DNA of 42,034 nucleotides, taken from contig JAIESR010000135.1 of assembly GCA_019745775.1 (NCBI GenBank), positions 1 through 42,034 on the forward strand, given 5' to 3'. This document shows, one piece after another, positions 1 to 42,034 of this stretch; positions within the stretch are counted from its first letter, which is position 1, and every line of letters starts with the position of its first letter. The notes under the pieces are model-generated. The model did no database searches. It saw only the letters and a program-made list of their open reading frames with translations, and was not told where the DNA came from. A program made the position numbers and the translations under genes. Source of the DNA: Xanthobacteraceae bacterium. Lineage in GTDB: Bacteria; Pseudomonadota; Alphaproteobacteria; Rhizobiales; Xanthobacteraceae.

Positions 1-217
1 CCTTTACGTCAGACGAATGCGCTAACTACCTCGCCCATGCAGGATATGCTTCGTCCTAACTGGGAAATGCTCTAGAGATTCCGGTGCCTTGCCGCAGGCG
101 CATCGCGGGCACGTCGAAGGTGGCTGGCAGCGTGCGCGGGTCGATCCGCGCCGGCGCGCGGATCGTGGCGACCTTCGTGCGGGTAGCGGCGCAAGCCAGG
201 TCGGAACGGGCGGCCTG

Positions 218-1123
218 ATGAGCAAGCGTCGGCACAACGGTCATACTTTCCTGGTCCCCAAGCCGGCGGACCCGGATGGTCTGGCACCGCTGTTGCAGCG
301 AAGCGACCACGCAGCGCCGTCGATCTTCCGCCCGGAAAACATGCTGCGCGAAGCGCGGCGGCAGAAAGGGATTGGGGCCGCGCCGGTGGCGCCAATCTGT
401 GTGATCGATCCCGACGGCGACATCGTGGACCACGTGCGCCGTCACCACGGCGCGCAAGCGAGCGCTCACTGGGCCTGTTATCACACGCGCATGTGGGAGT
501 GGACCGCCGGGGGTATCCAGTACGGTATCGTCGGCCGCGCGGTCGGAAGCTCGTTCGCCGTGCTGGTGGCCGAGCAGCTATTCGCCTCGGGCTGCAAGCT
601 CTTGCTCAGCGTTGCGTCAGCGGGGCAGATCACCGACATCGGCCCGCCGCCATACCACATCCTGATCGCACGGGCGCTTCGCGACGAGGGGACGAGCTAT
701 CACTACCTGCCCCCGACAATGTTCGCCGCAGCCGACCCGGTGCTGGTTTCGACCGCGGCCGAGGGATTGGTGCGGGCCGGATGCTCCGTTCATGTCGGCG
801 ACACCTGGACCACGGACGCTCCCTTCCGAGAGACCGCGCACAGCATCGCGGCACGCCGGGACGCGGGGATCCTCGCGGTGGAGATGGAGGCGGCCGCGCT
901 CTACGCCTTTGGCGCCGCGTGCCGGCGCCCGGTGATTTGCCTCGCCCACGTCTCTAACCGGCTCGGCTGTGTAGAGAATGATTTCGAGAAGGGGCACGCC
1001 AATGGAGCGTGCAGCTCGATCGAGCTGGTGACGGCGATCGCCAAGGCTTGGCTTTCCAGCGAGCAAATGACCGACGGAGCAGCCAAGCGCCGTGCCGCGG
1101 ATCGCGTGAGCACAGCCGTCTAG
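218..1123 (+). CDS. Nucleoside phosphorylase-like protein (PNP/UDP family)
   Basis: The 301-residue product resembles the PNP_UDP_1 superfamily, cytosolic enzymes that cleave nucleosides or related N-glycosides with phosphate or water. The hallmark VEMEAAALYAF sits at about residues 221-231 and carries the Met-Glu pair that contacts the ribose in this family. A Gly/Ser-rich segment (SVASAGQI) lies where the phosphate site is expected. The frame is open further upstream, but the first 43 codons are low-complexity and Arg-rich, so the ATG at 218 was chosen. The N-terminal 70 residues before the domain are unusual. The exact substrate (purine, uridine, methylthioadenosine) cannot be read from the sequence. 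It faces the convergent sigma-factor gene 20 bp away. Confidence 0.75.
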   Translation: MSKRRHNGHTFLVPKPADPDGLAPLLQRSDHAAPSIFRPENMLREARRQKGIGAAPVAPICVIDPDGDIVDHVRRHHGAQASAHWACYHTRMWEWTAGGIQYGIVGRAVGSSFAVLVAEQLFASGCKLLLSVASAGQITDIGPPPYHILIARALRDEGTSYHYLPPTMFAAADPVLVSTAAEGLVRAGCSVHVGDTWTTDAPFRETAHSIAARRDAGILAVEMEAAALYAFGAACRRPVICLAHVSNRLGCVENDFEKGHANGACSSIELVTAIAKAWLSSEQMTDGAAKRRAADRVSTAV

Positions 1124-1143
1124 ACTGAGCGTTTGCGTGCACT

Positions 1144-1788
1144 TCAAATGCTGGTGGCGCGCGGCAGCGCGACCCGCAAGGAAATCAAGGCGCGATGAAT
1201 TGAGTCCTTCAGGGCGCTCGCGCTCATACCGGTCAGGATCGTTGCCTCACTCAAACTGAGTTCGCGCAGCTTTAGGAGTTCGATGGCGGAACGCTGGCAG
1301 ATTGGAAGTCTGCTGACCAACTTGCGCACTGTCGATGCAGCTTCGTATCGGTTGAAGGCGTCATGAGCTGAATCGTCCGCCAATTGGGTCGCGATGTCAT
1401 CCGACAGGGTGATGAGGACCCTCTGTCGTCTTTGCTTGCGCACGAAGTCGATCGCCTGGTTCATCACGACCGTCTTGAGCCACGGCATGAATGGGCGACC
1501 AGAATCATAAGTGGCCTTCGCGGCGTGAACCTTTAGCAGGACCTCCTGTAGTAGATCCTCGCAGTCACTTTCTGAAGCGGTCGTGCGTTGCCGCTTGATG
1601 ATCCTGCAAATAATCGGCCGAATCTCCCGCATCAAACGACAATATGCGCCTTCGTTGCCGTCCTGCGCCTCCTGCATGAGCGCCCTCAGCTCCTTCTCCT
1701 TGGCGACCATATTCGGTGGAAGATTTCGAATCGCGCGAGGCCGGGCACTAACCGGGCGAAGGCGGTCGATCGATAGGGAGGTTTGCAT
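1144..1788 (-). CDS. ECF-family RNA polymerase sigma factor
   Basis: This is a small sigma-70 protein with only regions 2 and 4, which directs RNA polymerase to stress-type promoters. Region 2 is visible as the acidic ESDCEDLLQEVLLKVH segment followed by RPFMPWLKTVVMNQAID. Region 4 is the LSLSEATILTGMSASALKDS helix-turn-helix near the C-terminus. The ATG at 1788 gives 214 residues; an ATG at 1710 gives 188, closer to the usual ECF length, and neither has a clear ribosome site. It lies 26 bp downstream of the patatin gene on the same strand, so it may be co-transcribed with bdhA and patatin. No anti-sigma factor gene is next to it. ECF factors often control bufferin operons, and one lies 3 kb away, but no promoter evidence links them here. 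Confidence 0.85.
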   Translation of the reverse strand: MQTSLSIDRLRPVSARPRAIRNLPPNMVAKEKELRALMQEAQDGNEGAYCRLMREIRPIICRIIKRQRTTASESDCEDLLQEVLLKVHAAKATYDSGRPFMPWLKTVVMNQAIDFVRKQRRQRVLITLSDDIATQLADDSAHDAFNRYEAASTVRKLVSRLPICQRSAIELLKLRELSLSEATILTGMSASALKDSIHRALISLRVALPRATSI

Positions 1789-1814
1789 GATGCTTTTCGA
1801 TGTTGCTTGTTACT

Positions 1815-3002
1815 TTATTCGGCGAGATCGGCGCCCGGCTCGAGCTCGTGCAGGATCACGCCTTCCAGCGGATCAAACTCGGTCTCCCAAGCCTTGCGCT
1901 TCAAGGCGCGGCGTGTGTCGGCGTATCCGGCCTCCCAGCGCAGCTTGAGGCGCCGCGGACTGAAATCGACATCCTTGGTGTGGTTCTCGTTGTCGAGGCG
2001 AGGGGCCAGCAGACGCACAACGTGCATGTGCGTGGGGCAGCCGTAAGCCATCAGCCGCCGGACGGCCGCGGTGTTGCGGTCCTGGGCGGGAACAAACTTC
2101 GCGAGTTCGGAAATGACGTGCCGCAGGTTGTGTACCTGGCGCTGACGCGTGATGTGGCTCGCCACCCGGCTCGAATACTGGATGTCTTTCTGGCGGTGCA
2201 GGATCTGCCAGATCGTTTCCGGCTCCGGGCCAACCGGATTCCACATGTGTACGGCGAAGATGAGCGACGTCCGTCTTGGGCTGTCCTCGAAGATCGCCTC
2301 GGTCGGTGTGTTCGACAGGATGCCGCCGTCCCAATAGAGCTCGCCATCGATCCGAACGGCGGGGAAGGCGGGCGGAAGCGCGCCCGACGCCATGATGTGG
2401 CTGGCGGTGATCTCGCACTCGCGGCTGTCGAAATACCGCATCTCGCTGGTCCGGACGTGGGCGGCGCCGACGGTCAAGCGCGGGCTCATCTTGCTGATCA
2501 GGGAGAAGTCGATCAGCTCTTCCAAGGTGTTCATCAGCGGCCGGGTCGAATAGAAGCCGGCGCTGTCCGTACCAAGCGGAACGTGCGCGCCCATGAAAGC
2601 CAGCGGGTTCGGCTCGAAGAAGCCGGGGATGCCGCCAAGCACCGTCGTCCAATAGGAGACGGTGTCGCTCAAGCCGGGCCAGGGCGACGCGCTCCACATG
2701 TCCCTCCGCGTCATGCGCCGCCAGAACTCTTGCAGCCGTGGCAATCGATTGTCTGGCTCGTTGCCAGCGATCAATCCGGCATTGATGGCTCCGATGGATG
2801 TGCCGATGATCCAGTCGGGCTCCAGGCCGGCCTCGTGCAGCGCCTGATAGACGCCGCCCTGATAGGCGCCAAGCGCGCCGCCGCCCTGAAAGACCAGCAC
2901 GACTTGATGCCGCTGAGCGTGTGTATGCGAGGTCGGCTTGGCCGAACTCGCGGCGTCTGACTTCGCTGCGATCGGCTCGTGCACGTCTAGTCCTTCGGTC
3001 AT
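1815..3002 (-). CDS. Patatin-like phospholipase with C-terminal DUF3734
   Basis: The 395-residue product is a Ser-Asp dyad acyl hydrolase. The glycine-rich oxyanion motif FQGGGALGAYQGG lies at residues 38-50, the nucleophile elbow GTSIG at 67-71 (Ser69), and the catalytic Asp in WDGG at about 224-227. The roughly 150-residue C-terminal part matches DUF3734, which commonly follows bacterial patatin domains. The ATG at 3002 was chosen because GGGAGGAA stands just upstream; an upstream in-frame ATG at 3044 would overlap bdhA. It follows bdhA by 26 bp on the same strand. The pairing with 3-hydroxybutyrate dehydrogenase suggests a role in lipid or polyhydroxybutyrate turnover, but the substrate is inference. 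No signal peptide is seen, so it is probably cytosolic. Confidence 0.88.
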   Translation of the reverse strand: MTEGLDVHEPIAAKSDAASSAKPTSHTHAQRHQVVLVFQGGGALGAYQGGVYQALHEAGLEPDWIIGTSIGAINAGLIAGNEPDNRLPRLQEFWRRMTRRDMWSASPWPGLSDTVSYWTTVLGGIPGFFEPNPLAFMGAHVPLGTDSAGFYSTRPLMNTLEELIDFSLISKMSPRLTVGAAHVRTSEMRYFDSRECEITASHIMASGALPPAFPAVRIDGELYWDGGILSNTPTEAIFEDSPRRTSLIFAVHMWNPVGPEPETIWQILHRQKDIQYSSRVASHITRQRQVHNLRHVISELAKFVPAQDRNTAAVRRLMAYGCPTHMHVVRLLAPRLDNENHTKDVDFSPRRLKLRWEAGYADTRRALKRKAWETEFDPLEGVILHELEPGADLAE

Positions 3003-3028
3003 CGCTTCCTCCCTTGACGTCGTTTGGC

Positions 3029-3853
3029 TCAGTGCGCCGTCCACCCACCATCGGCCGGCAGCGCCACTCCGGTGATCGAGGCCGCGGCTTCACTCGCCAG
3101 GAACACGGCGATTGCCCCCATTTCCTCGATGGTTGCAAAGCGCTTGTTCGGCTGCTGAGCGAGCAGCACGTCACGGATCACCTGGTCGCGGGGAATGCCG
3201 TGCGCCTTGGCCTGGCCCTCGATCTGTGCCTCGACCAGCGGGGTGTAGACGTAGCCGGGGCAGATGGCGTTGCAGGTGATGTTGTCCTGAGCGGTCTCGA
3301 GCGCGACCACCTTTGTCAGCCCGACGATGCCGTGCTTGGCGGCGACGTAGGCGGATTTGAACGGCGAAGCGACGAGCCCGTGCGCCGAGGCGATGTTGAT
3401 GATCCGGCCCCAGCCATTGCGCCGCATGGCCGGCAGCGCGGCCCGCGTCGTGTGAAAGGCCGAGCTCAGATTGATCGCAAGGATCGCGTCCCACTTTTCG
3501 ACCGGGAATTGATCGACGGCCGCGACGTGCTGAATGCCGGCGTTGTTGACCAGCACATCCAGACGCCCGAGCGAATCGACCGTGCTCTGAATCATTTCGG
3601 CGATGGCCGTCGGTTTGCTCATGTCCGCGGGCGAGAAGAGCGCCCGGACGTTAAAGTCCGAGGCGACCTGGTGCCGTGCTTGTTCGATCGCATCCGGGGC
3701 CCCAAAGCCGTTAAGGACGATGTTCGCGCCGGCTGCAGCGAAAGCACGCGCAATTCCGAGGCCAATACCGCTGGTGGAGCCGGTTACCAGTGCAACTTTT
3801 CCGGCGAGGGGACCCGGCTGCTTGGTGAGTTCTCGCGCGTTCTGAATGTTCAT
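3029..3853 (-). CDS. bdhA: 3-hydroxybutyrate dehydrogenase (SDR family)
   Basis: This 274-residue short-chain dehydrogenase would oxidise (R)-3-hydroxybutyrate to acetoacetate with NAD+, the step after polyhydroxybutyrate depolymerisation. The cofactor motif TGSTSGIG is at residues 24-31, NNAG at 103-106, and the catalytic Ser156, Tyr169 and Lys173 are present in NIAS and SAYVAAKHG. The segment from ICPGYVYTPLVEAQI and the end ADGGWTAH are typical of BdhA. The ATG at 3853 fits family length; a longer frame from 3931 adds 26 unlikely residues. It is the first gene of a minus-strand run with the patatin gene and perhaps the ECF gene. It is divergent from the LysR gene at 4058, which may regulate it. 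Confidence 0.9.
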   Translation of the reverse strand: MNIQNARELTKQPGPLAGKVALVTGSTSGIGLGIARAFAAAGANIVLNGFGAPDAIEQARHQVASDFNVRALFSPADMSKPTAIAEMIQSTVDSLGRLDVLVNNAGIQHVAAVDQFPVEKWDAILAINLSSAFHTTRAALPAMRRNGWGRIINIASAHGLVASPFKSAYVAAKHGIVGLTKVVALETAQDNITCNAICPGYVYTPLVEAQIEGQAKAHGIPRDQVIRDVLLAQQPNKRFATIEEMGAIAVFLASEAAASITGVALPADGGWTAH

Positions 3854-4057
3854 GGGGAGGCACACCTTCGTCGTTTGTGGAGTTCGGTAGTGCCATTTGG
3901 GAGGACCGGGGCCGTGGACGGAAATGCCCATCGGCTACTGTAATTATACGGCTGTGCTATCGTGCCGAGTGCTAGGGTCCTGGGCGTGGAAACCAGCCGC
4001 GAATCCGGTGGAGGGGATCAGCGGCTGGATCGTCAGGAATTCCAAGGCGCCGAACCG

Positions 4058-4951
4058 ATGGAAATGCACCAGGTGAGGTATTTTCTCGGGGTGGCACGGA
4101 CGCTCAACTTCACGCGTGCCGCCGAGGAGTGCAATGTCAGCCAGCCTTCGCTGACGCGCGCGATCAAGCAGCTCGAAGGCGAGTTCGGCGGTGACTTGTT
4201 CCGGCGGGAGCGGCCGCAGGCGATTTTGACCGAACTGGGCGAGCGGATGCTGCCGTTGCTCAACCAGTGCTACGAGAGCGCGTTGAGCGCCCGCGAACTG
4301 GCTCTGTCCATCAAGAAAGGTGAAGTTGCTGCGCTGGGACTGGCCTTGTCGCATACGTTCGATATCAACCTCTTGTTGCCGCACCTAAACGAGCTCCGCG
4401 GGCGGTTCGATCGGCTTGACTGCCGATTACTGCGCGGCACCGGGCCGGAGGTCCTCGGCTACTTGAAGAACGGAGACGCCGAGCTCGCCATCGGCTCGGA
4501 CCTGGGAGAGGGCTGGGATCGCCTTGATGCCTGGCCGCTGTTCAGCGAAGGCTTTGTCCTGCTGGTCAATTCCAGGCACCGTCTCGCCGGTCAGCCATCT
4601 GTCGACCTGCAGGACCTGCGGCAGGAGCGTCTCCTGCTGCGGACCTATTGCGAGCAGGCCGAGCAGTGCGCGGCGCTGTTGCGCGAGCATGGACTCGACG
4701 TCGAGCATTGCTACCAGATCACGTCGGAAGGCGATTTGCTTTCCATGCTGGGATCCGATCTCGGCGTGGCGTTCGTGCCGCGAAGCGCTTCTGGGGCCGG
4801 TGACCTGGTACACGTTCCAGTGAACGGCTTCGATCTCAGCCGGTCGGTCTACCTCTACGGCGTGGCCGGCCGCCAGCGTTCGACCGTGGCCGCGACCATG
4901 ATGAAGATGGTGCGTGCGGCAAACTGGTCGCGCTACGCAGACGCGGCTTGA
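4058..4951 (+). CDS. LysR-type transcriptional regulator
   Basis: The 297-residue protein has an N-terminal winged helix-turn-helix (residues about 3-60, with FTRAAEECNVSQPSLTRAIK) and a C-terminal periplasmic-binding-type effector domain (about 90-290). Such proteins bind as tetramers near their own promoter and usually control a divergent gene. The divergent neighbour is bdhA, about 200 bp away, which makes control of bdhA plausible but unproven. The start at 4058 has AAGGCG upstream; the in-frame ATG at 4064 is also possible and would start directly at MHQVRYF. The gene ends 20 bp from the convergent peroxiredoxin-like gene. Confidence 0.9.
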   Translation: MEMHQVRYFLGVARTLNFTRAAEECNVSQPSLTRAIKQLEGEFGGDLFRRERPQAILTELGERMLPLLNQCYESALSARELALSIKKGEVAALGLALSHTFDINLLLPHLNELRGRFDRLDCRLLRGTGPEVLGYLKNGDAELAIGSDLGEGWDRLDAWPLFSEGFVLLVNSRHRLAGQPSVDLQDLRQERLLLRTYCEQAEQCAALLREHGLDVEHCYQITSEGDLLSMLGSDLGVAFVPRSASGAGDLVHVPVNGFDLSRSVYLYGVAGRQRSTVAATMMKMVRAANWSRYADAA

Positions 4952-4970
4952 GGGGTCCTGATCGGGGCGT

Positions 4971-5675
4971 TCAGCCAGCCTTTTCAAGCGCGTTCAGCAA
5001 GTCATCCACCGCCATGCGCCGGCGAAAGTCCGGATCGACGAAACGCGCGCGCACGCGCCCGTCGCGCGCAACGACGAATGTCGCTGGGATCGGCACCATC
5101 CAGGCGTCGTTGCCCTGATAATCCGGCAGAAAGAGCCCATAGGACGACAGCAGCTGTTCCAGATCGGGTCCGACCCAGATCGACAGGTTCAGTGATAGCG
5201 CATAGCCGTTGTCGATGTCCGTCAGCACCGGAAATGGCGATTGGGCTTGGCTTTTCAGCTCCGCCGCGAATTTCTGTCGCTCCGGAACGAGGGCGACGAC
5301 GTGGCCGCCCAAGTCTGCGACCTTGTCATGGACCTGAGCCAGTGCGTGGAGGCTGATGCGGCACCAGGGGCACCAGTGTCCGCGATGGAAGGTGATCGCG
5401 GCGGGACCGTCCCGCAGAATGCTATCGAGCGTCACCAGCCGTCCCGACTCGTCCGGTAATGCAAACCAAGGCATGGTATCGCCGGGGCGTGGTGCATTTT
5501 CGCCGGCGTTATGGACCGTCAGGCGTTTGGCCAGACGTTCGACTGCGTCGGCGTAGTCGGGAATATACGATCGAACCGCACTTGAATATGCGTCCAGCCG
5601 TTCCTGGAGTGGGGCATCCATCTCCTGGCATTTTGTGAACGCTGCGTGAAGCGCCGACAGTGCTGCTTGATTCAT
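4971..5675 (-). CDS. Peroxiredoxin-like (AhpC/TSA) thiol protein
   Basis: The 234-residue protein has a thioredoxin-fold AhpC/TSA domain from about residue 60. The motif HRGHWCPWC carries Cys102 and Cys105, a CxxC arrangement seen in the peroxiredoxin-like family rather than in the one-Cys or two-Cys enzymes. A helical N-terminal extension (residues 1-55) precedes it, as is usual for this family. It should act in the cytosol as a thiol reductase or peroxidase. It is the last gene of the BufA-BufB-BufC run, 86 bp after bufC. A TTG at 5765 that overlaps the bufC stop (TTGA) would give a 264-residue form with an unlikely N-terminus, so the ATG at 5675 is preferred. Redox proteins in RiPP loci can protect or mature Cys-rich peptides; that role here is inference. 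Confidence 0.8.
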   Translation of the reverse strand: MNQAALSALHAAFTKCQEMDAPLQERLDAYSSAVRSYIPDYADAVERLAKRLTVHNAGENAPRPGDTMPWFALPDESGRLVTLDSILRDGPAAITFHRGHWCPWCRISLHALAQVHDKVADLGGHVVALVPERQKFAAELKSQAQSPFPVLTDIDNGYALSLNLSIWVGPDLEQLLSSYGLFLPDYQGNDAWMVPIPATFVVARDGRVRARFVDPDFRRRMAVDDLLNALEKAG

Positions 5676-5761
5676 GAGTTGGGAGTCATTTCTATTGTTC
5701 TTTAAGAGGTCTCTTGTTCCTCTTGGTTGTCCATCGTTGCAAGGAATTTCTGCGGGCTGCG

Positions 5762-6544
5762 TCAAGCTGCCATCAGAGCCAGGCTGTCAATGCCGATACA
5801 GGCGCGCGAACTGATCAACATCTCGAGGTTCGCGATCAAATCGAAATCGGGCGCGGCATCCGCGGCGGCGTGTGTTGCTTCCGCCAAGGTTGCGCCCTTC
5901 ATCAGATTGGCGAGAAACGCGTGGCCGCCGCTGGGCAGCAGCCAAACCCGCACCTCGTCATCCGGGCGCGCCACCAGGGCTGCTTCAGCGGCCCACAGGG
6001 TCACAAGCTGGCCTTCGTCCTCGCTGCGATAGGCTTCCCAGATCGACACGATCGGGAAGCGGGAAGCGACCAGTGAAGCCGAAGGGTGAAACGAGAGGAC
6101 GAGATCCTCGAGAAAGTCCGGACTGAGCTGGGCAAACGCGTCGACGGAGACTGGTGCGGCATCCGCCGCGTGATAGGCGCGGCTCAAGCTCAGCTCCAGA
6201 TCGCTGATGTCGGCCAGGTACTCAATGGAAGGAAACCGTCCCAGGCTGCGTATGAACAGCGGGAACGTATCGCCGTAGTCCAGAAGTACCGGTGAGCGCG
6301 GAGGGTTGTGAACGGTGTAGAGCTGCGCCATGGCGGCGAATGACTCCGGCCCGATCAGCCGGCGGGTCACCGGATAGCGCTCCGCCAGAGTTTGCACCAG
6401 GTTCGTTGCGATCCTGTTTCGGTGAATGTCGAACCGGCGCGCCACGCTTCCGAAGCCTGCGCCGCGAATTGAGCAGGGCGGCGGAAGGGCAACGTCGAGC
6501 ATGGCGGTGGCAAAGCCTTGCTGGAAATCGGTGAGCCTGGTCAT
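5762..6544 (-). CDS. bufC: DUF2063 protein, BufC/HvfC-type partner of DUF692
   Basis: The 260-residue protein matches the DUF2063 family. It has the N-terminal helical DNA-binding-like region (FQQGFATAML, then RFDIHRNRIATNLVQTLAERYP), SPVLLDYGDTFP and the AYHAADAAP segment. In bufferin-type RiPP pathways the DUF2063 protein holds the precursor peptide for the DUF692 oxygenase. Its ATG overlaps the bufB stop by ATGA (6541-6544), so the two are translationally coupled. A longer open frame reaching 6859 is an antisense-type extension inside bufB and was discarded. The product has no signal peptide and should be cytosolic. Family assignment is firm; function follows from the neighbours. Confidence 0.85.
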   Translation of the reverse strand: MTRLTDFQQGFATAMLDVALPPPCSIRGAGFGSVARRFDIHRNRIATNLVQTLAERYPVTRRLIGPESFAAMAQLYTVHNPPRSPVLLDYGDTFPLFIRSLGRFPSIEYLADISDLELSLSRAYHAADAAPVSVDAFAQLSPDFLEDLVLSFHPSASLVASRFPIVSIWEAYRSEDEGQLVTLWAAEAALVARPDDEVRVWLLPSGGHAFLANLMKGATLAEATHAAADAAPDFDLIANLEMLISSRACIGIDSLALMAA

Positions 6545-7443
6545 GGTGCGGTTCCTAGCTGACGTTGGTTGCGGTTCATCGACTGGCGGGCCGCACGCCG
6601 GAGTGCTTGCTTTGCGATCGCGGCGTCGTCGGCGAGCCCAAAAGAGCTGCCTTGCTGTCGTTCGATCACGGTCGGGAGCGGTCCGGTGCGGCCCAGGATC
6701 CGCCGATAGATCGCCCAGATGCTCTCGGGGACTCGGACCTGGTGATCGACGATCAGCAGCCTGGCGCCATTGTCGTCGGTATTTTCGGAAAACCCCGCGA
6801 GATGCAGGAGCTCGACGTCGTCGATCGGAAACGAGTCGACCAGACCCATCGGCTCGCAATCGAGATTGATGGCCGAGACGAAGACATTGGCGATATCGAG
6901 AACGAGACCGCAGCCGGTTTGCTCGACGACCGCGTGCAGAAAGGCGCCTTCACGCATGATCGTTTCATCGAGAAACAGGTACGAGGCGGGATTCTCGAGC
7001 AGAACCCGCATACCCAGTCCACGCTGCACCTGATCGACATTGCGGCATACGAGGGTCAGCGATTCGCTGTTGTAGGGAAGCGGCAGCTCGGCGCTCAGAT
7101 AAGTACCCTCGTGTGTCGACCACGCCAGAGGAACCGAGAAAAAGCTCGGATCGTGGCGATCAATCAACTGCCTCAGGCGCGCAATATGATCCCGATCGGG
7201 CGGATGGTGCGCGCCGATCGAAAGACCGGTGCTGTGAAGCGCAATGGGATATTCGGCCCTGATCCGCTCCAGCCAACGGGGCAGCGGCCCCCCGTTTCCA
7301 ATGTTGCTTTCGGCATGGACCGCGAAGAAATCGACGGCCAGGCCCGGCGCGACCAAGTCGCACGCATCGCCGCGCGTCAGGGAAACGCCCGACGACTCCG
7401 GTTGGATCGTCGGTGCCGCAAAGCGGGGACGAGCGGGTGCCAT
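6541..7443 (-). CDS. bufB: DUF692 multinuclear non-heme iron oxygenase (BufB-like)
   Basis: The 300-residue protein is a DUF692 (MNIO) TIM-barrel enzyme, the family of MbnB, TglH and BufB, which oxidises Cys residues of precursor peptides. Recognisable segments are FFAVHAESNIGNGG (residues 39-52), YPIALHSTGLSIG, HEGTYLSAELPLPY, VLLENPASY, VLDIANVFVSA and LHLAGF. Where BufB/HvfB-type enzymes usually read SEHLxW, this protein reads SVPLAW (103-108), so a normally conserved Glu-His pair is absent. The usual LDVNN reads LDIAN, and the usual LAGH reads LAGF. It may therefore bind fewer irons or be a divergent subtype. The ATG at 7443 has GAGGGAA upstream. It sits 35 bp after the precursor gene and overlaps bufC by 4 bp. 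Confidence 0.85.
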   Translation of the reverse strand: MAPARPRFAAPTIQPESSGVSLTRGDACDLVAPGLAVDFFAVHAESNIGNGGPLPRWLERIRAEYPIALHSTGLSIGAHHPPDRDHIARLRQLIDRHDPSFFSVPLAWSTHEGTYLSAELPLPYNSESLTLVCRNVDQVQRGLGMRVLLENPASYLFLDETIMREGAFLHAVVEQTGCGLVLDIANVFVSAINLDCEPMGLVDSFPIDDVELLHLAGFSENTDDNGARLLIVDHQVRVPESIWAIYRRILGRTGPLPTVIERQQGSSFGLADDAAIAKQALRRAARQSMNRNQRQLGTAP

Positions 7444-7478
7444 GAATATTCCCTCGATGCCTCGCCGCCAGCCGGTGT

Positions 7479-7703
7479 TTACGTTTCGTGATCGGGCGGC
7501 AGCGAGCAGCGGCTGCCCTGCTGCTCGACCCTGGGCAGTCCAGCGCACGCCATGCCAGGAGTCGTCCCGCAATCGCCCTGTCCGGCCAGCGGGGGACGGT
7601 GAGTTCCACGCTGGAATGGAACCGCAGGCTGCAAGGCGAGATTGGTGATGGCGCTCGCCAACGCGCTGGCGAGGATGACTGAGCTGACTGTCCCGGCTGT
7701 CAT
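7479..7703 (-). CDS. Putative bufferin-like RiPP precursor, 74 residues, three Cys
   Basis: This short protein starts with a hydrophobic, Ala-rich, leader-like stretch (residues 4-24, VILASALASAI within it). It ends in a Cys-bearing core with Cys45, Cys53 and Cys66. The core reads GDC, then MACAG, then SRCSLPP. That order resembles the NDC - CAG - GTC order of DUF2282 BufA-type precursors, but the first of the usual four Cys is missing and the core is shorter. The ATG at 7703 is set by a strong AAGGAGGAATTG site. It is the first gene of the minus-strand operon, 35 bp before the DUF692 gene, exactly where the precursor is expected. By analogy the Cys would be modified by BufB with BufC and the exported product would bind metal such as copper. 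The gene call is well supported; the substrate role is inference. Confidence 0.75.
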   Translation of the reverse strand: MTAGTVSSVILASALASAITNLALQPAVPFQRGTHRPPLAGQGDCGTTPGMACAGLPRVEQQGSRCSLPPDHET

Positions 7704-7877
7704 GGCAATTCCTCCTTGATCGGACGCGCTGGTCGCGGACTTTGCGCGTCTCCGCATCGAGCCACGCCAGGCGACTTTTTTGAAATGCTGCTGGTGGATG
7801 GATTCGATAGCGCCCGTGTATAGCCGTTTGCGGTAGAGCCTCTCCCCCGAAAGCACTGCGGCTAGAGGAATACGATC

Positions 7878-9251
7878 ATGCCCCAATTCGATGCGATCGT
7901 TATCGGCACCGGCCAGGCCGGCCCGTCGCTTGCGACCCGCCTCACCGAGGCCGGCATGAAGGTCGCGGTCGTTGAGCGGCACAAATTCGGTGGAACCTGC
8001 GTCAACGCCGGCTGCACGCCGACCAAGACGTTGGTGGCGAGTGCCTATGCCGCCTTTCTGGCGCGCCGATCGGCAGACTTCGGCGTCGACATCGACGGCC
8101 GCATCAGCGTCGACATGCGCAAGGTCAAAGCCCGCAAGGACCACGTCTCGGGACTATCGAGCCGGGGGCTTGAGCAGTGGCTGCGCGGCAACGAGCGCTG
8201 CACGGTCTACCAGGGCCATGCGCGCTTCGCCGCGGCACGCGAAGTACGGGTCAACGGCGACGTACTCGAGGCCGATCGGATCTTTATCAATGTCGGCGGG
8301 CGCGCGCTCACCCCGCCGATTCCCGGTCTCGACCAGGTCGAGCATCTCAACAACAGCTCGCTGCTCGATCTCGATTTTGTTCCGCCGCACCTGGTGATCA
8401 TCGGCGGCAGCTATATCGGGCTCGAGCTCGCGCAGGTCTTTCGCCGGTTCGGCAGCGAAGTGACCGTGGTCGAACTGGCGCCACGGCTACTGCCGCGCGA
8501 GGACGAGGATGTCTCCGCGGCCATCACCGGGTTCCTCGCCGCCGAGGGCATCAAGATCCATACAAATACGAAATCCCGGTCCGTGGCGCGGCGCGGCAAT
8601 GGCATCGCGGTCGCGCTCGAAGGCGAGGATGCTCCGCCGGAAGTGGCGGGCAGCCATCTGATGCTTGCGGTCGGCCGGCGGCCCAACACCGACGATCTCG
8701 GCCTGGAAAACGCCGGCGTGCTCACCGATCAGCGCGGCTACGTCACCGTCGACGATCAGTTGCGTACGAATATCCCGGGGATCTGGGCGCTCGGCGATTG
8801 CAACGGCCGCGGCGCCTTCACCCACACCGCCTACAACGATTTCGAGATCGTCGCGGCCAATCTGCTCGACAACGATCAGCGCAGCGTCAGCGACCGGATC
8901 GCAGCTTACAACCTCTACACCGATCCGCCGCTGGGGCGCGTCGGGATGACCGAGGCCGAGGCGCGCAAGTCGGGCCGTCGCGTACTCAAGGCCGATCTGC
9001 CCATGAAGAACGTCAGCCGCGCGTTCGAGAAGGGCGAGACCAACGGGTTCATGCGCCTGATCGTGGACCAGGACAGCAAGGAAATCCTCGGCGCGTCGAT
9101 TCTCGGCGTGTCCGGCGACGAGGTCGTCCACACCATCCTCGCGCTGATGTATGCGCGCGCGCCTTACACGATCCTGCAGCGCGCGATGTTCATCCATCCG
9201 ACCGTTTCCGAGCTGCTGCCGACCATGATGGGGCGGCTCAAGCCGCTGTGA
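7878..9251 (+). CDS. Mercuric reductase-like FAD/NAD(P) disulfide oxidoreductase
   Basis: The 457-residue class I pyridine nucleotide-disulfide oxidoreductase has all family marks. The FAD site is IGTGQAGPSLA near residue 9, and the redox pair is Cys41-Cys46 in GGTCVNAGCTPTK. The NAD(P) site is IIGGSYIGLELA (about 175), the second FAD motif is IWALGDCNGRGAFTHTAYND, and the C-terminal dimer domain ends in HPTVSELLPTM with the catalytic His. It lacks the N-terminal HMA domain and the C-terminal vicinal Cys pair of true MerA, so mercury reduction is doubtful. It could reduce another metal ion or a low-molecular-weight disulfide. It is divergent from the bufferin-like operon, with 174 bp between them, so shared regulation is possible. 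Confidence 0.88.
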   Translation: MPQFDAIVIGTGQAGPSLATRLTEAGMKVAVVERHKFGGTCVNAGCTPTKTLVASAYAAFLARRSADFGVDIDGRISVDMRKVKARKDHVSGLSSRGLEQWLRGNERCTVYQGHARFAAAREVRVNGDVLEADRIFINVGGRALTPPIPGLDQVEHLNNSSLLDLDFVPPHLVIIGGSYIGLELAQVFRRFGSEVTVVELAPRLLPREDEDVSAAITGFLAAEGIKIHTNTKSRSVARRGNGIAVALEGEDAPPEVAGSHLMLAVGRRPNTDDLGLENAGVLTDQRGYVTVDDQLRTNIPGIWALGDCNGRGAFTHTAYNDFEIVAANLLDNDQRSVSDRIAAYNLYTDPPLGRVGMTEAEARKSGRRVLKADLPMKNVSRAFEKGETNGFMRLIVDQDSKEILGASILGVSGDEVVHTILALMYARAPYTILQRAMFIHPTVSELLPTMMGRLKPL

Positions 9252-9369
9252 CCATAGAGCGTGGCTATCGACTCGGAAGCAAGCCGGTATTTCAACAGCG
9301 ACCTCATCCCGTCCAAGGTGACATTCAAGGGCTCGATGTCTTCGGGCCGCACCAAGAGAGGAGGTCATC

Positions 9370-9849
9370 ATGTTGGCCCGTTCCAGCATCGTTGTTTCGA
9401 GCCTTGTGATCGTTTTCTGCCTGTTCATGACGTCGCTCACGGCGCGGGCGGACGACCGCGACGGCGTCGTGCGAGTCAAGAGTGCCTATTCGCATGCGGA
9501 AACGATTTCGCGATTGAAGAAGGCGGTGGCCTCCAAGGGCATCATGTTCTTTTCGGAGATCAATCAGTCAAAGCTGGCCGCGAAAGCCGGCATCAAGATT
9601 CAGCCTTCCACGCTCCTGGTCTTCGGCAATCCGCCGCTGGGCACGACGTTCCTGTCCTCGAACCCGTCGTCCGGGCTCGACTGGCCGGTGCGGCTCTTGG
9701 TGCACCAGGATGCGAACGGCGAGGTGTGGGCGGTCTACACCGACTTCCAATGGATCGCGCGCCGTCATCGTATCGAGGACAGACCCAAAGAGTTTGAGAT
9801 GGCTTCGCAGGTGATCGCCGCAATCACCTCGAGCGTGCAGGCGAAATGA
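9370..9849 (+). CDS. Secreted DUF302 protein
   Basis: The 159-residue product has a signal peptide (residues 1-28, hydrophobic core VVSSLVIVFCLFMTSL, then ARA). A single DUF302 domain follows, with the typical SAYSHAETISRLKKAV start, the segment LLVFGNPPLGT, and the LLVHQDANGEVWAVYTD strand. DUF302 proteins are small periplasmic or cytosolic proteins of unknown biochemical role, often found with redox and metal-stress genes. The ATG at 9370 has a strong AGAGGAGGTCATC site. It lies 118 bp downstream of the flavoenzyme on the same strand and 94 bp upstream of the DUF1622 gene. Confidence 0.85.
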   Translation: MLARSSIVVSSLVIVFCLFMTSLTARADDRDGVVRVKSAYSHAETISRLKKAVASKGIMFFSEINQSKLAAKAGIKIQPSTLLVFGNPPLGTTFLSSNPSSGLDWPVRLLVHQDANGEVWAVYTDFQWIARRHRIEDRPKEFEMASQVIAAITSSVQAK

Positions 9850-9943
9850 CGCCGCGCGTTGCGACCGGCTCCGGGCTCCCCCCAGCATCCCTCTGGCCGG
9901 AGCCGGTCGCCCCCTCGATCCTGCCAATCGAAATGGACGGGCC

Positions 9944-10315
9944 ATGCACACGGCGACATTCGAAGCGATCGCAAGTCATTGGACCCGGCTGATCGGTGTC
10001 GCGATCGAGTCGTTCGGGGTCGCGGTCATTGTCATCGGCATCGGCTGGTCCACTTATGTCTTTGCCCGCGACCGGATGCGCGAGGAGGCCTACGGCGTCT
10101 ACAAGGTCCGTATCGGCCGTACGCTGCTGCTCGGCCTCGAATTGCTGGTGGCAGCGGACATCGTGAAGACGATCGCGCTCGAATTGACCTATCTCAGCCT
10201 GGCATTGCTCGCCGGGCTCATCCTGATCCGCACCTTCCTGAGCTGGACTCTAGTGCTTGAGATTGAGGGGCGATGGCCGTGGCAGCACGCTGAGCGCCAG
10301 CCGCCATCACAATAG
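9944..10315 (+). CDS. DUF1622 inner membrane protein
   Basis: The 123-residue protein matches the DUF1622 family of small membrane proteins of unknown function. Three hydrophobic helices are visible: about residues 17-40 (GVAIESFGVAVIVIGIGW), 63-80 (LLLGLELLVAADIVKTIAL) and 84-103 (LSLALLAGLILIRTFLSW). The loop with FARDRMREEAYGVYKVRIGRT between helices 1 and 2 is conserved in the family. It follows the DUF302 gene on the same strand and may share its transcript. Nothing in the sequence shows a substrate. Confidence 0.85.
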   Translation: MHTATFEAIASHWTRLIGVAIESFGVAVIVIGIGWSTYVFARDRMREEAYGVYKVRIGRTLLLGLELLVAADIVKTIALELTYLSLALLAGLILIRTFLSWTLVLEIEGRWPWQHAERQPPSQ

Positions 10316-10685
10316 CGATCCACAAGGCCGGGCACCCAAAGGATTTCTCAAAAGCTCAAAGAAATATGCCTGCGTCAATCCGCTGCCGCGGGCGGCATTA
10401 GCCCGTACAAAGCCTTCGTGCATCACGCGAAGAACCTTCACGGTGTCGCTTGCAGTTTGCCAGGTCATAGTACTGCCACGGGCATGGGTCGGGCGGACGC
10501 GTTATCCATGAAGAGCGCTAGACCCAAATCGAATCTTCAGTTTTATCGATCCAGACCATCGCAAGCGCATGGCAATCGGGGATCTGCTCGCCGCCATGCG
10601 TCAGGCTGACTTGAATGCGTCCAAAGAAACACGGCCCCTTCTTTCGAAGGGGCCGTGCTTCAGCTAGCGGGTGATAGGAGGGCTG
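10316..10685. other. Intergenic region between DUF1622 and a small secreted protein gene
   Basis: The only structure seen in these 370 bases is the terminator hairpin at 10631-10656. Short open frames here have no ribosome site or recognisable product. Confidence 0.6.
10631..10656 (-). terminator. Rho-independent terminator of the 10686-10931 gene
   Basis: A perfect 11-bp stem (10631-10641 with 10646-10656) closes a TTTC loop. Read on the minus strand it is followed by GTTTCTTT, a T-rich tract, and it lies 30 bp past the stop of the minus-strand gene. Confidence 0.85.
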
Positions 10686-10931
10686 TCAGCGCTTACCGGA
10701 CATCGCCATGCAGCCGCTGATGAAGTTCATTATCGCGCGGCCTTCGTGCTCTTGATCGTTGGTGCTGTAGCCGCGCTGGGTCGCGAGCGAGTAGCACGCG
10801 TCATAGCTGGTCGGGTTCGCCGCGCGCATCTTGGCCATTTCGGCGCGGGTCGATGCACTCATCTGAGCGCTCGCCGGGGCAACGACGCTGAGGGTGGCCA
10901 GGGCGGCCGCGATAACTGTAATCATTCGCAT
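10686..10931 (-). CDS. Small secreted two-Cys protein, paralogue of 37825-38070
   Basis: The 81-residue product has a signal peptide (residues 1-23, ending APASAQ) and a short mature part with Cys46 and Cys74. The segment YDACYSLATQRG (43-54) and FISGC near the end are shared with the protein at 37825-38070 (YNSCVDLAIRRG and FVYQC), so the two are paralogues. The ATG at 10931 follows GGGAGAA. The two Cys probably form a disulfide in the periplasm (inference). No function is known to me. A strong terminator follows the gene. Confidence 0.75.
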   Translation of the reverse strand: MRMITVIAAALATLSVVAPASAQMSASTRAEMAKMRAANPTSYDACYSLATQRGYSTNDQEHEGRAIMNFISGCMAMSGKR

Positions 10932-11245
10932 GGGTGTTCTCCCTTGGGGGTGGTCGCAGACCATCTGCGATCCTTGAGACGCTCGGACTTTGTCGGGAGG
11001 CGGTGCCGGACGGAAATGCCTATCGGGCATGATGTCCATTGCCGCTGGCTATCCAAACCTTTGCTTTATGAAATCTTCAACGACGACAGCCGGCTAGCTC
11101 ACGCCGTTGCGATCGGCGACACGTTCGTCACACGCTACCGTGATGCGCCCGCGCGCAACTTTGCGGCTGCCGGCTTCGAACTCACGCGCAGATGAGAAGC
11201 GACGCTCATCATCACTAACTTGAAACCCCAAGAGGAGACTGCACG
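10932..11245. other. Divergent intergenic region
   Basis: These 314 bases separate two small secreted-protein genes read in opposite directions, so they must hold both promoters. I see no clear operator, repeat or RNA gene in them. Confidence 0.5.
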
Positions 11246-11425
11246 ATGAACATCAAGACCAAGCTGATCCTTTCCGCCGCGCTCGTTGCGTTGCTCTCGG
11301 CCCCGGCTTCGGCTCGCTTCGATGGCGACGAAGGCGGTGCGAGCGCCTATCCGCGCTTCAGCAAGGAGCGCACCCAGATGTCGTTCACCGGCCATCCGAT
11401 TAACCGCCCGTTGCAGCAGCGTTAA
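11246..11425 (+). CDS. Small secreted protein, 59 residues
   Basis: An ATG at 11246 with a good AAGAGGAG site opens a 59-codon frame that stops at TAA 11423-11425. The first 23 residues form a textbook signal peptide (MNIKTKLILSAALVALLSAP then ASA). The mature peptide of about 36 residues is polar, has no Cys, and contains GASAYPRFSKERTQM. A strong hairpin terminator begins 28 bp after the stop, which supports a real single-gene transcript. Its function is unknown. Confidence 0.75.
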   Translation: MNIKTKLILSAALVALLSAPASARFDGDEGGASAYPRFSKERTQMSFTGHPINRPLQQR

Positions 11426-11453
11426 GCGCCTGATCGAACTTGGCGTGAAACAC

Positions 11454-11480
11454 CGGCGGCGGGCCTTGGGCCCGCCGCCG
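11454..11480 (+). terminator. Terminator after the 59-residue secreted protein
   Basis: A GC-rich perfect 11-bp stem (11454-11464 with 11470-11480) has a 5-base loop and is followed by CTATTCGTTTGGTT. The T-tract is interrupted, so termination strength is uncertain. Confidence 0.7.
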
Positions 11481-11630
11481 CTATTCGTTTGGTTGGCGCC
11501 CACGCTATAGCAATCCGCTATCGTCTTGAGAGCCATCCGGCATTTCCTTTGGCGCGCATCTCGATTGATCCTGTCATCGGCAGTGTGGCGCTCCAGCCGC
11601 ACACCCGTCGCGACAAAGGAGACAACCAAC

Positions 11631-12119
11631 ATGACCAGCAAGACAATGCTCGGCTTCGGCCGAACTGCAATCCTCACCGCCATCGTGGCCACCGCCGCGA
11701 TCATCACCGCATCAGCCGCCATGGCGGGCGAATGCCCCGCCGACCAGCGGAAGGCCGACGTACGGCCGGCGAACTCGACGCCGGCGCGGGACGTCACCGA
11801 TAACGTGATCGGATCGATCGATGTCTCGAAGGAGCCAGCAAAAATCCCCGACCGGCTGTTCCGCTTGCGCAAGCTCGTGGTGAAGCCGGGCGGTGTCGTG
11901 CCCTGGCACAGCCATGGCAACCGGCCTGCGATCATCTACATCCTGACCGGTGAGATCGTCGAATACGCCAGTAACTGTGCGGTCCCGATCGTGCATCGCG
12001 CCGGCGACGTGGCGATCGAGACCGCGGGCGTTTCGCACTGGTGGCAGAACCACGGCAAGGTCACGGTCGAGCTGCTCTCTGCCGACCTGCAGAGCGACCG
12101 GAACGACCACAACATGTGA
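11631..12119 (+). CDS. Secreted cupin-domain protein
   Basis: The 162-residue product starts with a long signal peptide (residues 1 to about 32, ending ASAAMAG). A single cupin barrel follows: the first motif reads KPGGVVPWHSHGNRPAIIYILTGE and the second VHRAGDVAIETAGVSHWWQNHG. His residues at the metal-binding positions (HSH and the later SHWW) are present. Such proteins bind a metal and often a small carboxylate, but no substrate can be inferred. The ATG at 11631 is set by AAGGAGACAAC; a longer frame from 11526 has no ribosome site. It lies 77 bp upstream of the MFS gene on the same strand. Confidence 0.85.
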   Translation: MTSKTMLGFGRTAILTAIVATAAIITASAAMAGECPADQRKADVRPANSTPARDVTDNVIGSIDVSKEPAKIPDRLFRLRKLVVKPGGVVPWHSHGNRPAIIYILTGEIVEYASNCAVPIVHRAGDVAIETAGVSHWWQNHGKVTVELLSADLQSDRNDHNM

Positions 12120-12196
12120 TGACGTAAGCTTTGGGCCGCAGCGCCCGATCAGGCACTGCGGCCCTCGATATCAATAACGTCCGGAGCCACCGAGCC

Positions 12197-13429
12197 ATGC
12201 CGCCCGTGCCGTATGTCTTGCATCGTCCGCATTTTCAGACGCATCAACGTTCCGGCGGAACGGCCATCCGCACGATCGTCATCGGGCTCATGGCCTTCCT
12301 GACGGTCGTCGACCTGTTTGCGACCCAGGCGATCCTGCCGTCGCTGGCGCGCGCCTATCAGGTGAGCCCGGCCGCGATGGGATTTGCCGTGAACGCCTGC
12401 ACCATCGGCATGGCGGTGGCGGGGCTGGTGGTGGCGCTGTTCAGCCACAGCATCGATCGTCGGAAGGGACTGCTCGTCAGCCTGACCGCGCTCGCTGTCC
12501 CGACCGCCTTGCTTGCGGTCGCGCCCGATTTGACGATCTTCACACTGCTGCGGATCGCGCAGGGGGTCTGCATGGCTGCTGCGTTTACACTGTCGCTCGC
12601 GCATCTCGGCGAGGTCTGTAGCGCGTCGGCGGCGGGCGGCGCATTCGCGGCGTACATCACCGGCAACGTTGCGAGCAACCTGGTCGGGCGTTTGGTGTCC
12701 GCCGCCGTCGCCGATCATTTCGGGCTCGACGCCAATTTCTATTTTTTTGCGGTGCTGAATCTGCTGGGCGCGGTGCTCGTCTATTTCACCATTCCGCGCA
12801 CCGCAATGGCGCCGGCCAGTCACGCGGTTTCGACGTCGCCGTTCGACGCCTGGACCCGGCATCTTCGCAATCCAGGGCTTTGCGCTGCCTTCGGCATCGG
12901 CTTCTGCATTCTGTTTGCGTTCATCGGCACCTATACGTACGTGAACTTCGTGCTGGTGCGTGAGCCGCTGTCACTCAGCCCGATGGCGCTCGGCTTCGTC
13001 TACTTCGTGTTTCTTCCCGCGGTCATTACCACGCCGCTTGCCGGCGCTGTCGTCAAGCGCCTAGGCGTGCAGCACACGCTTCGGGCGTCGCTGGGGCTCG
13101 CCATCGTGGGGTTACCATTGATCCTGCTGTCGTCCATCGGCTTGGTGCTGATCGGCCTCGTCTTCATCGGCATCGGCACCTTTTTCGCCCAGGCGTCGGC
13201 CACGGGATATGTCGGCCAGGCCGCGACGACGGACCACGCATCGGCAAGCGGGATGTATCTGGCGGCCTACTTCACCGGTGGCCTGGTCGGCACCGCGGTG
13301 CTGGGCCAGATCTTCGATCAGTTCGGCTGGGCGGCTTGCGTGGCTGGGATTGGCGCGGCGCTGGTGGTGGCGGGGCTACTCTCGTCCGGTTTGAAGCCGC
13401 AGCGGCTCCCGGCCGCTGAGGGCACCTGA
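12197..13429 (+). CDS. MFS transporter
   Basis: The 410-residue inner membrane protein has about 12 hydrophobic helices in two halves. The family loop between helices 2 and 3 reads SHSIDRRKG, and the first half has FATQAILPSLARAY in helix 1, as in the arabinose-efflux/YbfB-like drug exporters. The second half begins near RHLRNPGLCAAFGIGF. It is probably a proton-driven exporter of a small molecule; the substrate is not readable. The ATG at 12197 has GGAG upstream at a longish distance. It is the last gene of the left flank: the island begins 20-30 bp after its stop. Confidence 0.85.
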   Translation: MPPVPYVLHRPHFQTHQRSGGTAIRTIVIGLMAFLTVVDLFATQAILPSLARAYQVSPAAMGFAVNACTIGMAVAGLVVALFSHSIDRRKGLLVSLTALAVPTALLAVAPDLTIFTLLRIAQGVCMAAAFTLSLAHLGEVCSASAAGGAFAAYITGNVASNLVGRLVSAAVADHFGLDANFYFFAVLNLLGAVLVYFTIPRTAMAPASHAVSTSPFDAWTRHLRNPGLCAAFGIGFCILFAFIGTYTYVNFVLVREPLSLSPMALGFVYFVFLPAVITTPLAGAVVKRLGVQHTLRASLGLAIVGLPLILLSSIGLVLIGLVFIGIGTFFAQASATGYVGQAATTDHASASGMYLAAYFTGGLVGTAVLGQIFDQFGWAACVAGIGAALVVAGLLSSGLKPQRLPAAEGT

Positions 13430-13448
13430 TCCCGCCGAGGAATTGTTG

Positions 13449-13459
13449 GTGCCGGGTGC
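13449..13459. repeat. Candidate left attachment core of the island
   Basis: GGTGCCGGGTG here equals the sequence at 37033-37043, the 3' terminus of tRNA-Thr read from the complementary strand. It sits between the MFS stop and the first 75-bp repeat, where attL is expected. Eleven bases is short, so this could be chance in GC-rich DNA. Confidence 0.35.
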
Positions 13460-13532
13460 CCGTTTTGGTCAGCCCCCCCGACACAGCCCCTTAAATTTAC
13501 CCTGCTCCTTGGGGCTCTAAAAGCCGCCTAGG
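13457..13532. repeat. 75-bp cassette-boundary repeat, copy 1
   Basis: This is one of four copies. It starts TGCCCGTTTTGGTCAG, runs through an A/T-rich centre, and ends with GCTCCTTGGGGCTCTAAAAG then CCGCC. AGCCCC and GGGGCT within it can pair across a loop of about 20 bases. It lacks the TT before GCCCG found in the other copies and is instead joined to the tRNA-like 11-mer. Confidence 0.9.
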
Positions 13533-13852
13533 AACCCTGCAAAGCAGTCGGTCCGGCGCCGGGGGACGTTTGGCGTGCCTAGACGAGTTTAAAACGCTCA
13601 GACAGCCAGCGGGGACGTATGCAACCTAGAACGTGGCAGGTTCGCTTTTGACCCAAAGCGGATCTTCGGAATGCTATTGGGCCCCAAGCGGACGCCGCGG
13701 GAGGGCGTTAAGGAGCTGTCGCCCAGCTCACGCCAGGGGTTGTGTTCCATCGCAATCGTGCTGGATTTGCATCGAGGGCTGGTTCGGCTGGACGATTAGG
13801 CTGCGCGCGCCTTACGCTCAGGAGGATCGCCCCACGATGTTAGGAGCGGGGA

Positions 13853-15742
13853 ATGACGCGACACAATTCCACGGGCGTCAGCGCGCACGCTGGTGAGGCT
13901 ATGATACGCGCTGCGCAATACTTGCGTATGTCGTCAGAAAACCAACGATACTCGACGGAAAATCAGCAGAATGCGATTGCTGAGTATGCTGCACGCCACG
14001 GTTACTCTGTTGTCGCTTCCTACGTCGACGCCGGGAAGAGCGGCCTGTCGCTCAAGGGCCGGGACGCGCTGAAGCAACTTCTCAGCGACGCTCTTGCTAC
14101 GCCTCGCGCTTTCGATGCCATACTGGTTCTTGATGTTAGCCGGTGGGGGCGATTCCAAAACCCCGACCAAGCGGCGCACTATGAGTTCCTTTGCCGACAG
14201 GCCGGCGTTCGAGTCGTGTACTGTGGTGAGCCATTCGGTGAAGACGTTGCCCCCATCACGACCATCATCAAGCATCTGAAGCGGGTTATGGCTGGCGAGT
14301 ACAGCCGCGAGCTTTCCGCGAAGCTTGCCCGGGCCAAACGTCAGCAGGCGCAGCTCGGCTTTCGCCAAGGCGGAAAAGTGACCTATGGGTTTCGCCGGCT
14401 CCTCGTCGACTCTCAGCGAAATCCTCGGCAGATTCTAAAACCTGGAGAGAGGAAGGCCCTCGACGGTGACAAAGTGATCGTCGTTCCTGGACCGCCAGAC
14501 GAACTCGCGGTGATCCGCCGGATTTTCAGGCTGTACGTGCAAAAGCATGTATCGGTCTCGGAGATTGTCGAGCGGTTGGCGAAGGCTGGCGTGAGGGGAA
14601 ATGGAGGTGGGCCACTTACACGGCCGGCCGTAAGAAACATTCTCTCCAACGAGCTTAACATTGGCCAGATGACCTACAACTTGACGACCCAGAGGCTGCA
14701 GAGCCCGAGGCAAGCAAATCCAGAGGAGCTTTGGACAAGAGTACCGGCCTTCGAGCCCATCGTGCCGCCAACTCAATTTCGGAAGGCTCAGGAGCTGCTT
14801 GCGCGGTCGGCACGACCGCGTTGGGATAAGGAATCGATCCTGCGATCGTTACAGAGTCTGCTTGCCGAGAAAGGACGCCTTTCGCAAACGCTCATCAATC
14901 GAGCGAAAGATGTGCCATCGGCGGACACCGTCATCTACCAGTTTGGGTCGCTCACTGCGGCTTATGCCGCCATTGGCTATGAGCGTCCGGTCATACCCCC
15001 ATTTGGAATGAACGCGAAGCATCGGAGCGTCAGCGCGATCTTCAGAGGACTGCGAAAGCTCTACGAAGCCGAAGGTGAGGTTACCATTCGGCTCGTAGAT
15101 GCATGTCCTGCGCTACCGTCGAGTTGGTACATTCGTCGTTACTTCGGTTCTCTGGCTGAAGCGACGAGGCTGGCTCGCGTGCCGGTGCTGAACCATAGCG
15201 AGCAATTACGCCGTGCGTGGAAGCGTCGGAAGGCGGCTGGTTGCGATGAACATTACTTCGGTGTCCGCTGGACGGATGCGGCTCTCCTCAAGGCATTGCG
15301 TACCCTCGAGGCTCAGTACGGCTACACTTCGGCAAATCTGATTGACCAAAACGGCGTTACTCCGAGCGCGTATTATTACGTCAAACGATTTGGCTCCCTC
15401 ACCAAGGCGCGCGCCTTGGCGCAGCTTCCTGTTCTGACCCGCTCTGAGCTTACCTCCACCGGCAAGAAGCGAAAAAAGGAAGGCCAGTCGATCCGACGGG
15501 GGCCGCGGTTTCCAGATCAGCGTCCCCGCTTGTGCTATCGTTCTGATGACATTTTGCGCGGACTAAGGGGCTTGGCGGAGCGCTGGGGATTTATCTCGGC
15601 TCGTTTGATCAATGATGACGCCAGCCTGCCTTCCTCGGCTTCGGTGGTTCGCCATTTTGGTAAACTCTCAAAGGCCTATGAAATGGTGGGACTGGTACGC
15701 CTGGAAGGGAACCCCGTCCGATTTGGCGTGCCGCGAAAATAG
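13853..15742 (+). CDS. Large serine recombinase with C-terminal HNH-associated repeats
   Basis: The 629-residue protein has an N-terminal resolvase domain (YLRMSSENQ, catalytic Ser27). A recombinase domain follows at about 180-320, with VTYGFRRLL, RRIFRLYVQKHVSVSEI and RPAVRNILSNELNIG. The usual zinc ribbon and coiled coil are absent. Instead four repeats of about 50 residues follow, near 326-375, 391-441, 476-527 and 562-612. Each has a helical start, an L(I/V) centre and an FGSLxxA end (YQFGSLTAAYA, RYFGSLAEATR, KRFGSLTKARA, RHFGKLSKAYE). They resemble the homing-endonuclease-associated DNA-binding repeat. The ATG at 13853 has AGGAGCGGGGA upstream. It lies between repeat copies 1 and 2 and may have moved these cassettes. 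Confidence 0.85.
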   Translation: MTRHNSTGVSAHAGEAMIRAAQYLRMSSENQRYSTENQQNAIAEYAARHGYSVVASYVDAGKSGLSLKGRDALKQLLSDALATPRAFDAILVLDVSRWGRFQNPDQAAHYEFLCRQAGVRVVYCGEPFGEDVAPITTIIKHLKRVMAGEYSRELSAKLARAKRQQAQLGFRQGGKVTYGFRRLLVDSQRNPRQILKPGERKALDGDKVIVVPGPPDELAVIRRIFRLYVQKHVSVSEIVERLAKAGVRGNGGGPLTRPAVRNILSNELNIGQMTYNLTTQRLQSPRQANPEELWTRVPAFEPIVPPTQFRKAQELLARSARPRWDKESILRSLQSLLAEKGRLSQTLINRAKDVPSADTVIYQFGSLTAAYAAIGYERPVIPPFGMNAKHRSVSAIFRGLRKLYEAEGEVTIRLVDACPALPSSWYIRRYFGSLAEATRLARVPVLNHSEQLRRAWKRRKAAGCDEHYFGVRWTDAALLKALRTLEAQYGYTSANLIDQNGVTPSAYYYVKRFGSLTKARALAQLPVLTRSELTSTGKKRKKEGQSIRRGPRFPDQRPRLCYRSDDILRGLRGLAERWGFISARLINDDASLPSSASVVRHFGKLSKAYEMVGLVRLEGNPVRFGVPRK

Positions 15743-16088
15743 GGCGGTACTCACGTTTCAGCTCATGGGCCCGTTCCGGGCTCACGTGCTTCTGGCCCTA
15801 AGCGGACGTCGATAGTTGTAGATCGCGGGGTGGCGTTCTTCTTGCCCGTTTTGGTCAGGCCCCCCGACACAGCCCTTGAAATTTACGCTGCTCCTTGGGG
15901 CTCTAAAAGCCGCCTAGAGGGTCTTTGCGAGCGCACGCCGATAGGCGCCCCGGACCATCACCGTCCGCAGGTGAGTTTGAAAACGCCCGGGAAGTGGGGC
16001 GGCGAGGCTTTGCCCAGCAAACGCGGTACGTGCGCTATTGACCCTTAGCGGACGAAATGGCGAGCAAAGTAGCCGACGGAAGTCGTCA
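15743..16088. other. Non-coding junction between cassettes 1 and 2
   Basis: It holds AGCGGAC intergenic repeats near 15793-15808 and 16038-16052 and the second 75-bp repeat. No gene is seen. Confidence 0.6.
15842..15917. repeat. 75-bp cassette-boundary repeat, copy 2
   Basis: Same orientation as copy 1. It begins TTGCCCGTTTTGGTCAGG and contains the invariant 20-mer that ends in CTCTAAAAG. Mismatches to copy 1 fall mainly in the central A/T stretch. Confidence 0.92.
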
Positions 16089-17825
16089 TCACTGATCTCT
16101 TCCAATTGTCTGTTCGGCTTTCGAGCCAACGCCGTGTCTAACGCAACGCATGTAAGTCCTCAATGCCAGTCGGAATGATGTTGATGTTACGGCGGCTGAG
16201 CACAGTTGATGGTATCGCCAGTTCTCGTCGACCCATGCTGCGATAAGCCGTGCGGAGCCGTCCCCTGCACAAAACAAGCTTCGATCTAGTTCCTTGACGC
16301 CTAGGCCCTCGAAGAAGGCCAAGGCCGTGCGCCAATCGTCATCGGTCGCGTCGGGAGGCATTACAAACAGCGTCTTGTGCAGATGCCCGGCGGTCGCGAC
16401 GAGGTTCATCTCCCAGACGGCACCCTCGGACCGGCCCATGACAAGCACGATCGTTTGCGCCTCAGCGGCGAGCCTCGCGACAGCGTGCTGCCAGTCCTGG
16501 TGCTGGAAGTAGTCGCGCGACGCACCATAGGACGGCAGCGGTTCTCCGGGATCGCCGACCGCGACCACAGGGCCGAGTTCCGATCCTTCGTCGACCACGA
16601 CGGCGTCAAGGCTCGACGACAGCACAGGTACGCTCAGGATTCTTCCCAGCAGATTGATCGGTGGGGAGGCGAGTGGGATCGTGTCCGTTATGAATGGGCG
16701 AAGGAAAAGAACCGGAGGGCGTTGGTCGCGGTGCTGAGCTAGACCTATTGACGTTTGCAAATAGCGGAAAGCTCTCCTCCTCAAGAAGTAGGCCAAGCCG
16801 AGCAGCACGCCGGCCTTCAACGCCTCGACGCCGATTGATAGCATGAGTTGGTATGGTGGTGTCAGCCAGAAATGGAGCGGCATCGGGTCGCCGACTTGGT
16901 CGTACATCCTCTTGAGATCGAGCGCGCCAGCCATCAGCTTGACGAAATTTACAAGTGCAAACACCAAGACTGGGACCGTGCCGAACACGATGATCAGCGG
17001 GACCAGCGACGACACGTTGGCGAAGTACATCAGGAGCGCCGTCCTTAGCTTTCGATCGGCGATGCCGATATTCTTCGGCGCGCCCACCATGCGCAAGGCG
17101 ACCTTCCCCCAGCCGGACCCAGCCGGCACGTCTGCACAGACTTGGGTCTGCCATGGCAACAACGGATCGACTTTGAGGAAAGACCGCAGGGCGTGGAACG
17201 CGACCCAGGCGGCAAAGGACAAGACACCAAGGAGGAGGAGAGCTTCCAGCAGCTCGAAGCCGGCACCCTGCTCGGTCAGCGGAAGCAGCAACTGCTCGAT
17301 CGCTCGCGGCGCGAGACCTGCCAAGGTCATTGCTACGTTGGAAGCATTAAATGCGAGGATCAATAAAAAGACCCCCATCTCGGGCAAGCCGAACCGGCCC
17401 CGCAGCAGCCGGACGATGAGCCAAATCGTGCCACCGATCGTGACGACGACTCTCAGCAGAAACGTTGGCTTCGCGAACAGCCGCAAATCGTAGAAGGCGA
17501 GTTGACCTGAGAAGTACGAGCCGATCGAGTGGGCAGTGATGGTGCCGAAGGGGGTGGGCGTTTGGCCCGCGAAAACGTCGCCGAAGTAGAGGGCTGCCTC
17601 GTGCAGGAGCAACAAGACCAACGTGACCGAGTAGATCGGGATCAGCGCCCCGAACATCCAGCAGTAGATTAAGCTCAAGTTGACGAAGGGTGTATAAAGG
17701 TTGGCCGTTCGTTCGACATCGTCAAGCGGTATGCGTGAACCCCACATTGGCAACTCATCTATCGGGGGAAACAATAAACGCCGTGGGGAAACCGAAGCCC
17801 GTTTCGTCGTGCCGGTGGTCTGCAT
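16089..17825 (-). CDS. Polytopic membrane protein with TIR/SLOG-like cytosolic domain
   Basis: The 578-residue protein has several hydrophobic segments in its first two thirds, including SLIYCWMFGALIPIYSVTLV (about 50-70), LLRVVVTIGGTIWLIVRLL, GVFLLILAFNASNVAMTLAG and LVPLIIVFGTVPVLVFALV. A soluble C-terminal domain from about residue 368 starts PVLFLRPFITD and continues with LDAVVVDEG, GPVVAVGDPGEPLPSYGASR, WQHAVARLAAEAQTIVLVMG and GAVWEMNLVA. This layout resembles the 'LR(S/P)F..D - GP(V)VA(I/V)G.PGE' domain of bacterial membrane proteins, which has a TIR/SLOG-like Rossmann order. I do not know a proven function. It stands alone between two copies of the 75-bp repeat, which suggests a single-gene cargo, possibly defensive. 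The start is uncertain: the ATG at 17825 has no clear ribosome site, and the ATG at 17747 is an alternative. Confidence 0.7.
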   Translation of the reverse strand: MQTTGTTKRASVSPRRLLFPPIDELPMWGSRIPLDDVERTANLYTPFVNLSLIYCWMFGALIPIYSVTLVLLLLHEAALYFGDVFAGQTPTPFGTITAHSIGSYFSGQLAFYDLRLFAKPTFLLRVVVTIGGTIWLIVRLLRGRFGLPEMGVFLLILAFNASNVAMTLAGLAPRAIEQLLLPLTEQGAGFELLEALLLLGVLSFAAWVAFHALRSFLKVDPLLPWQTQVCADVPAGSGWGKVALRMVGAPKNIGIADRKLRTALLMYFANVSSLVPLIIVFGTVPVLVFALVNFVKLMAGALDLKRMYDQVGDPMPLHFWLTPPYQLMLSIGVEALKAGVLLGLAYFLRRRAFRYLQTSIGLAQHRDQRPPVLFLRPFITDTIPLASPPINLLGRILSVPVLSSSLDAVVVDEGSELGPVVAVGDPGEPLPSYGASRDYFQHQDWQHAVARLAAEAQTIVLVMGRSEGAVWEMNLVATAGHLHKTLFVMPPDATDDDWRTALAFFEGLGVKELDRSLFCAGDGSARLIAAWVDENWRYHQLCSAAVTSTSFRLALRTYMRCVRHGVGSKAEQTIGRDQ

Positions 17826-18188
17826 GGCCTGATTACGGCGAACGTGGGCTCGTTGGTTGAACTTACCAATGCCATCTGCCCGGCACCATGGCCTCGGGGA
17901 GGCGACGAGCCGAATGCCATCGAAGTCTGCGCATGGCCCAGAGCGGACATCGACAGTCCGCTATCGGCTCACAACAGGGTGGGGTTCTCCTTGCCCGTTT
18001 TGGTCAGGCCCCCCGACACAGCCCATGAAATTTAGCCTGCTCCTTGGGGCTCTAAAAGCCGCCTAGGGCCCTTCATACGCTAGGGTTCCATGGAGTGTGA
18101 CGGCTTGGCGGAGTCCGGTGCGGGCAAAATCGCCCGCGAGCAAGAACCTATGAGCTGCGGAGCTTGTGGCGAAGCCCGCATCGGGGAT
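17826..18188. other. Non-coding junction between cassettes 2 and 3
   Basis: It holds an AGCGGAC-type intergenic repeat (about 17930-17965, including the short palindrome-like GCGGACATCGACAGTCCGC) and the third 75-bp repeat. No gene is seen. Confidence 0.6.
17991..18066. repeat. 75-bp cassette-boundary repeat, copy 3
   Basis: Same orientation as copies 1 and 2, and closest to copy 2: both share GGGGTGG or GGGTGG and TTCT just upstream, then TTGCCCGTTTTGGTCAGG. It stands 122 bp beyond the end of the ASCH gene. Confidence 0.92.
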
Positions 18189-18626
18189 CTAGCGCAGCAG
18201 TCGTGACTCGAGAGTCCTCACCATTTCGGGCGGAACAGCAAAGAGCTTGAGGGCGCCCCGTGCACTGATAGGGGCAGACAAGCGGCGTGGTCCCGCCAGC
18301 AGCCAGCCGAACAATCCGGCTCCGCCGCTTCCTGGATCGAGATGTAGCTCTTGCCACTGCCGCCATCGGACGCCATCGATTGGCACCACGTCCTCGATGG
18401 TGACCAAGCCGATGTATCCGCCGGTAAAGGTATGAGACATGCCAAAATGGGCCATGGCTCTCTCATCAGGAGTAGCGCCGGCGTGAAGCCAAATCGGTCC
18501 GCGATAGGGGGTGGACCACTTGCGGAGTTCCATACGCTTTCGACCTGAAACGATGAGCTCCGCCCACGGTTGTTTCACGCTCAACGCTGGGATTTGAACA
18601 AGCGCTGTTTCCCCCATTGTCACCAT
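18189..18626 (-). CDS. ASCH-domain protein
   Basis: The 145-residue product is an ASCH domain, a beta-barrel related to PUA that binds RNA or modified nucleobases. The motif LSVKQPWAELIVSGRKRMEL near residue 16, with RKWSTPYRGPIWLHAG just after, is diagnostic. GYIGLVTIEDVVP follows. The ATG at 18626 overlaps the QueC-like stop as TGATG, the same coupling seen for the QatB-like gene; a GTG at 18629 is an alternative. No ribosome site stands upstream, so translation is probably coupled. It is the last gene of the five-gene operon. An ASCH protein beside a deazaguanine-type enzyme could read, remove or bind the modified base, but that is inference. Confidence 0.85.
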   Translation of the reverse strand: MVTMGETALVQIPALSVKQPWAELIVSGRKRMELRKWSTPYRGPIWLHAGATPDERAMAHFGMSHTFTGGYIGLVTIEDVVPIDGVRWRQWQELHLDPGSGGAGLFGWLLAGPRRLSAPISARGALKLFAVPPEMVRTLESRLLR

Positions 18627-19915
18627 CACGCACGTTGCCGACCGAAGACGTCGAGGACTTCGGACGCAAATGTCTTGTAGAGCTTTAGGGTCTCATCAGG
18701 GGTGAGGGCGTTCTGCTCTAAAATTGCTACCTCAGTAGAGGTTGGCATCTCAAGCAAGAGATCGCCAAAGCCGTACGTCTTTGCACTGACGCGCCGCGCG
18801 AAAGCAAGATAGGCGTCGAGGTGAACACGGACGATCGGCTTGCTTGCATTTGGATCAGAACGGGATGTGAGGTCGACCGCATACTTGCCTTCCTTAGCGC
18901 CCGCTGCGGCTCGCCGAACGATGCATGGGATGCAAGTCCCGCAGGGTGTTGTGCTGCTCTTCTTTATGCGAGCGCCGACCACTGTCGTCGCGCGGATATT
19001 CCAGCAGGTTTCTGTTCGGGCAATCACCACATCTTGTTTGGTCTGCTTCAGCCACTTCATCGCCTGACGCTTGGTTAGAGCCAGAAATGGGTTTTCGATG
19101 TGGATCTCGCGTCCGAGAGCGAGGCGGAACAAATTCTCGGCCGCGCGGTGGACAGCCGGATGTGCATGTCGGGTCATGCGGTAGAGAGGAGCTGGCGGAA
19201 CGGCAAGCGCCAGGGGACCGTTTTCGAACTGGTAGATCGTCTTGCCTCCGACCGCATCAAGAAAGGCGGCCGCCAAGGACAGATAGTAAAAGGATCGATG
19301 CTGGAACTGGCCACCAACTTTTGCGCCCCGCGCGCGCCGCCAGATTCCCTGAATCTGAATCAGATTGTCGTAGCCGAGCGCCGCGGCAATTTCTTGCTGG
19401 AGGAGCAGGTTCCGCGAATATGCGCCGACCAGAACGAACTCTTTCTGACGGCCGCGTAGCATGGCGAGGCCGCTCGTGCTGTCGAGTCCGCCAGAGAATA
19501 GGATTACCTGCTTTGCCGGAGAAGGATCAAGCTGTGGATGTTTGTGTCGTTCATAGAGGGTGTCCAGGCCCGTTGGCACCGAACCCCGCGGCGTAAAGTT
19601 GAACGTCCACTCGATGCCCCCTTGAACATATAACAGCTCCGACAGAAGGTTGGCGGCTTTCTTCCAGACCGCGGGCTTGCGGACCGGCATTATGACTTCA
19701 AATCGCGAGGTGCGCTCGGTCGAGATCCGCCTCGGCATCGACCGATCGATCTCATGCACGATGCGGGAAACCTCAATAAGATCGAGTGCTTGATCCTTGA
19801 GGCCCTTACTGGGGATTGGACCATGAATGTCCCAATTCAGAGCCGAAAGGTCGAAAGACAAAGTATCCGATCGTCCGGACGGCATGCGAACATAGCTGCA
19901 TCTTGCAGTGCTCAT
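18626..19915 (-). CDS. QatC/QueC-like PP-loop ATPase
   Basis: The 429-residue protein has an N-terminal extension (1-130) and a QueC-type domain from about 134. The PP-loop SGGLDST is at 141-147, ENGPLALAVPPAPLYRMTRHAHP at about 231-253, and four Cys (304, 325, 328, 331; TETCWN and CGTCIPC) match the zinc site of QueC. QueC converts 7-carboxy-7-deazaguanine to the nitrile preQ0 using ATP. Longer QueC-like proteins occur in the Qat anti-phage system (QatC) and in type IV CBASS. To my knowledge those attach a deazaguanine to the N-terminus of a partner protein. No queD, queE or queF lies in the window, so a housekeeping queuosine role is unlikely. The ATG overlaps the QatB-like stop by ATGA. 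Confidence 0.85.
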   Translation of the reverse strand: MSTARCSYVRMPSGRSDTLSFDLSALNWDIHGPIPSKGLKDQALDLIEVSRIVHEIDRSMPRRISTERTSRFEVIMPVRKPAVWKKAANLLSELLYVQGGIEWTFNFTPRGSVPTGLDTLYERHKHPQLDPSPAKQVILFSGGLDSTSGLAMLRGRQKEFVLVGAYSRNLLLQQEIAAALGYDNLIQIQGIWRRARGAKVGGQFQHRSFYYLSLAAAFLDAVGGKTIYQFENGPLALAVPPAPLYRMTRHAHPAVHRAAENLFRLALGREIHIENPFLALTKRQAMKWLKQTKQDVVIARTETCWNIRATTVVGARIKKSSTTPCGTCIPCIVRRAAAGAKEGKYAVDLTSRSDPNASKPIVRVHLDAYLAFARRVSAKTYGFGDLLLEMPTSTEVAILEQNALTPDETLKLYKTFASEVLDVFGRQRA

Positions 19916-20721
19916 TTTGCCACCTTTGTCGGCGCCTTGGTCGGCAGTTCCACAGAGGCGAACTCGTGATAGTTGTCCGCAATGACCGCGAGCAAATCCT
20001 CGCGCTTGTTGCCGCGCTGTTTGATGTAGTTGACCTCAAACCGTTCGTACCATCCGTCGGCAATTTCGCGCGATGCCGTGTCCATGCTTATCTGCAGTTC
20101 GGGCGAGATTTCCATTATGTCCTTTCGCACCACGTGCCGCATCAGCCCGCTCAAGTAGTAGCCGCTGACGGAGGTGAGCACCTTGATGTCAAATCTCGCG
20201 GCGAGGGTGGCCGGGCTGGTGCGTTGGAACACAGCCAAGTCGTTGCCAATGGCCTTCAGGAAGATGTCCGACAGCACGAGCCGGACAACCTCGAGGTGAC
20301 GCTCATCGGTCGAACGGCTTTGATGCTCTCGAACCAGGGCGCGAGCAAAGGCTGACAGCGAGGCTTCCGTGGCGCTTAACTCGTACTTTGCGGCAATCTC
20401 GCTCCACTCCATCTGCTTGCGGCCATGGCGTGACAAAGCAATCAGCTCCTTGAGCACTCCCTGCACGAATGGTGATCTGAGCACCGCGAGGAAAAATTCG
20501 CGCCGACCACGGTCCTGCAGCATCTCCGAAAGAACCTTGCGCGCACCGGAGAGGCTTGGGTCTTTGTTGACATTCCTGGAAAGGCCTAAGAGGGACGCGA
20601 CCAGCTGCGCGACGGACCCTCCAGAGCCGCTCCTGCTACTTCGCGAGGATCCGGACCCAGTCGAACCCGAGCCTCCTGCTCCATAAGACCCGCTGCCACC
20701 ACCAAAGGAACCTGTGCCCAT
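19912..20721 (-). CDS. QatB-like protein with MGT glycine-rich N-terminus
   Basis: The 269-residue protein begins MGTGSFGGGSGSYGAGG, a flexible Gly/Ser tract of about 35 residues, followed by a helical domain (AQLVASLLGL, then EFFLAVLRSPFVQGVLKELI and onward). The short MG(T)-Gly/Ser start and its place directly before the QueC-like gene match QatB of the Qat defence system. The start at 20721 was chosen because its ATG overlaps the CHAT stop as TGATG; the in-frame ATG at 20739 would give MGGGVLMGTG. Either choice leaves Gly at position 2, the end proposed to be modified in Qat. The C-terminal part (YERFEVNYIKQRGNKREDLL) has no motif I recognise. Similarity to QatB is by pattern and context, not alignment. 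Confidence 0.7.
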   Translation of the reverse strand: MGTGSFGGGSGSYGAGGSGSTGSGSSRSSRSGSGGSVAQLVASLLGLSRNVNKDPSLSGARKVLSEMLQDRGRREFFLAVLRSPFVQGVLKELIALSRHGRKQMEWSEIAAKYELSATEASLSAFARALVREHQSRSTDERHLEVVRLVLSDIFLKAIGNDLAVFQRTSPATLAARFDIKVLTSVSGYYLSGLMRHVVRKDIMEISPELQISMDTASREIADGWYERFEVNYIKQRGNKREDLLAVIADNYHEFASVELPTKAPTKVAK

Positions 20722-23700
20722 CAAGACACCTCCGCCCATACCTCGGCCGCGCTTCTAGTGGACCATTGCTGCATGTCATCGCGCATCGCGAGCTCATCCC
20801 AGGGCCGGCGCATTCCGAGCACCGCTAGACCAGCGCAGGCGCGGGCGAGCGTTGCCTTGTCCGATTTCCCCGAGAGGACAGCGCGCCTTTGATACTGCTC
20901 GCGCGTCCGATGCAAAGCAGCGCAGGCGGCTTCCTGGGCATTGGAATCCGCGAAACGGCGGGCACCCCAGAGTCGACTTTGGGCCCCGTATCTCACAGCC
21001 CATAGATGCCAATCGAGAAAATCAAGTGGCTGCTGATAGGCCCGAAAGGTCGCTGCGTCCCATTGCCTGTCCTGTCGCCGGACCTCTAGCCAATAGCGCC
21101 GCGCGTCGGCGATCCGATGAGCCACTTCGTAGCTGCATTGACGCGCCTCGGCCGCGCAGTCAGTCAAGAAATTTATGGCGCCTTGGATGTTAGCTTCCTT
21201 CTCGGCGAGCTTTGCTTGTGAGTAAAGGATATCGCATCTGATCTCTGTGAGCCTGTGTTCGAGACTGAGCCTATGCTCGAGACAGAGCGCACCAGCTTCT
21301 GCGAGATGCTTGCTCGCGATCGCGCGCTGAGCAGGATCGTCCTTGAATGGTGCAAACTCGAAGAGACACTCGGCAAGGTTTCGCTTAGCCGCGCAAATCG
21401 CGCGTAACGCTTCAGGCCGGCTGTCACCCTCCCAATCCGTCAACAAGCGCTCGAACACGTTTCTGGCCTCTTGGGCGTCGCCACGAAAGTAGAGTTTAAG
21501 TCGCGCCAACTGTAGTTCGTGCTCACGCAGGTCTCTCTCGGCGGGTTCGAAGTTTGGATTGCCTGCGAGCTCTGACTTGCAGAGCGCCACGGCCGCTTCG
21601 GCTTCCTTCCACATTTCATCCCGCGCGCCGGGTTCATTGCGTCCTTTCCAGACTTCCGAGAGCAGACTTGCGCGACGCGCTTTGTCGACGTCGCGGGTAG
21701 GGAGCGCGCGATCGAGCCATATCGCTGCGCCTTCCAGATCTTGAAGCTGAACGAGCCTCTGGCCGATCTCGATATAGATTTCCGGATAAATCGCTCCAAA
21801 CGCCTCAGGAGGCAAAGTCGACAGGACCCGTGCAAGGCCAATCCAGTCGACTGTGCCGTGTCTGGTTTCGACAAAAGCATTCACCGCTCGGGCCAATTCG
21901 GCCCAGCGTTCCGCACGAGCGAGATGCCGAAGAATGGCTAAATCGCCCCACGCCAACGATGTCTGACCACCGGCCGAAAGGTACCGCGCAAGATCATTGT
22001 GGGCTGCTACAATCGCAGAGCGGCCGACGAGCGCGGCCGTCCTTTCGCGATAACGGTCGGCAAGGACGAGGCCAGACCCGGATTCGCGTCGTACGAGAAC
22101 ACCATCCACAGCGGGCGAGGCCGGTTCGCCCGTAATCGCGCTGAGGTCTGCTGCGCGGATTGGCCGAGGCTCCGCAGCGAGGATGGCAATAGACTTTGGC
22201 GCCACGGTCAAAGCAGCGTTGATTAGCTGATCGGAATCCTGCGTCTCGTCAGTAGTACCGTCCCGAAACCAAGTGTCGGAGGGAAGTCCGGAAACATCTT
22301 CGGGTTGGCATACAGCAACGGTCGTGTCAGCGGGTGCGGACAGAATGATGTCCCACATAACGTCATTTTTCGCTGGGGCGCTCACGAATATAACAAACGC
22401 CCGTGGGAGAGCCAGGAGGCCCTTGAGCCCATCCTCCGCTCCAATAGCAAGGTTCCCGATAGCGGCAGCAAAGGTCGCATCGTCGGTGGCGGGCAGCAGA
22501 GACATTCGTAGATTTTGAGCCCATTGCTTCAAGCGCCCGGCATACGACGGTCCGCCTTCAGGGACGTCGATGAGGATTGGACAGGCGCCAAACTGCCGCC
22601 GTGCCGCTTCCAGCAAAACGGCACATTCTAAAGGCGAGCCCTTCGCTGAACCTAAGGGTAAGTCAATTCGGACGCGACGCCGTTCGCGCCAGATATTCGC
22701 CTTTTGAAAAGTTTCATTGCGGAGCATCGCTGCTCCGAGGCTCTCCTCCTGCGATGACCTCCGAAGAAGGCGCAGAGCCATGTCTGAGGTTCGAGCGGCG
22801 CTATCGTCCGCCCCCCATGTGACGCGTTTGATCGGCTCTGCGATCGACCAGACGGCAGCGGACGCCCAGTCGTGCGGTCCTTGTGTGCCAACGAGTTCTG
22901 AGCTGAAGACGACGTGCCGCGCTCCAGCGGCGGCAAGCTCCGGCGCATTACCGCTGATAAACCGGCTCAAATAATCGGACAGGAAGACTTTGGCAACGGA
23001 TACACGAATTGGCGAGCGCATAGCCACCATCGACACCGCACCCAGGCGGTTGAGAATGTCGAATGCTGCGGGACCGTGCACTGAGGCTCCGCCAGACTGC
23101 GAGCTCTCACCTAGCGAACAGGCGACAAAGCTCCAGAATGGCGGGAACGCGATACCAGTTGCCGCGATACGCGCTGCGACATCGCTTAACGGAATCCAGT
23201 CGTTCAGAGAGATCTGAATGCGCGGATTTGGCGTGCTCTCGCCGTGTCCAAAATAGAGGACTAGGTGAGGTCGGGCAGCTCCCACTTGCGCCGTCCAAGC
23301 TGAGGGCTCGGCGTCGGAGACGTCGATCACAATCGGATTATCCGGCGAATCCACGAGCTCGCGTTGCGGAGCGGCCAACTCCGCGTAGATTTGCCTGATG
23401 AGTGCCTCGATCTTCTCAAACGAAAAGGCTGTCCAGCGCCCAGGATGACCAACAAGGGAGACAATTCGTAGTCGCTCCTCAGAACGCTCGGGTCGCCAAG
23501 GGCTTGTCGTGCTGTGAACCCGAACAGGCGCAAACAGTGGGCGACGTTCCTCGTGATCGAAGATTAGCGGGAGCGCCTCCCATGTCATCCTGTCGGCAAA
23601 ATCAGCCCCCCTAACGGCAAACGCGGTTGCTTCATTGGCGACGACACAAATCTCCTCTATTGCTCGTTTCAGGTCGAACAGCTCGTCGAGTTGTTCAAGC

Positions 23701-23852
23701 GCCCGGCGAAGATTCTTTTGAAGTGGGTCGGGGTTGGGCTTGCCGATAAGCTTATAGAACGGGGCGCTGCGGGGATAATCTGAGTTACCCCGGCGCGTGC
23801 GAATTTTGGTACTAAGGAGGCGCTTCTCGACTTCAATGGTGGCCCAGCTCAC
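20721..23852 (-). CDS. CHAT-domain caspase-like protease with TPR-like C-terminus
   Basis: The roughly 1,043-residue protein has a CHAT peptidase domain at about 120-330. The catalytic His lies in LVLYFGHGES (about 203) and the Cys in WSFVACSLGESSQ (about 245). GPAAFDILNRLGAVSMVAMRSPI follows, as expected for the caspase-haemoglobinase fold. The middle (about 370-600) is a mixed alpha/beta region without a clear P-loop. The end (about 610-1043) is all-helical with TPR/SEL-like character (WLDRALPTRDVDKARRASLL, EARNVFERLLTDWEG). The start was set at the GTG at 23852 because it overlaps the upstream stop by GTGA; a TTG at 23873 would add 7 residues. In known bacterial systems (for example Craspase/TPR-CHAT and caspase-like effectors) CHAT proteins cleave host or partner proteins on activation. 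Here it replaces the QatA ATPase and QatD of standard Qat. Confidence 0.85.
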   Translation of the reverse strand: MSWATIEVEKRLLSTKIRTRRGNSDYPRSAPFYKLIGKPNPDPLQKNLRRALEQLDELFDLKRAIEEICVVANEATAFAVRGADFADRMTWEALPLIFDHEERRPLFAPVRVHSTTSPWRPERSEERLRIVSLVGHPGRWTAFSFEKIEALIRQIYAELAAPQRELVDSPDNPIVIDVSDAEPSAWTAQVGAARPHLVLYFGHGESTPNPRIQISLNDWIPLSDVAARIAATGIAFPPFWSFVACSLGESSQSGGASVHGPAAFDILNRLGAVSMVAMRSPIRVSVAKVFLSDYLSRFISGNAPELAAAGARHVVFSSELVGTQGPHDWASAAVWSIAEPIKRVTWGADDSAARTSDMALRLLRRSSQEESLGAAMLRNETFQKANIWRERRRVRIDLPLGSAKGSPLECAVLLEAARRQFGACPILIDVPEGGPSYAGRLKQWAQNLRMSLLPATDDATFAAAIGNLAIGAEDGLKGLLALPRAFVIFVSAPAKNDVMWDIILSAPADTTVAVCQPEDVSGLPSDTWFRDGTTDETQDSDQLINAALTVAPKSIAILAAEPRPIRAADLSAITGEPASPAVDGVLVRRESGSGLVLADRYRERTAALVGRSAIVAAHNDLARYLSAGGQTSLAWGDLAILRHLARAERWAELARAVNAFVETRHGTVDWIGLARVLSTLPPEAFGAIYPEIYIEIGQRLVQLQDLEGAAIWLDRALPTRDVDKARRASLLSEVWKGRNEPGARDEMWKEAEAAVALCKSELAGNPNFEPAERDLREHELQLARLKLYFRGDAQEARNVFERLLTDWEGDSRPEALRAICAAKRNLAECLFEFAPFKDDPAQRAIASKHLAEAGALCLEHRLSLEHRLTEIRCDILYSQAKLAEKEANIQGAINFLTDCAAEARQCSYEVAHRIADARRYWLEVRRQDRQWDAATFRAYQQPLDFLDWHLWAVRYGAQSRLWGARRFADSNAQEAACAALHRTREQYQRRAVLSGKSDKATLARACAGLAVLGMRRPWDELAMRDDMQQWSTRSAAEVWAEVS

Positions 23853-24166
23853 CGGCTCCACCAGTAGCGCCAACTATCTATCAAGCCACTGGCGGCACTC
23901 AGCTTCGGTTCCTTGGATTTGTCCGCGGCAAGTCCTTGCAGCACAGACGGCGCGGCAATGCCGTAAGCAACTGCATCGAGAACCTTGCTTGGAGCAAATA
24001 TCCAGGCGACGAAAGCGCCTACGGCCATTGAGAGGACGAGGCCGAGCCAGAAATGCCACTTGGCCAAGTAGGTCGGAGCTTCTCCATGGCGCTCACGGAT
24101 CAACCGAAGGATGTCCGGAACGATGCCGCCTACGGCGCCCCACAGTATGGTCGTCCAAATATCCAT
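23849..24166 (-). CDS. Small membrane protein leading the CHAT-Qat operon
   Basis: The 105-residue protein has a hydrophobic N-terminal segment (TTILWGAVGGIVPDILRL, residues 4-21) and a strong second helix (FWLGLVLSMAVGAFVAWIF, about 39-57). A third weak apolar stretch (AVAYGIAAPSVLQGLA) and a polar tail follow. It is probably an inner membrane protein with two or three passes. The ATG at 24166 was chosen (GGGGGCA upstream); in-frame starts at 24178 and 24208 also exist. Its stop overlaps the CHAT GTG by 4 bp, so it belongs to the operon. It could anchor the system at the membrane or be the effector, but nothing decides this. Confidence 0.65.
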   Translation of the reverse strand: MDIWTTILWGAVGGIVPDILRLIRERHGEAPTYLAKWHFWLGLVLSMAVGAFVAWIFAPSKVLDAVAYGIAAPSVLQGLAADKSKEPKLSAASGLIDSWRYWWSR

Positions 24167-24454
24167 GACTGCCCCCATTCTCGCGCAGTACACTTTATCG
24201 ATCGCCACCCCAGCATTGACCAGCCTCAGAAAGCACCGAGGTCAATCCTCGGTGGATCGGGAAGACAATCCCCGGACGCAACTTTAAGGTGTGGCCGGTG
24301 GTGACGTCAATACGCCCGCGCCGTTCAGTGAGCGCCGGCGGCACACTCTTCGGGCAGAGAGGTGCTGCCCCAACGAAACATGGTTCGACCTAACGCGCGT
24401 TGACTCATTGTGTCGTCCTACATGGTCGGAGAGACCTAGCTGGTGCAGCTTCGC
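24167..24454. other. Promoter region of the CHAT-Qat operon
   Basis: This is the upstream region of the five-gene minus-strand operon and the right edge of cassette 3. No gene, operator or clear promoter box is visible to me. Confidence 0.4.
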
Positions 24455-24527
24455 TTGCCCGTTCTGGTCAGGCTCCGACACGGCCCCTCAATTTACCCTG
24501 CTCCTTGGGGCTCTAAAAGGCCGCCTC
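24455..24527. repeat. 75-bp cassette-boundary repeat, copy 4
   Basis: This is the most diverged copy. It begins TTGCCCGTTCTGGTCAGG, has lost a few bases around CCGACACGG, and keeps the invariant 20-mer GCTCCTTGGGGCTCTAAAAG. Orientation is the same as the other three. Confidence 0.9.
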
Positions 24528-24751
24528 GGGGCTGTCCGCGTAGCCAGTGGCGTGATGGCGTCTCGCTGAGGCGCCCAAAATCGCGCTCGCGTCAGCCGAG
24601 GCGGCCGCCGATCGGCACGCGGCGAAACGTGGACGCGCCGAAGACAGTCGACCGCCGCCACCGCGCAACGGGTCCCTTCTCGCGAAGCGAGGGGGCGGCG
24701 GGTCTTTTGCTGCGCGGTTTGAAAGTGCGGTAAAGGCCCGGCCGTTGTTGT

Positions 24752-25021
24752 TCAGGTTTGCTGCCGCGTTTCGTATGTCCACCACGGCTCAGGCCCACGG
24801 TCCGGGTGCAACTTGAACATCCTTCGCTCATCGTTGGCCGCATCACATGCCCGGATGCCGATCCGCCGCACGCTTGCCTGATGGCGCTGGACCTGCCAGT
24901 CGAGAACAGACTGCACGCGCAGGACGCCCCATCCGTATCCAACCGCTTCAGCGGTTCGGCGAGGGTCGCCAAGTTTTTCTGGATCAGCTTGCAGGCTATG
25001 TGCGCATCGGCCCTGCCTTTC
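24752..25021 (-). pseudogene. Coding relic without a start codon
   Basis: One minus-strand frame is open for 90 codons and reads like real protein (for example VLDWQVQRHQASVRRIGIRA and LHPDRGPEPWWTYE, ending at TGA 24752), but it has no start codon. A second frame upstream is also protein-like (GRKGRADAHIACKLIQKNL) and switches near 24935, suggesting a frameshifted gene. I do not recognise the family. It follows the broken XRE regulator on the same strand. Confidence 0.35.
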
Positions 25022-25085
25022 CTACCAAATGTCGGTCAGCTGCGGTGCAGCTTGGCCGTTCGGCTTCGAGGAGGCACCGCCACCG

Positions 25086-25321
25086 CTACCGAGGGCGTCC
25101 GCGCGGCTTCTCCTCATCGAAAAACGACCCGAGCTTTACCCCAAGAGCCTTCCCAGTATGCCACAAGGTGACGACCGTGGGATTGCGCTGGCCCAATTCG
25201 AGACCGCTAACGTACGCGCGATCAACGCCCATGCGCTCGGAAGCTCGGCCTGCGAAAGGCCGGCCTCGATTCGTAGTCGCTTCACGTTCCGTCCCACCAG
25301 CTGCCGCACGTCTTCGGGCAT
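25086..25321 (-). pseudogene. Frameshifted XRE-family HTH regulator
   Basis: Two adjoining frames together give a complete small XRE regulator. The first (from ATG 25321) reads VRQLVGRNVKRLRIEAGLSQ then AEL. The second continues SERMGVDRAYVSGLELGQRN and ends GSFFDEEKPRGRPR at 25086. The break is near 25240-25250, between the first and second helices of the helix-turn-helix, and removes most of the domain. The intact form would be about 80 residues, usual for these DNA-binding proteins. Either it is a true pseudogene or the assembly has an indel. It may once have controlled the neighbouring relic. Confidence 0.75.
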
Positions 25322-25402
25322 GGACGCAATGGGGCAGGGCGTGCAATTAATTGCGACGCACTATAATGCACGCATGCTTATGCCGTTTAGGAGGGACCCT
25401 AA

Positions 25403-26677
25403 ATGCGTTCTGTTTCCTTGATCATTTTTGCCGTGTCAGCCGGGACGTTGGTCGCTGGTTTGGGCCCGCAGTTGCACGCTCAGCAAGCGAAGAGACCAGC
25501 CGCCGCGCTAATCGCTGATGAAATGGCGGGTCGAGCTGCCATGCAGGCCGGCAACGCCGCTCTTCAAAAGGGGCTGGCGGCGGGCAGTACGGTGGAGCAA
25601 GCTTGGGAAGAGGCGGCGCTGGCGGCGGGCCGTGCAGCATCGGAGGCGCAATTGGCTGCAGGTCGCACGCAAGCCGCGGCACGGCTAGCGGCGCAACAGG
25701 CCGAGGAGCAAGTACGCGCACAGGCACCGAAGGCACAGGCGGGGAAGCCAAATAAAATCAGGGTGGAAATGTCAGTGGCTGTGTCGGCGACGAATCCACC
25801 AACGATCACCGGTATGACAAATCTGCCTGACGGCACCGGCTTGAGAGGGAATCTGATTTCCGATCAGCCATGTGCGCCTAATTGCTATGCCGAGGCACAG
25901 ACCGTTGTGCAAAACGGCCGTTTCGTTGTTTCCTCCGAATCAATCCGGGGCAAAATAGCGGTAGGCCCTTACACTATCGAACTGATTACTTTGGGCGCCG
26001 CTCATCAGCCGGCGAGCGTTCAGTCGGTGATCGGACCCTCGGGTGAGCACCTAGATGGTCCATACGTCGTGACCCTCTCAAAGCAGGGGTACGCTCCACG
26101 TAGCGCCAATCCATCCGAGTTCGAGAAGGCCATGGGCTACCAAATTCGCTATGTCCAGAAAGTTGGTGCTGCGAGAGTTGGGCCTCCAGCGGCATCTTGG
26201 CGCAGGATCGAGGCCGACAACGGAGCGGTCTATGCGATTGACATGAACTCTATTTCACACAACACGAACGGTACTGCGCTCGCAATCACCTGCGTGGTCG
26301 AAAACGATACCTGTCCTCTATTGAACATGAGTCGATTCCATTTCGATTGCCGCGGTCATTATCAAGACCTCGATCGCCGGGGTCCCGTAATGCCTGCACC
26401 GCCCCGTTCCGTGGCAGGCCGGATGGCCGCTTTCGCGTGTGCCGGCGCCAAAGATACAAGGTTCAGAGATAACTCCGATCAGAGGCCGACTCCGGCGGAA
26501 TATTGTCAGGGCTTCCCGCGCGACGCGTGCGCGCGGATTACAGCAATGGTCAATGGTCAAGCGCCGATGCCACCTTGTCAACCAGGGTATGGATTAGTCG
26601 GAAGCGGCTACACGCGGGAGCAAATACGGGCATGCAGTGTCAGGGGAATATTGCCTGACGCGCAACAGGCACGATGA
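25403..26677 (+). CDS. Secreted Ala-rich protein of unknown function
   Basis: The 424-residue product has a signal peptide (residues 1-27, LIIFAVSAGTLVAGLGPQLHAQ). An Ala/Gln-rich helical stretch follows (about 30-115, AWEEAALAAGRAASEAQLAAG), then a globular C-terminal part with several Cys (CAPNC, CVVENDTC, FDCRG, CQGF, DACARI, CQPGY, RACS). The Cys pattern suggests disulfides in the periplasm or outside the cell. No family is recognised. The start has GGAGGG upstream. It is read opposite to both neighbouring operons, from a promoter in the 81 bp next to the XRE pseudogene, and looks like an independent island passenger. Confidence 0.7.
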   Translation: MRSVSLIIFAVSAGTLVAGLGPQLHAQQAKRPAAALIADEMAGRAAMQAGNAALQKGLAAGSTVEQAWEEAALAAGRAASEAQLAAGRTQAAARLAAQQAEEQVRAQAPKAQAGKPNKIRVEMSVAVSATNPPTITGMTNLPDGTGLRGNLISDQPCAPNCYAEAQTVVQNGRFVVSSESIRGKIAVGPYTIELITLGAAHQPASVQSVIGPSGEHLDGPYVVTLSKQGYAPRSANPSEFEKAMGYQIRYVQKVGAARVGPPAASWRRIEADNGAVYAIDMNSISHNTNGTALAITCVVENDTCPLLNMSRFHFDCRGHYQDLDRRGPVMPAPPRSVAGRMAAFACAGAKDTRFRDNSDQRPTPAEYCQGFPRDACARITAMVNGQAPMPPCQPGYGLVGSGYTREQIRACSVRGILPDAQQAR

Positions 26678-26747
26678 AGCAATCGCGCGATGGCTGTAGG
26701 AGTTGGCGATTAGATAGCTTCCGATTCGCCGTTAGCATGCGAACTGG

Positions 26748-28181
26748 CTAGGTGTCATCCACATCTTCAATTTCGGGTTCAATTGGTATCGGACCCTCTT
26801 CCTCGCGCTTTTCGCTCCTCCACAATTCTTCGAAACGCGCGTCGACCTGGGCCAGCCTACGAGTGACTCGGTTGAGCGGATCCGCCGCCACCGATGCGAA
26901 CCCCACCGGAATTTCCACGCTTTCGGAAAGGGCGACGGCGACGAGCATAAGCGTTGCGACCGCTGGGATGTGTATGACCTCGACGGCAGGACTGAGAAAG
27001 CCGGGCGGAGCTATATGGCCTTCGTCGAAGAGATTTCTAAAACGGTCGGGGTGGTCGCGACGAGATATCGTCGGACAGATAAGTTTCGTGCGGATGGAAA
27101 CCTTTCCAAACCTTCGCCGCAATGCGAACTTTATCGCGAGAATTGCCTCTTGGAGCTCGGGCGAGCAGCCCCAACCGGATCCCCCCGGGCGGTACCATAC
27201 GATCTCGCGCTCGCTTGACGCTTCGACCGACGCAGGTTTCGGAAGATTGTCGATGAGCTTCGCTAAAAAGTCGACGTTCCTGCGGATGTAAGAAGCGCCA
27301 ATGATGTTCTGCCGGTCTGGATTCTTCCTGTCGGGGTTGAGTGACAGCCATTTCGTAAGGTCAAACCGCGCGGTTCCGCTGTAAGCGTCGGTAACGGTGG
27401 TCTCGCCCGACAGCCCCGAAAACTCTGCAAGGGCGGCAGCCGACGCCTGTATCCAATTTAGCTTCCGGTAGGCGTCCAGCATTGCGGTAGCAAGTGGCCT
27501 GAACCGCAGTGCATCTTCGGCCTCGATGGCGATTAAGTTCGGGCGCAGGCGGGGCTCAGGATCGAAGACAAGATCCTCGTCCATCCGAAATACGAGCGAA
27601 CCAAAACGCTCGGGAATCGATTCCGACACAGAGTAGAGCGTGAAGCGATCTGGATTTGCCATCCGCCGCACCTTTCTCAGGTACTCCGCGAAATTGTCTT
27701 CGAACGCCTTCTTCGCATAGGATCCCGGTAGGTCCCGCGCCATCCCAGTTGGTCGGATATCGATCAGGTTTCGTGCTGATCGCGTGCGGTCCGGCTTAGC
27801 CATGTTCTTGCTTACGAGGTCGAACCACAGGCGCTCCACCCAGCTGTCGACCTCGACAACAAGCGGTATCGCGTCCTTCGGGCCGCGGAAGAGCTCATGA
27901 GCAGAGGGATGGAGCCGTGCGGTGTCGCCTTCCAGGACTACGAGTCCTGCGCTCGTCAGGTCGGCCATCACCATTTCAGTCTCTGCGGCACTGAAACCGA
28001 AATATGATGCCAGCCGGCGTACCGGCACGTCCTCACAGAGCTTGAGCGTGCGCAGGACAAACTCATCGACTACCGGCAGTCTACGATCTCGCATGACGTT
28101 AGCCCTGATCAGGAAACGCCGACAGGGGATGTTGAAGCCGAAGCTGCGGACCGTTGTTGGCCCTGGGATACTGCCCGCCAT
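26748..28181 (-). CDS. Winged-helix protein, partner of the NERD-kinase-helicase
   Basis: The 477-residue protein has an N-terminal winged-helix region (about residues 34-95: LPVVDEFVLRTLKLCEDVPV, then RRLASYFGFSAAETEMVMADLTSAGLVV). A long region of no family known to me follows, with SWVERLWFDLVSKNMAKPDR, RFTLYSVSESIPERFGSLVF and a basic stretch. The C-terminus is acidic (EEEGPIPIEPEIEDVDD). Its ATG at 28181 overlaps the helicase stop as TGATG, so the two are one operon and translation is coupled; a GTG at 28184 is an alternative. The tight coupling to a large NERD-kinase-helicase protein suggests it is a regulator or substrate-recognition subunit of a two-gene defence-type system. That role is inference. 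Confidence 0.7.
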   Translation of the reverse strand: MAGSIPGPTTVRSFGFNIPCRRFLIRANVMRDRRLPVVDEFVLRTLKLCEDVPVRRLASYFGFSAAETEMVMADLTSAGLVVLEGDTARLHPSAHELFRGPKDAIPLVVEVDSWVERLWFDLVSKNMAKPDRTRSARNLIDIRPTGMARDLPGSYAKKAFEDNFAEYLRKVRRMANPDRFTLYSVSESIPERFGSLVFRMDEDLVFDPEPRLRPNLIAIEAEDALRFRPLATAMLDAYRKLNWIQASAAALAEFSGLSGETTVTDAYSGTARFDLTKWLSLNPDRKNPDRQNIIGASYIRRNVDFLAKLIDNLPKPASVEASSEREIVWYRPGGSGWGCSPELQEAILAIKFALRRRFGKVSIRTKLICPTISRRDHPDRFRNLFDEGHIAPPGFLSPAVEVIHIPAVATLMLVAVALSESVEIPVGFASVAADPLNRVTRRLAQVDARFEELWRSEKREEEGPIPIEPEIEDVDDT

Positions 28182-29251
28182 CACATGGCGCCCGCTTTGA
28201 CTACGGCGACGTTTGGGCCGCCCGCTTCGATCTCATCGAGCACTTGCCGCATCGGCCACCGTTTTCCGACGTTGCCCCACATGCGGCGGGCGCCAACGAT
28301 AAAGAGCCGTTCCTTCGCCCGCGAAAGAGCGACGTTGCAGCGGTTTGGAATCCGCACGTGACCTTGATCGCGCTGGTCGTTGCAACGGACGAGCGAGACG
28401 ATGACGATAGTGTTTTCCTTGCCTTGGTAGGAATCGACTGTGTCGATGCGGACCATGTTCCGGAAGCGCACATCCCATGGGCGTCGCGAAAAGGATTCCT
28501 CTATTCTCGCCTTCTGTGCGCTGTACATACAGATAACGCCGATCGGCGTCTCGCTCTTGCCGGAGGCAAGCGCCTCGATGAGGTTCGCATCCGCTGCGAT
28601 GCGTTCGAGTAACCGCATGACGGCTTCGGCTTCGGCCTCGTTGCTGAAAGTCGTCTCATCCCATGGGGCGGGAATCTCTTTGTGGTCTGGTTCGTCGGAC
28701 GTGTCGACCCAGGTGACTGGCATCGCGAGCGGAGGAAGGAACTGCCGCGCGAACGCCGAATCTGCCTCGCGGTCGACTGAAGTCTTAAGCCGAACGCCGT
28801 GGGGTTCGTAAAAGATCTTGGATACCAAGTCGCAGATCGCAGGAGCCATCCGATACTGTTCTGTCAGGGTGCGCCCGTTGTTCCTCCCGTACTGGGACAG
28901 ATATGCACGCTCGAAGTCACTTCGCTCGAACTCGTCACGAGGCGTTTCAGGCATCTCAACTCGCAATGCCTGCAGCACGGCACGCTCTGTCATTGGCAGG
29001 AGCTGGCGGTGGTCCCCGACGAGCAGAACCCGTCGTCCAAGCTGGATTGGTACTGCAAGTTCTCCCGGTGTGCAGCGCGCAGCTTCATCGACAATGACCC
29101 AGTCGTACGTGCTCCGGTCCATGCGTATCTTCGTCTGGCCCACTCCCACACAAGTGGCTGTGACAATGGTTCGTGTCTTAGCCAAAAATTCCTCAAAATT
29201 GCGATAGGGCGAGGCTAGCGACGCCGACCACTCGCGCGAGAGTTCAACCAA
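28181..29251 (-). CDS. C-terminal half of SF1 helicase, frameshifted from the upstream gene
   Basis: This frame carries the second part of an SF1 (DNA2/UPF1-type) helicase: Walker B IVDEAARCTPGEL, motif III LLVGDHRQLLP, motif IV/V ICMYSAQKARIEE and DTVDSYQGKENTIVIVSLVR, and motif VI NVALSRAKERLFIVG. The Walker A motif is in the upstream frame (29266-32880). The frame is open upstream of its first ATG, reading FDLLSKHPDTSPSDLTKARQ, and joins the upstream frame at the T4 run near 29310-29313. It is therefore not an independent gene but the rest of one protein of about 1,560 residues. Either a 1-bp indel, a sequencing error or a -1 ribosomal shift at GCC-TTT-TCG separates them. Confidence 0.85.
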   Translation of the reverse strand: MVELSREWSASLASPYRNFEEFLAKTRTIVTATCVGVGQTKIRMDRSTYDWVIVDEAARCTPGELAVPIQLGRRVLLVGDHRQLLPMTERAVLQALRVEMPETPRDEFERSDFERAYLSQYGRNNGRTLTEQYRMAPAICDLVSKIFYEPHGVRLKTSVDREADSAFARQFLPPLAMPVTWVDTSDEPDHKEIPAPWDETTFSNEAEAEAVMRLLERIAADANLIEALASGKSETPIGVICMYSAQKARIEESFSRRPWDVRFRNMVRIDTVDSYQGKENTIVIVSLVRCNDQRDQGHVRIPNRCNVALSRAKERLFIVGARRMWGNVGKRWPMRQVLDEIEAGGPNVAVVKAGAM

Positions 29252-29265
29252 TTGTCTGGCTTTCG

Positions 29266-32200
29266 TTAAGTCTGACGGCGACGTATCGGGATGTTTCGAG
29301 AGCAGGTCGAAAAGGCCGCGTCGAGCTCGGCGTCAACACGCGCCGAATCGGCGGGACGTCCGAGGACCCGTTCCGCCGCCGCTGCAAACGCGGTCACTGC
29401 CGATCTCACCGCTGCGTCCCGCCTATGCCGTTCACGCCGCGACGACGATCTCGCACTGCGTTCGGCCTCGGCAAGCGTCTTGAGGCGCCGGACGCGCTCG
29501 CCGAGGTGCCGATCAATATCGACCGCGTCGGCGACGAAGGCCCGCTTTAAGCCGATAGCGCTTCCGAGACCGACAACGCGGTGCCGGAATGCGTTTTCGA
29601 AGCGCGACTGGACGCGTTCCTGAAGCGATGTGGTGTGATACGGACGAATTTTCTCGGTGATGCCTTTGGAGCCGATGCGCAGTAGGCTTGGCCGACGTCC
29701 CCCCAACTTTTTGAATAGGTCGAGCAGAGCCTCAATCGCGTTGTTTACCGCTTCGTGCGATTGGCTCGCTATCAAGATCTTCCGGGCTCCCTTTTCCGTC
29801 GTCAGCCAGTGCACAAGGGAGGCGATAAAGAGCGTCTTTCCGGTGCCAGGGGGCCCCTGCAAAAATCCAACCGGTCCGCGCGCGATCACGTGGCGAAATG
29901 CGTTTCGTTGACCGCGATTTAACCGGTATCGATCGAGTGTAGCATCGGAAACCTCGTCACCGATGTCGACGGCTTCGAGTGAAAGGTCCGGCTGGAAGTA
30001 GCCGATTAAACCCTCGATCGCCGCCTCGTCATCGAGGATACGGTCAACGGCCTTGGCTCGCCGGTCGAACGAAGACCGCGACCTTCGGTCGACGAGATTG
30101 ACACGGTCGCCGGGGACAAGCCGTCGGTCGGAATATTCGACAACCAATCTCTGCGCGTCGGTCTGCTCTAGATTCACTTCTCCAATCTTGCGGCCGTTGG
30201 GCAGTCTCACATCGACGGTTGTCCCCGTGTCGAAGTCAAAATCCTGTCCCCGTCTTTCGTAAGCATAAACTGCCGTAGGTCCCCCAGGGGGGCCGATCTC
30301 TTGGAGAATCTCCACCTCGGGCTGCAACGACGCTTCAAGCTCAAGGAGCTTCTGCCAGTAGCGAGGCACGTCAAGGGAACGTCCGGGCGCACCCTTTGCA
30401 GTGTCGCTGTCCGCCTCCGGTTGCGGACCTACGAGTTGAGATATGAACTCGAGCAAGGCCTCGAGACCCGCGTCGGGTCCCTCAGTTACCTCGATCAGCA
30501 GGTTCGCAGGAACACCGTGCTGCGAGGCTTGTGAAAGGCGAGTAAAGTTCGCCGGTACGTAGCGGATATCCGTGATCTGGCCCTTACGGACCTCGATAGT
30601 CAATTCGCGTTCGATGCCTGCGATCATGTATTCGACGGTCGCCGCATCGATTTTCCCGGTGCGTAGATAATACCGGCCGTTGTCAGGTTCGAATGGACCG
30701 CGGGCGGCGCCCTTGAAAGAGATTACGAGCTTGCGCGGCCGCGCGGCTTCGATTCGCGTCAAGGCGTTGCGAAGCACGACGGCGACCGGATCGAGCGTCC
30801 CCATGCGCGGCCTCGCCAACTCTTGGTCAAGCTCGGCAATTTCGGCGGCAAGGCTCCCATCGTCCAAGGCCATAAGCAGATCGCGCACGATCTTTGTCGT
30901 TCCATAGCGGTCAAGCTGTTCGTCAGTGAGTGCGTCGCGGTTGTCCGGGCACATCGCTGGTGTCCTGATGCGGCCGTCGCCCACATCGGTCATGTCGAAG
31001 AGGTCAAGTAGTCGAATGTCTCGTCCGTCGTCGCACACAATGATGTTCTTTGGCGCAATATCGCCGTGTGAATGCCCCATCGCGTGAATCGCGTTCACGC
31101 ACTGGACGATTCGCTCCGAAAGTCGCAGCGCGGATTCAGCATCCTTTGGTGGGGCATCGCTGAGCCGCATTCCCGGCTCGAACCGGTAGGCTACGAAGGG
31201 ACCGGTTGCTGAAAGCCCGGCGCGAATGTAGCGAGGGACGCCGGGCAACGGACTGCTAACGAGTCGTCCGACGCCGTCAAACAACCTTGTCATAGCGATA
31301 TCGCACGCGGCGCTGGTTCCGCGCCTGATGCTGGGCCAAGTTTTGACCGCGATTTCGTTGTTTTCGGCATCTCGACCGATGTAGATGTTGCCGCCTTCGA
31401 GTTTGCGCACCATCGGCCACAGGAAATAGGGCACATCGTCGGTTTCGAATCTGTCGATCAGCGTCTGGTCGACGGTGGACGTCTCGGAGCGGTCAACGAG
31501 TGCCGCAAAGCTATCCGCCATCTCACGAGCATCTGCGAATCGCGACGGCGCATCCCTCGCGGTCGCACGCGCGAACCATGCCGAGAGGTCCGGAATACCC
31601 GACGGTAACATCGCTGCCGCGGTCGCGGGGTCAGTCGGGGGCGAGCCACCGGTGAATATTCGGAAGACAAGCTGCCCGAGTGCGTATACGTCGCGCTGCT
31701 TGCTAGTACCTATAAGCGCCTTGTTCGCATCCTCGGGAAGCGCATCCGCATGGCCCCGCAATACCAATACCCAATTTCCGAGCGATTCTTCGTCGGGCAA
31801 CTGACAGGTCATTAGACCACCGAGTGCAACGCGTGTCGGAGATGCGGCCCAGACTGATCTTGGGCCGAGGTCGCGGTGCACGATGTCTTGCGCATGCAAC
31901 TCCGCTACGATTTCCATTGCTGAGGCGGCAGTCGTAACGCGATCGTCGACGTCGAGGTCGTCCGCTGCGCGTTCGAGGTAGCGATCGAGGGTAGTGAGGC
32001 CGGTAGTCAGGCGCCTGAGTTCGAAGTGTTGGGTTAAGATCTCGTACTTCTCGTCACCAACCGGAGGAAGGATGGCGTTGCGTTCTACGAGCGGGCTTCC
32101 CAGTTCGTGCAGACGACCGATCGCACGCAACTCTCGGCCAGCGATGAAACGCCGTCTATCCGGACTGTTGAGACCAGCAGGAAGTTTGTCGAACGCCCAG

Positions 32201-32880
32201 ATCCGAACTAGCGCCTTGAACCGAGCGTCGCTGATCTGTTCGGCGCGGTGCTCGCGCCAAATCCTGTTTGGATGGACTACGAAGTCCTCGTCGACAACTC
32301 GGTAACCGTCCCATTCAGCTTCCAGAGGGCCGAACATTTTCGGGTTCAGCGTTATCCGCTCGAAGTCCTGTTCGAGCGCAAAGGCTTTCCGAGAATGGAG
32401 CTTCTCCTTGGCCAGCAGATTCTTTCCAGAAGCGGTCGCGATCGAGGCTGCTTCTTGCAACGTCCAAACACTCGATTGCTCGGCCGTCGCGAGATTATGT
32501 TTCGTCGCGCTTCCTGTCAGCACGACCCGAAAGTCGACCAAGTAGGGGAACCCAGATATGTTGGCGCGTAGGAAGCTTTTGACCTTCCGTGCTTTCATGG
32601 CCAGCCCTTGTACGGGCGAGCGGAAACGGCGGCGGTTGAGGATCCATTGGTCGCCGTTGTGGGTCAGTTTGCCATTGAAGTCCTTGATCTCCAGAATCAG
32701 AACGCGGTCGTCCATGACGACCATTGCATCCATCTCGATCGGCAGTTCGCCTCGCGGGAAACACTGCAGCGACGCATATAGGAGCCAGTCCGGCGGGTAT
32801 GCTTGAGCGAGTGCGCCGATGCCTGGGATCTCGCGACGGTGAATACCCGCGCTACTTAGATATCGGACCCGAGTAACCAT
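29266..32880 (-). CDS. NERD nuclease-like / double kinase-like / SF1 helicase protein (N-terminal part)
   Basis: The 1,204-residue frame has an N-terminal NERD domain with the nuclease-type residues Asp51 and Glu64-x-Lys66 in MDAMVV and LILEIKDFNG. A first kinase-like domain (about 220-480) has VHRDLGPRSV but no DFG, so it is probably a pseudokinase. A second kinase-like domain (about 490-690) has EIAVKTW, HSHGDIAPKNIIV and LLDLFD in place of DFG, and may be active. A beta-rich region follows, and then the first half of an SF1 helicase with Walker A LQGPPGTGKTL at about 1006 and IASQSHEAVNNAIEALL. The frame ends 15 bp before the first ATG of the continuing frame. NERD, kinase and helicase domains occur in phage-defence proteins such as PglW of BREX, but this exact fusion is not one I can name. 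It heads a two-gene operon. Confidence 0.8.
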   Translation of the reverse strand: MVTRVRYLSSAGIHRREIPGIGALAQAYPPDWLLYASLQCFPRGELPIEMDAMVVMDDRVLILEIKDFNGKLTHNGDQWILNRRRFRSPVQGLAMKARKVKSFLRANISGFPYLVDFRVVLTGSATKHNLATAEQSSVWTLQEAASIATASGKNLLAKEKLHSRKAFALEQDFERITLNPKMFGPLEAEWDGYRVVDEDFVVHPNRIWREHRAEQISDARFKALVRIWAFDKLPAGLNSPDRRRFIAGRELRAIGRLHELGSPLVERNAILPPVGDEKYEILTQHFELRRLTTGLTTLDRYLERAADDLDVDDRVTTAASAMEIVAELHAQDIVHRDLGPRSVWAASPTRVALGGLMTCQLPDEESLGNWVLVLRGHADALPEDANKALIGTSKQRDVYALGQLVFRIFTGGSPPTDPATAAAMLPSGIPDLSAWFARATARDAPSRFADAREMADSFAALVDRSETSTVDQTLIDRFETDDVPYFLWPMVRKLEGGNIYIGRDAENNEIAVKTWPSIRRGTSAACDIAMTRLFDGVGRLVSSPLPGVPRYIRAGLSATGPFVAYRFEPGMRLSDAPPKDAESALRLSERIVQCVNAIHAMGHSHGDIAPKNIIVCDDGRDIRLLDLFDMTDVGDGRIRTPAMCPDNRDALTDEQLDRYGTTKIVRDLLMALDDGSLAAEIAELDQELARPRMGTLDPVAVVLRNALTRIEAARPRKLVISFKGAARGPFEPDNGRYYLRTGKIDAATVEYMIAGIERELTIEVRKGQITDIRYVPANFTRLSQASQHGVPANLLIEVTEGPDAGLEALLEFISQLVGPQPEADSDTAKGAPGRSLDVPRYWQKLLELEASLQPEVEILQEIGPPGGPTAVYAYERRGQDFDFDTGTTVDVRLPNGRKIGEVNLEQTDAQRLVVEYSDRRLVPGDRVNLVDRRSRSSFDRRAKAVDRILDDEAAIEGLIGYFQPDLSLEAVDIGDEVSDATLDRYRLNRGQRNAFRHVIARGPVGFLQGPPGTGKTLFIASLVHWLTTEKGARKILIASQSHEAVNNAIEALLDLFKKLGGRRPSLLRIGSKGITEKIRPYHTTSLQERVQSRFENAFRHRVVGLGSAIGLKRAFVADAVDIDRHLGERVRRLKTLAEAERSARSSSRRERHRRDAAVRSAVTAFAAAAERVLGRPADSARVDAELDAAFSTCSRNIPIRRRQT

Positions 32881-33271
32881 TTCTCACCGAGTGATTGCGA
32901 CCTTTGAGCTGGTTGATGATGCTCGCATAAAAAGATTTCGTCCCAAAGCTAGCGTTGGGGGGGCGCAAAAGCGGGGGCCATTTGAAATTCACTGAAAAAT
33001 AGCAACTCCGGGCCGCCGCGCGAATATGCACGATCTAGAACAGATTCGGCGCTTTTCGACGCATGTCAGGTTTGAATTTAAAATCCGAAAATCAAAGCCG
33101 TCCGGCCGGCGCTGACGAGCCAGCGATGACCGGTCAGCCGCAAACCGGCTGTTCGGTCTCTTGCTGCTTTCCCGTTTGAGCCTGACAAAGTCCTGGTAAC
33201 CCAGCGCCCCTTCCGGCACCCTAAACACCCCAACGGTCGTCGGGGTGTTTAGAAACTAGGGGGAGGGACGT
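32881..33271. other. Intergenic region before the small resolvase
   Basis: It holds divergent promoter space for the helicase operon and the resolvase, a C/G-rich tract near 32958, and the inverted repeat at 33221-33252. A minus-strand open frame of 79 codons here has no start signal and is not called. Confidence 0.5.
33221..33252. repeat. 11-bp perfect inverted repeat upstream of the resolvase
   Basis: CTAAACACCCC and GGGGTGTTTAG (33221-33231 and 33242-33252) are separated by 10 bases. It ends 19 bp before the resolvase GTG. It could be a recombinase binding/crossover site, an operator for the resolvase, or a hairpin in its leader. Confidence 0.8.
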
Positions 33272-33925
33272 GTGAAAGACGCCATTTCTTACGAACGGGT
33301 CTCTACCGTAGGCCAGCGTAAGAGCGGTTTGGGACTTGATGCCCAACGCGAGGCCATCCGTCGCTTCGCTAAGGCTGAGGGTTTCCGGATCGTCGAGACG
33401 TTCACCGAGGTCGAGACCGCCAAAGGAGATACGCTGGCGCGACGGCCGAAGCTCGCAGCAGCCCTAAAGGCAGCGCGCAAGCTCAGGGCACCGGTCCTCG
33501 TCGCGAAGCTCGATCGTCTGTCTCGCGACGTGCATTTCATCAGCGGTCTGATGACGGAAAAGGTGCCCTTCATTGTCGCGGATTTGGGGCAGCAAACTGA
33601 TCCCTTCATGCTCCACATCTACGCGGCGCTCGCCGAAAAGGAACGCCGGCTTATCAGCGAGCGTACGAAGGCGGGCCTAGCGGTAGCCAAGAAGCGAGGC
33701 AAGAAACTTGGGGGTCGCAACGCCCAGTCGGACCGCACTGCGGCCGAGGCGAGCAAGCGAGCTGAAGAACTTCGCCCGATCCTCACCGAGCTATCGCAAA
33801 TGTCAGCGAACAAGGCAGCCGCCGAACTCAATCGGCGCAAGGTCGCGACACCTGCCGGCGGTTCATGGGCGGCAACTCAAGTAATTAGATTGCGTCACCG
33901 GTTAGACGCGGGTTTGAGCTCGTGA
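33272..33925 (+). CDS. Small serine recombinase (resolvase/invertase)
   Basis: The 217-residue protein has the resolvase catalytic domain with Ser11 in [42 protein letters not shown] and the E-helix region [18 protein letters not shown] follow. The C-terminal 70 residues ([20 protein letters not shown], then [16 protein letters not shown]) form the short helix-turn-helix DNA-binding part. It resembles the resolvase-type proteins widespread in Rhizobiales. The start is a GTG at 33272 with GGGGGAGGG upstream. An 11-bp inverted repeat lies just before it. Its stop overlaps the next gene by GTGA, so they are expressed together. Confidence 0.88.
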
Positions 33926-34677
33926 CACGGAACAGGTTTCAACCGCCTCGCAAACGTGCAAGGCACAAGGCAAAGGAAAAGAAAAAAATCAACAATCGTA
34001 TTCGCAGCCTTCGCCAACAACTTGAATACAAAAAGGTACAACTTACGTCCTCGGATTTAATGGCAGCCTTCTTCGCGAAGGAGTCTGAAATCCCGAACAT
34101 TCAGGCTTTGCGACACGAGATTAGTCGGCGGCTGGCAACTGCCTCCTCTGTAGCAATCGTTGCCTTAATTGAAAAGTACGAACGCGATTATAAACGAGGC
34201 ATCCGGCTAGACGCGTATCGCAAGCGACATCGTTGGCGGCGCGCAGACGTGGGCCGACTCCTTCAAATCGGGGTCAGCCACGCGGGTCAACGGCGAATTG
34301 GGCGGCTTTTGACGTCAAAAGCCGTGGGCCGCGGTGTTGTCCATAAGTCAATCTCGTTCCAGGAGATGGCTGTCTCAGTAGGGCATTTCTGGACTCGCCT
34401 TTTTGATCGCGACACTCCACCGAACGAAAGGCGGTTGCTGTACAAGCAGACGCGGTGGTGGCCCGATTTTATCGAAGCTGCATATCGTGGCGAGCGCATG
34501 AGCGTATCGTCCACTGAAGCGGAGGCTCGCGTCGCCGCGGCGTCGGGTGTCTCTGCTTCGGAAGTGCATCGCCTTTGTCAGATGGTGCGAAATGCCCGAG
34601 GGAACGCGGCGCCCGAAGATCCGCCAACGACGGCGGAAGAATTAAGACGTCACCTCGAATTTGGGCCAGCCCGTTGA
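33922..34677 (+). CDS. Unknown basic protein coupled to the resolvase
   Basis: The 251-residue protein starts at GTG 33922, inside the resolvase stop (GTGA). The first 40 residues are very basic ([19 protein letters not shown]). A helical middle follows ([20 protein letters not shown]) and a segment [20 protein letters not shown]. The end has [21 protein letters not shown], which looks like a helix-turn-helix-like turn. No family is recognised. Coupling to a resolvase suggests a DNA-binding accessory factor for recombination, but this is inference. Confidence 0.6.
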
Positions 34678-35293
34678 GCCTCGCTGCGCCTAGTTAACAG
34701 AAGTCGCCGACTTAAATTGATCCCGGCGCGGTCTTTCCCGGCCTAGAAAAAGAGCGCCCCGGCACAGCTGCTACGGCTGCCCGGGGCCAATCCGAGTGAA
34801 GCTTGAAGGGCAAAGCTCGGATCGTTGGCCGAAGTATCAAATCGCTCTCTACTTGGTCAACGCGATTTTGTCCCGCACACGGCCTCGGCCGATCGAGCGC
34901 GCTTCAACTCACGTCGTAGCACCACGACGCGCGCTGCTCATGCGGAGACCGATCCGACAGCACGCGAAAAATGGCGCGATGGATGAGGCGATCGAAGCGC
35001 CGCGGGGTCTGGTCGTAAGGTGGGTGCCCCGATCGCCGTGCAGCTTGCACGGACAAGTCCACCGGCTGTCTACGCAGGCTGACGCCCGATATTCGCTGCG
35101 CGATTGGTCGGGCCGAAGTAGACGCCTCCGGTAAGAGGGCCCTCGTCCGAAAGGATAGAGCTCCCCCGGAAGGCCGCTGACGGGGCGCTTTTGTGAGCGC
35201 GCCGAAGGTCTGGTCTTTCCGGGTCAAGGAACCCTGAACCGAAGGATAGAGACTGAAGCTAGGGGGCTAGGAGAGGATTTAAGGGAATTACGG
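34678..35293. other. Long non-coding stretch before the integrase operon
   Basis: It contains a hairpin at 34756-34787 and two near-copies of CCGAA(A)GGATAGAG (about 35146-35159 and 35239-35251). The open frames here read as low-quality Arg/Pro/Ser sequence without start signals, so no gene is called. Attachment-site or regulatory DNA for the integrase may lie here. Confidence 0.45.
34756..34787 (-). terminator. Hairpin with T-tract on the minus strand
   Basis: GCCCCGG and CCGGGGC (34756-34762 and 34781-34787) pair, with CAGC/GCTG inside. Read on the minus strand the stem is followed by GCTCTTTTTCTAGG. It looks like a rho-independent terminator, though no minus-strand gene lies upstream of it. 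It may also stop plus-strand transcription from the resolvase pair. Confidence 0.5.
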
Positions 35294-35449
35294 ATGCGGT
35301 TACTGGATAAATCAGTGCATCCACGGCAATCCTCCGCCCGGCGGCCGCTGCAACCCGAGATCATCAAACTGATAGAGGCGCTCGCTCGCGACGCAGTCGC
35401 CCGTGAAGATCGGGCGCGCGCGCTAGCGCCACCGGAGGAAGACAAATGA
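35294..35449 (+). CDS. Small ORF (51 residues) coupled to the integrase
   Basis: An ATG at 35294 opens a 51-codon frame (MRLLDKSVHPRQSSARRPLQ, then PEIIKLIEALARDAVAREDR, ending APPEEDK). Its TGA overlaps the integrase ATG as ATGA. The C-terminal half is a predicted amphipathic helix. Small proteins of this size and place precede large serine recombinases in other rhizobial islands and may be accessory or directionality factors; that is inference. No strong ribosome site is seen before it. Confidence 0.65.
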   Translation: MRLLDKSVHPRQSSARRPLQPEIIKLIEALARDAVAREDRARALAPPEEDK

Positions 35450-37044
35450 CCACACGCGGGCGCGCGGCCATCTACGCGCGGTTCTCTTCGGACCTCCAGC
35501 GCGATCGTTCAATCGACGATCAAGTCGCATTGTGCCGGGATTACGCGGCTCGTAACGGTTATGAGATCGTCGCCACGTTCGAGGACCGCGCCGTCACTGG
35601 ATCATCGCTCCACCTGCGACAAGGCATTCAGGCGCTGCTGCGGGCGGCACGCACCAGTGCTTTCGAGTTCGTCATCGCGGAGTCTTTGTCCCGTATCGCG
35701 CGTGATCAGGAAGACGCGCCCGCGATCCGCAAACGGCTGACATTCAGCGGCGTGCAACTAGTCACTCCAACCGATGGCGTCGTGAGCCCGCTCATGCATG
35801 GGCTTCGGACAATCATCGATTCGCAATTCCTCGATGATCTCAAGGGCGCCATTCGGCGCGGCATGAAGGGGGTGGTTCGAGACGGTCGGCATCCCGGCGG
35901 TTGGACCTATGGCTATCGCGCAGTACCCGGCAAACCGGGCGAGCCGGAAATTGTCCAGGCCGAAGCTGAGATCATACGACGTATTTTTAGCGACTATATC
36001 GGGGGGCAGCCGGCTCGTGTGATTGCTGCGAAACTCAATGCCGAAGGGGTGCGGCCACCGAGAGGAGCCTATTGGCGGAGCTCAACGATTGGGGGCCATT
36101 CGAAACGCGGGACCGGCATCCTTCAGAATAAGCTCTATTGCGGCCGCGTTATGTGGAACCGCGCGCAGAAGCTCCGCGACCCCGATACCGGCCAGATAGT
36201 TTACAGGCCCAACCCGGAAGCTGAATGGTTGTCGGGAGAGAGACCTGCTCTTCGGATTGTCGATGATGCGACATTCGAGGCTGCGCAGCGCGTGCGCTCA
36301 CAACGCTCATTTGGGGGGCGGCGGTACCGAAGCCGTCCAAAGCGGATGCTTTCTGGCCTGCTTCGCTGCGGCGCCTGCGGCGCTGGAATGTCGAAAAAGG
36401 ATACCGACCATGGCCGCCCGCGGCTGGTCTGTACGCAGATGCGCGAGGCCGGGACCTGTACTCATCGACGTGTGTACTACCTCGACGAAATTGAACGGCT
36501 GGTCGTGGGTGGCCTCCGCGACGAACTTGGCTCGCGTGAGGCAATCGCCGTGTTTGTCCGAGCCTACAACGAAGAACGCCATCGGCGCGACCTTGGCTCC
36601 GTTGACCGGCGACGTAATCTCGAACACGAACTTGAGGCAGTAGGCAGGCAGATCGACCGCGCGGTCGGAGCCGTAATCGAAAGCCGGATCACAGCAGAGG
36701 AGGCGGATCGTCATCTGCCCGCGTTGCGCAGGCGCCGCGACGAATTGGCGGCTGAGCTCGCAGCCCTCGGCACCGCGCCTAAGGTCGTCGGCTTCCAGCC
36801 GGCGGCAGTCAGTGTCTATCTAAGGGACCTCGATCGGCTGGCTGAGGTAGTCAACGGCGACCTCGCCGATGGCCACTCGGAAGCGGCGGCCATCATTCGA
36901 TCAATGGTGGAGACGGTGACGGTGATGCCGACGGTCCGGGGTCAGCAGCCTGGGCTAAGGGTGAAAGGTGATCTCGCCCGCCTCGCGACCCTCGGTCGCC
37001 CGCAGATGGCCCCCCTAGCCGGGGGGGAAGGCGGTGCCGGGTGA
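35446..37044 (+). CDS. Large serine recombinase, probable island integrase
   Basis: The 532-residue protein has the catalytic domain (IYARFSSDLQ, Ser14) and the recombinase domain (about 160-290, HPGGWTYGYRAV, AEAEIIRRIFSDYIGGQPAR, GILQNKLYCGRVMWNR). A zinc ribbon follows (LRCGACGAGM and the later CTQMREAGTC), then a coiled coil (about 385-450, NLEHELEAVGRQIDRAVGAV) and a C-terminal tail. All parts needed for integration are present. Its stop lies inside the antisense tRNA-Thr gene (37042-37044). The short ORF at 35294 is coupled to it. Position against the tRNA 3' end and family make it the likely integrase of the island. Confidence 0.9.
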   Translation: MTTRGRAAIYARFSSDLQRDRSIDDQVALCRDYAARNGYEIVATFEDRAVTGSSLHLRQGIQALLRAARTSAFEFVIAESLSRIARDQEDAPAIRKRLTFSGVQLVTPTDGVVSPLMHGLRTIIDSQFLDDLKGAIRRGMKGVVRDGRHPGGWTYGYRAVPGKPGEPEIVQAEAEIIRRIFSDYIGGQPARVIAAKLNAEGVRPPRGAYWRSSTIGGHSKRGTGILQNKLYCGRVMWNRAQKLRDPDTGQIVYRPNPEAEWLSGERPALRIVDDATFEAAQRVRSQRSFGGRRYRSRPKRMLSGLLRCGACGAGMSKKDTDHGRPRLVCTQMREAGTCTHRRVYYLDEIERLVVGGLRDELGSREAIAVFVRAYNEERHRRDLGSVDRRRNLEHELEAVGRQIDRAVGAVIESRITAEEADRHLPALRRRRDELAAELAALGTAPKVVGFQPAAVSVYLRDLDRLAEVVNGDLADGHSEAAAIIRSMVETVTVMPTVRGQQPGLRVKGDLARLATLGRPQMAPLAGGEGGAG

Positions 37045-37106
37045 GAGGATTGAACTCCCGACCAACGGTTTACAAAACCGCTGCTCTACCGCTGAGCTAA
37101 CCCGGC
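37035..37106 (-). tRNA. trnT: tRNA-Thr (anticodon TGT)
   Basis: Read on the minus strand it begins GCCGGGTTAGCTCAGCGGTA and ends ACCCGGC plus discriminator A. The 7-bp acceptor stem GCCGGGT/ACCCGGC is perfect. The D arm is AGCTC/GAGC, the anticodon arm GCGGT/ACCGT with loop TTTGTAA gives anticodon TGT, and the T arm is CGGGAGTTCAATCCTCTC-like. CCA is not encoded. The 3' end faces the island and overlaps the integrase stop codon. Confidence 0.93.
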
Positions 37107-37267
37107 ATGCCCTGGAAAAGGGCGACGCTTGTTGTGTCGGGTAGATATTCGATTTGCCGCCCTTTTGCTACCCGCGGGCGCCGGGCTGCGATGATCGGGG
37201 CTGGACCGGGAAACTGCCGGGATTTCGCACCAGCCGGAGACGCGAGCGCCCCCGAAGGTGAAAAACA

Positions 37268-37297
37268 AAGCCCCGGCCGCGATGCGCGCCGGGGCTT
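37268..37297 (-). terminator. Terminator of the 37324-37557 gene
   Basis: A 10-bp perfect stem (37268-37277 with 37288-37297) has a 10-base loop. On the minus strand it is followed by TGTTTTTC. It lies 26 bp past the stop of the minus-strand gene. Confidence 0.85.
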
Positions 37298-37323
37298 CGT
37301 ATGGGTGGCTTTTCGCCTCGCGC

Positions 37324-37557
37324 TTAGCGCGACGCGCGGCGCTGCCGGCAGTTCGCGTTGTACCAGGCGACGAGCTTGCGCTTGAGCGCCTGCTGGTCGC
37401 TGGTCAGCGATACGCCTTGGTACTGCCGATGCAATTCCTCGAGTTGCGTACAGCGATAGTCCGCCAAGGAAGCCGTCGATGTGATCGAAAGGAACAATCC
37501 CGCGCCCAAAGCCCCGAGACACAAACGAGTGGATACCCCAAAGTTCCGCTGTCCCAT
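37324..37557 (-). CDS. Small secreted protein
   Basis: The 77-residue product has a signal peptide (residues about 8-32, LCLGALGAGLFLSITSTASL then ADY). The mature part contains Cys36 and Cys70 (YRCTQLEEL and WYNANCRQ). The two-Cys helical layout recalls the paralogous pair at 10686 and 37825, but the sequence match is weak. The ATG at 37557 follows GGAGAG. A good terminator follows. Its function is unknown. Confidence 0.75.
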   Translation of the reverse strand: MGQRNFGVSTRLCLGALGAGLFLSITSTASLADYRCTQLEELHRQYQGVSLTSDQQALKRKLVAWYNANCRQRRASR

Positions 37558-37824
37558 TGATTAACGCTCTCCATCCATCTTCTTTGGTCGAAATGGATCC
37601 ACGGGGACGCAGCAAAAGAGGCTGCGCATCGTTGGACGATCCATGAATCCGGGGTGAGCCCCAGGGGATGGAGACGGAATGGGGCGAAAGCAAGACAATT
37701 TTGATGACCGATTTCGCCGTGGTTTACAGCGCGCGTTAACCCACTGCGGCGCCTCGAAAAACGGGCTTGTTTGCCGCTGAAATCGGCATTTTTGAAGGTC
37801 CCGCGAAAGCGCGGATGCGCCGCG

Positions 37825-38070
37825 CTATCGCGTGACGCGGCCGGCGACGCATTGATAGACGAAGCGATCCAGCACCCAGCGGTCGTCTTTCGTCAGCAGC
37901 ACGCCGCGACGAATCGCGAGATCGACGCAGCTGTTGTAGATGGCGGCGGTGGTGGTGATGCAGTCGCCGCCCGGACGGCACACGACCGTGCCCTGGGAGA
38001 GGGCGAGATTCGCGGTCGCAAAGACCGCCACGATGGCGACGGCAACGATCGCATAGATGATGTGTCGCAT
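37825..38070 (-). CDS. Small secreted protein, paralogue of 10686-10931
   Basis: The 81-residue product has a signal peptide or membrane anchor (residues 4-24, IIYAIVAVAIVAVFATANLA) and four Cys (31, 37, 48, 74). YNSCVDLAIRRG (45-56) and FVYQC (70-74) align with YDACYSLATQRG and FISGC of the 10686 protein, and both are exactly 81 residues long. The extra pair Cys31/Cys37 is special to this copy. The ATG at 38070 is followed directly by the signal peptide; an upstream frame to 38184 only translates a 15-bp tandem repeat and is rejected. Confidence 0.75.
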   Translation of the reverse strand: MRHIIYAIVAVAIVAVFATANLALSQGTVVCRPGGDCITTTAAIYNSCVDLAIRRGVLLTKDDRWVLDRFVYQCVAGRVTR

Positions 38071-38082
38071 GGTTTTCCTCGC

Positions 38083-38127
38083 TTCTGGTTTCCTCGTTTC
38101 TGGTTTCCTCGTTTCTGGGTTCCTCGC
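38083..38127. repeat. Three 15-bp tandem repeats in a gene leader
   Basis: TTCTGGTTTCCTCGT is repeated at 38083, 38098 and, with two changes, 38113. It stands 12 bp upstream of the small secreted protein ATG (minus strand), within its probable 5' leader, and supplies repeated GAGGAAA stretches on that strand. Confidence 0.85.
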
Positions 38128-38188
38128 TTGCAACGGTTGAACGGGATCGCGGGCCGATTCAGTCGCGTGACGCCAGCTTAGCACATGC

Positions 38189-38425
38189 TCACGGCCACGG
38201 CTCGCGGCTGCGCCAGAACGGGCGATAGGTGCGGCGCGCGATGATGTTGCGCACGCGGTCCCAGTGGCCGTCCGGCCGGGTGTCGATCAGGGTGCCGCTG
38301 CCGACCTCCTGCGCCATGGTCCAGGCGACCTCGTAGGCGGCGGGGCCGTATTCCTCCATCAGCCGGTCGGCGTCGAGCTTCGCCAGCCGGCGCCGTTCCA
38401 GGAATGTCTGCCAGAACCGAAACAA
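38189..38425 (-). CDS. Small conserved-looking protein, TTG start
   Basis: The C-terminal 78 codons of a longer frame read as clear protein: FRFWQTFLERRRLAKLDADR, then LMEEYGPAAYEVAWTMAQEV and HWDRVRNIIARRT. No ATG is available; a TTG at 38425 has AAGGTGAG at good distance, so it is taken as the start. The product is helical, basic at the end and has no signal peptide. The family is not recognised. It lies 115 bp after the zinc-binding small protein on the same strand. Confidence 0.6.
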   Translation of the reverse strand: MFRFWQTFLERRRLAKLDADRLMEEYGPAAYEVAWTMAQEVGSGTLIDTRPDGHWDRVRNIIARRTYRPFWRSREPWP

Positions 38426-38540
38426 GGCCCGCTCACCTTGAGGATGACCGGGGTCATGGTCGCACAGTTTTGTGCCGTCCGCGCGCGCCTTTGCGCGGTC
38501 CGCGCCCGCCTCTGCAAGGCCTGCGCCCGCGCGCGAGCGA

Positions 38541-38717
38541 TCAGGAGGCGCGCCTGACCGCGAGGTGGGCTTCCTCGCGCAGCGCCTGGGCGCAGAACTC
38601 GTTGCAGACGAACTGCTCGCCGACCGGCAGCGCCTGGACCTGGTTGTCGCTGAAGCAGAACGGCTCGTGGCAATAGGCGCAACGCTTCGGAAACGACCCG
38701 GCCGGCCTCGCTTGCAT
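38541..38717 (-). CDS. Small zinc-ribbon-like protein
   Basis: The 58-residue product carries two Cys pairs: CAYC (13-16) and CNEFC (35-39), with His17 and Cys20 between them. This fits a small zinc finger of the TRASH/FCS type. The ATG at 38717 is set by GAGGAGACG. Such proteins may bind metal or nucleic acid; nothing more can be read. A longer frame to 38855 has no start signal. Confidence 0.7.
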   Translation of the reverse strand: MQARPAGSFPKRCAYCHEPFCFSDNQVQALPVGEQFVCNEFCAQALREEAHLAVRRAS

Positions 38718-38878
38718 TCGCGTCTCCTCGATAGCGACACTGGGTGGAGTAGCCGCGACAATAGCTTGAGTCGCCAGCTTGAGTCGCCCGGCCATCGATG
38801 GGACCCTGTGTACAACGGCGAGACTAAAGATTTGCGACAGGTGGGCCCGCAACAAGGCCCGCGACAGGAGGTACGGCG

Positions 38879-39223
38879 ATGCGGATGATCACCATGCTGG
38901 CGGCCGCGATGCTCTTGAGCGTGGCGGCGGGGTCGGCCCAGGACGTCGCCGGGGTCGAGGACTGCACCAAAACCCAGGGCCTCGACAAGCGCACCGGCTG
39001 CATGCAGTCGAATGTCAATTTCCTCCAGCGGACTATCACCCGCAACCAGCTCGACGCGCATCGCCGCCTGCAGGCGGCCGAGACCGAGCTCATGGCGCTG
39101 CGGTCGGCGCTGGGGGCGATGCGCAAGCAGGTCGACGAGCTACAGGCGGCCAAATCCGCCGCCGGCAAGTCTGCCGCCGACAAGGCCGCGCCTGACAAGA
39201 AGGCCGAAGACAAGAAAAAGTAG
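38879..39223 (+). CDS. Secreted coiled-coil protein with Lys/Asp-rich tail
   Basis: The 114-residue product has a signal peptide (MRMITMLAAAMLLSVAAGSA), two Cys (C29 and C41 in EDCTKTQGLDKRTGC), a heptad-type helix (about 43-92, LQAAETELMALRSALGAMRK) and a low-complexity tail rich in Lys, Asp and Ala. AGGAGG precedes the ATG at 38879. It is probably a periplasmic helical protein of unknown role. The racemase-family gene starts 17 bp after its stop, so they may be co-transcribed. Confidence 0.75.
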   Translation: MRMITMLAAAMLLSVAAGSAQDVAGVEDCTKTQGLDKRTGCMQSNVNFLQRTITRNQLDAHRRLQAAETELMALRSALGAMRKQVDELQAAKSAAGKSAADKAAPDKKAEDKKK

Positions 39224-39240
39224 GAGAGGGCGCCAATACC

Positions 39241-39954
39241 ATGATCCGTGTTGCCTTCGTGATCGGCGACTATCCGCCGGCCGAGTTCAAGCTGCGCGCC
39301 GACGCCGCCACCGCCTATGCGTCGGCCGACGTAGAAGTCGGCATCGTGCGGGTGCCGGCGCGGCCGTTCGACGGGCTGACGCCGGCGGAGATCCAGGCGG
39401 CGGCGCCGGTGTTCCACGCGGCGTTCCGAGAGGCCGAGCGCGACGGCTACGACGCGGTGGTGCCGCTCGGCATGCTCGACATCGGCGTCGACGGCGGCCG
39501 CTCGGCGGTCGACATCCCGGTGATCGCGCCGCTGCAAGCGGCGCTGCACGTGGCGGCGATGCTCGGCGACCGCTTCGGCGTGGTCTGCTATCACCCGTCG
39601 GCGATGGCGCGGCACCGCGCGCAATGCGTGGCCTACGGCATGGAATCCTGGATCGCGGGACGGCGCGCGTCCGGCTTCTACCTCCAGCACATCGCCGCCA
39701 ACAAGGATCGCATGGTCGAGTCGTTCCTGATGGCGGCGCGCGACCTGATCGAGAAGGACCGCGCCGACGTCATCATCCCGCAGGGCATCACCCAATGCCC
39801 CGTGCAGATGAAGCCGGACTGGCTCGCCCGCGAGCTCGGCGTGCCGGTGGTGGAGGGGATCGGCGCGCCGATCCGGATGGCGGCGTTGATGGCGGGCCTC
39901 GGGCTCCGCCACAGCCGCGTCCGCTGGCAGAAAGCCGGCTCCCAGCCGCGGTAG
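39241..39954 (+). CDS. Asp/Glu racemase superfamily protein
   Basis: The 237-residue protein has the two-lobe layout of the aspartate/glutamate/hydantoin racemase superfamily: an N-terminal VAFVIGDYPP strand, DAVVPLGMLDIG (71-82) where the first catalytic Cys is expected, and ADVIIPQGITQCPVQM (175-190) at the second. Only the second Cys (Cys186) is present and it is shifted by a few residues; the first position has no Cys. Racemisation by the usual two-Cys mechanism is therefore doubtful, and an isomerase or decarboxylase role is possible. It is followed by an HD-domain gene 105 bp downstream. Confidence 0.7.
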   Translation: MIRVAFVIGDYPPAEFKLRADAATAYASADVEVGIVRVPARPFDGLTPAEIQAAAPVFHAAFREAERDGYDAVVPLGMLDIGVDGGRSAVDIPVIAPLQAALHVAAMLGDRFGVVCYHPSAMARHRAQCVAYGMESWIAGRRASGFYLQHIAANKDRMVESFLMAARDLIEKDRADVIIPQGITQCPVQMKPDWLARELGVPVVEGIGAPIRMAALMAGLGLRHSRVRWQKAGSQPR

Positions 39955-40059
39955 CGGCATGATGGAGGGAGGACGGCCCCCCTCGCTGTACGCCGCGAGT
40001 CGGTATAGCATCGTCCCAACGCCAAGCGGCCAACAACAGACAAACGCCAAGGTGTCATC

Positions 40060-40827
40060 ATGAACGTCGTCCAGCAGCCCAAGACCCTGTCGGAACGCGC
40101 CGACGAGCTCGAACACCACATGGAAGAAGAGCTCGAGCGCATCGTCACCAAATCGCTGTTGTTCAACCTGGCCGACGGCAAGGTCAGCATGGATTCGAGC
40201 GCTGCGCTCAACGCGAAATATCCCGGCAAGTACATGCTGATGGGCGACGACCCGCGGCTGCCGAAGATGCCGGCGAAGCCGACGCTGCTCGACTATTTCC
40301 ACCACCGCTTCGCCTCGATGAACCACCTGCTCCAGAGCGCCACCCACGCGCTCAAGGCCGGGCTGCCGGAGAAGACGATCCTCGCCTGCCTCCTGCACGA
40401 CATCGGCGTCACCGGCTTCATCCGCGCCGACCACGGCTACTGGGGCGCGCAGATGATCGAGCCCTATGTCGACGAGGAGGTGAGCTGGGCGGTGCGCGTG
40501 CACCAGGCGCTGCGCTTCTTCCCCGACGAGTCGGTCGGCTACAAGTACCCGGACATGTACGTGAAGAATTTCGGGCCCGACTATCAGCCCGAGCCCTACA
40601 TCGTGCGCGAATACGAGGCGGCGCGAAAGCACAAGTGGTACATGACCGCACGCCAGATCTGCGTCAACGACATCTACTCGTTCGACCCGAACGCCAAGGT
40701 CGACATCAACGATTTCGTCGACATCGTCGGCCGTCATTTCCGCCAGCCCGCGGAAGGGCTCGGCTGGGATTCGAGCCCGTCGGCGCACATGTGGCGCACG
40801 CTGATGCGGCCGACGCGGTTTTTGTAA
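40060..40827 (+). CDS. HD-domain phosphohydrolase-like protein
   Basis: The 255-residue protein has an HD-type metal site: His89 (FASMNHLLQSATHA), His113-Asp114 (ILACLLHDIGVTGF), His125 (RADHGYWGAQM) and His148 (VRVHQAL). Such domains bind two metals and hydrolyse phosphate esters or, in some members, oxidise substrates. The segment FPDESVGYKYPDMYVKNFGP is not one I can assign. The start follows AAGGTGTCATC. It is read in the same direction as the racemase-family gene and may act with it. Confidence 0.75.
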   Translation: MNVVQQPKTLSERADELEHHMEEELERIVTKSLLFNLADGKVSMDSSAALNAKYPGKYMLMGDDPRLPKMPAKPTLLDYFHHRFASMNHLLQSATHALKAGLPEKTILACLLHDIGVTGFIRADHGYWGAQMIEPYVDEEVSWAVRVHQALRFFPDESVGYKYPDMYVKNFGPDYQPEPYIVREYEAARKHKWYMTARQICVNDIYSFDPNAKVDINDFVDIVGRHFRQPAEGLGWDSSPSAHMWRTLMRPTRFL

Positions 40828-40852
40828 GCCGCCATCGACAGCGAAGCAGCAA

Positions 40853-40972
40853 GCGTAGGGTGGGCAAAGCGTCGTCCCCGCGACAGCGGGGCGATGCGTG
40901 CCCACGTCTTGTCTCGAATCCGCGGCAACGCCCGCGTGGGCACGGCGCTTCGCGCCTTTGCCCACCCTACGC
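40853..40972. repeat. Rhizobial intergenic inverted-repeat element
   Basis: GCGTAGGGTGGGCAAAG (40853-40869) faces its perfect complement at 40956-40972. Inside are CGTGCCCACG and CGTGGGCACG and a short CCCCGC/GCGGGG hairpin. The nested palindromes look like a non-autonomous (MITE/REP-like) element. Sequences with GTAGGGTGGGCAAAG ends are, to my knowledge, common between genes in Bradyrhizobium and relatives. It starts 26 bp after the HD gene and could act as a terminator. Confidence 0.85.
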
Positions 40973-41639
40973 ATTCTCGCGCCTCGCCCGGTTCATCGTG
41001 TTTTCTTTCACCGCGAACGCAGGGTGTAAGATCGGGGTGTAAGATTTATTCTTCAAAGCGATCATCGGCTTAGGTTCGGTTCTTACATTCTTACGGCTCT
41101 TACCACTATGTGCGCTGCCCTTCGACGTGGGCATTGCCGCGATCGCACGTCCCGTCGGCGTCGCGGGAGCGCAGTGTTGTCCGAAGCCGCCCGGGCGACT
41201 TGTGTGCATGCGCGGGCTCGCGGGGCGCCGCATCCCGTGCCGCTCAAGCAATGCCTCGCGCAAGCGCCCGCGAAAAACGGGACGCCACGACGTTGCCAGA
41301 GAAAAACGCGCGGTCAAGCTTCGTCGATGAAGTTGTCATCAGGCTGATGATAACGCGGCGCGCTTTTTGGCGGCGTGATCGATGTGAAGCGCAGCAACCG
41401 CAATGCGTTGGGTTGCGATCGGGCTATGAACATGAATTTGAGTTGCTGATAATAGTATGAATGTCAATCGAGATGACGGGATGGCTTGCGGCGCACTCGG
41501 TTGCGCGAAGGATTTTACGATCGGCGGAAAATGGGGTGCCTGGCGTCAGCATGTCCAACCAGAATGAGCCATTGAATGTGCGTCGCTCTTGCGGGCATCA
41601 AGAATGCAACCTTAGAGACTTGATCGCAGCCTTCGCGCG
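40973..41639. other. Non-coding stretch
   Basis: It holds two copies of GGGTGTAAGAT close to 41023-41045 and a small palindrome TCATCAGGCTGATGA near 41337. Open frames on both strands lack start signals and read as Arg/Pro-rich sequence. No gene is called. Confidence 0.5.
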
Positions 41640-41882
41640 TCATTGCAGACGTTTATCAACGATTATCAGCAAGGCGAAAACCATAAATCCGACCGCCCCC
41701 AGCGCAAGCGCCGCGACGAGATGACGTCCATATAGCCCGAACAGGATTGGTCCCCACGACGACGGATCTCGCCGATTCATTCGGCTGGATGTGCCCGTCA
41801 CGACCCAGAGCATCAAGGCCATGGCCGCCACTACGAATGCTGCACCTATGGAAAAAAGTGTCAGGACAAGTATGTCACGCAT
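41640..41882 (-). CDS. Small two-helix membrane protein
   Basis: The 80-residue product has two clear transmembrane helices: about residues 5-28 (LVLTLFSIGAAFVVAAMALM) and 56-76 (VAALALGAVGFMVFALLIIV). A polar loop with SSRMNRRDPSSWGP lies between them. The ATG at 41882 has GAGAG upstream. Family and function are unknown. Confidence 0.75.
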   Translation of the reverse strand: MRDILVLTLFSIGAAFVVAAMALMLWVVTGTSSRMNRRDPSSWGPILFGLYGRHLVAALALGAVGFMVFALLIIVDKRLQ

Positions 41883-42034
41883 GAGACTCTCTCGAGAGCG
41901 GCTTCTGCACCACGTACACTTTAACCTGTCTCACTAACAACCGCAGGAATTGCCGGGTGGCCTGCACCCGGTTTGGATGACACGCAGTTAAGCGAATCCA
42001 GCTTTCCGCTCGAACTCCATAGGGCTCAGATATC

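Follow-up and report, generated by a model that had tools for sequence, protein, structure and literature searches.

A five-gene operon, found in a 42034-nucleotide stretch of Xanthobacteraceae DNA (contig JAIESR010000135.1, the whole of which is called the window here), is probably an undescribed relative of the Qat anti-virus system. It may carry a Qat-like module, which would modify an N-terminal glycine and so control a caspase-like protease, probably against phages. We infer both the function and the chemistry, and give this reading a probability of about 45%. It is favored because of a shared gene order, the kinship of the enzyme with QatC, the grouping of related enzymes into one clade, their retained residues, an MG[ST] protein start, and a His-Cys dyad in the CHAT protein.

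All five genes lie on the minus strand. They encode a small membrane protein (105 aa, positions 23849 to 24166, with an ATG start at 24166), a CHAT (caspase-like) protein with a C-terminal helical/TPR half (20721 to 23852), a Gly/Ser-headed protein (269 aa, MGTGSFGGGSG..., 19912 to 20721), a QatC/QueC-like enzyme (429 aa, 18626 to 19915), and an ASCH-domain protein (145 aa, 18189 to 18626). The overlapping organization described in the original prediction can be read directly in the sequence, with its four overlaps at 23852-23849 (GTGA), 20723-20719 (TGATG), 19915-19912 (ATGA), and 18628-18624 (TGATG). The overlap-based CHAT gene spans 23852-20721, while the ORF list opens it at TTG 23873, from which its residues are numbered below. 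For the Gly/Ser-headed gene, the listed start at 20739 was dropped in favor of ATG 20721, because GGAGGT, the likely ribosome-binding site (20728 to 20733, minus strand), lies 6 nt before the latter, and because, at each of the five sister loci visible in full, the MG start abuts the CHAT stop or overlaps with it. As predicted, two copies of a 75-bp direct repeat flank the operon, copy 3 at its downstream edge (17992 to 18066, plus strand) and copy 4 (87%) at its upstream edge (24454 to 24526, plus strand). Nevertheless, the repeat belongs to the island and not to the operon. Its four copies in the host genome are all found within this window, and its single-strand folding is no better than that of shuffled sequences.

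The four-gene order CHAT, Gly-headed, QatC-like, and ASCH recurs at six loci, namely the window, a Bradyrhizobium plasmid, a Mesorhizobium plasmid, a Streptosporangiaceae contig, and two further genomes, with core proteins 19-42% identical to those of the window. A chance cluster is, therefore, rejected, and the absence of the genes from one another's company elsewhere, named beforehand as what would refute the prediction, is not what was found. Together with the family matches presented below, the six loci bear out a conserved operon in which a CHAT protease and an ASCH protein accompany a QatC-related enzyme. The set occurs in distantly related bacteria, although scans for relatives indicate that it is rare. 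In the searches made, no catalogue name was found for it, in agreement with its description as a candidate undescribed system, and a literature search combining three of CHAT, ASCH, QatC, and defense listed unrelated papers. A contig scan using a single QatC-like protein as the query yielded 34 stretches, none of them a relative, and the CHAT profile yielded 47 stretches of viral contigs, again with no relative. Among viral contigs, the ASCH profile gave 26 loci and the QatC scan 70 loci, a second scan giving the identical 70; the phage records searched contained no match. A role in defense is favored because the relatives are located on plasmids and near transposase, recombinase, and restriction genes, and because Mokosh-like genes, recognized by PADLOC, adjoin the window copy.

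The enzyme matches the Pfam QueC family (8.3e-11), PADLOC QatC (1.3e-31), and the QatC structure 9vlk in the PDB (2.9e-22), and the six CHAT-linked QatC-like proteins form one clade (support 100/99). Its key residues are an SGGLDS loop, D45, T248, H250, and C304/C325/C328/C331. Alignment to 9vlk and 9zee shows that the SGGxDS ATP loop, the catalytic Asp (D63 in E. coli QatC), and the zinc cysteines are kept in 6/6 CHAT-linked proteins, which favors chemistry over binding alone. In every clade member, Thr248 and His250 correspond to T278 and T280, an invariant Thr pair of QatC, and occupy the places of the base-holding Tyr and Asp of Cap9/QueC. His at the base-reading position of Cap9/QueC is found in all six clade proteins and in none of 60 others, while the 19 QatA/QatD-linked proteins all carry Thr at the T280 position. 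His250 suggests a different substrate. The NCBI QatC equivalog scores of three members (126.9, 129.7, and 106 bits) also fall below the cut-off of 280. The host genome additionally carries QueC and QueD-type genes.

The gene directly before that of the enzyme encodes, at 6/6 loci, a protein with an MG[ST] start followed by a Gly-rich tail, M1 and G2 being kept in all six. This protein is the proposed substrate of the enzyme and is referred to below as its partner. The N-terminus reads MGTGS in the window and MGSGS or MGSS in the five sisters, the exact MGTS string of QatB not being present. The corresponding glycine is essential in QatB and is modified in type IV CBASS (PMC13279940). The "QatB-like" label of the original prediction holds as far as position and N-terminus are concerned; for the helical part, neither hhalign nor HMM ranking detected significant likeness to QatB. 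The hhalign probabilities were 4.9% (E 0.0081) and 1.3% (E 0.038), and when the 6 real sequences were scored together with 1200 shuffled ones, the QatB HMM placed two members 1st and 3rd and that of the window 236th. Foldseek gave 0/280 matches at E 0.001, using a partner model that is unusable overall (pLDDT 42.6).

The predicted CHAT protease with a helical tail has no Pfam match at E 1 in the window itself, and was recognized through its orthologues. Pfam CHAT matches three of the seven aligned, all over its cut-off (one barely, with 24.2 vs 24 bits), and misses the window protein and three others, whereas His210 and Cys252 are invariant in 7/7. A TPR_12 match (2e-5, under its cut-off) was found only in the orthologue of locus L033, and the structure model of the CHAT protein is unusable overall (pLDDT 41.0). 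The ASCH protein has a Pfam match over the cut-off (8.1e-10, 39.8 vs 21.2 bits) and 42-45% identity to five sister proteins. If it were an amidohydrolase like E. coli YqfB, the position of what we take to be the catalytic Thr would be occupied by Glu33 in the window protein.

Taken together, these proteins could work as follows. Once the Met is removed, the QatC-like enzyme would couple a small acid to the partner's N-terminal glycine at the expense of ATP, as Cap9 does in marking its CD-NTase and as has been proposed for QatC and QatB. A 7-deazaguanine is one candidate for this acid, and the altered residue at the base-reading position makes a related compound another. When modified, or when disturbed in infection, the partner would act by way of the helical/TPR half of CHAT and switch the protease on, while the ASCH protein, having a nucleic-acid-binding fold, would read or remove the mark or sense altered nucleic acid. 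The protease may then cut a membrane-acting neighbor or cell proteins, so that growth halts before phage release. A more specific and rather doubtful version regards the operon as a third QueC-based immune system, in which a ligase with a changed pocket (His250) would mark the partner's glycine, the mark would gate CHAT, the membrane-attacking partner of CHAT would be exchangeable between lineages (small membrane protein in one, gasdermin-like pore protein in another), and ASCH would be the reader or eraser of the mark.

The genes at the operon's edges bear on another explanation, which we consider somewhat unlikely, namely that CHAT cuts a neighboring protein of the membrane or pore type, and that the Gly-headed, QatC-like, and ASCH proteins sense by binding, with no covalent mark. 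A membrane protein gene does precede CHAT in the window and at four other loci. The window protein, a candidate protease partner, shows a hydropathy peak of 2.15 at residues 53-71 of its 119-aa reading, with weaker peaks elsewhere; it has no Pfam match over the cut-off and is unlike P0014. Two other loci (L028 and L033) lack a membrane protein and share a different, convergent gene after ASCH, whose relatives in Embleya and Streptomyces adjoin CHAT genes, as seen in two of the three additional plasmid records. CHAT proteases likewise cleave partner proteins in type III-E CRISPR (Csx30; PMC11106740). Nevertheless, the membrane proteins are not alike: a different one occupies this place in a Bradyrhizobium plasmid and three further genomes. 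The small membrane protein, the fifth gene of the original prediction, is not conserved in sequence. The match of the convergent gene to gasdermins is also weak: one of five relatives matched at E 0.14 (11.9 bits vs a cut-off of 100), a PDB profile search with the family found no gasdermin, and the gene is absent from the window operon and was not found in the four membrane-protein-type genomes in a search run without a positive control. The retained ATP-site and catalytic residues of the enzyme also argue against binding alone.

The operon might instead serve another stress or a plasmid-maintenance task, as CHAT, ASCH, and QueC-like domains are found outside defense as well. This is unlikely, given the patchy spread on plasmids, the mobile and defense genes nearby, and the nearest kin of the enzyme being QatC of an anti-phage system. 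A further reading, quite unlikely, has the enzyme producing or altering a free nucleobase, a nucleotide, or a modification of nucleic acids instead of a protein mark, with ASCH handling the modified base and CHAT responding to its loss. Small molecules are indeed the products of QueC proteins. ASCH proteins bind nucleic acids, and among their relatives is BapA, a phage-defense glycosylase that flips bases (PMC13160076). This explanation, however, leaves the conserved MG[ST] Gly-rich protein before the enzyme unaccounted for; moreover, the clade has QatC and not QueC residues, and QatC fails to restore queuosine in E. coli (PMC13329287).

If the glycine-modification reading is true, nucleobase-protein conjugation would be tied to caspase-like signaling, and the operon would suggest that QatBC-type modification is a portable module paired with different effectors. 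Among known systems, the candidate link with bacterial gasdermin loci lies in the family of the L028/L033 convergent gene, found beside CHAT genes, although this gene is not in the window operon and its family's gasdermin match is weak. Canu (caspase-nuclease) loci also place a caspase-family protease in a multi-gene defense locus (PMC12799240), but that protease is MALT1-like and not CHAT, and the gated nuclease of Canu was not recognized in the operon. The type III-E CRISPR Craspase (TPR-CHAT/Csx29) likewise fuses a CHAT protease to a helical/TPR half; the operon has no CRISPR part, and its trigger would be a modified protein. In type IV CBASS (Cap9 and CD-NTase), a QueC-family enzyme adjoins a protein whose N-terminus carries a glycine motif (PMC13279940), while the operon has no gene named CD-NTase or Cap10 in family matches, and membership is rejected by the enzyme residues, which resemble those of QatC and not of Cap9, Thr248/His250 standing in place of the Tyr/Asp of Cap9/QueC. 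The closest system is qatABCD, for which the reaction of QatC and the way in which marked QatB would stop phages have been named as open questions (PMC13279940). In both, a gene for an MG[ST]-start protein, whose tail is of low complexity, is followed directly by that of a QatC-type enzyme retaining the active-site and zinc residues of QatC. An ordinary qatABCD is rejected by His250, found where QatC has Thr, and by the predicted absence of QatA and QatD, whose models gave no match at E 1 either in the window or at six sister loci, whereas of the other 121 QatC loci they find both genes at 15; classical QatB was not detected either. The operon, thus, keeps the partner/QatC-like arrangement of qatABCD and swaps QatA and QatD for CHAT and ASCH, which would give it a concrete and assayable output, proteolysis.

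Stop-start overlaps join five minus-strand genes (18189-24208), as the original prediction had described, and these encode, in order, a small membrane protein, a CHAT protein, a Gly/Ser-headed protein, a QatC/QueC-like enzyme and an ASCH protein. The fourth and fifth genes match QueC (8.3e-11) and ASCH (8.1e-10) in Pfam. With PADLOC, the fourth is assigned to QatC (1.3e-31) and the fifth gives weak matches (best 0.0054); the first three genes have no PADLOC match at all. QatC structures 9vlk (2.9e-22) and 9zee (1.9e-16) are the nearest solved relatives of the fourth protein, and no others were found at E 0.01. A Pfam search at E 1 gives no match for the CHAT protein of the window; three of the seven aligned orthologues match Pfam CHAT, each above the cut-off and one of them narrowly. 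His210 and Cys252 (numbered from TTG 23873; 7 is subtracted for GTG 23852) are invariant in all seven.

The four genes from CHAT to ASCH constitute a recurrent core. Using tblastn, the CHAT protein was matched in 2 of 72,556 plasmid records, those of Bradyrhizobium japonicum USDA 123 and Mesorhizobium sp. AR10, both of which present the same order (CHAT, Gly-headed, QatC-like, ASCH). Scans with a QatC alignment yielded at least 51 loci on genome contigs and 70 on viral contigs, at least 121 in all, many of the contigs being short; a CHAT gene is present in one of the 121 listed, a Streptosporangiaceae contig (L033) carrying all four core genes. Whole-genome searches, run on overlapping samples, matched the own genome alone at the order (1/297) and class (1/385) levels, eight of 391 genomes in the family and seven of 265 in one genus (three full length). 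The family matches comprise four full-length ones (the own genome and genomes G578, G650 and G662) and four over part of the CHAT region; for two of the latter, G533 and G671, wider stretches were inspected and contain none of the other three core genes. Since G578 and G662 contain all four genes, and the CHAT gene of G650 runs to the contig edge, so that the locus is visible only that far, the full core stands at six loci, the window included, and a seventh is cut off. The co-occurrence elsewhere on which the original prediction depended is thereby found. Related genomes also encode different CHAT proteins, some 900-1220 aa long (L165 6399-10064, L166 6322-9048), with no Qat-like genes nearby.

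The Gly-headed partner clearly resembles QatB in gene position and N-terminus, judging from sequence: its gene precedes that of the enzyme, and a Gly-rich tail follows a start that reads MGTGSFGGGSG in the window; Bradyrhizobium, G578 and G662 have MGSGSFGGGSG there, and the Mesorhizobium and Streptosporangiaceae proteins MGSS. According to the accessible part of PMC13279940, the glycine of MGTS is required in QatB, and the CBASS substrate carries MGGS. The earlier label 'QatB-like' holds for these two features. In the helical part a resemblance is not clear: hhalign against QatB (a set of 21 proteins chosen by the MGTS string) gave a probability of 4.9% (E 0.0081), or 1.3% (E 0.038) with the tail removed. 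When an HMM of this QatB set was run on six real and 1200 shuffled sequences, two of the six members ranked 1st and 3rd and that of the window 236th, with a top score of 7.7 bits. NCBIfam gave no relevant match for the partner, and its structure model (pLDDT 42.6) is too low for use.

The operon edges vary. Ahead of CHAT, the Bradyrhizobium plasmid (L027) and three loci in further genomes (L162, L163, L164) encode members of one protein family, about 151 aa long and hydrophobic in several stretches; the membrane protein of the window is unlike them. This family is not present on the Mesorhizobium plasmid (L028) or in L033; beyond ASCH, both of these carry a convergent gene, with 72% identity between the two. 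Three further relatives of this gene occur among the 72,556 plasmid records at E 0.01 (L207 3116-6735, L208 2127-6780, L209 5980-6723): those of Embleya and Streptomyces adjoin a CHAT gene, and that of Gemmatirosa lies in a record without annotation. The sole NCBIfam match of the family is prok_gasdermin (E 0.14 in one of five relatives, far below the cut-off), and gasdermin is absent from a PDB profile search. The convergent gene was not found in the four genomes of the membrane-protein type, in a search run without a positive control. Its product is treated here as CHAT-associated, a gasdermin-like nature being a hypothesis, and its relatives are candidates for a new family of CHAT partners.

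A 75-bp direct repeat marks the island. The host genome carries four copies, every one inside the window (13457-13531, 15843-15917, 17992-18066, 24454-24526), and the operon sits between copies 3 and 4, in agreement with the bounding repeats first reported. Searches for it retrieved a single 23-base piece in 247 other family genomes, nothing on plasmids and one 12-base match at the sister loci. The repeat, which may be a recombination site, divides the island into cassettes holding a serine recombinase, a 578-aa membrane protein and the CHAT/QatC-like operon. The 578-aa protein (16089-17825), hydrophobic in its N-terminal part and flanked by two repeat copies, has no Pfam match above the cut-off and no PADLOC match. 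The island also contains Mokosh-like genes (26748-32880), with PADLOC matches to MkoB (1.2e-51) and to MkoA across adjacent frames (29266-32880 and 28181-29251). Among its three serine-recombinase genes (13853-15742, 33272-33925, 35446-37044), one has an HNH-repeat match, and another, with a relative in L033 (19742-21211), ends at a tRNA-Thr gene (37033-37106). Together they have the appearance of an integrated mobile element.

Gene content, order, conservation, clade and residues are directly established, and beside them a mechanism can be proposed. Gly2 of the partner would be marked in an ATP-dependent manner, the protease would be gated, and killing would proceed through membrane damage or proteolysis, with ASCH putatively reading or erasing the mark. 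Proteins of the ASCH fold bind nucleic acids, and BapA, a 5hmC DNA glycosylase in phage defence, has an ASCH-like predicted structure (PMC13160076, accessible part). As the host genome encodes QueC (1.1e-66) and two QueD-type matches, a deazaguanine precursor is plausibly available.

No catalogued name was found for this system within the literature searched and PADLOC of 2023. The literature searches retrieved no system of this composition among the matches listed, and no publication pairing 'QatC' with 'CHAT domain', most subscription literature lying outside their reach. The accessible parts of two QueC-family papers (PMC13279940, PMC13329287) mention neither CHAT, ASCH, protease nor caspase, and that of PMC10952713 assigns QueC to qatABCD and type IV CBASS, and CHAT to Borvo and type III-E.

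Iterated models of QatA, QatD and classical QatB gave no match at E 1 in the window and six sister loci, which bears out the missing ATPase and nuclease. Among the 121 QatC loci listed, models made by the same procedure detected the complete Qat gene set in 15, QatC with QatD in three more, and QatC alone in 103, L033 included; the last class may cover short contigs and loci with a divergent QatA. QatA and QatD are likewise undetected for numerous QatC-like proteins some 570-820 aa long, which come chiefly from viral contigs, and for a supported Actinomycetota group of 14 (all within L034-L153); these may be additional systems built on QueC, or phage enzymes for base modification. One viral contig has an ASCH-like frame (L150 8103-8498, minus strand, 2.9e-11) at a distance of about 2 kb from an operon of the qatABCD type.

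A tree was built from 66 QatC-like proteins, with sequences shorter than 380 aa excluded and the long ones reduced to 18 at random. In it the six CHAT-linked enzymes constitute one group (support 100/99), with two supported sub-groups: window, Bradyrhizobium, G578 and G662; Mesorhizobium and Streptosporangiaceae. The position of this group relative to the others has a support of just 55/84. With QatC motifs taken from the accessible part of PMC13329287, all six keep SGGxDS, the catalytic Asp (D45 in the window), the Glu of ENG, HP, TK and the zinc cysteines; in the window enzyme, WxR lacks its Trp and RxRxxxF its first Arg. Compared with qatABCD, the window protein scores 127 bits on the NCBI QatC model (cut-off 280), which counts against membership. 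In Cap9 and QueC, 7-deazaguanine is held by Tyr and Asp, equivalent to QatC T278 and T280, and changing both of the latter abolishes defence (PMC13279940, accessible part). Alignment to QatC structures places T248 and H250 there in the window enzyme. At the T280 position, His occurs in 6/6 CHAT-linked enzymes and 0/60 others, Thr being found in all 19 QatA- or QatD-linked and all 18 long proteins, and Thr (8), Ser (14) or Ala (1) in the remaining 23. This clade-specific His predicts an altered substrate for the CHAT-linked enzymes, which differ from Cap9 and QueC, in the window, by T248/H250 where those hold the base by Tyr/Asp.
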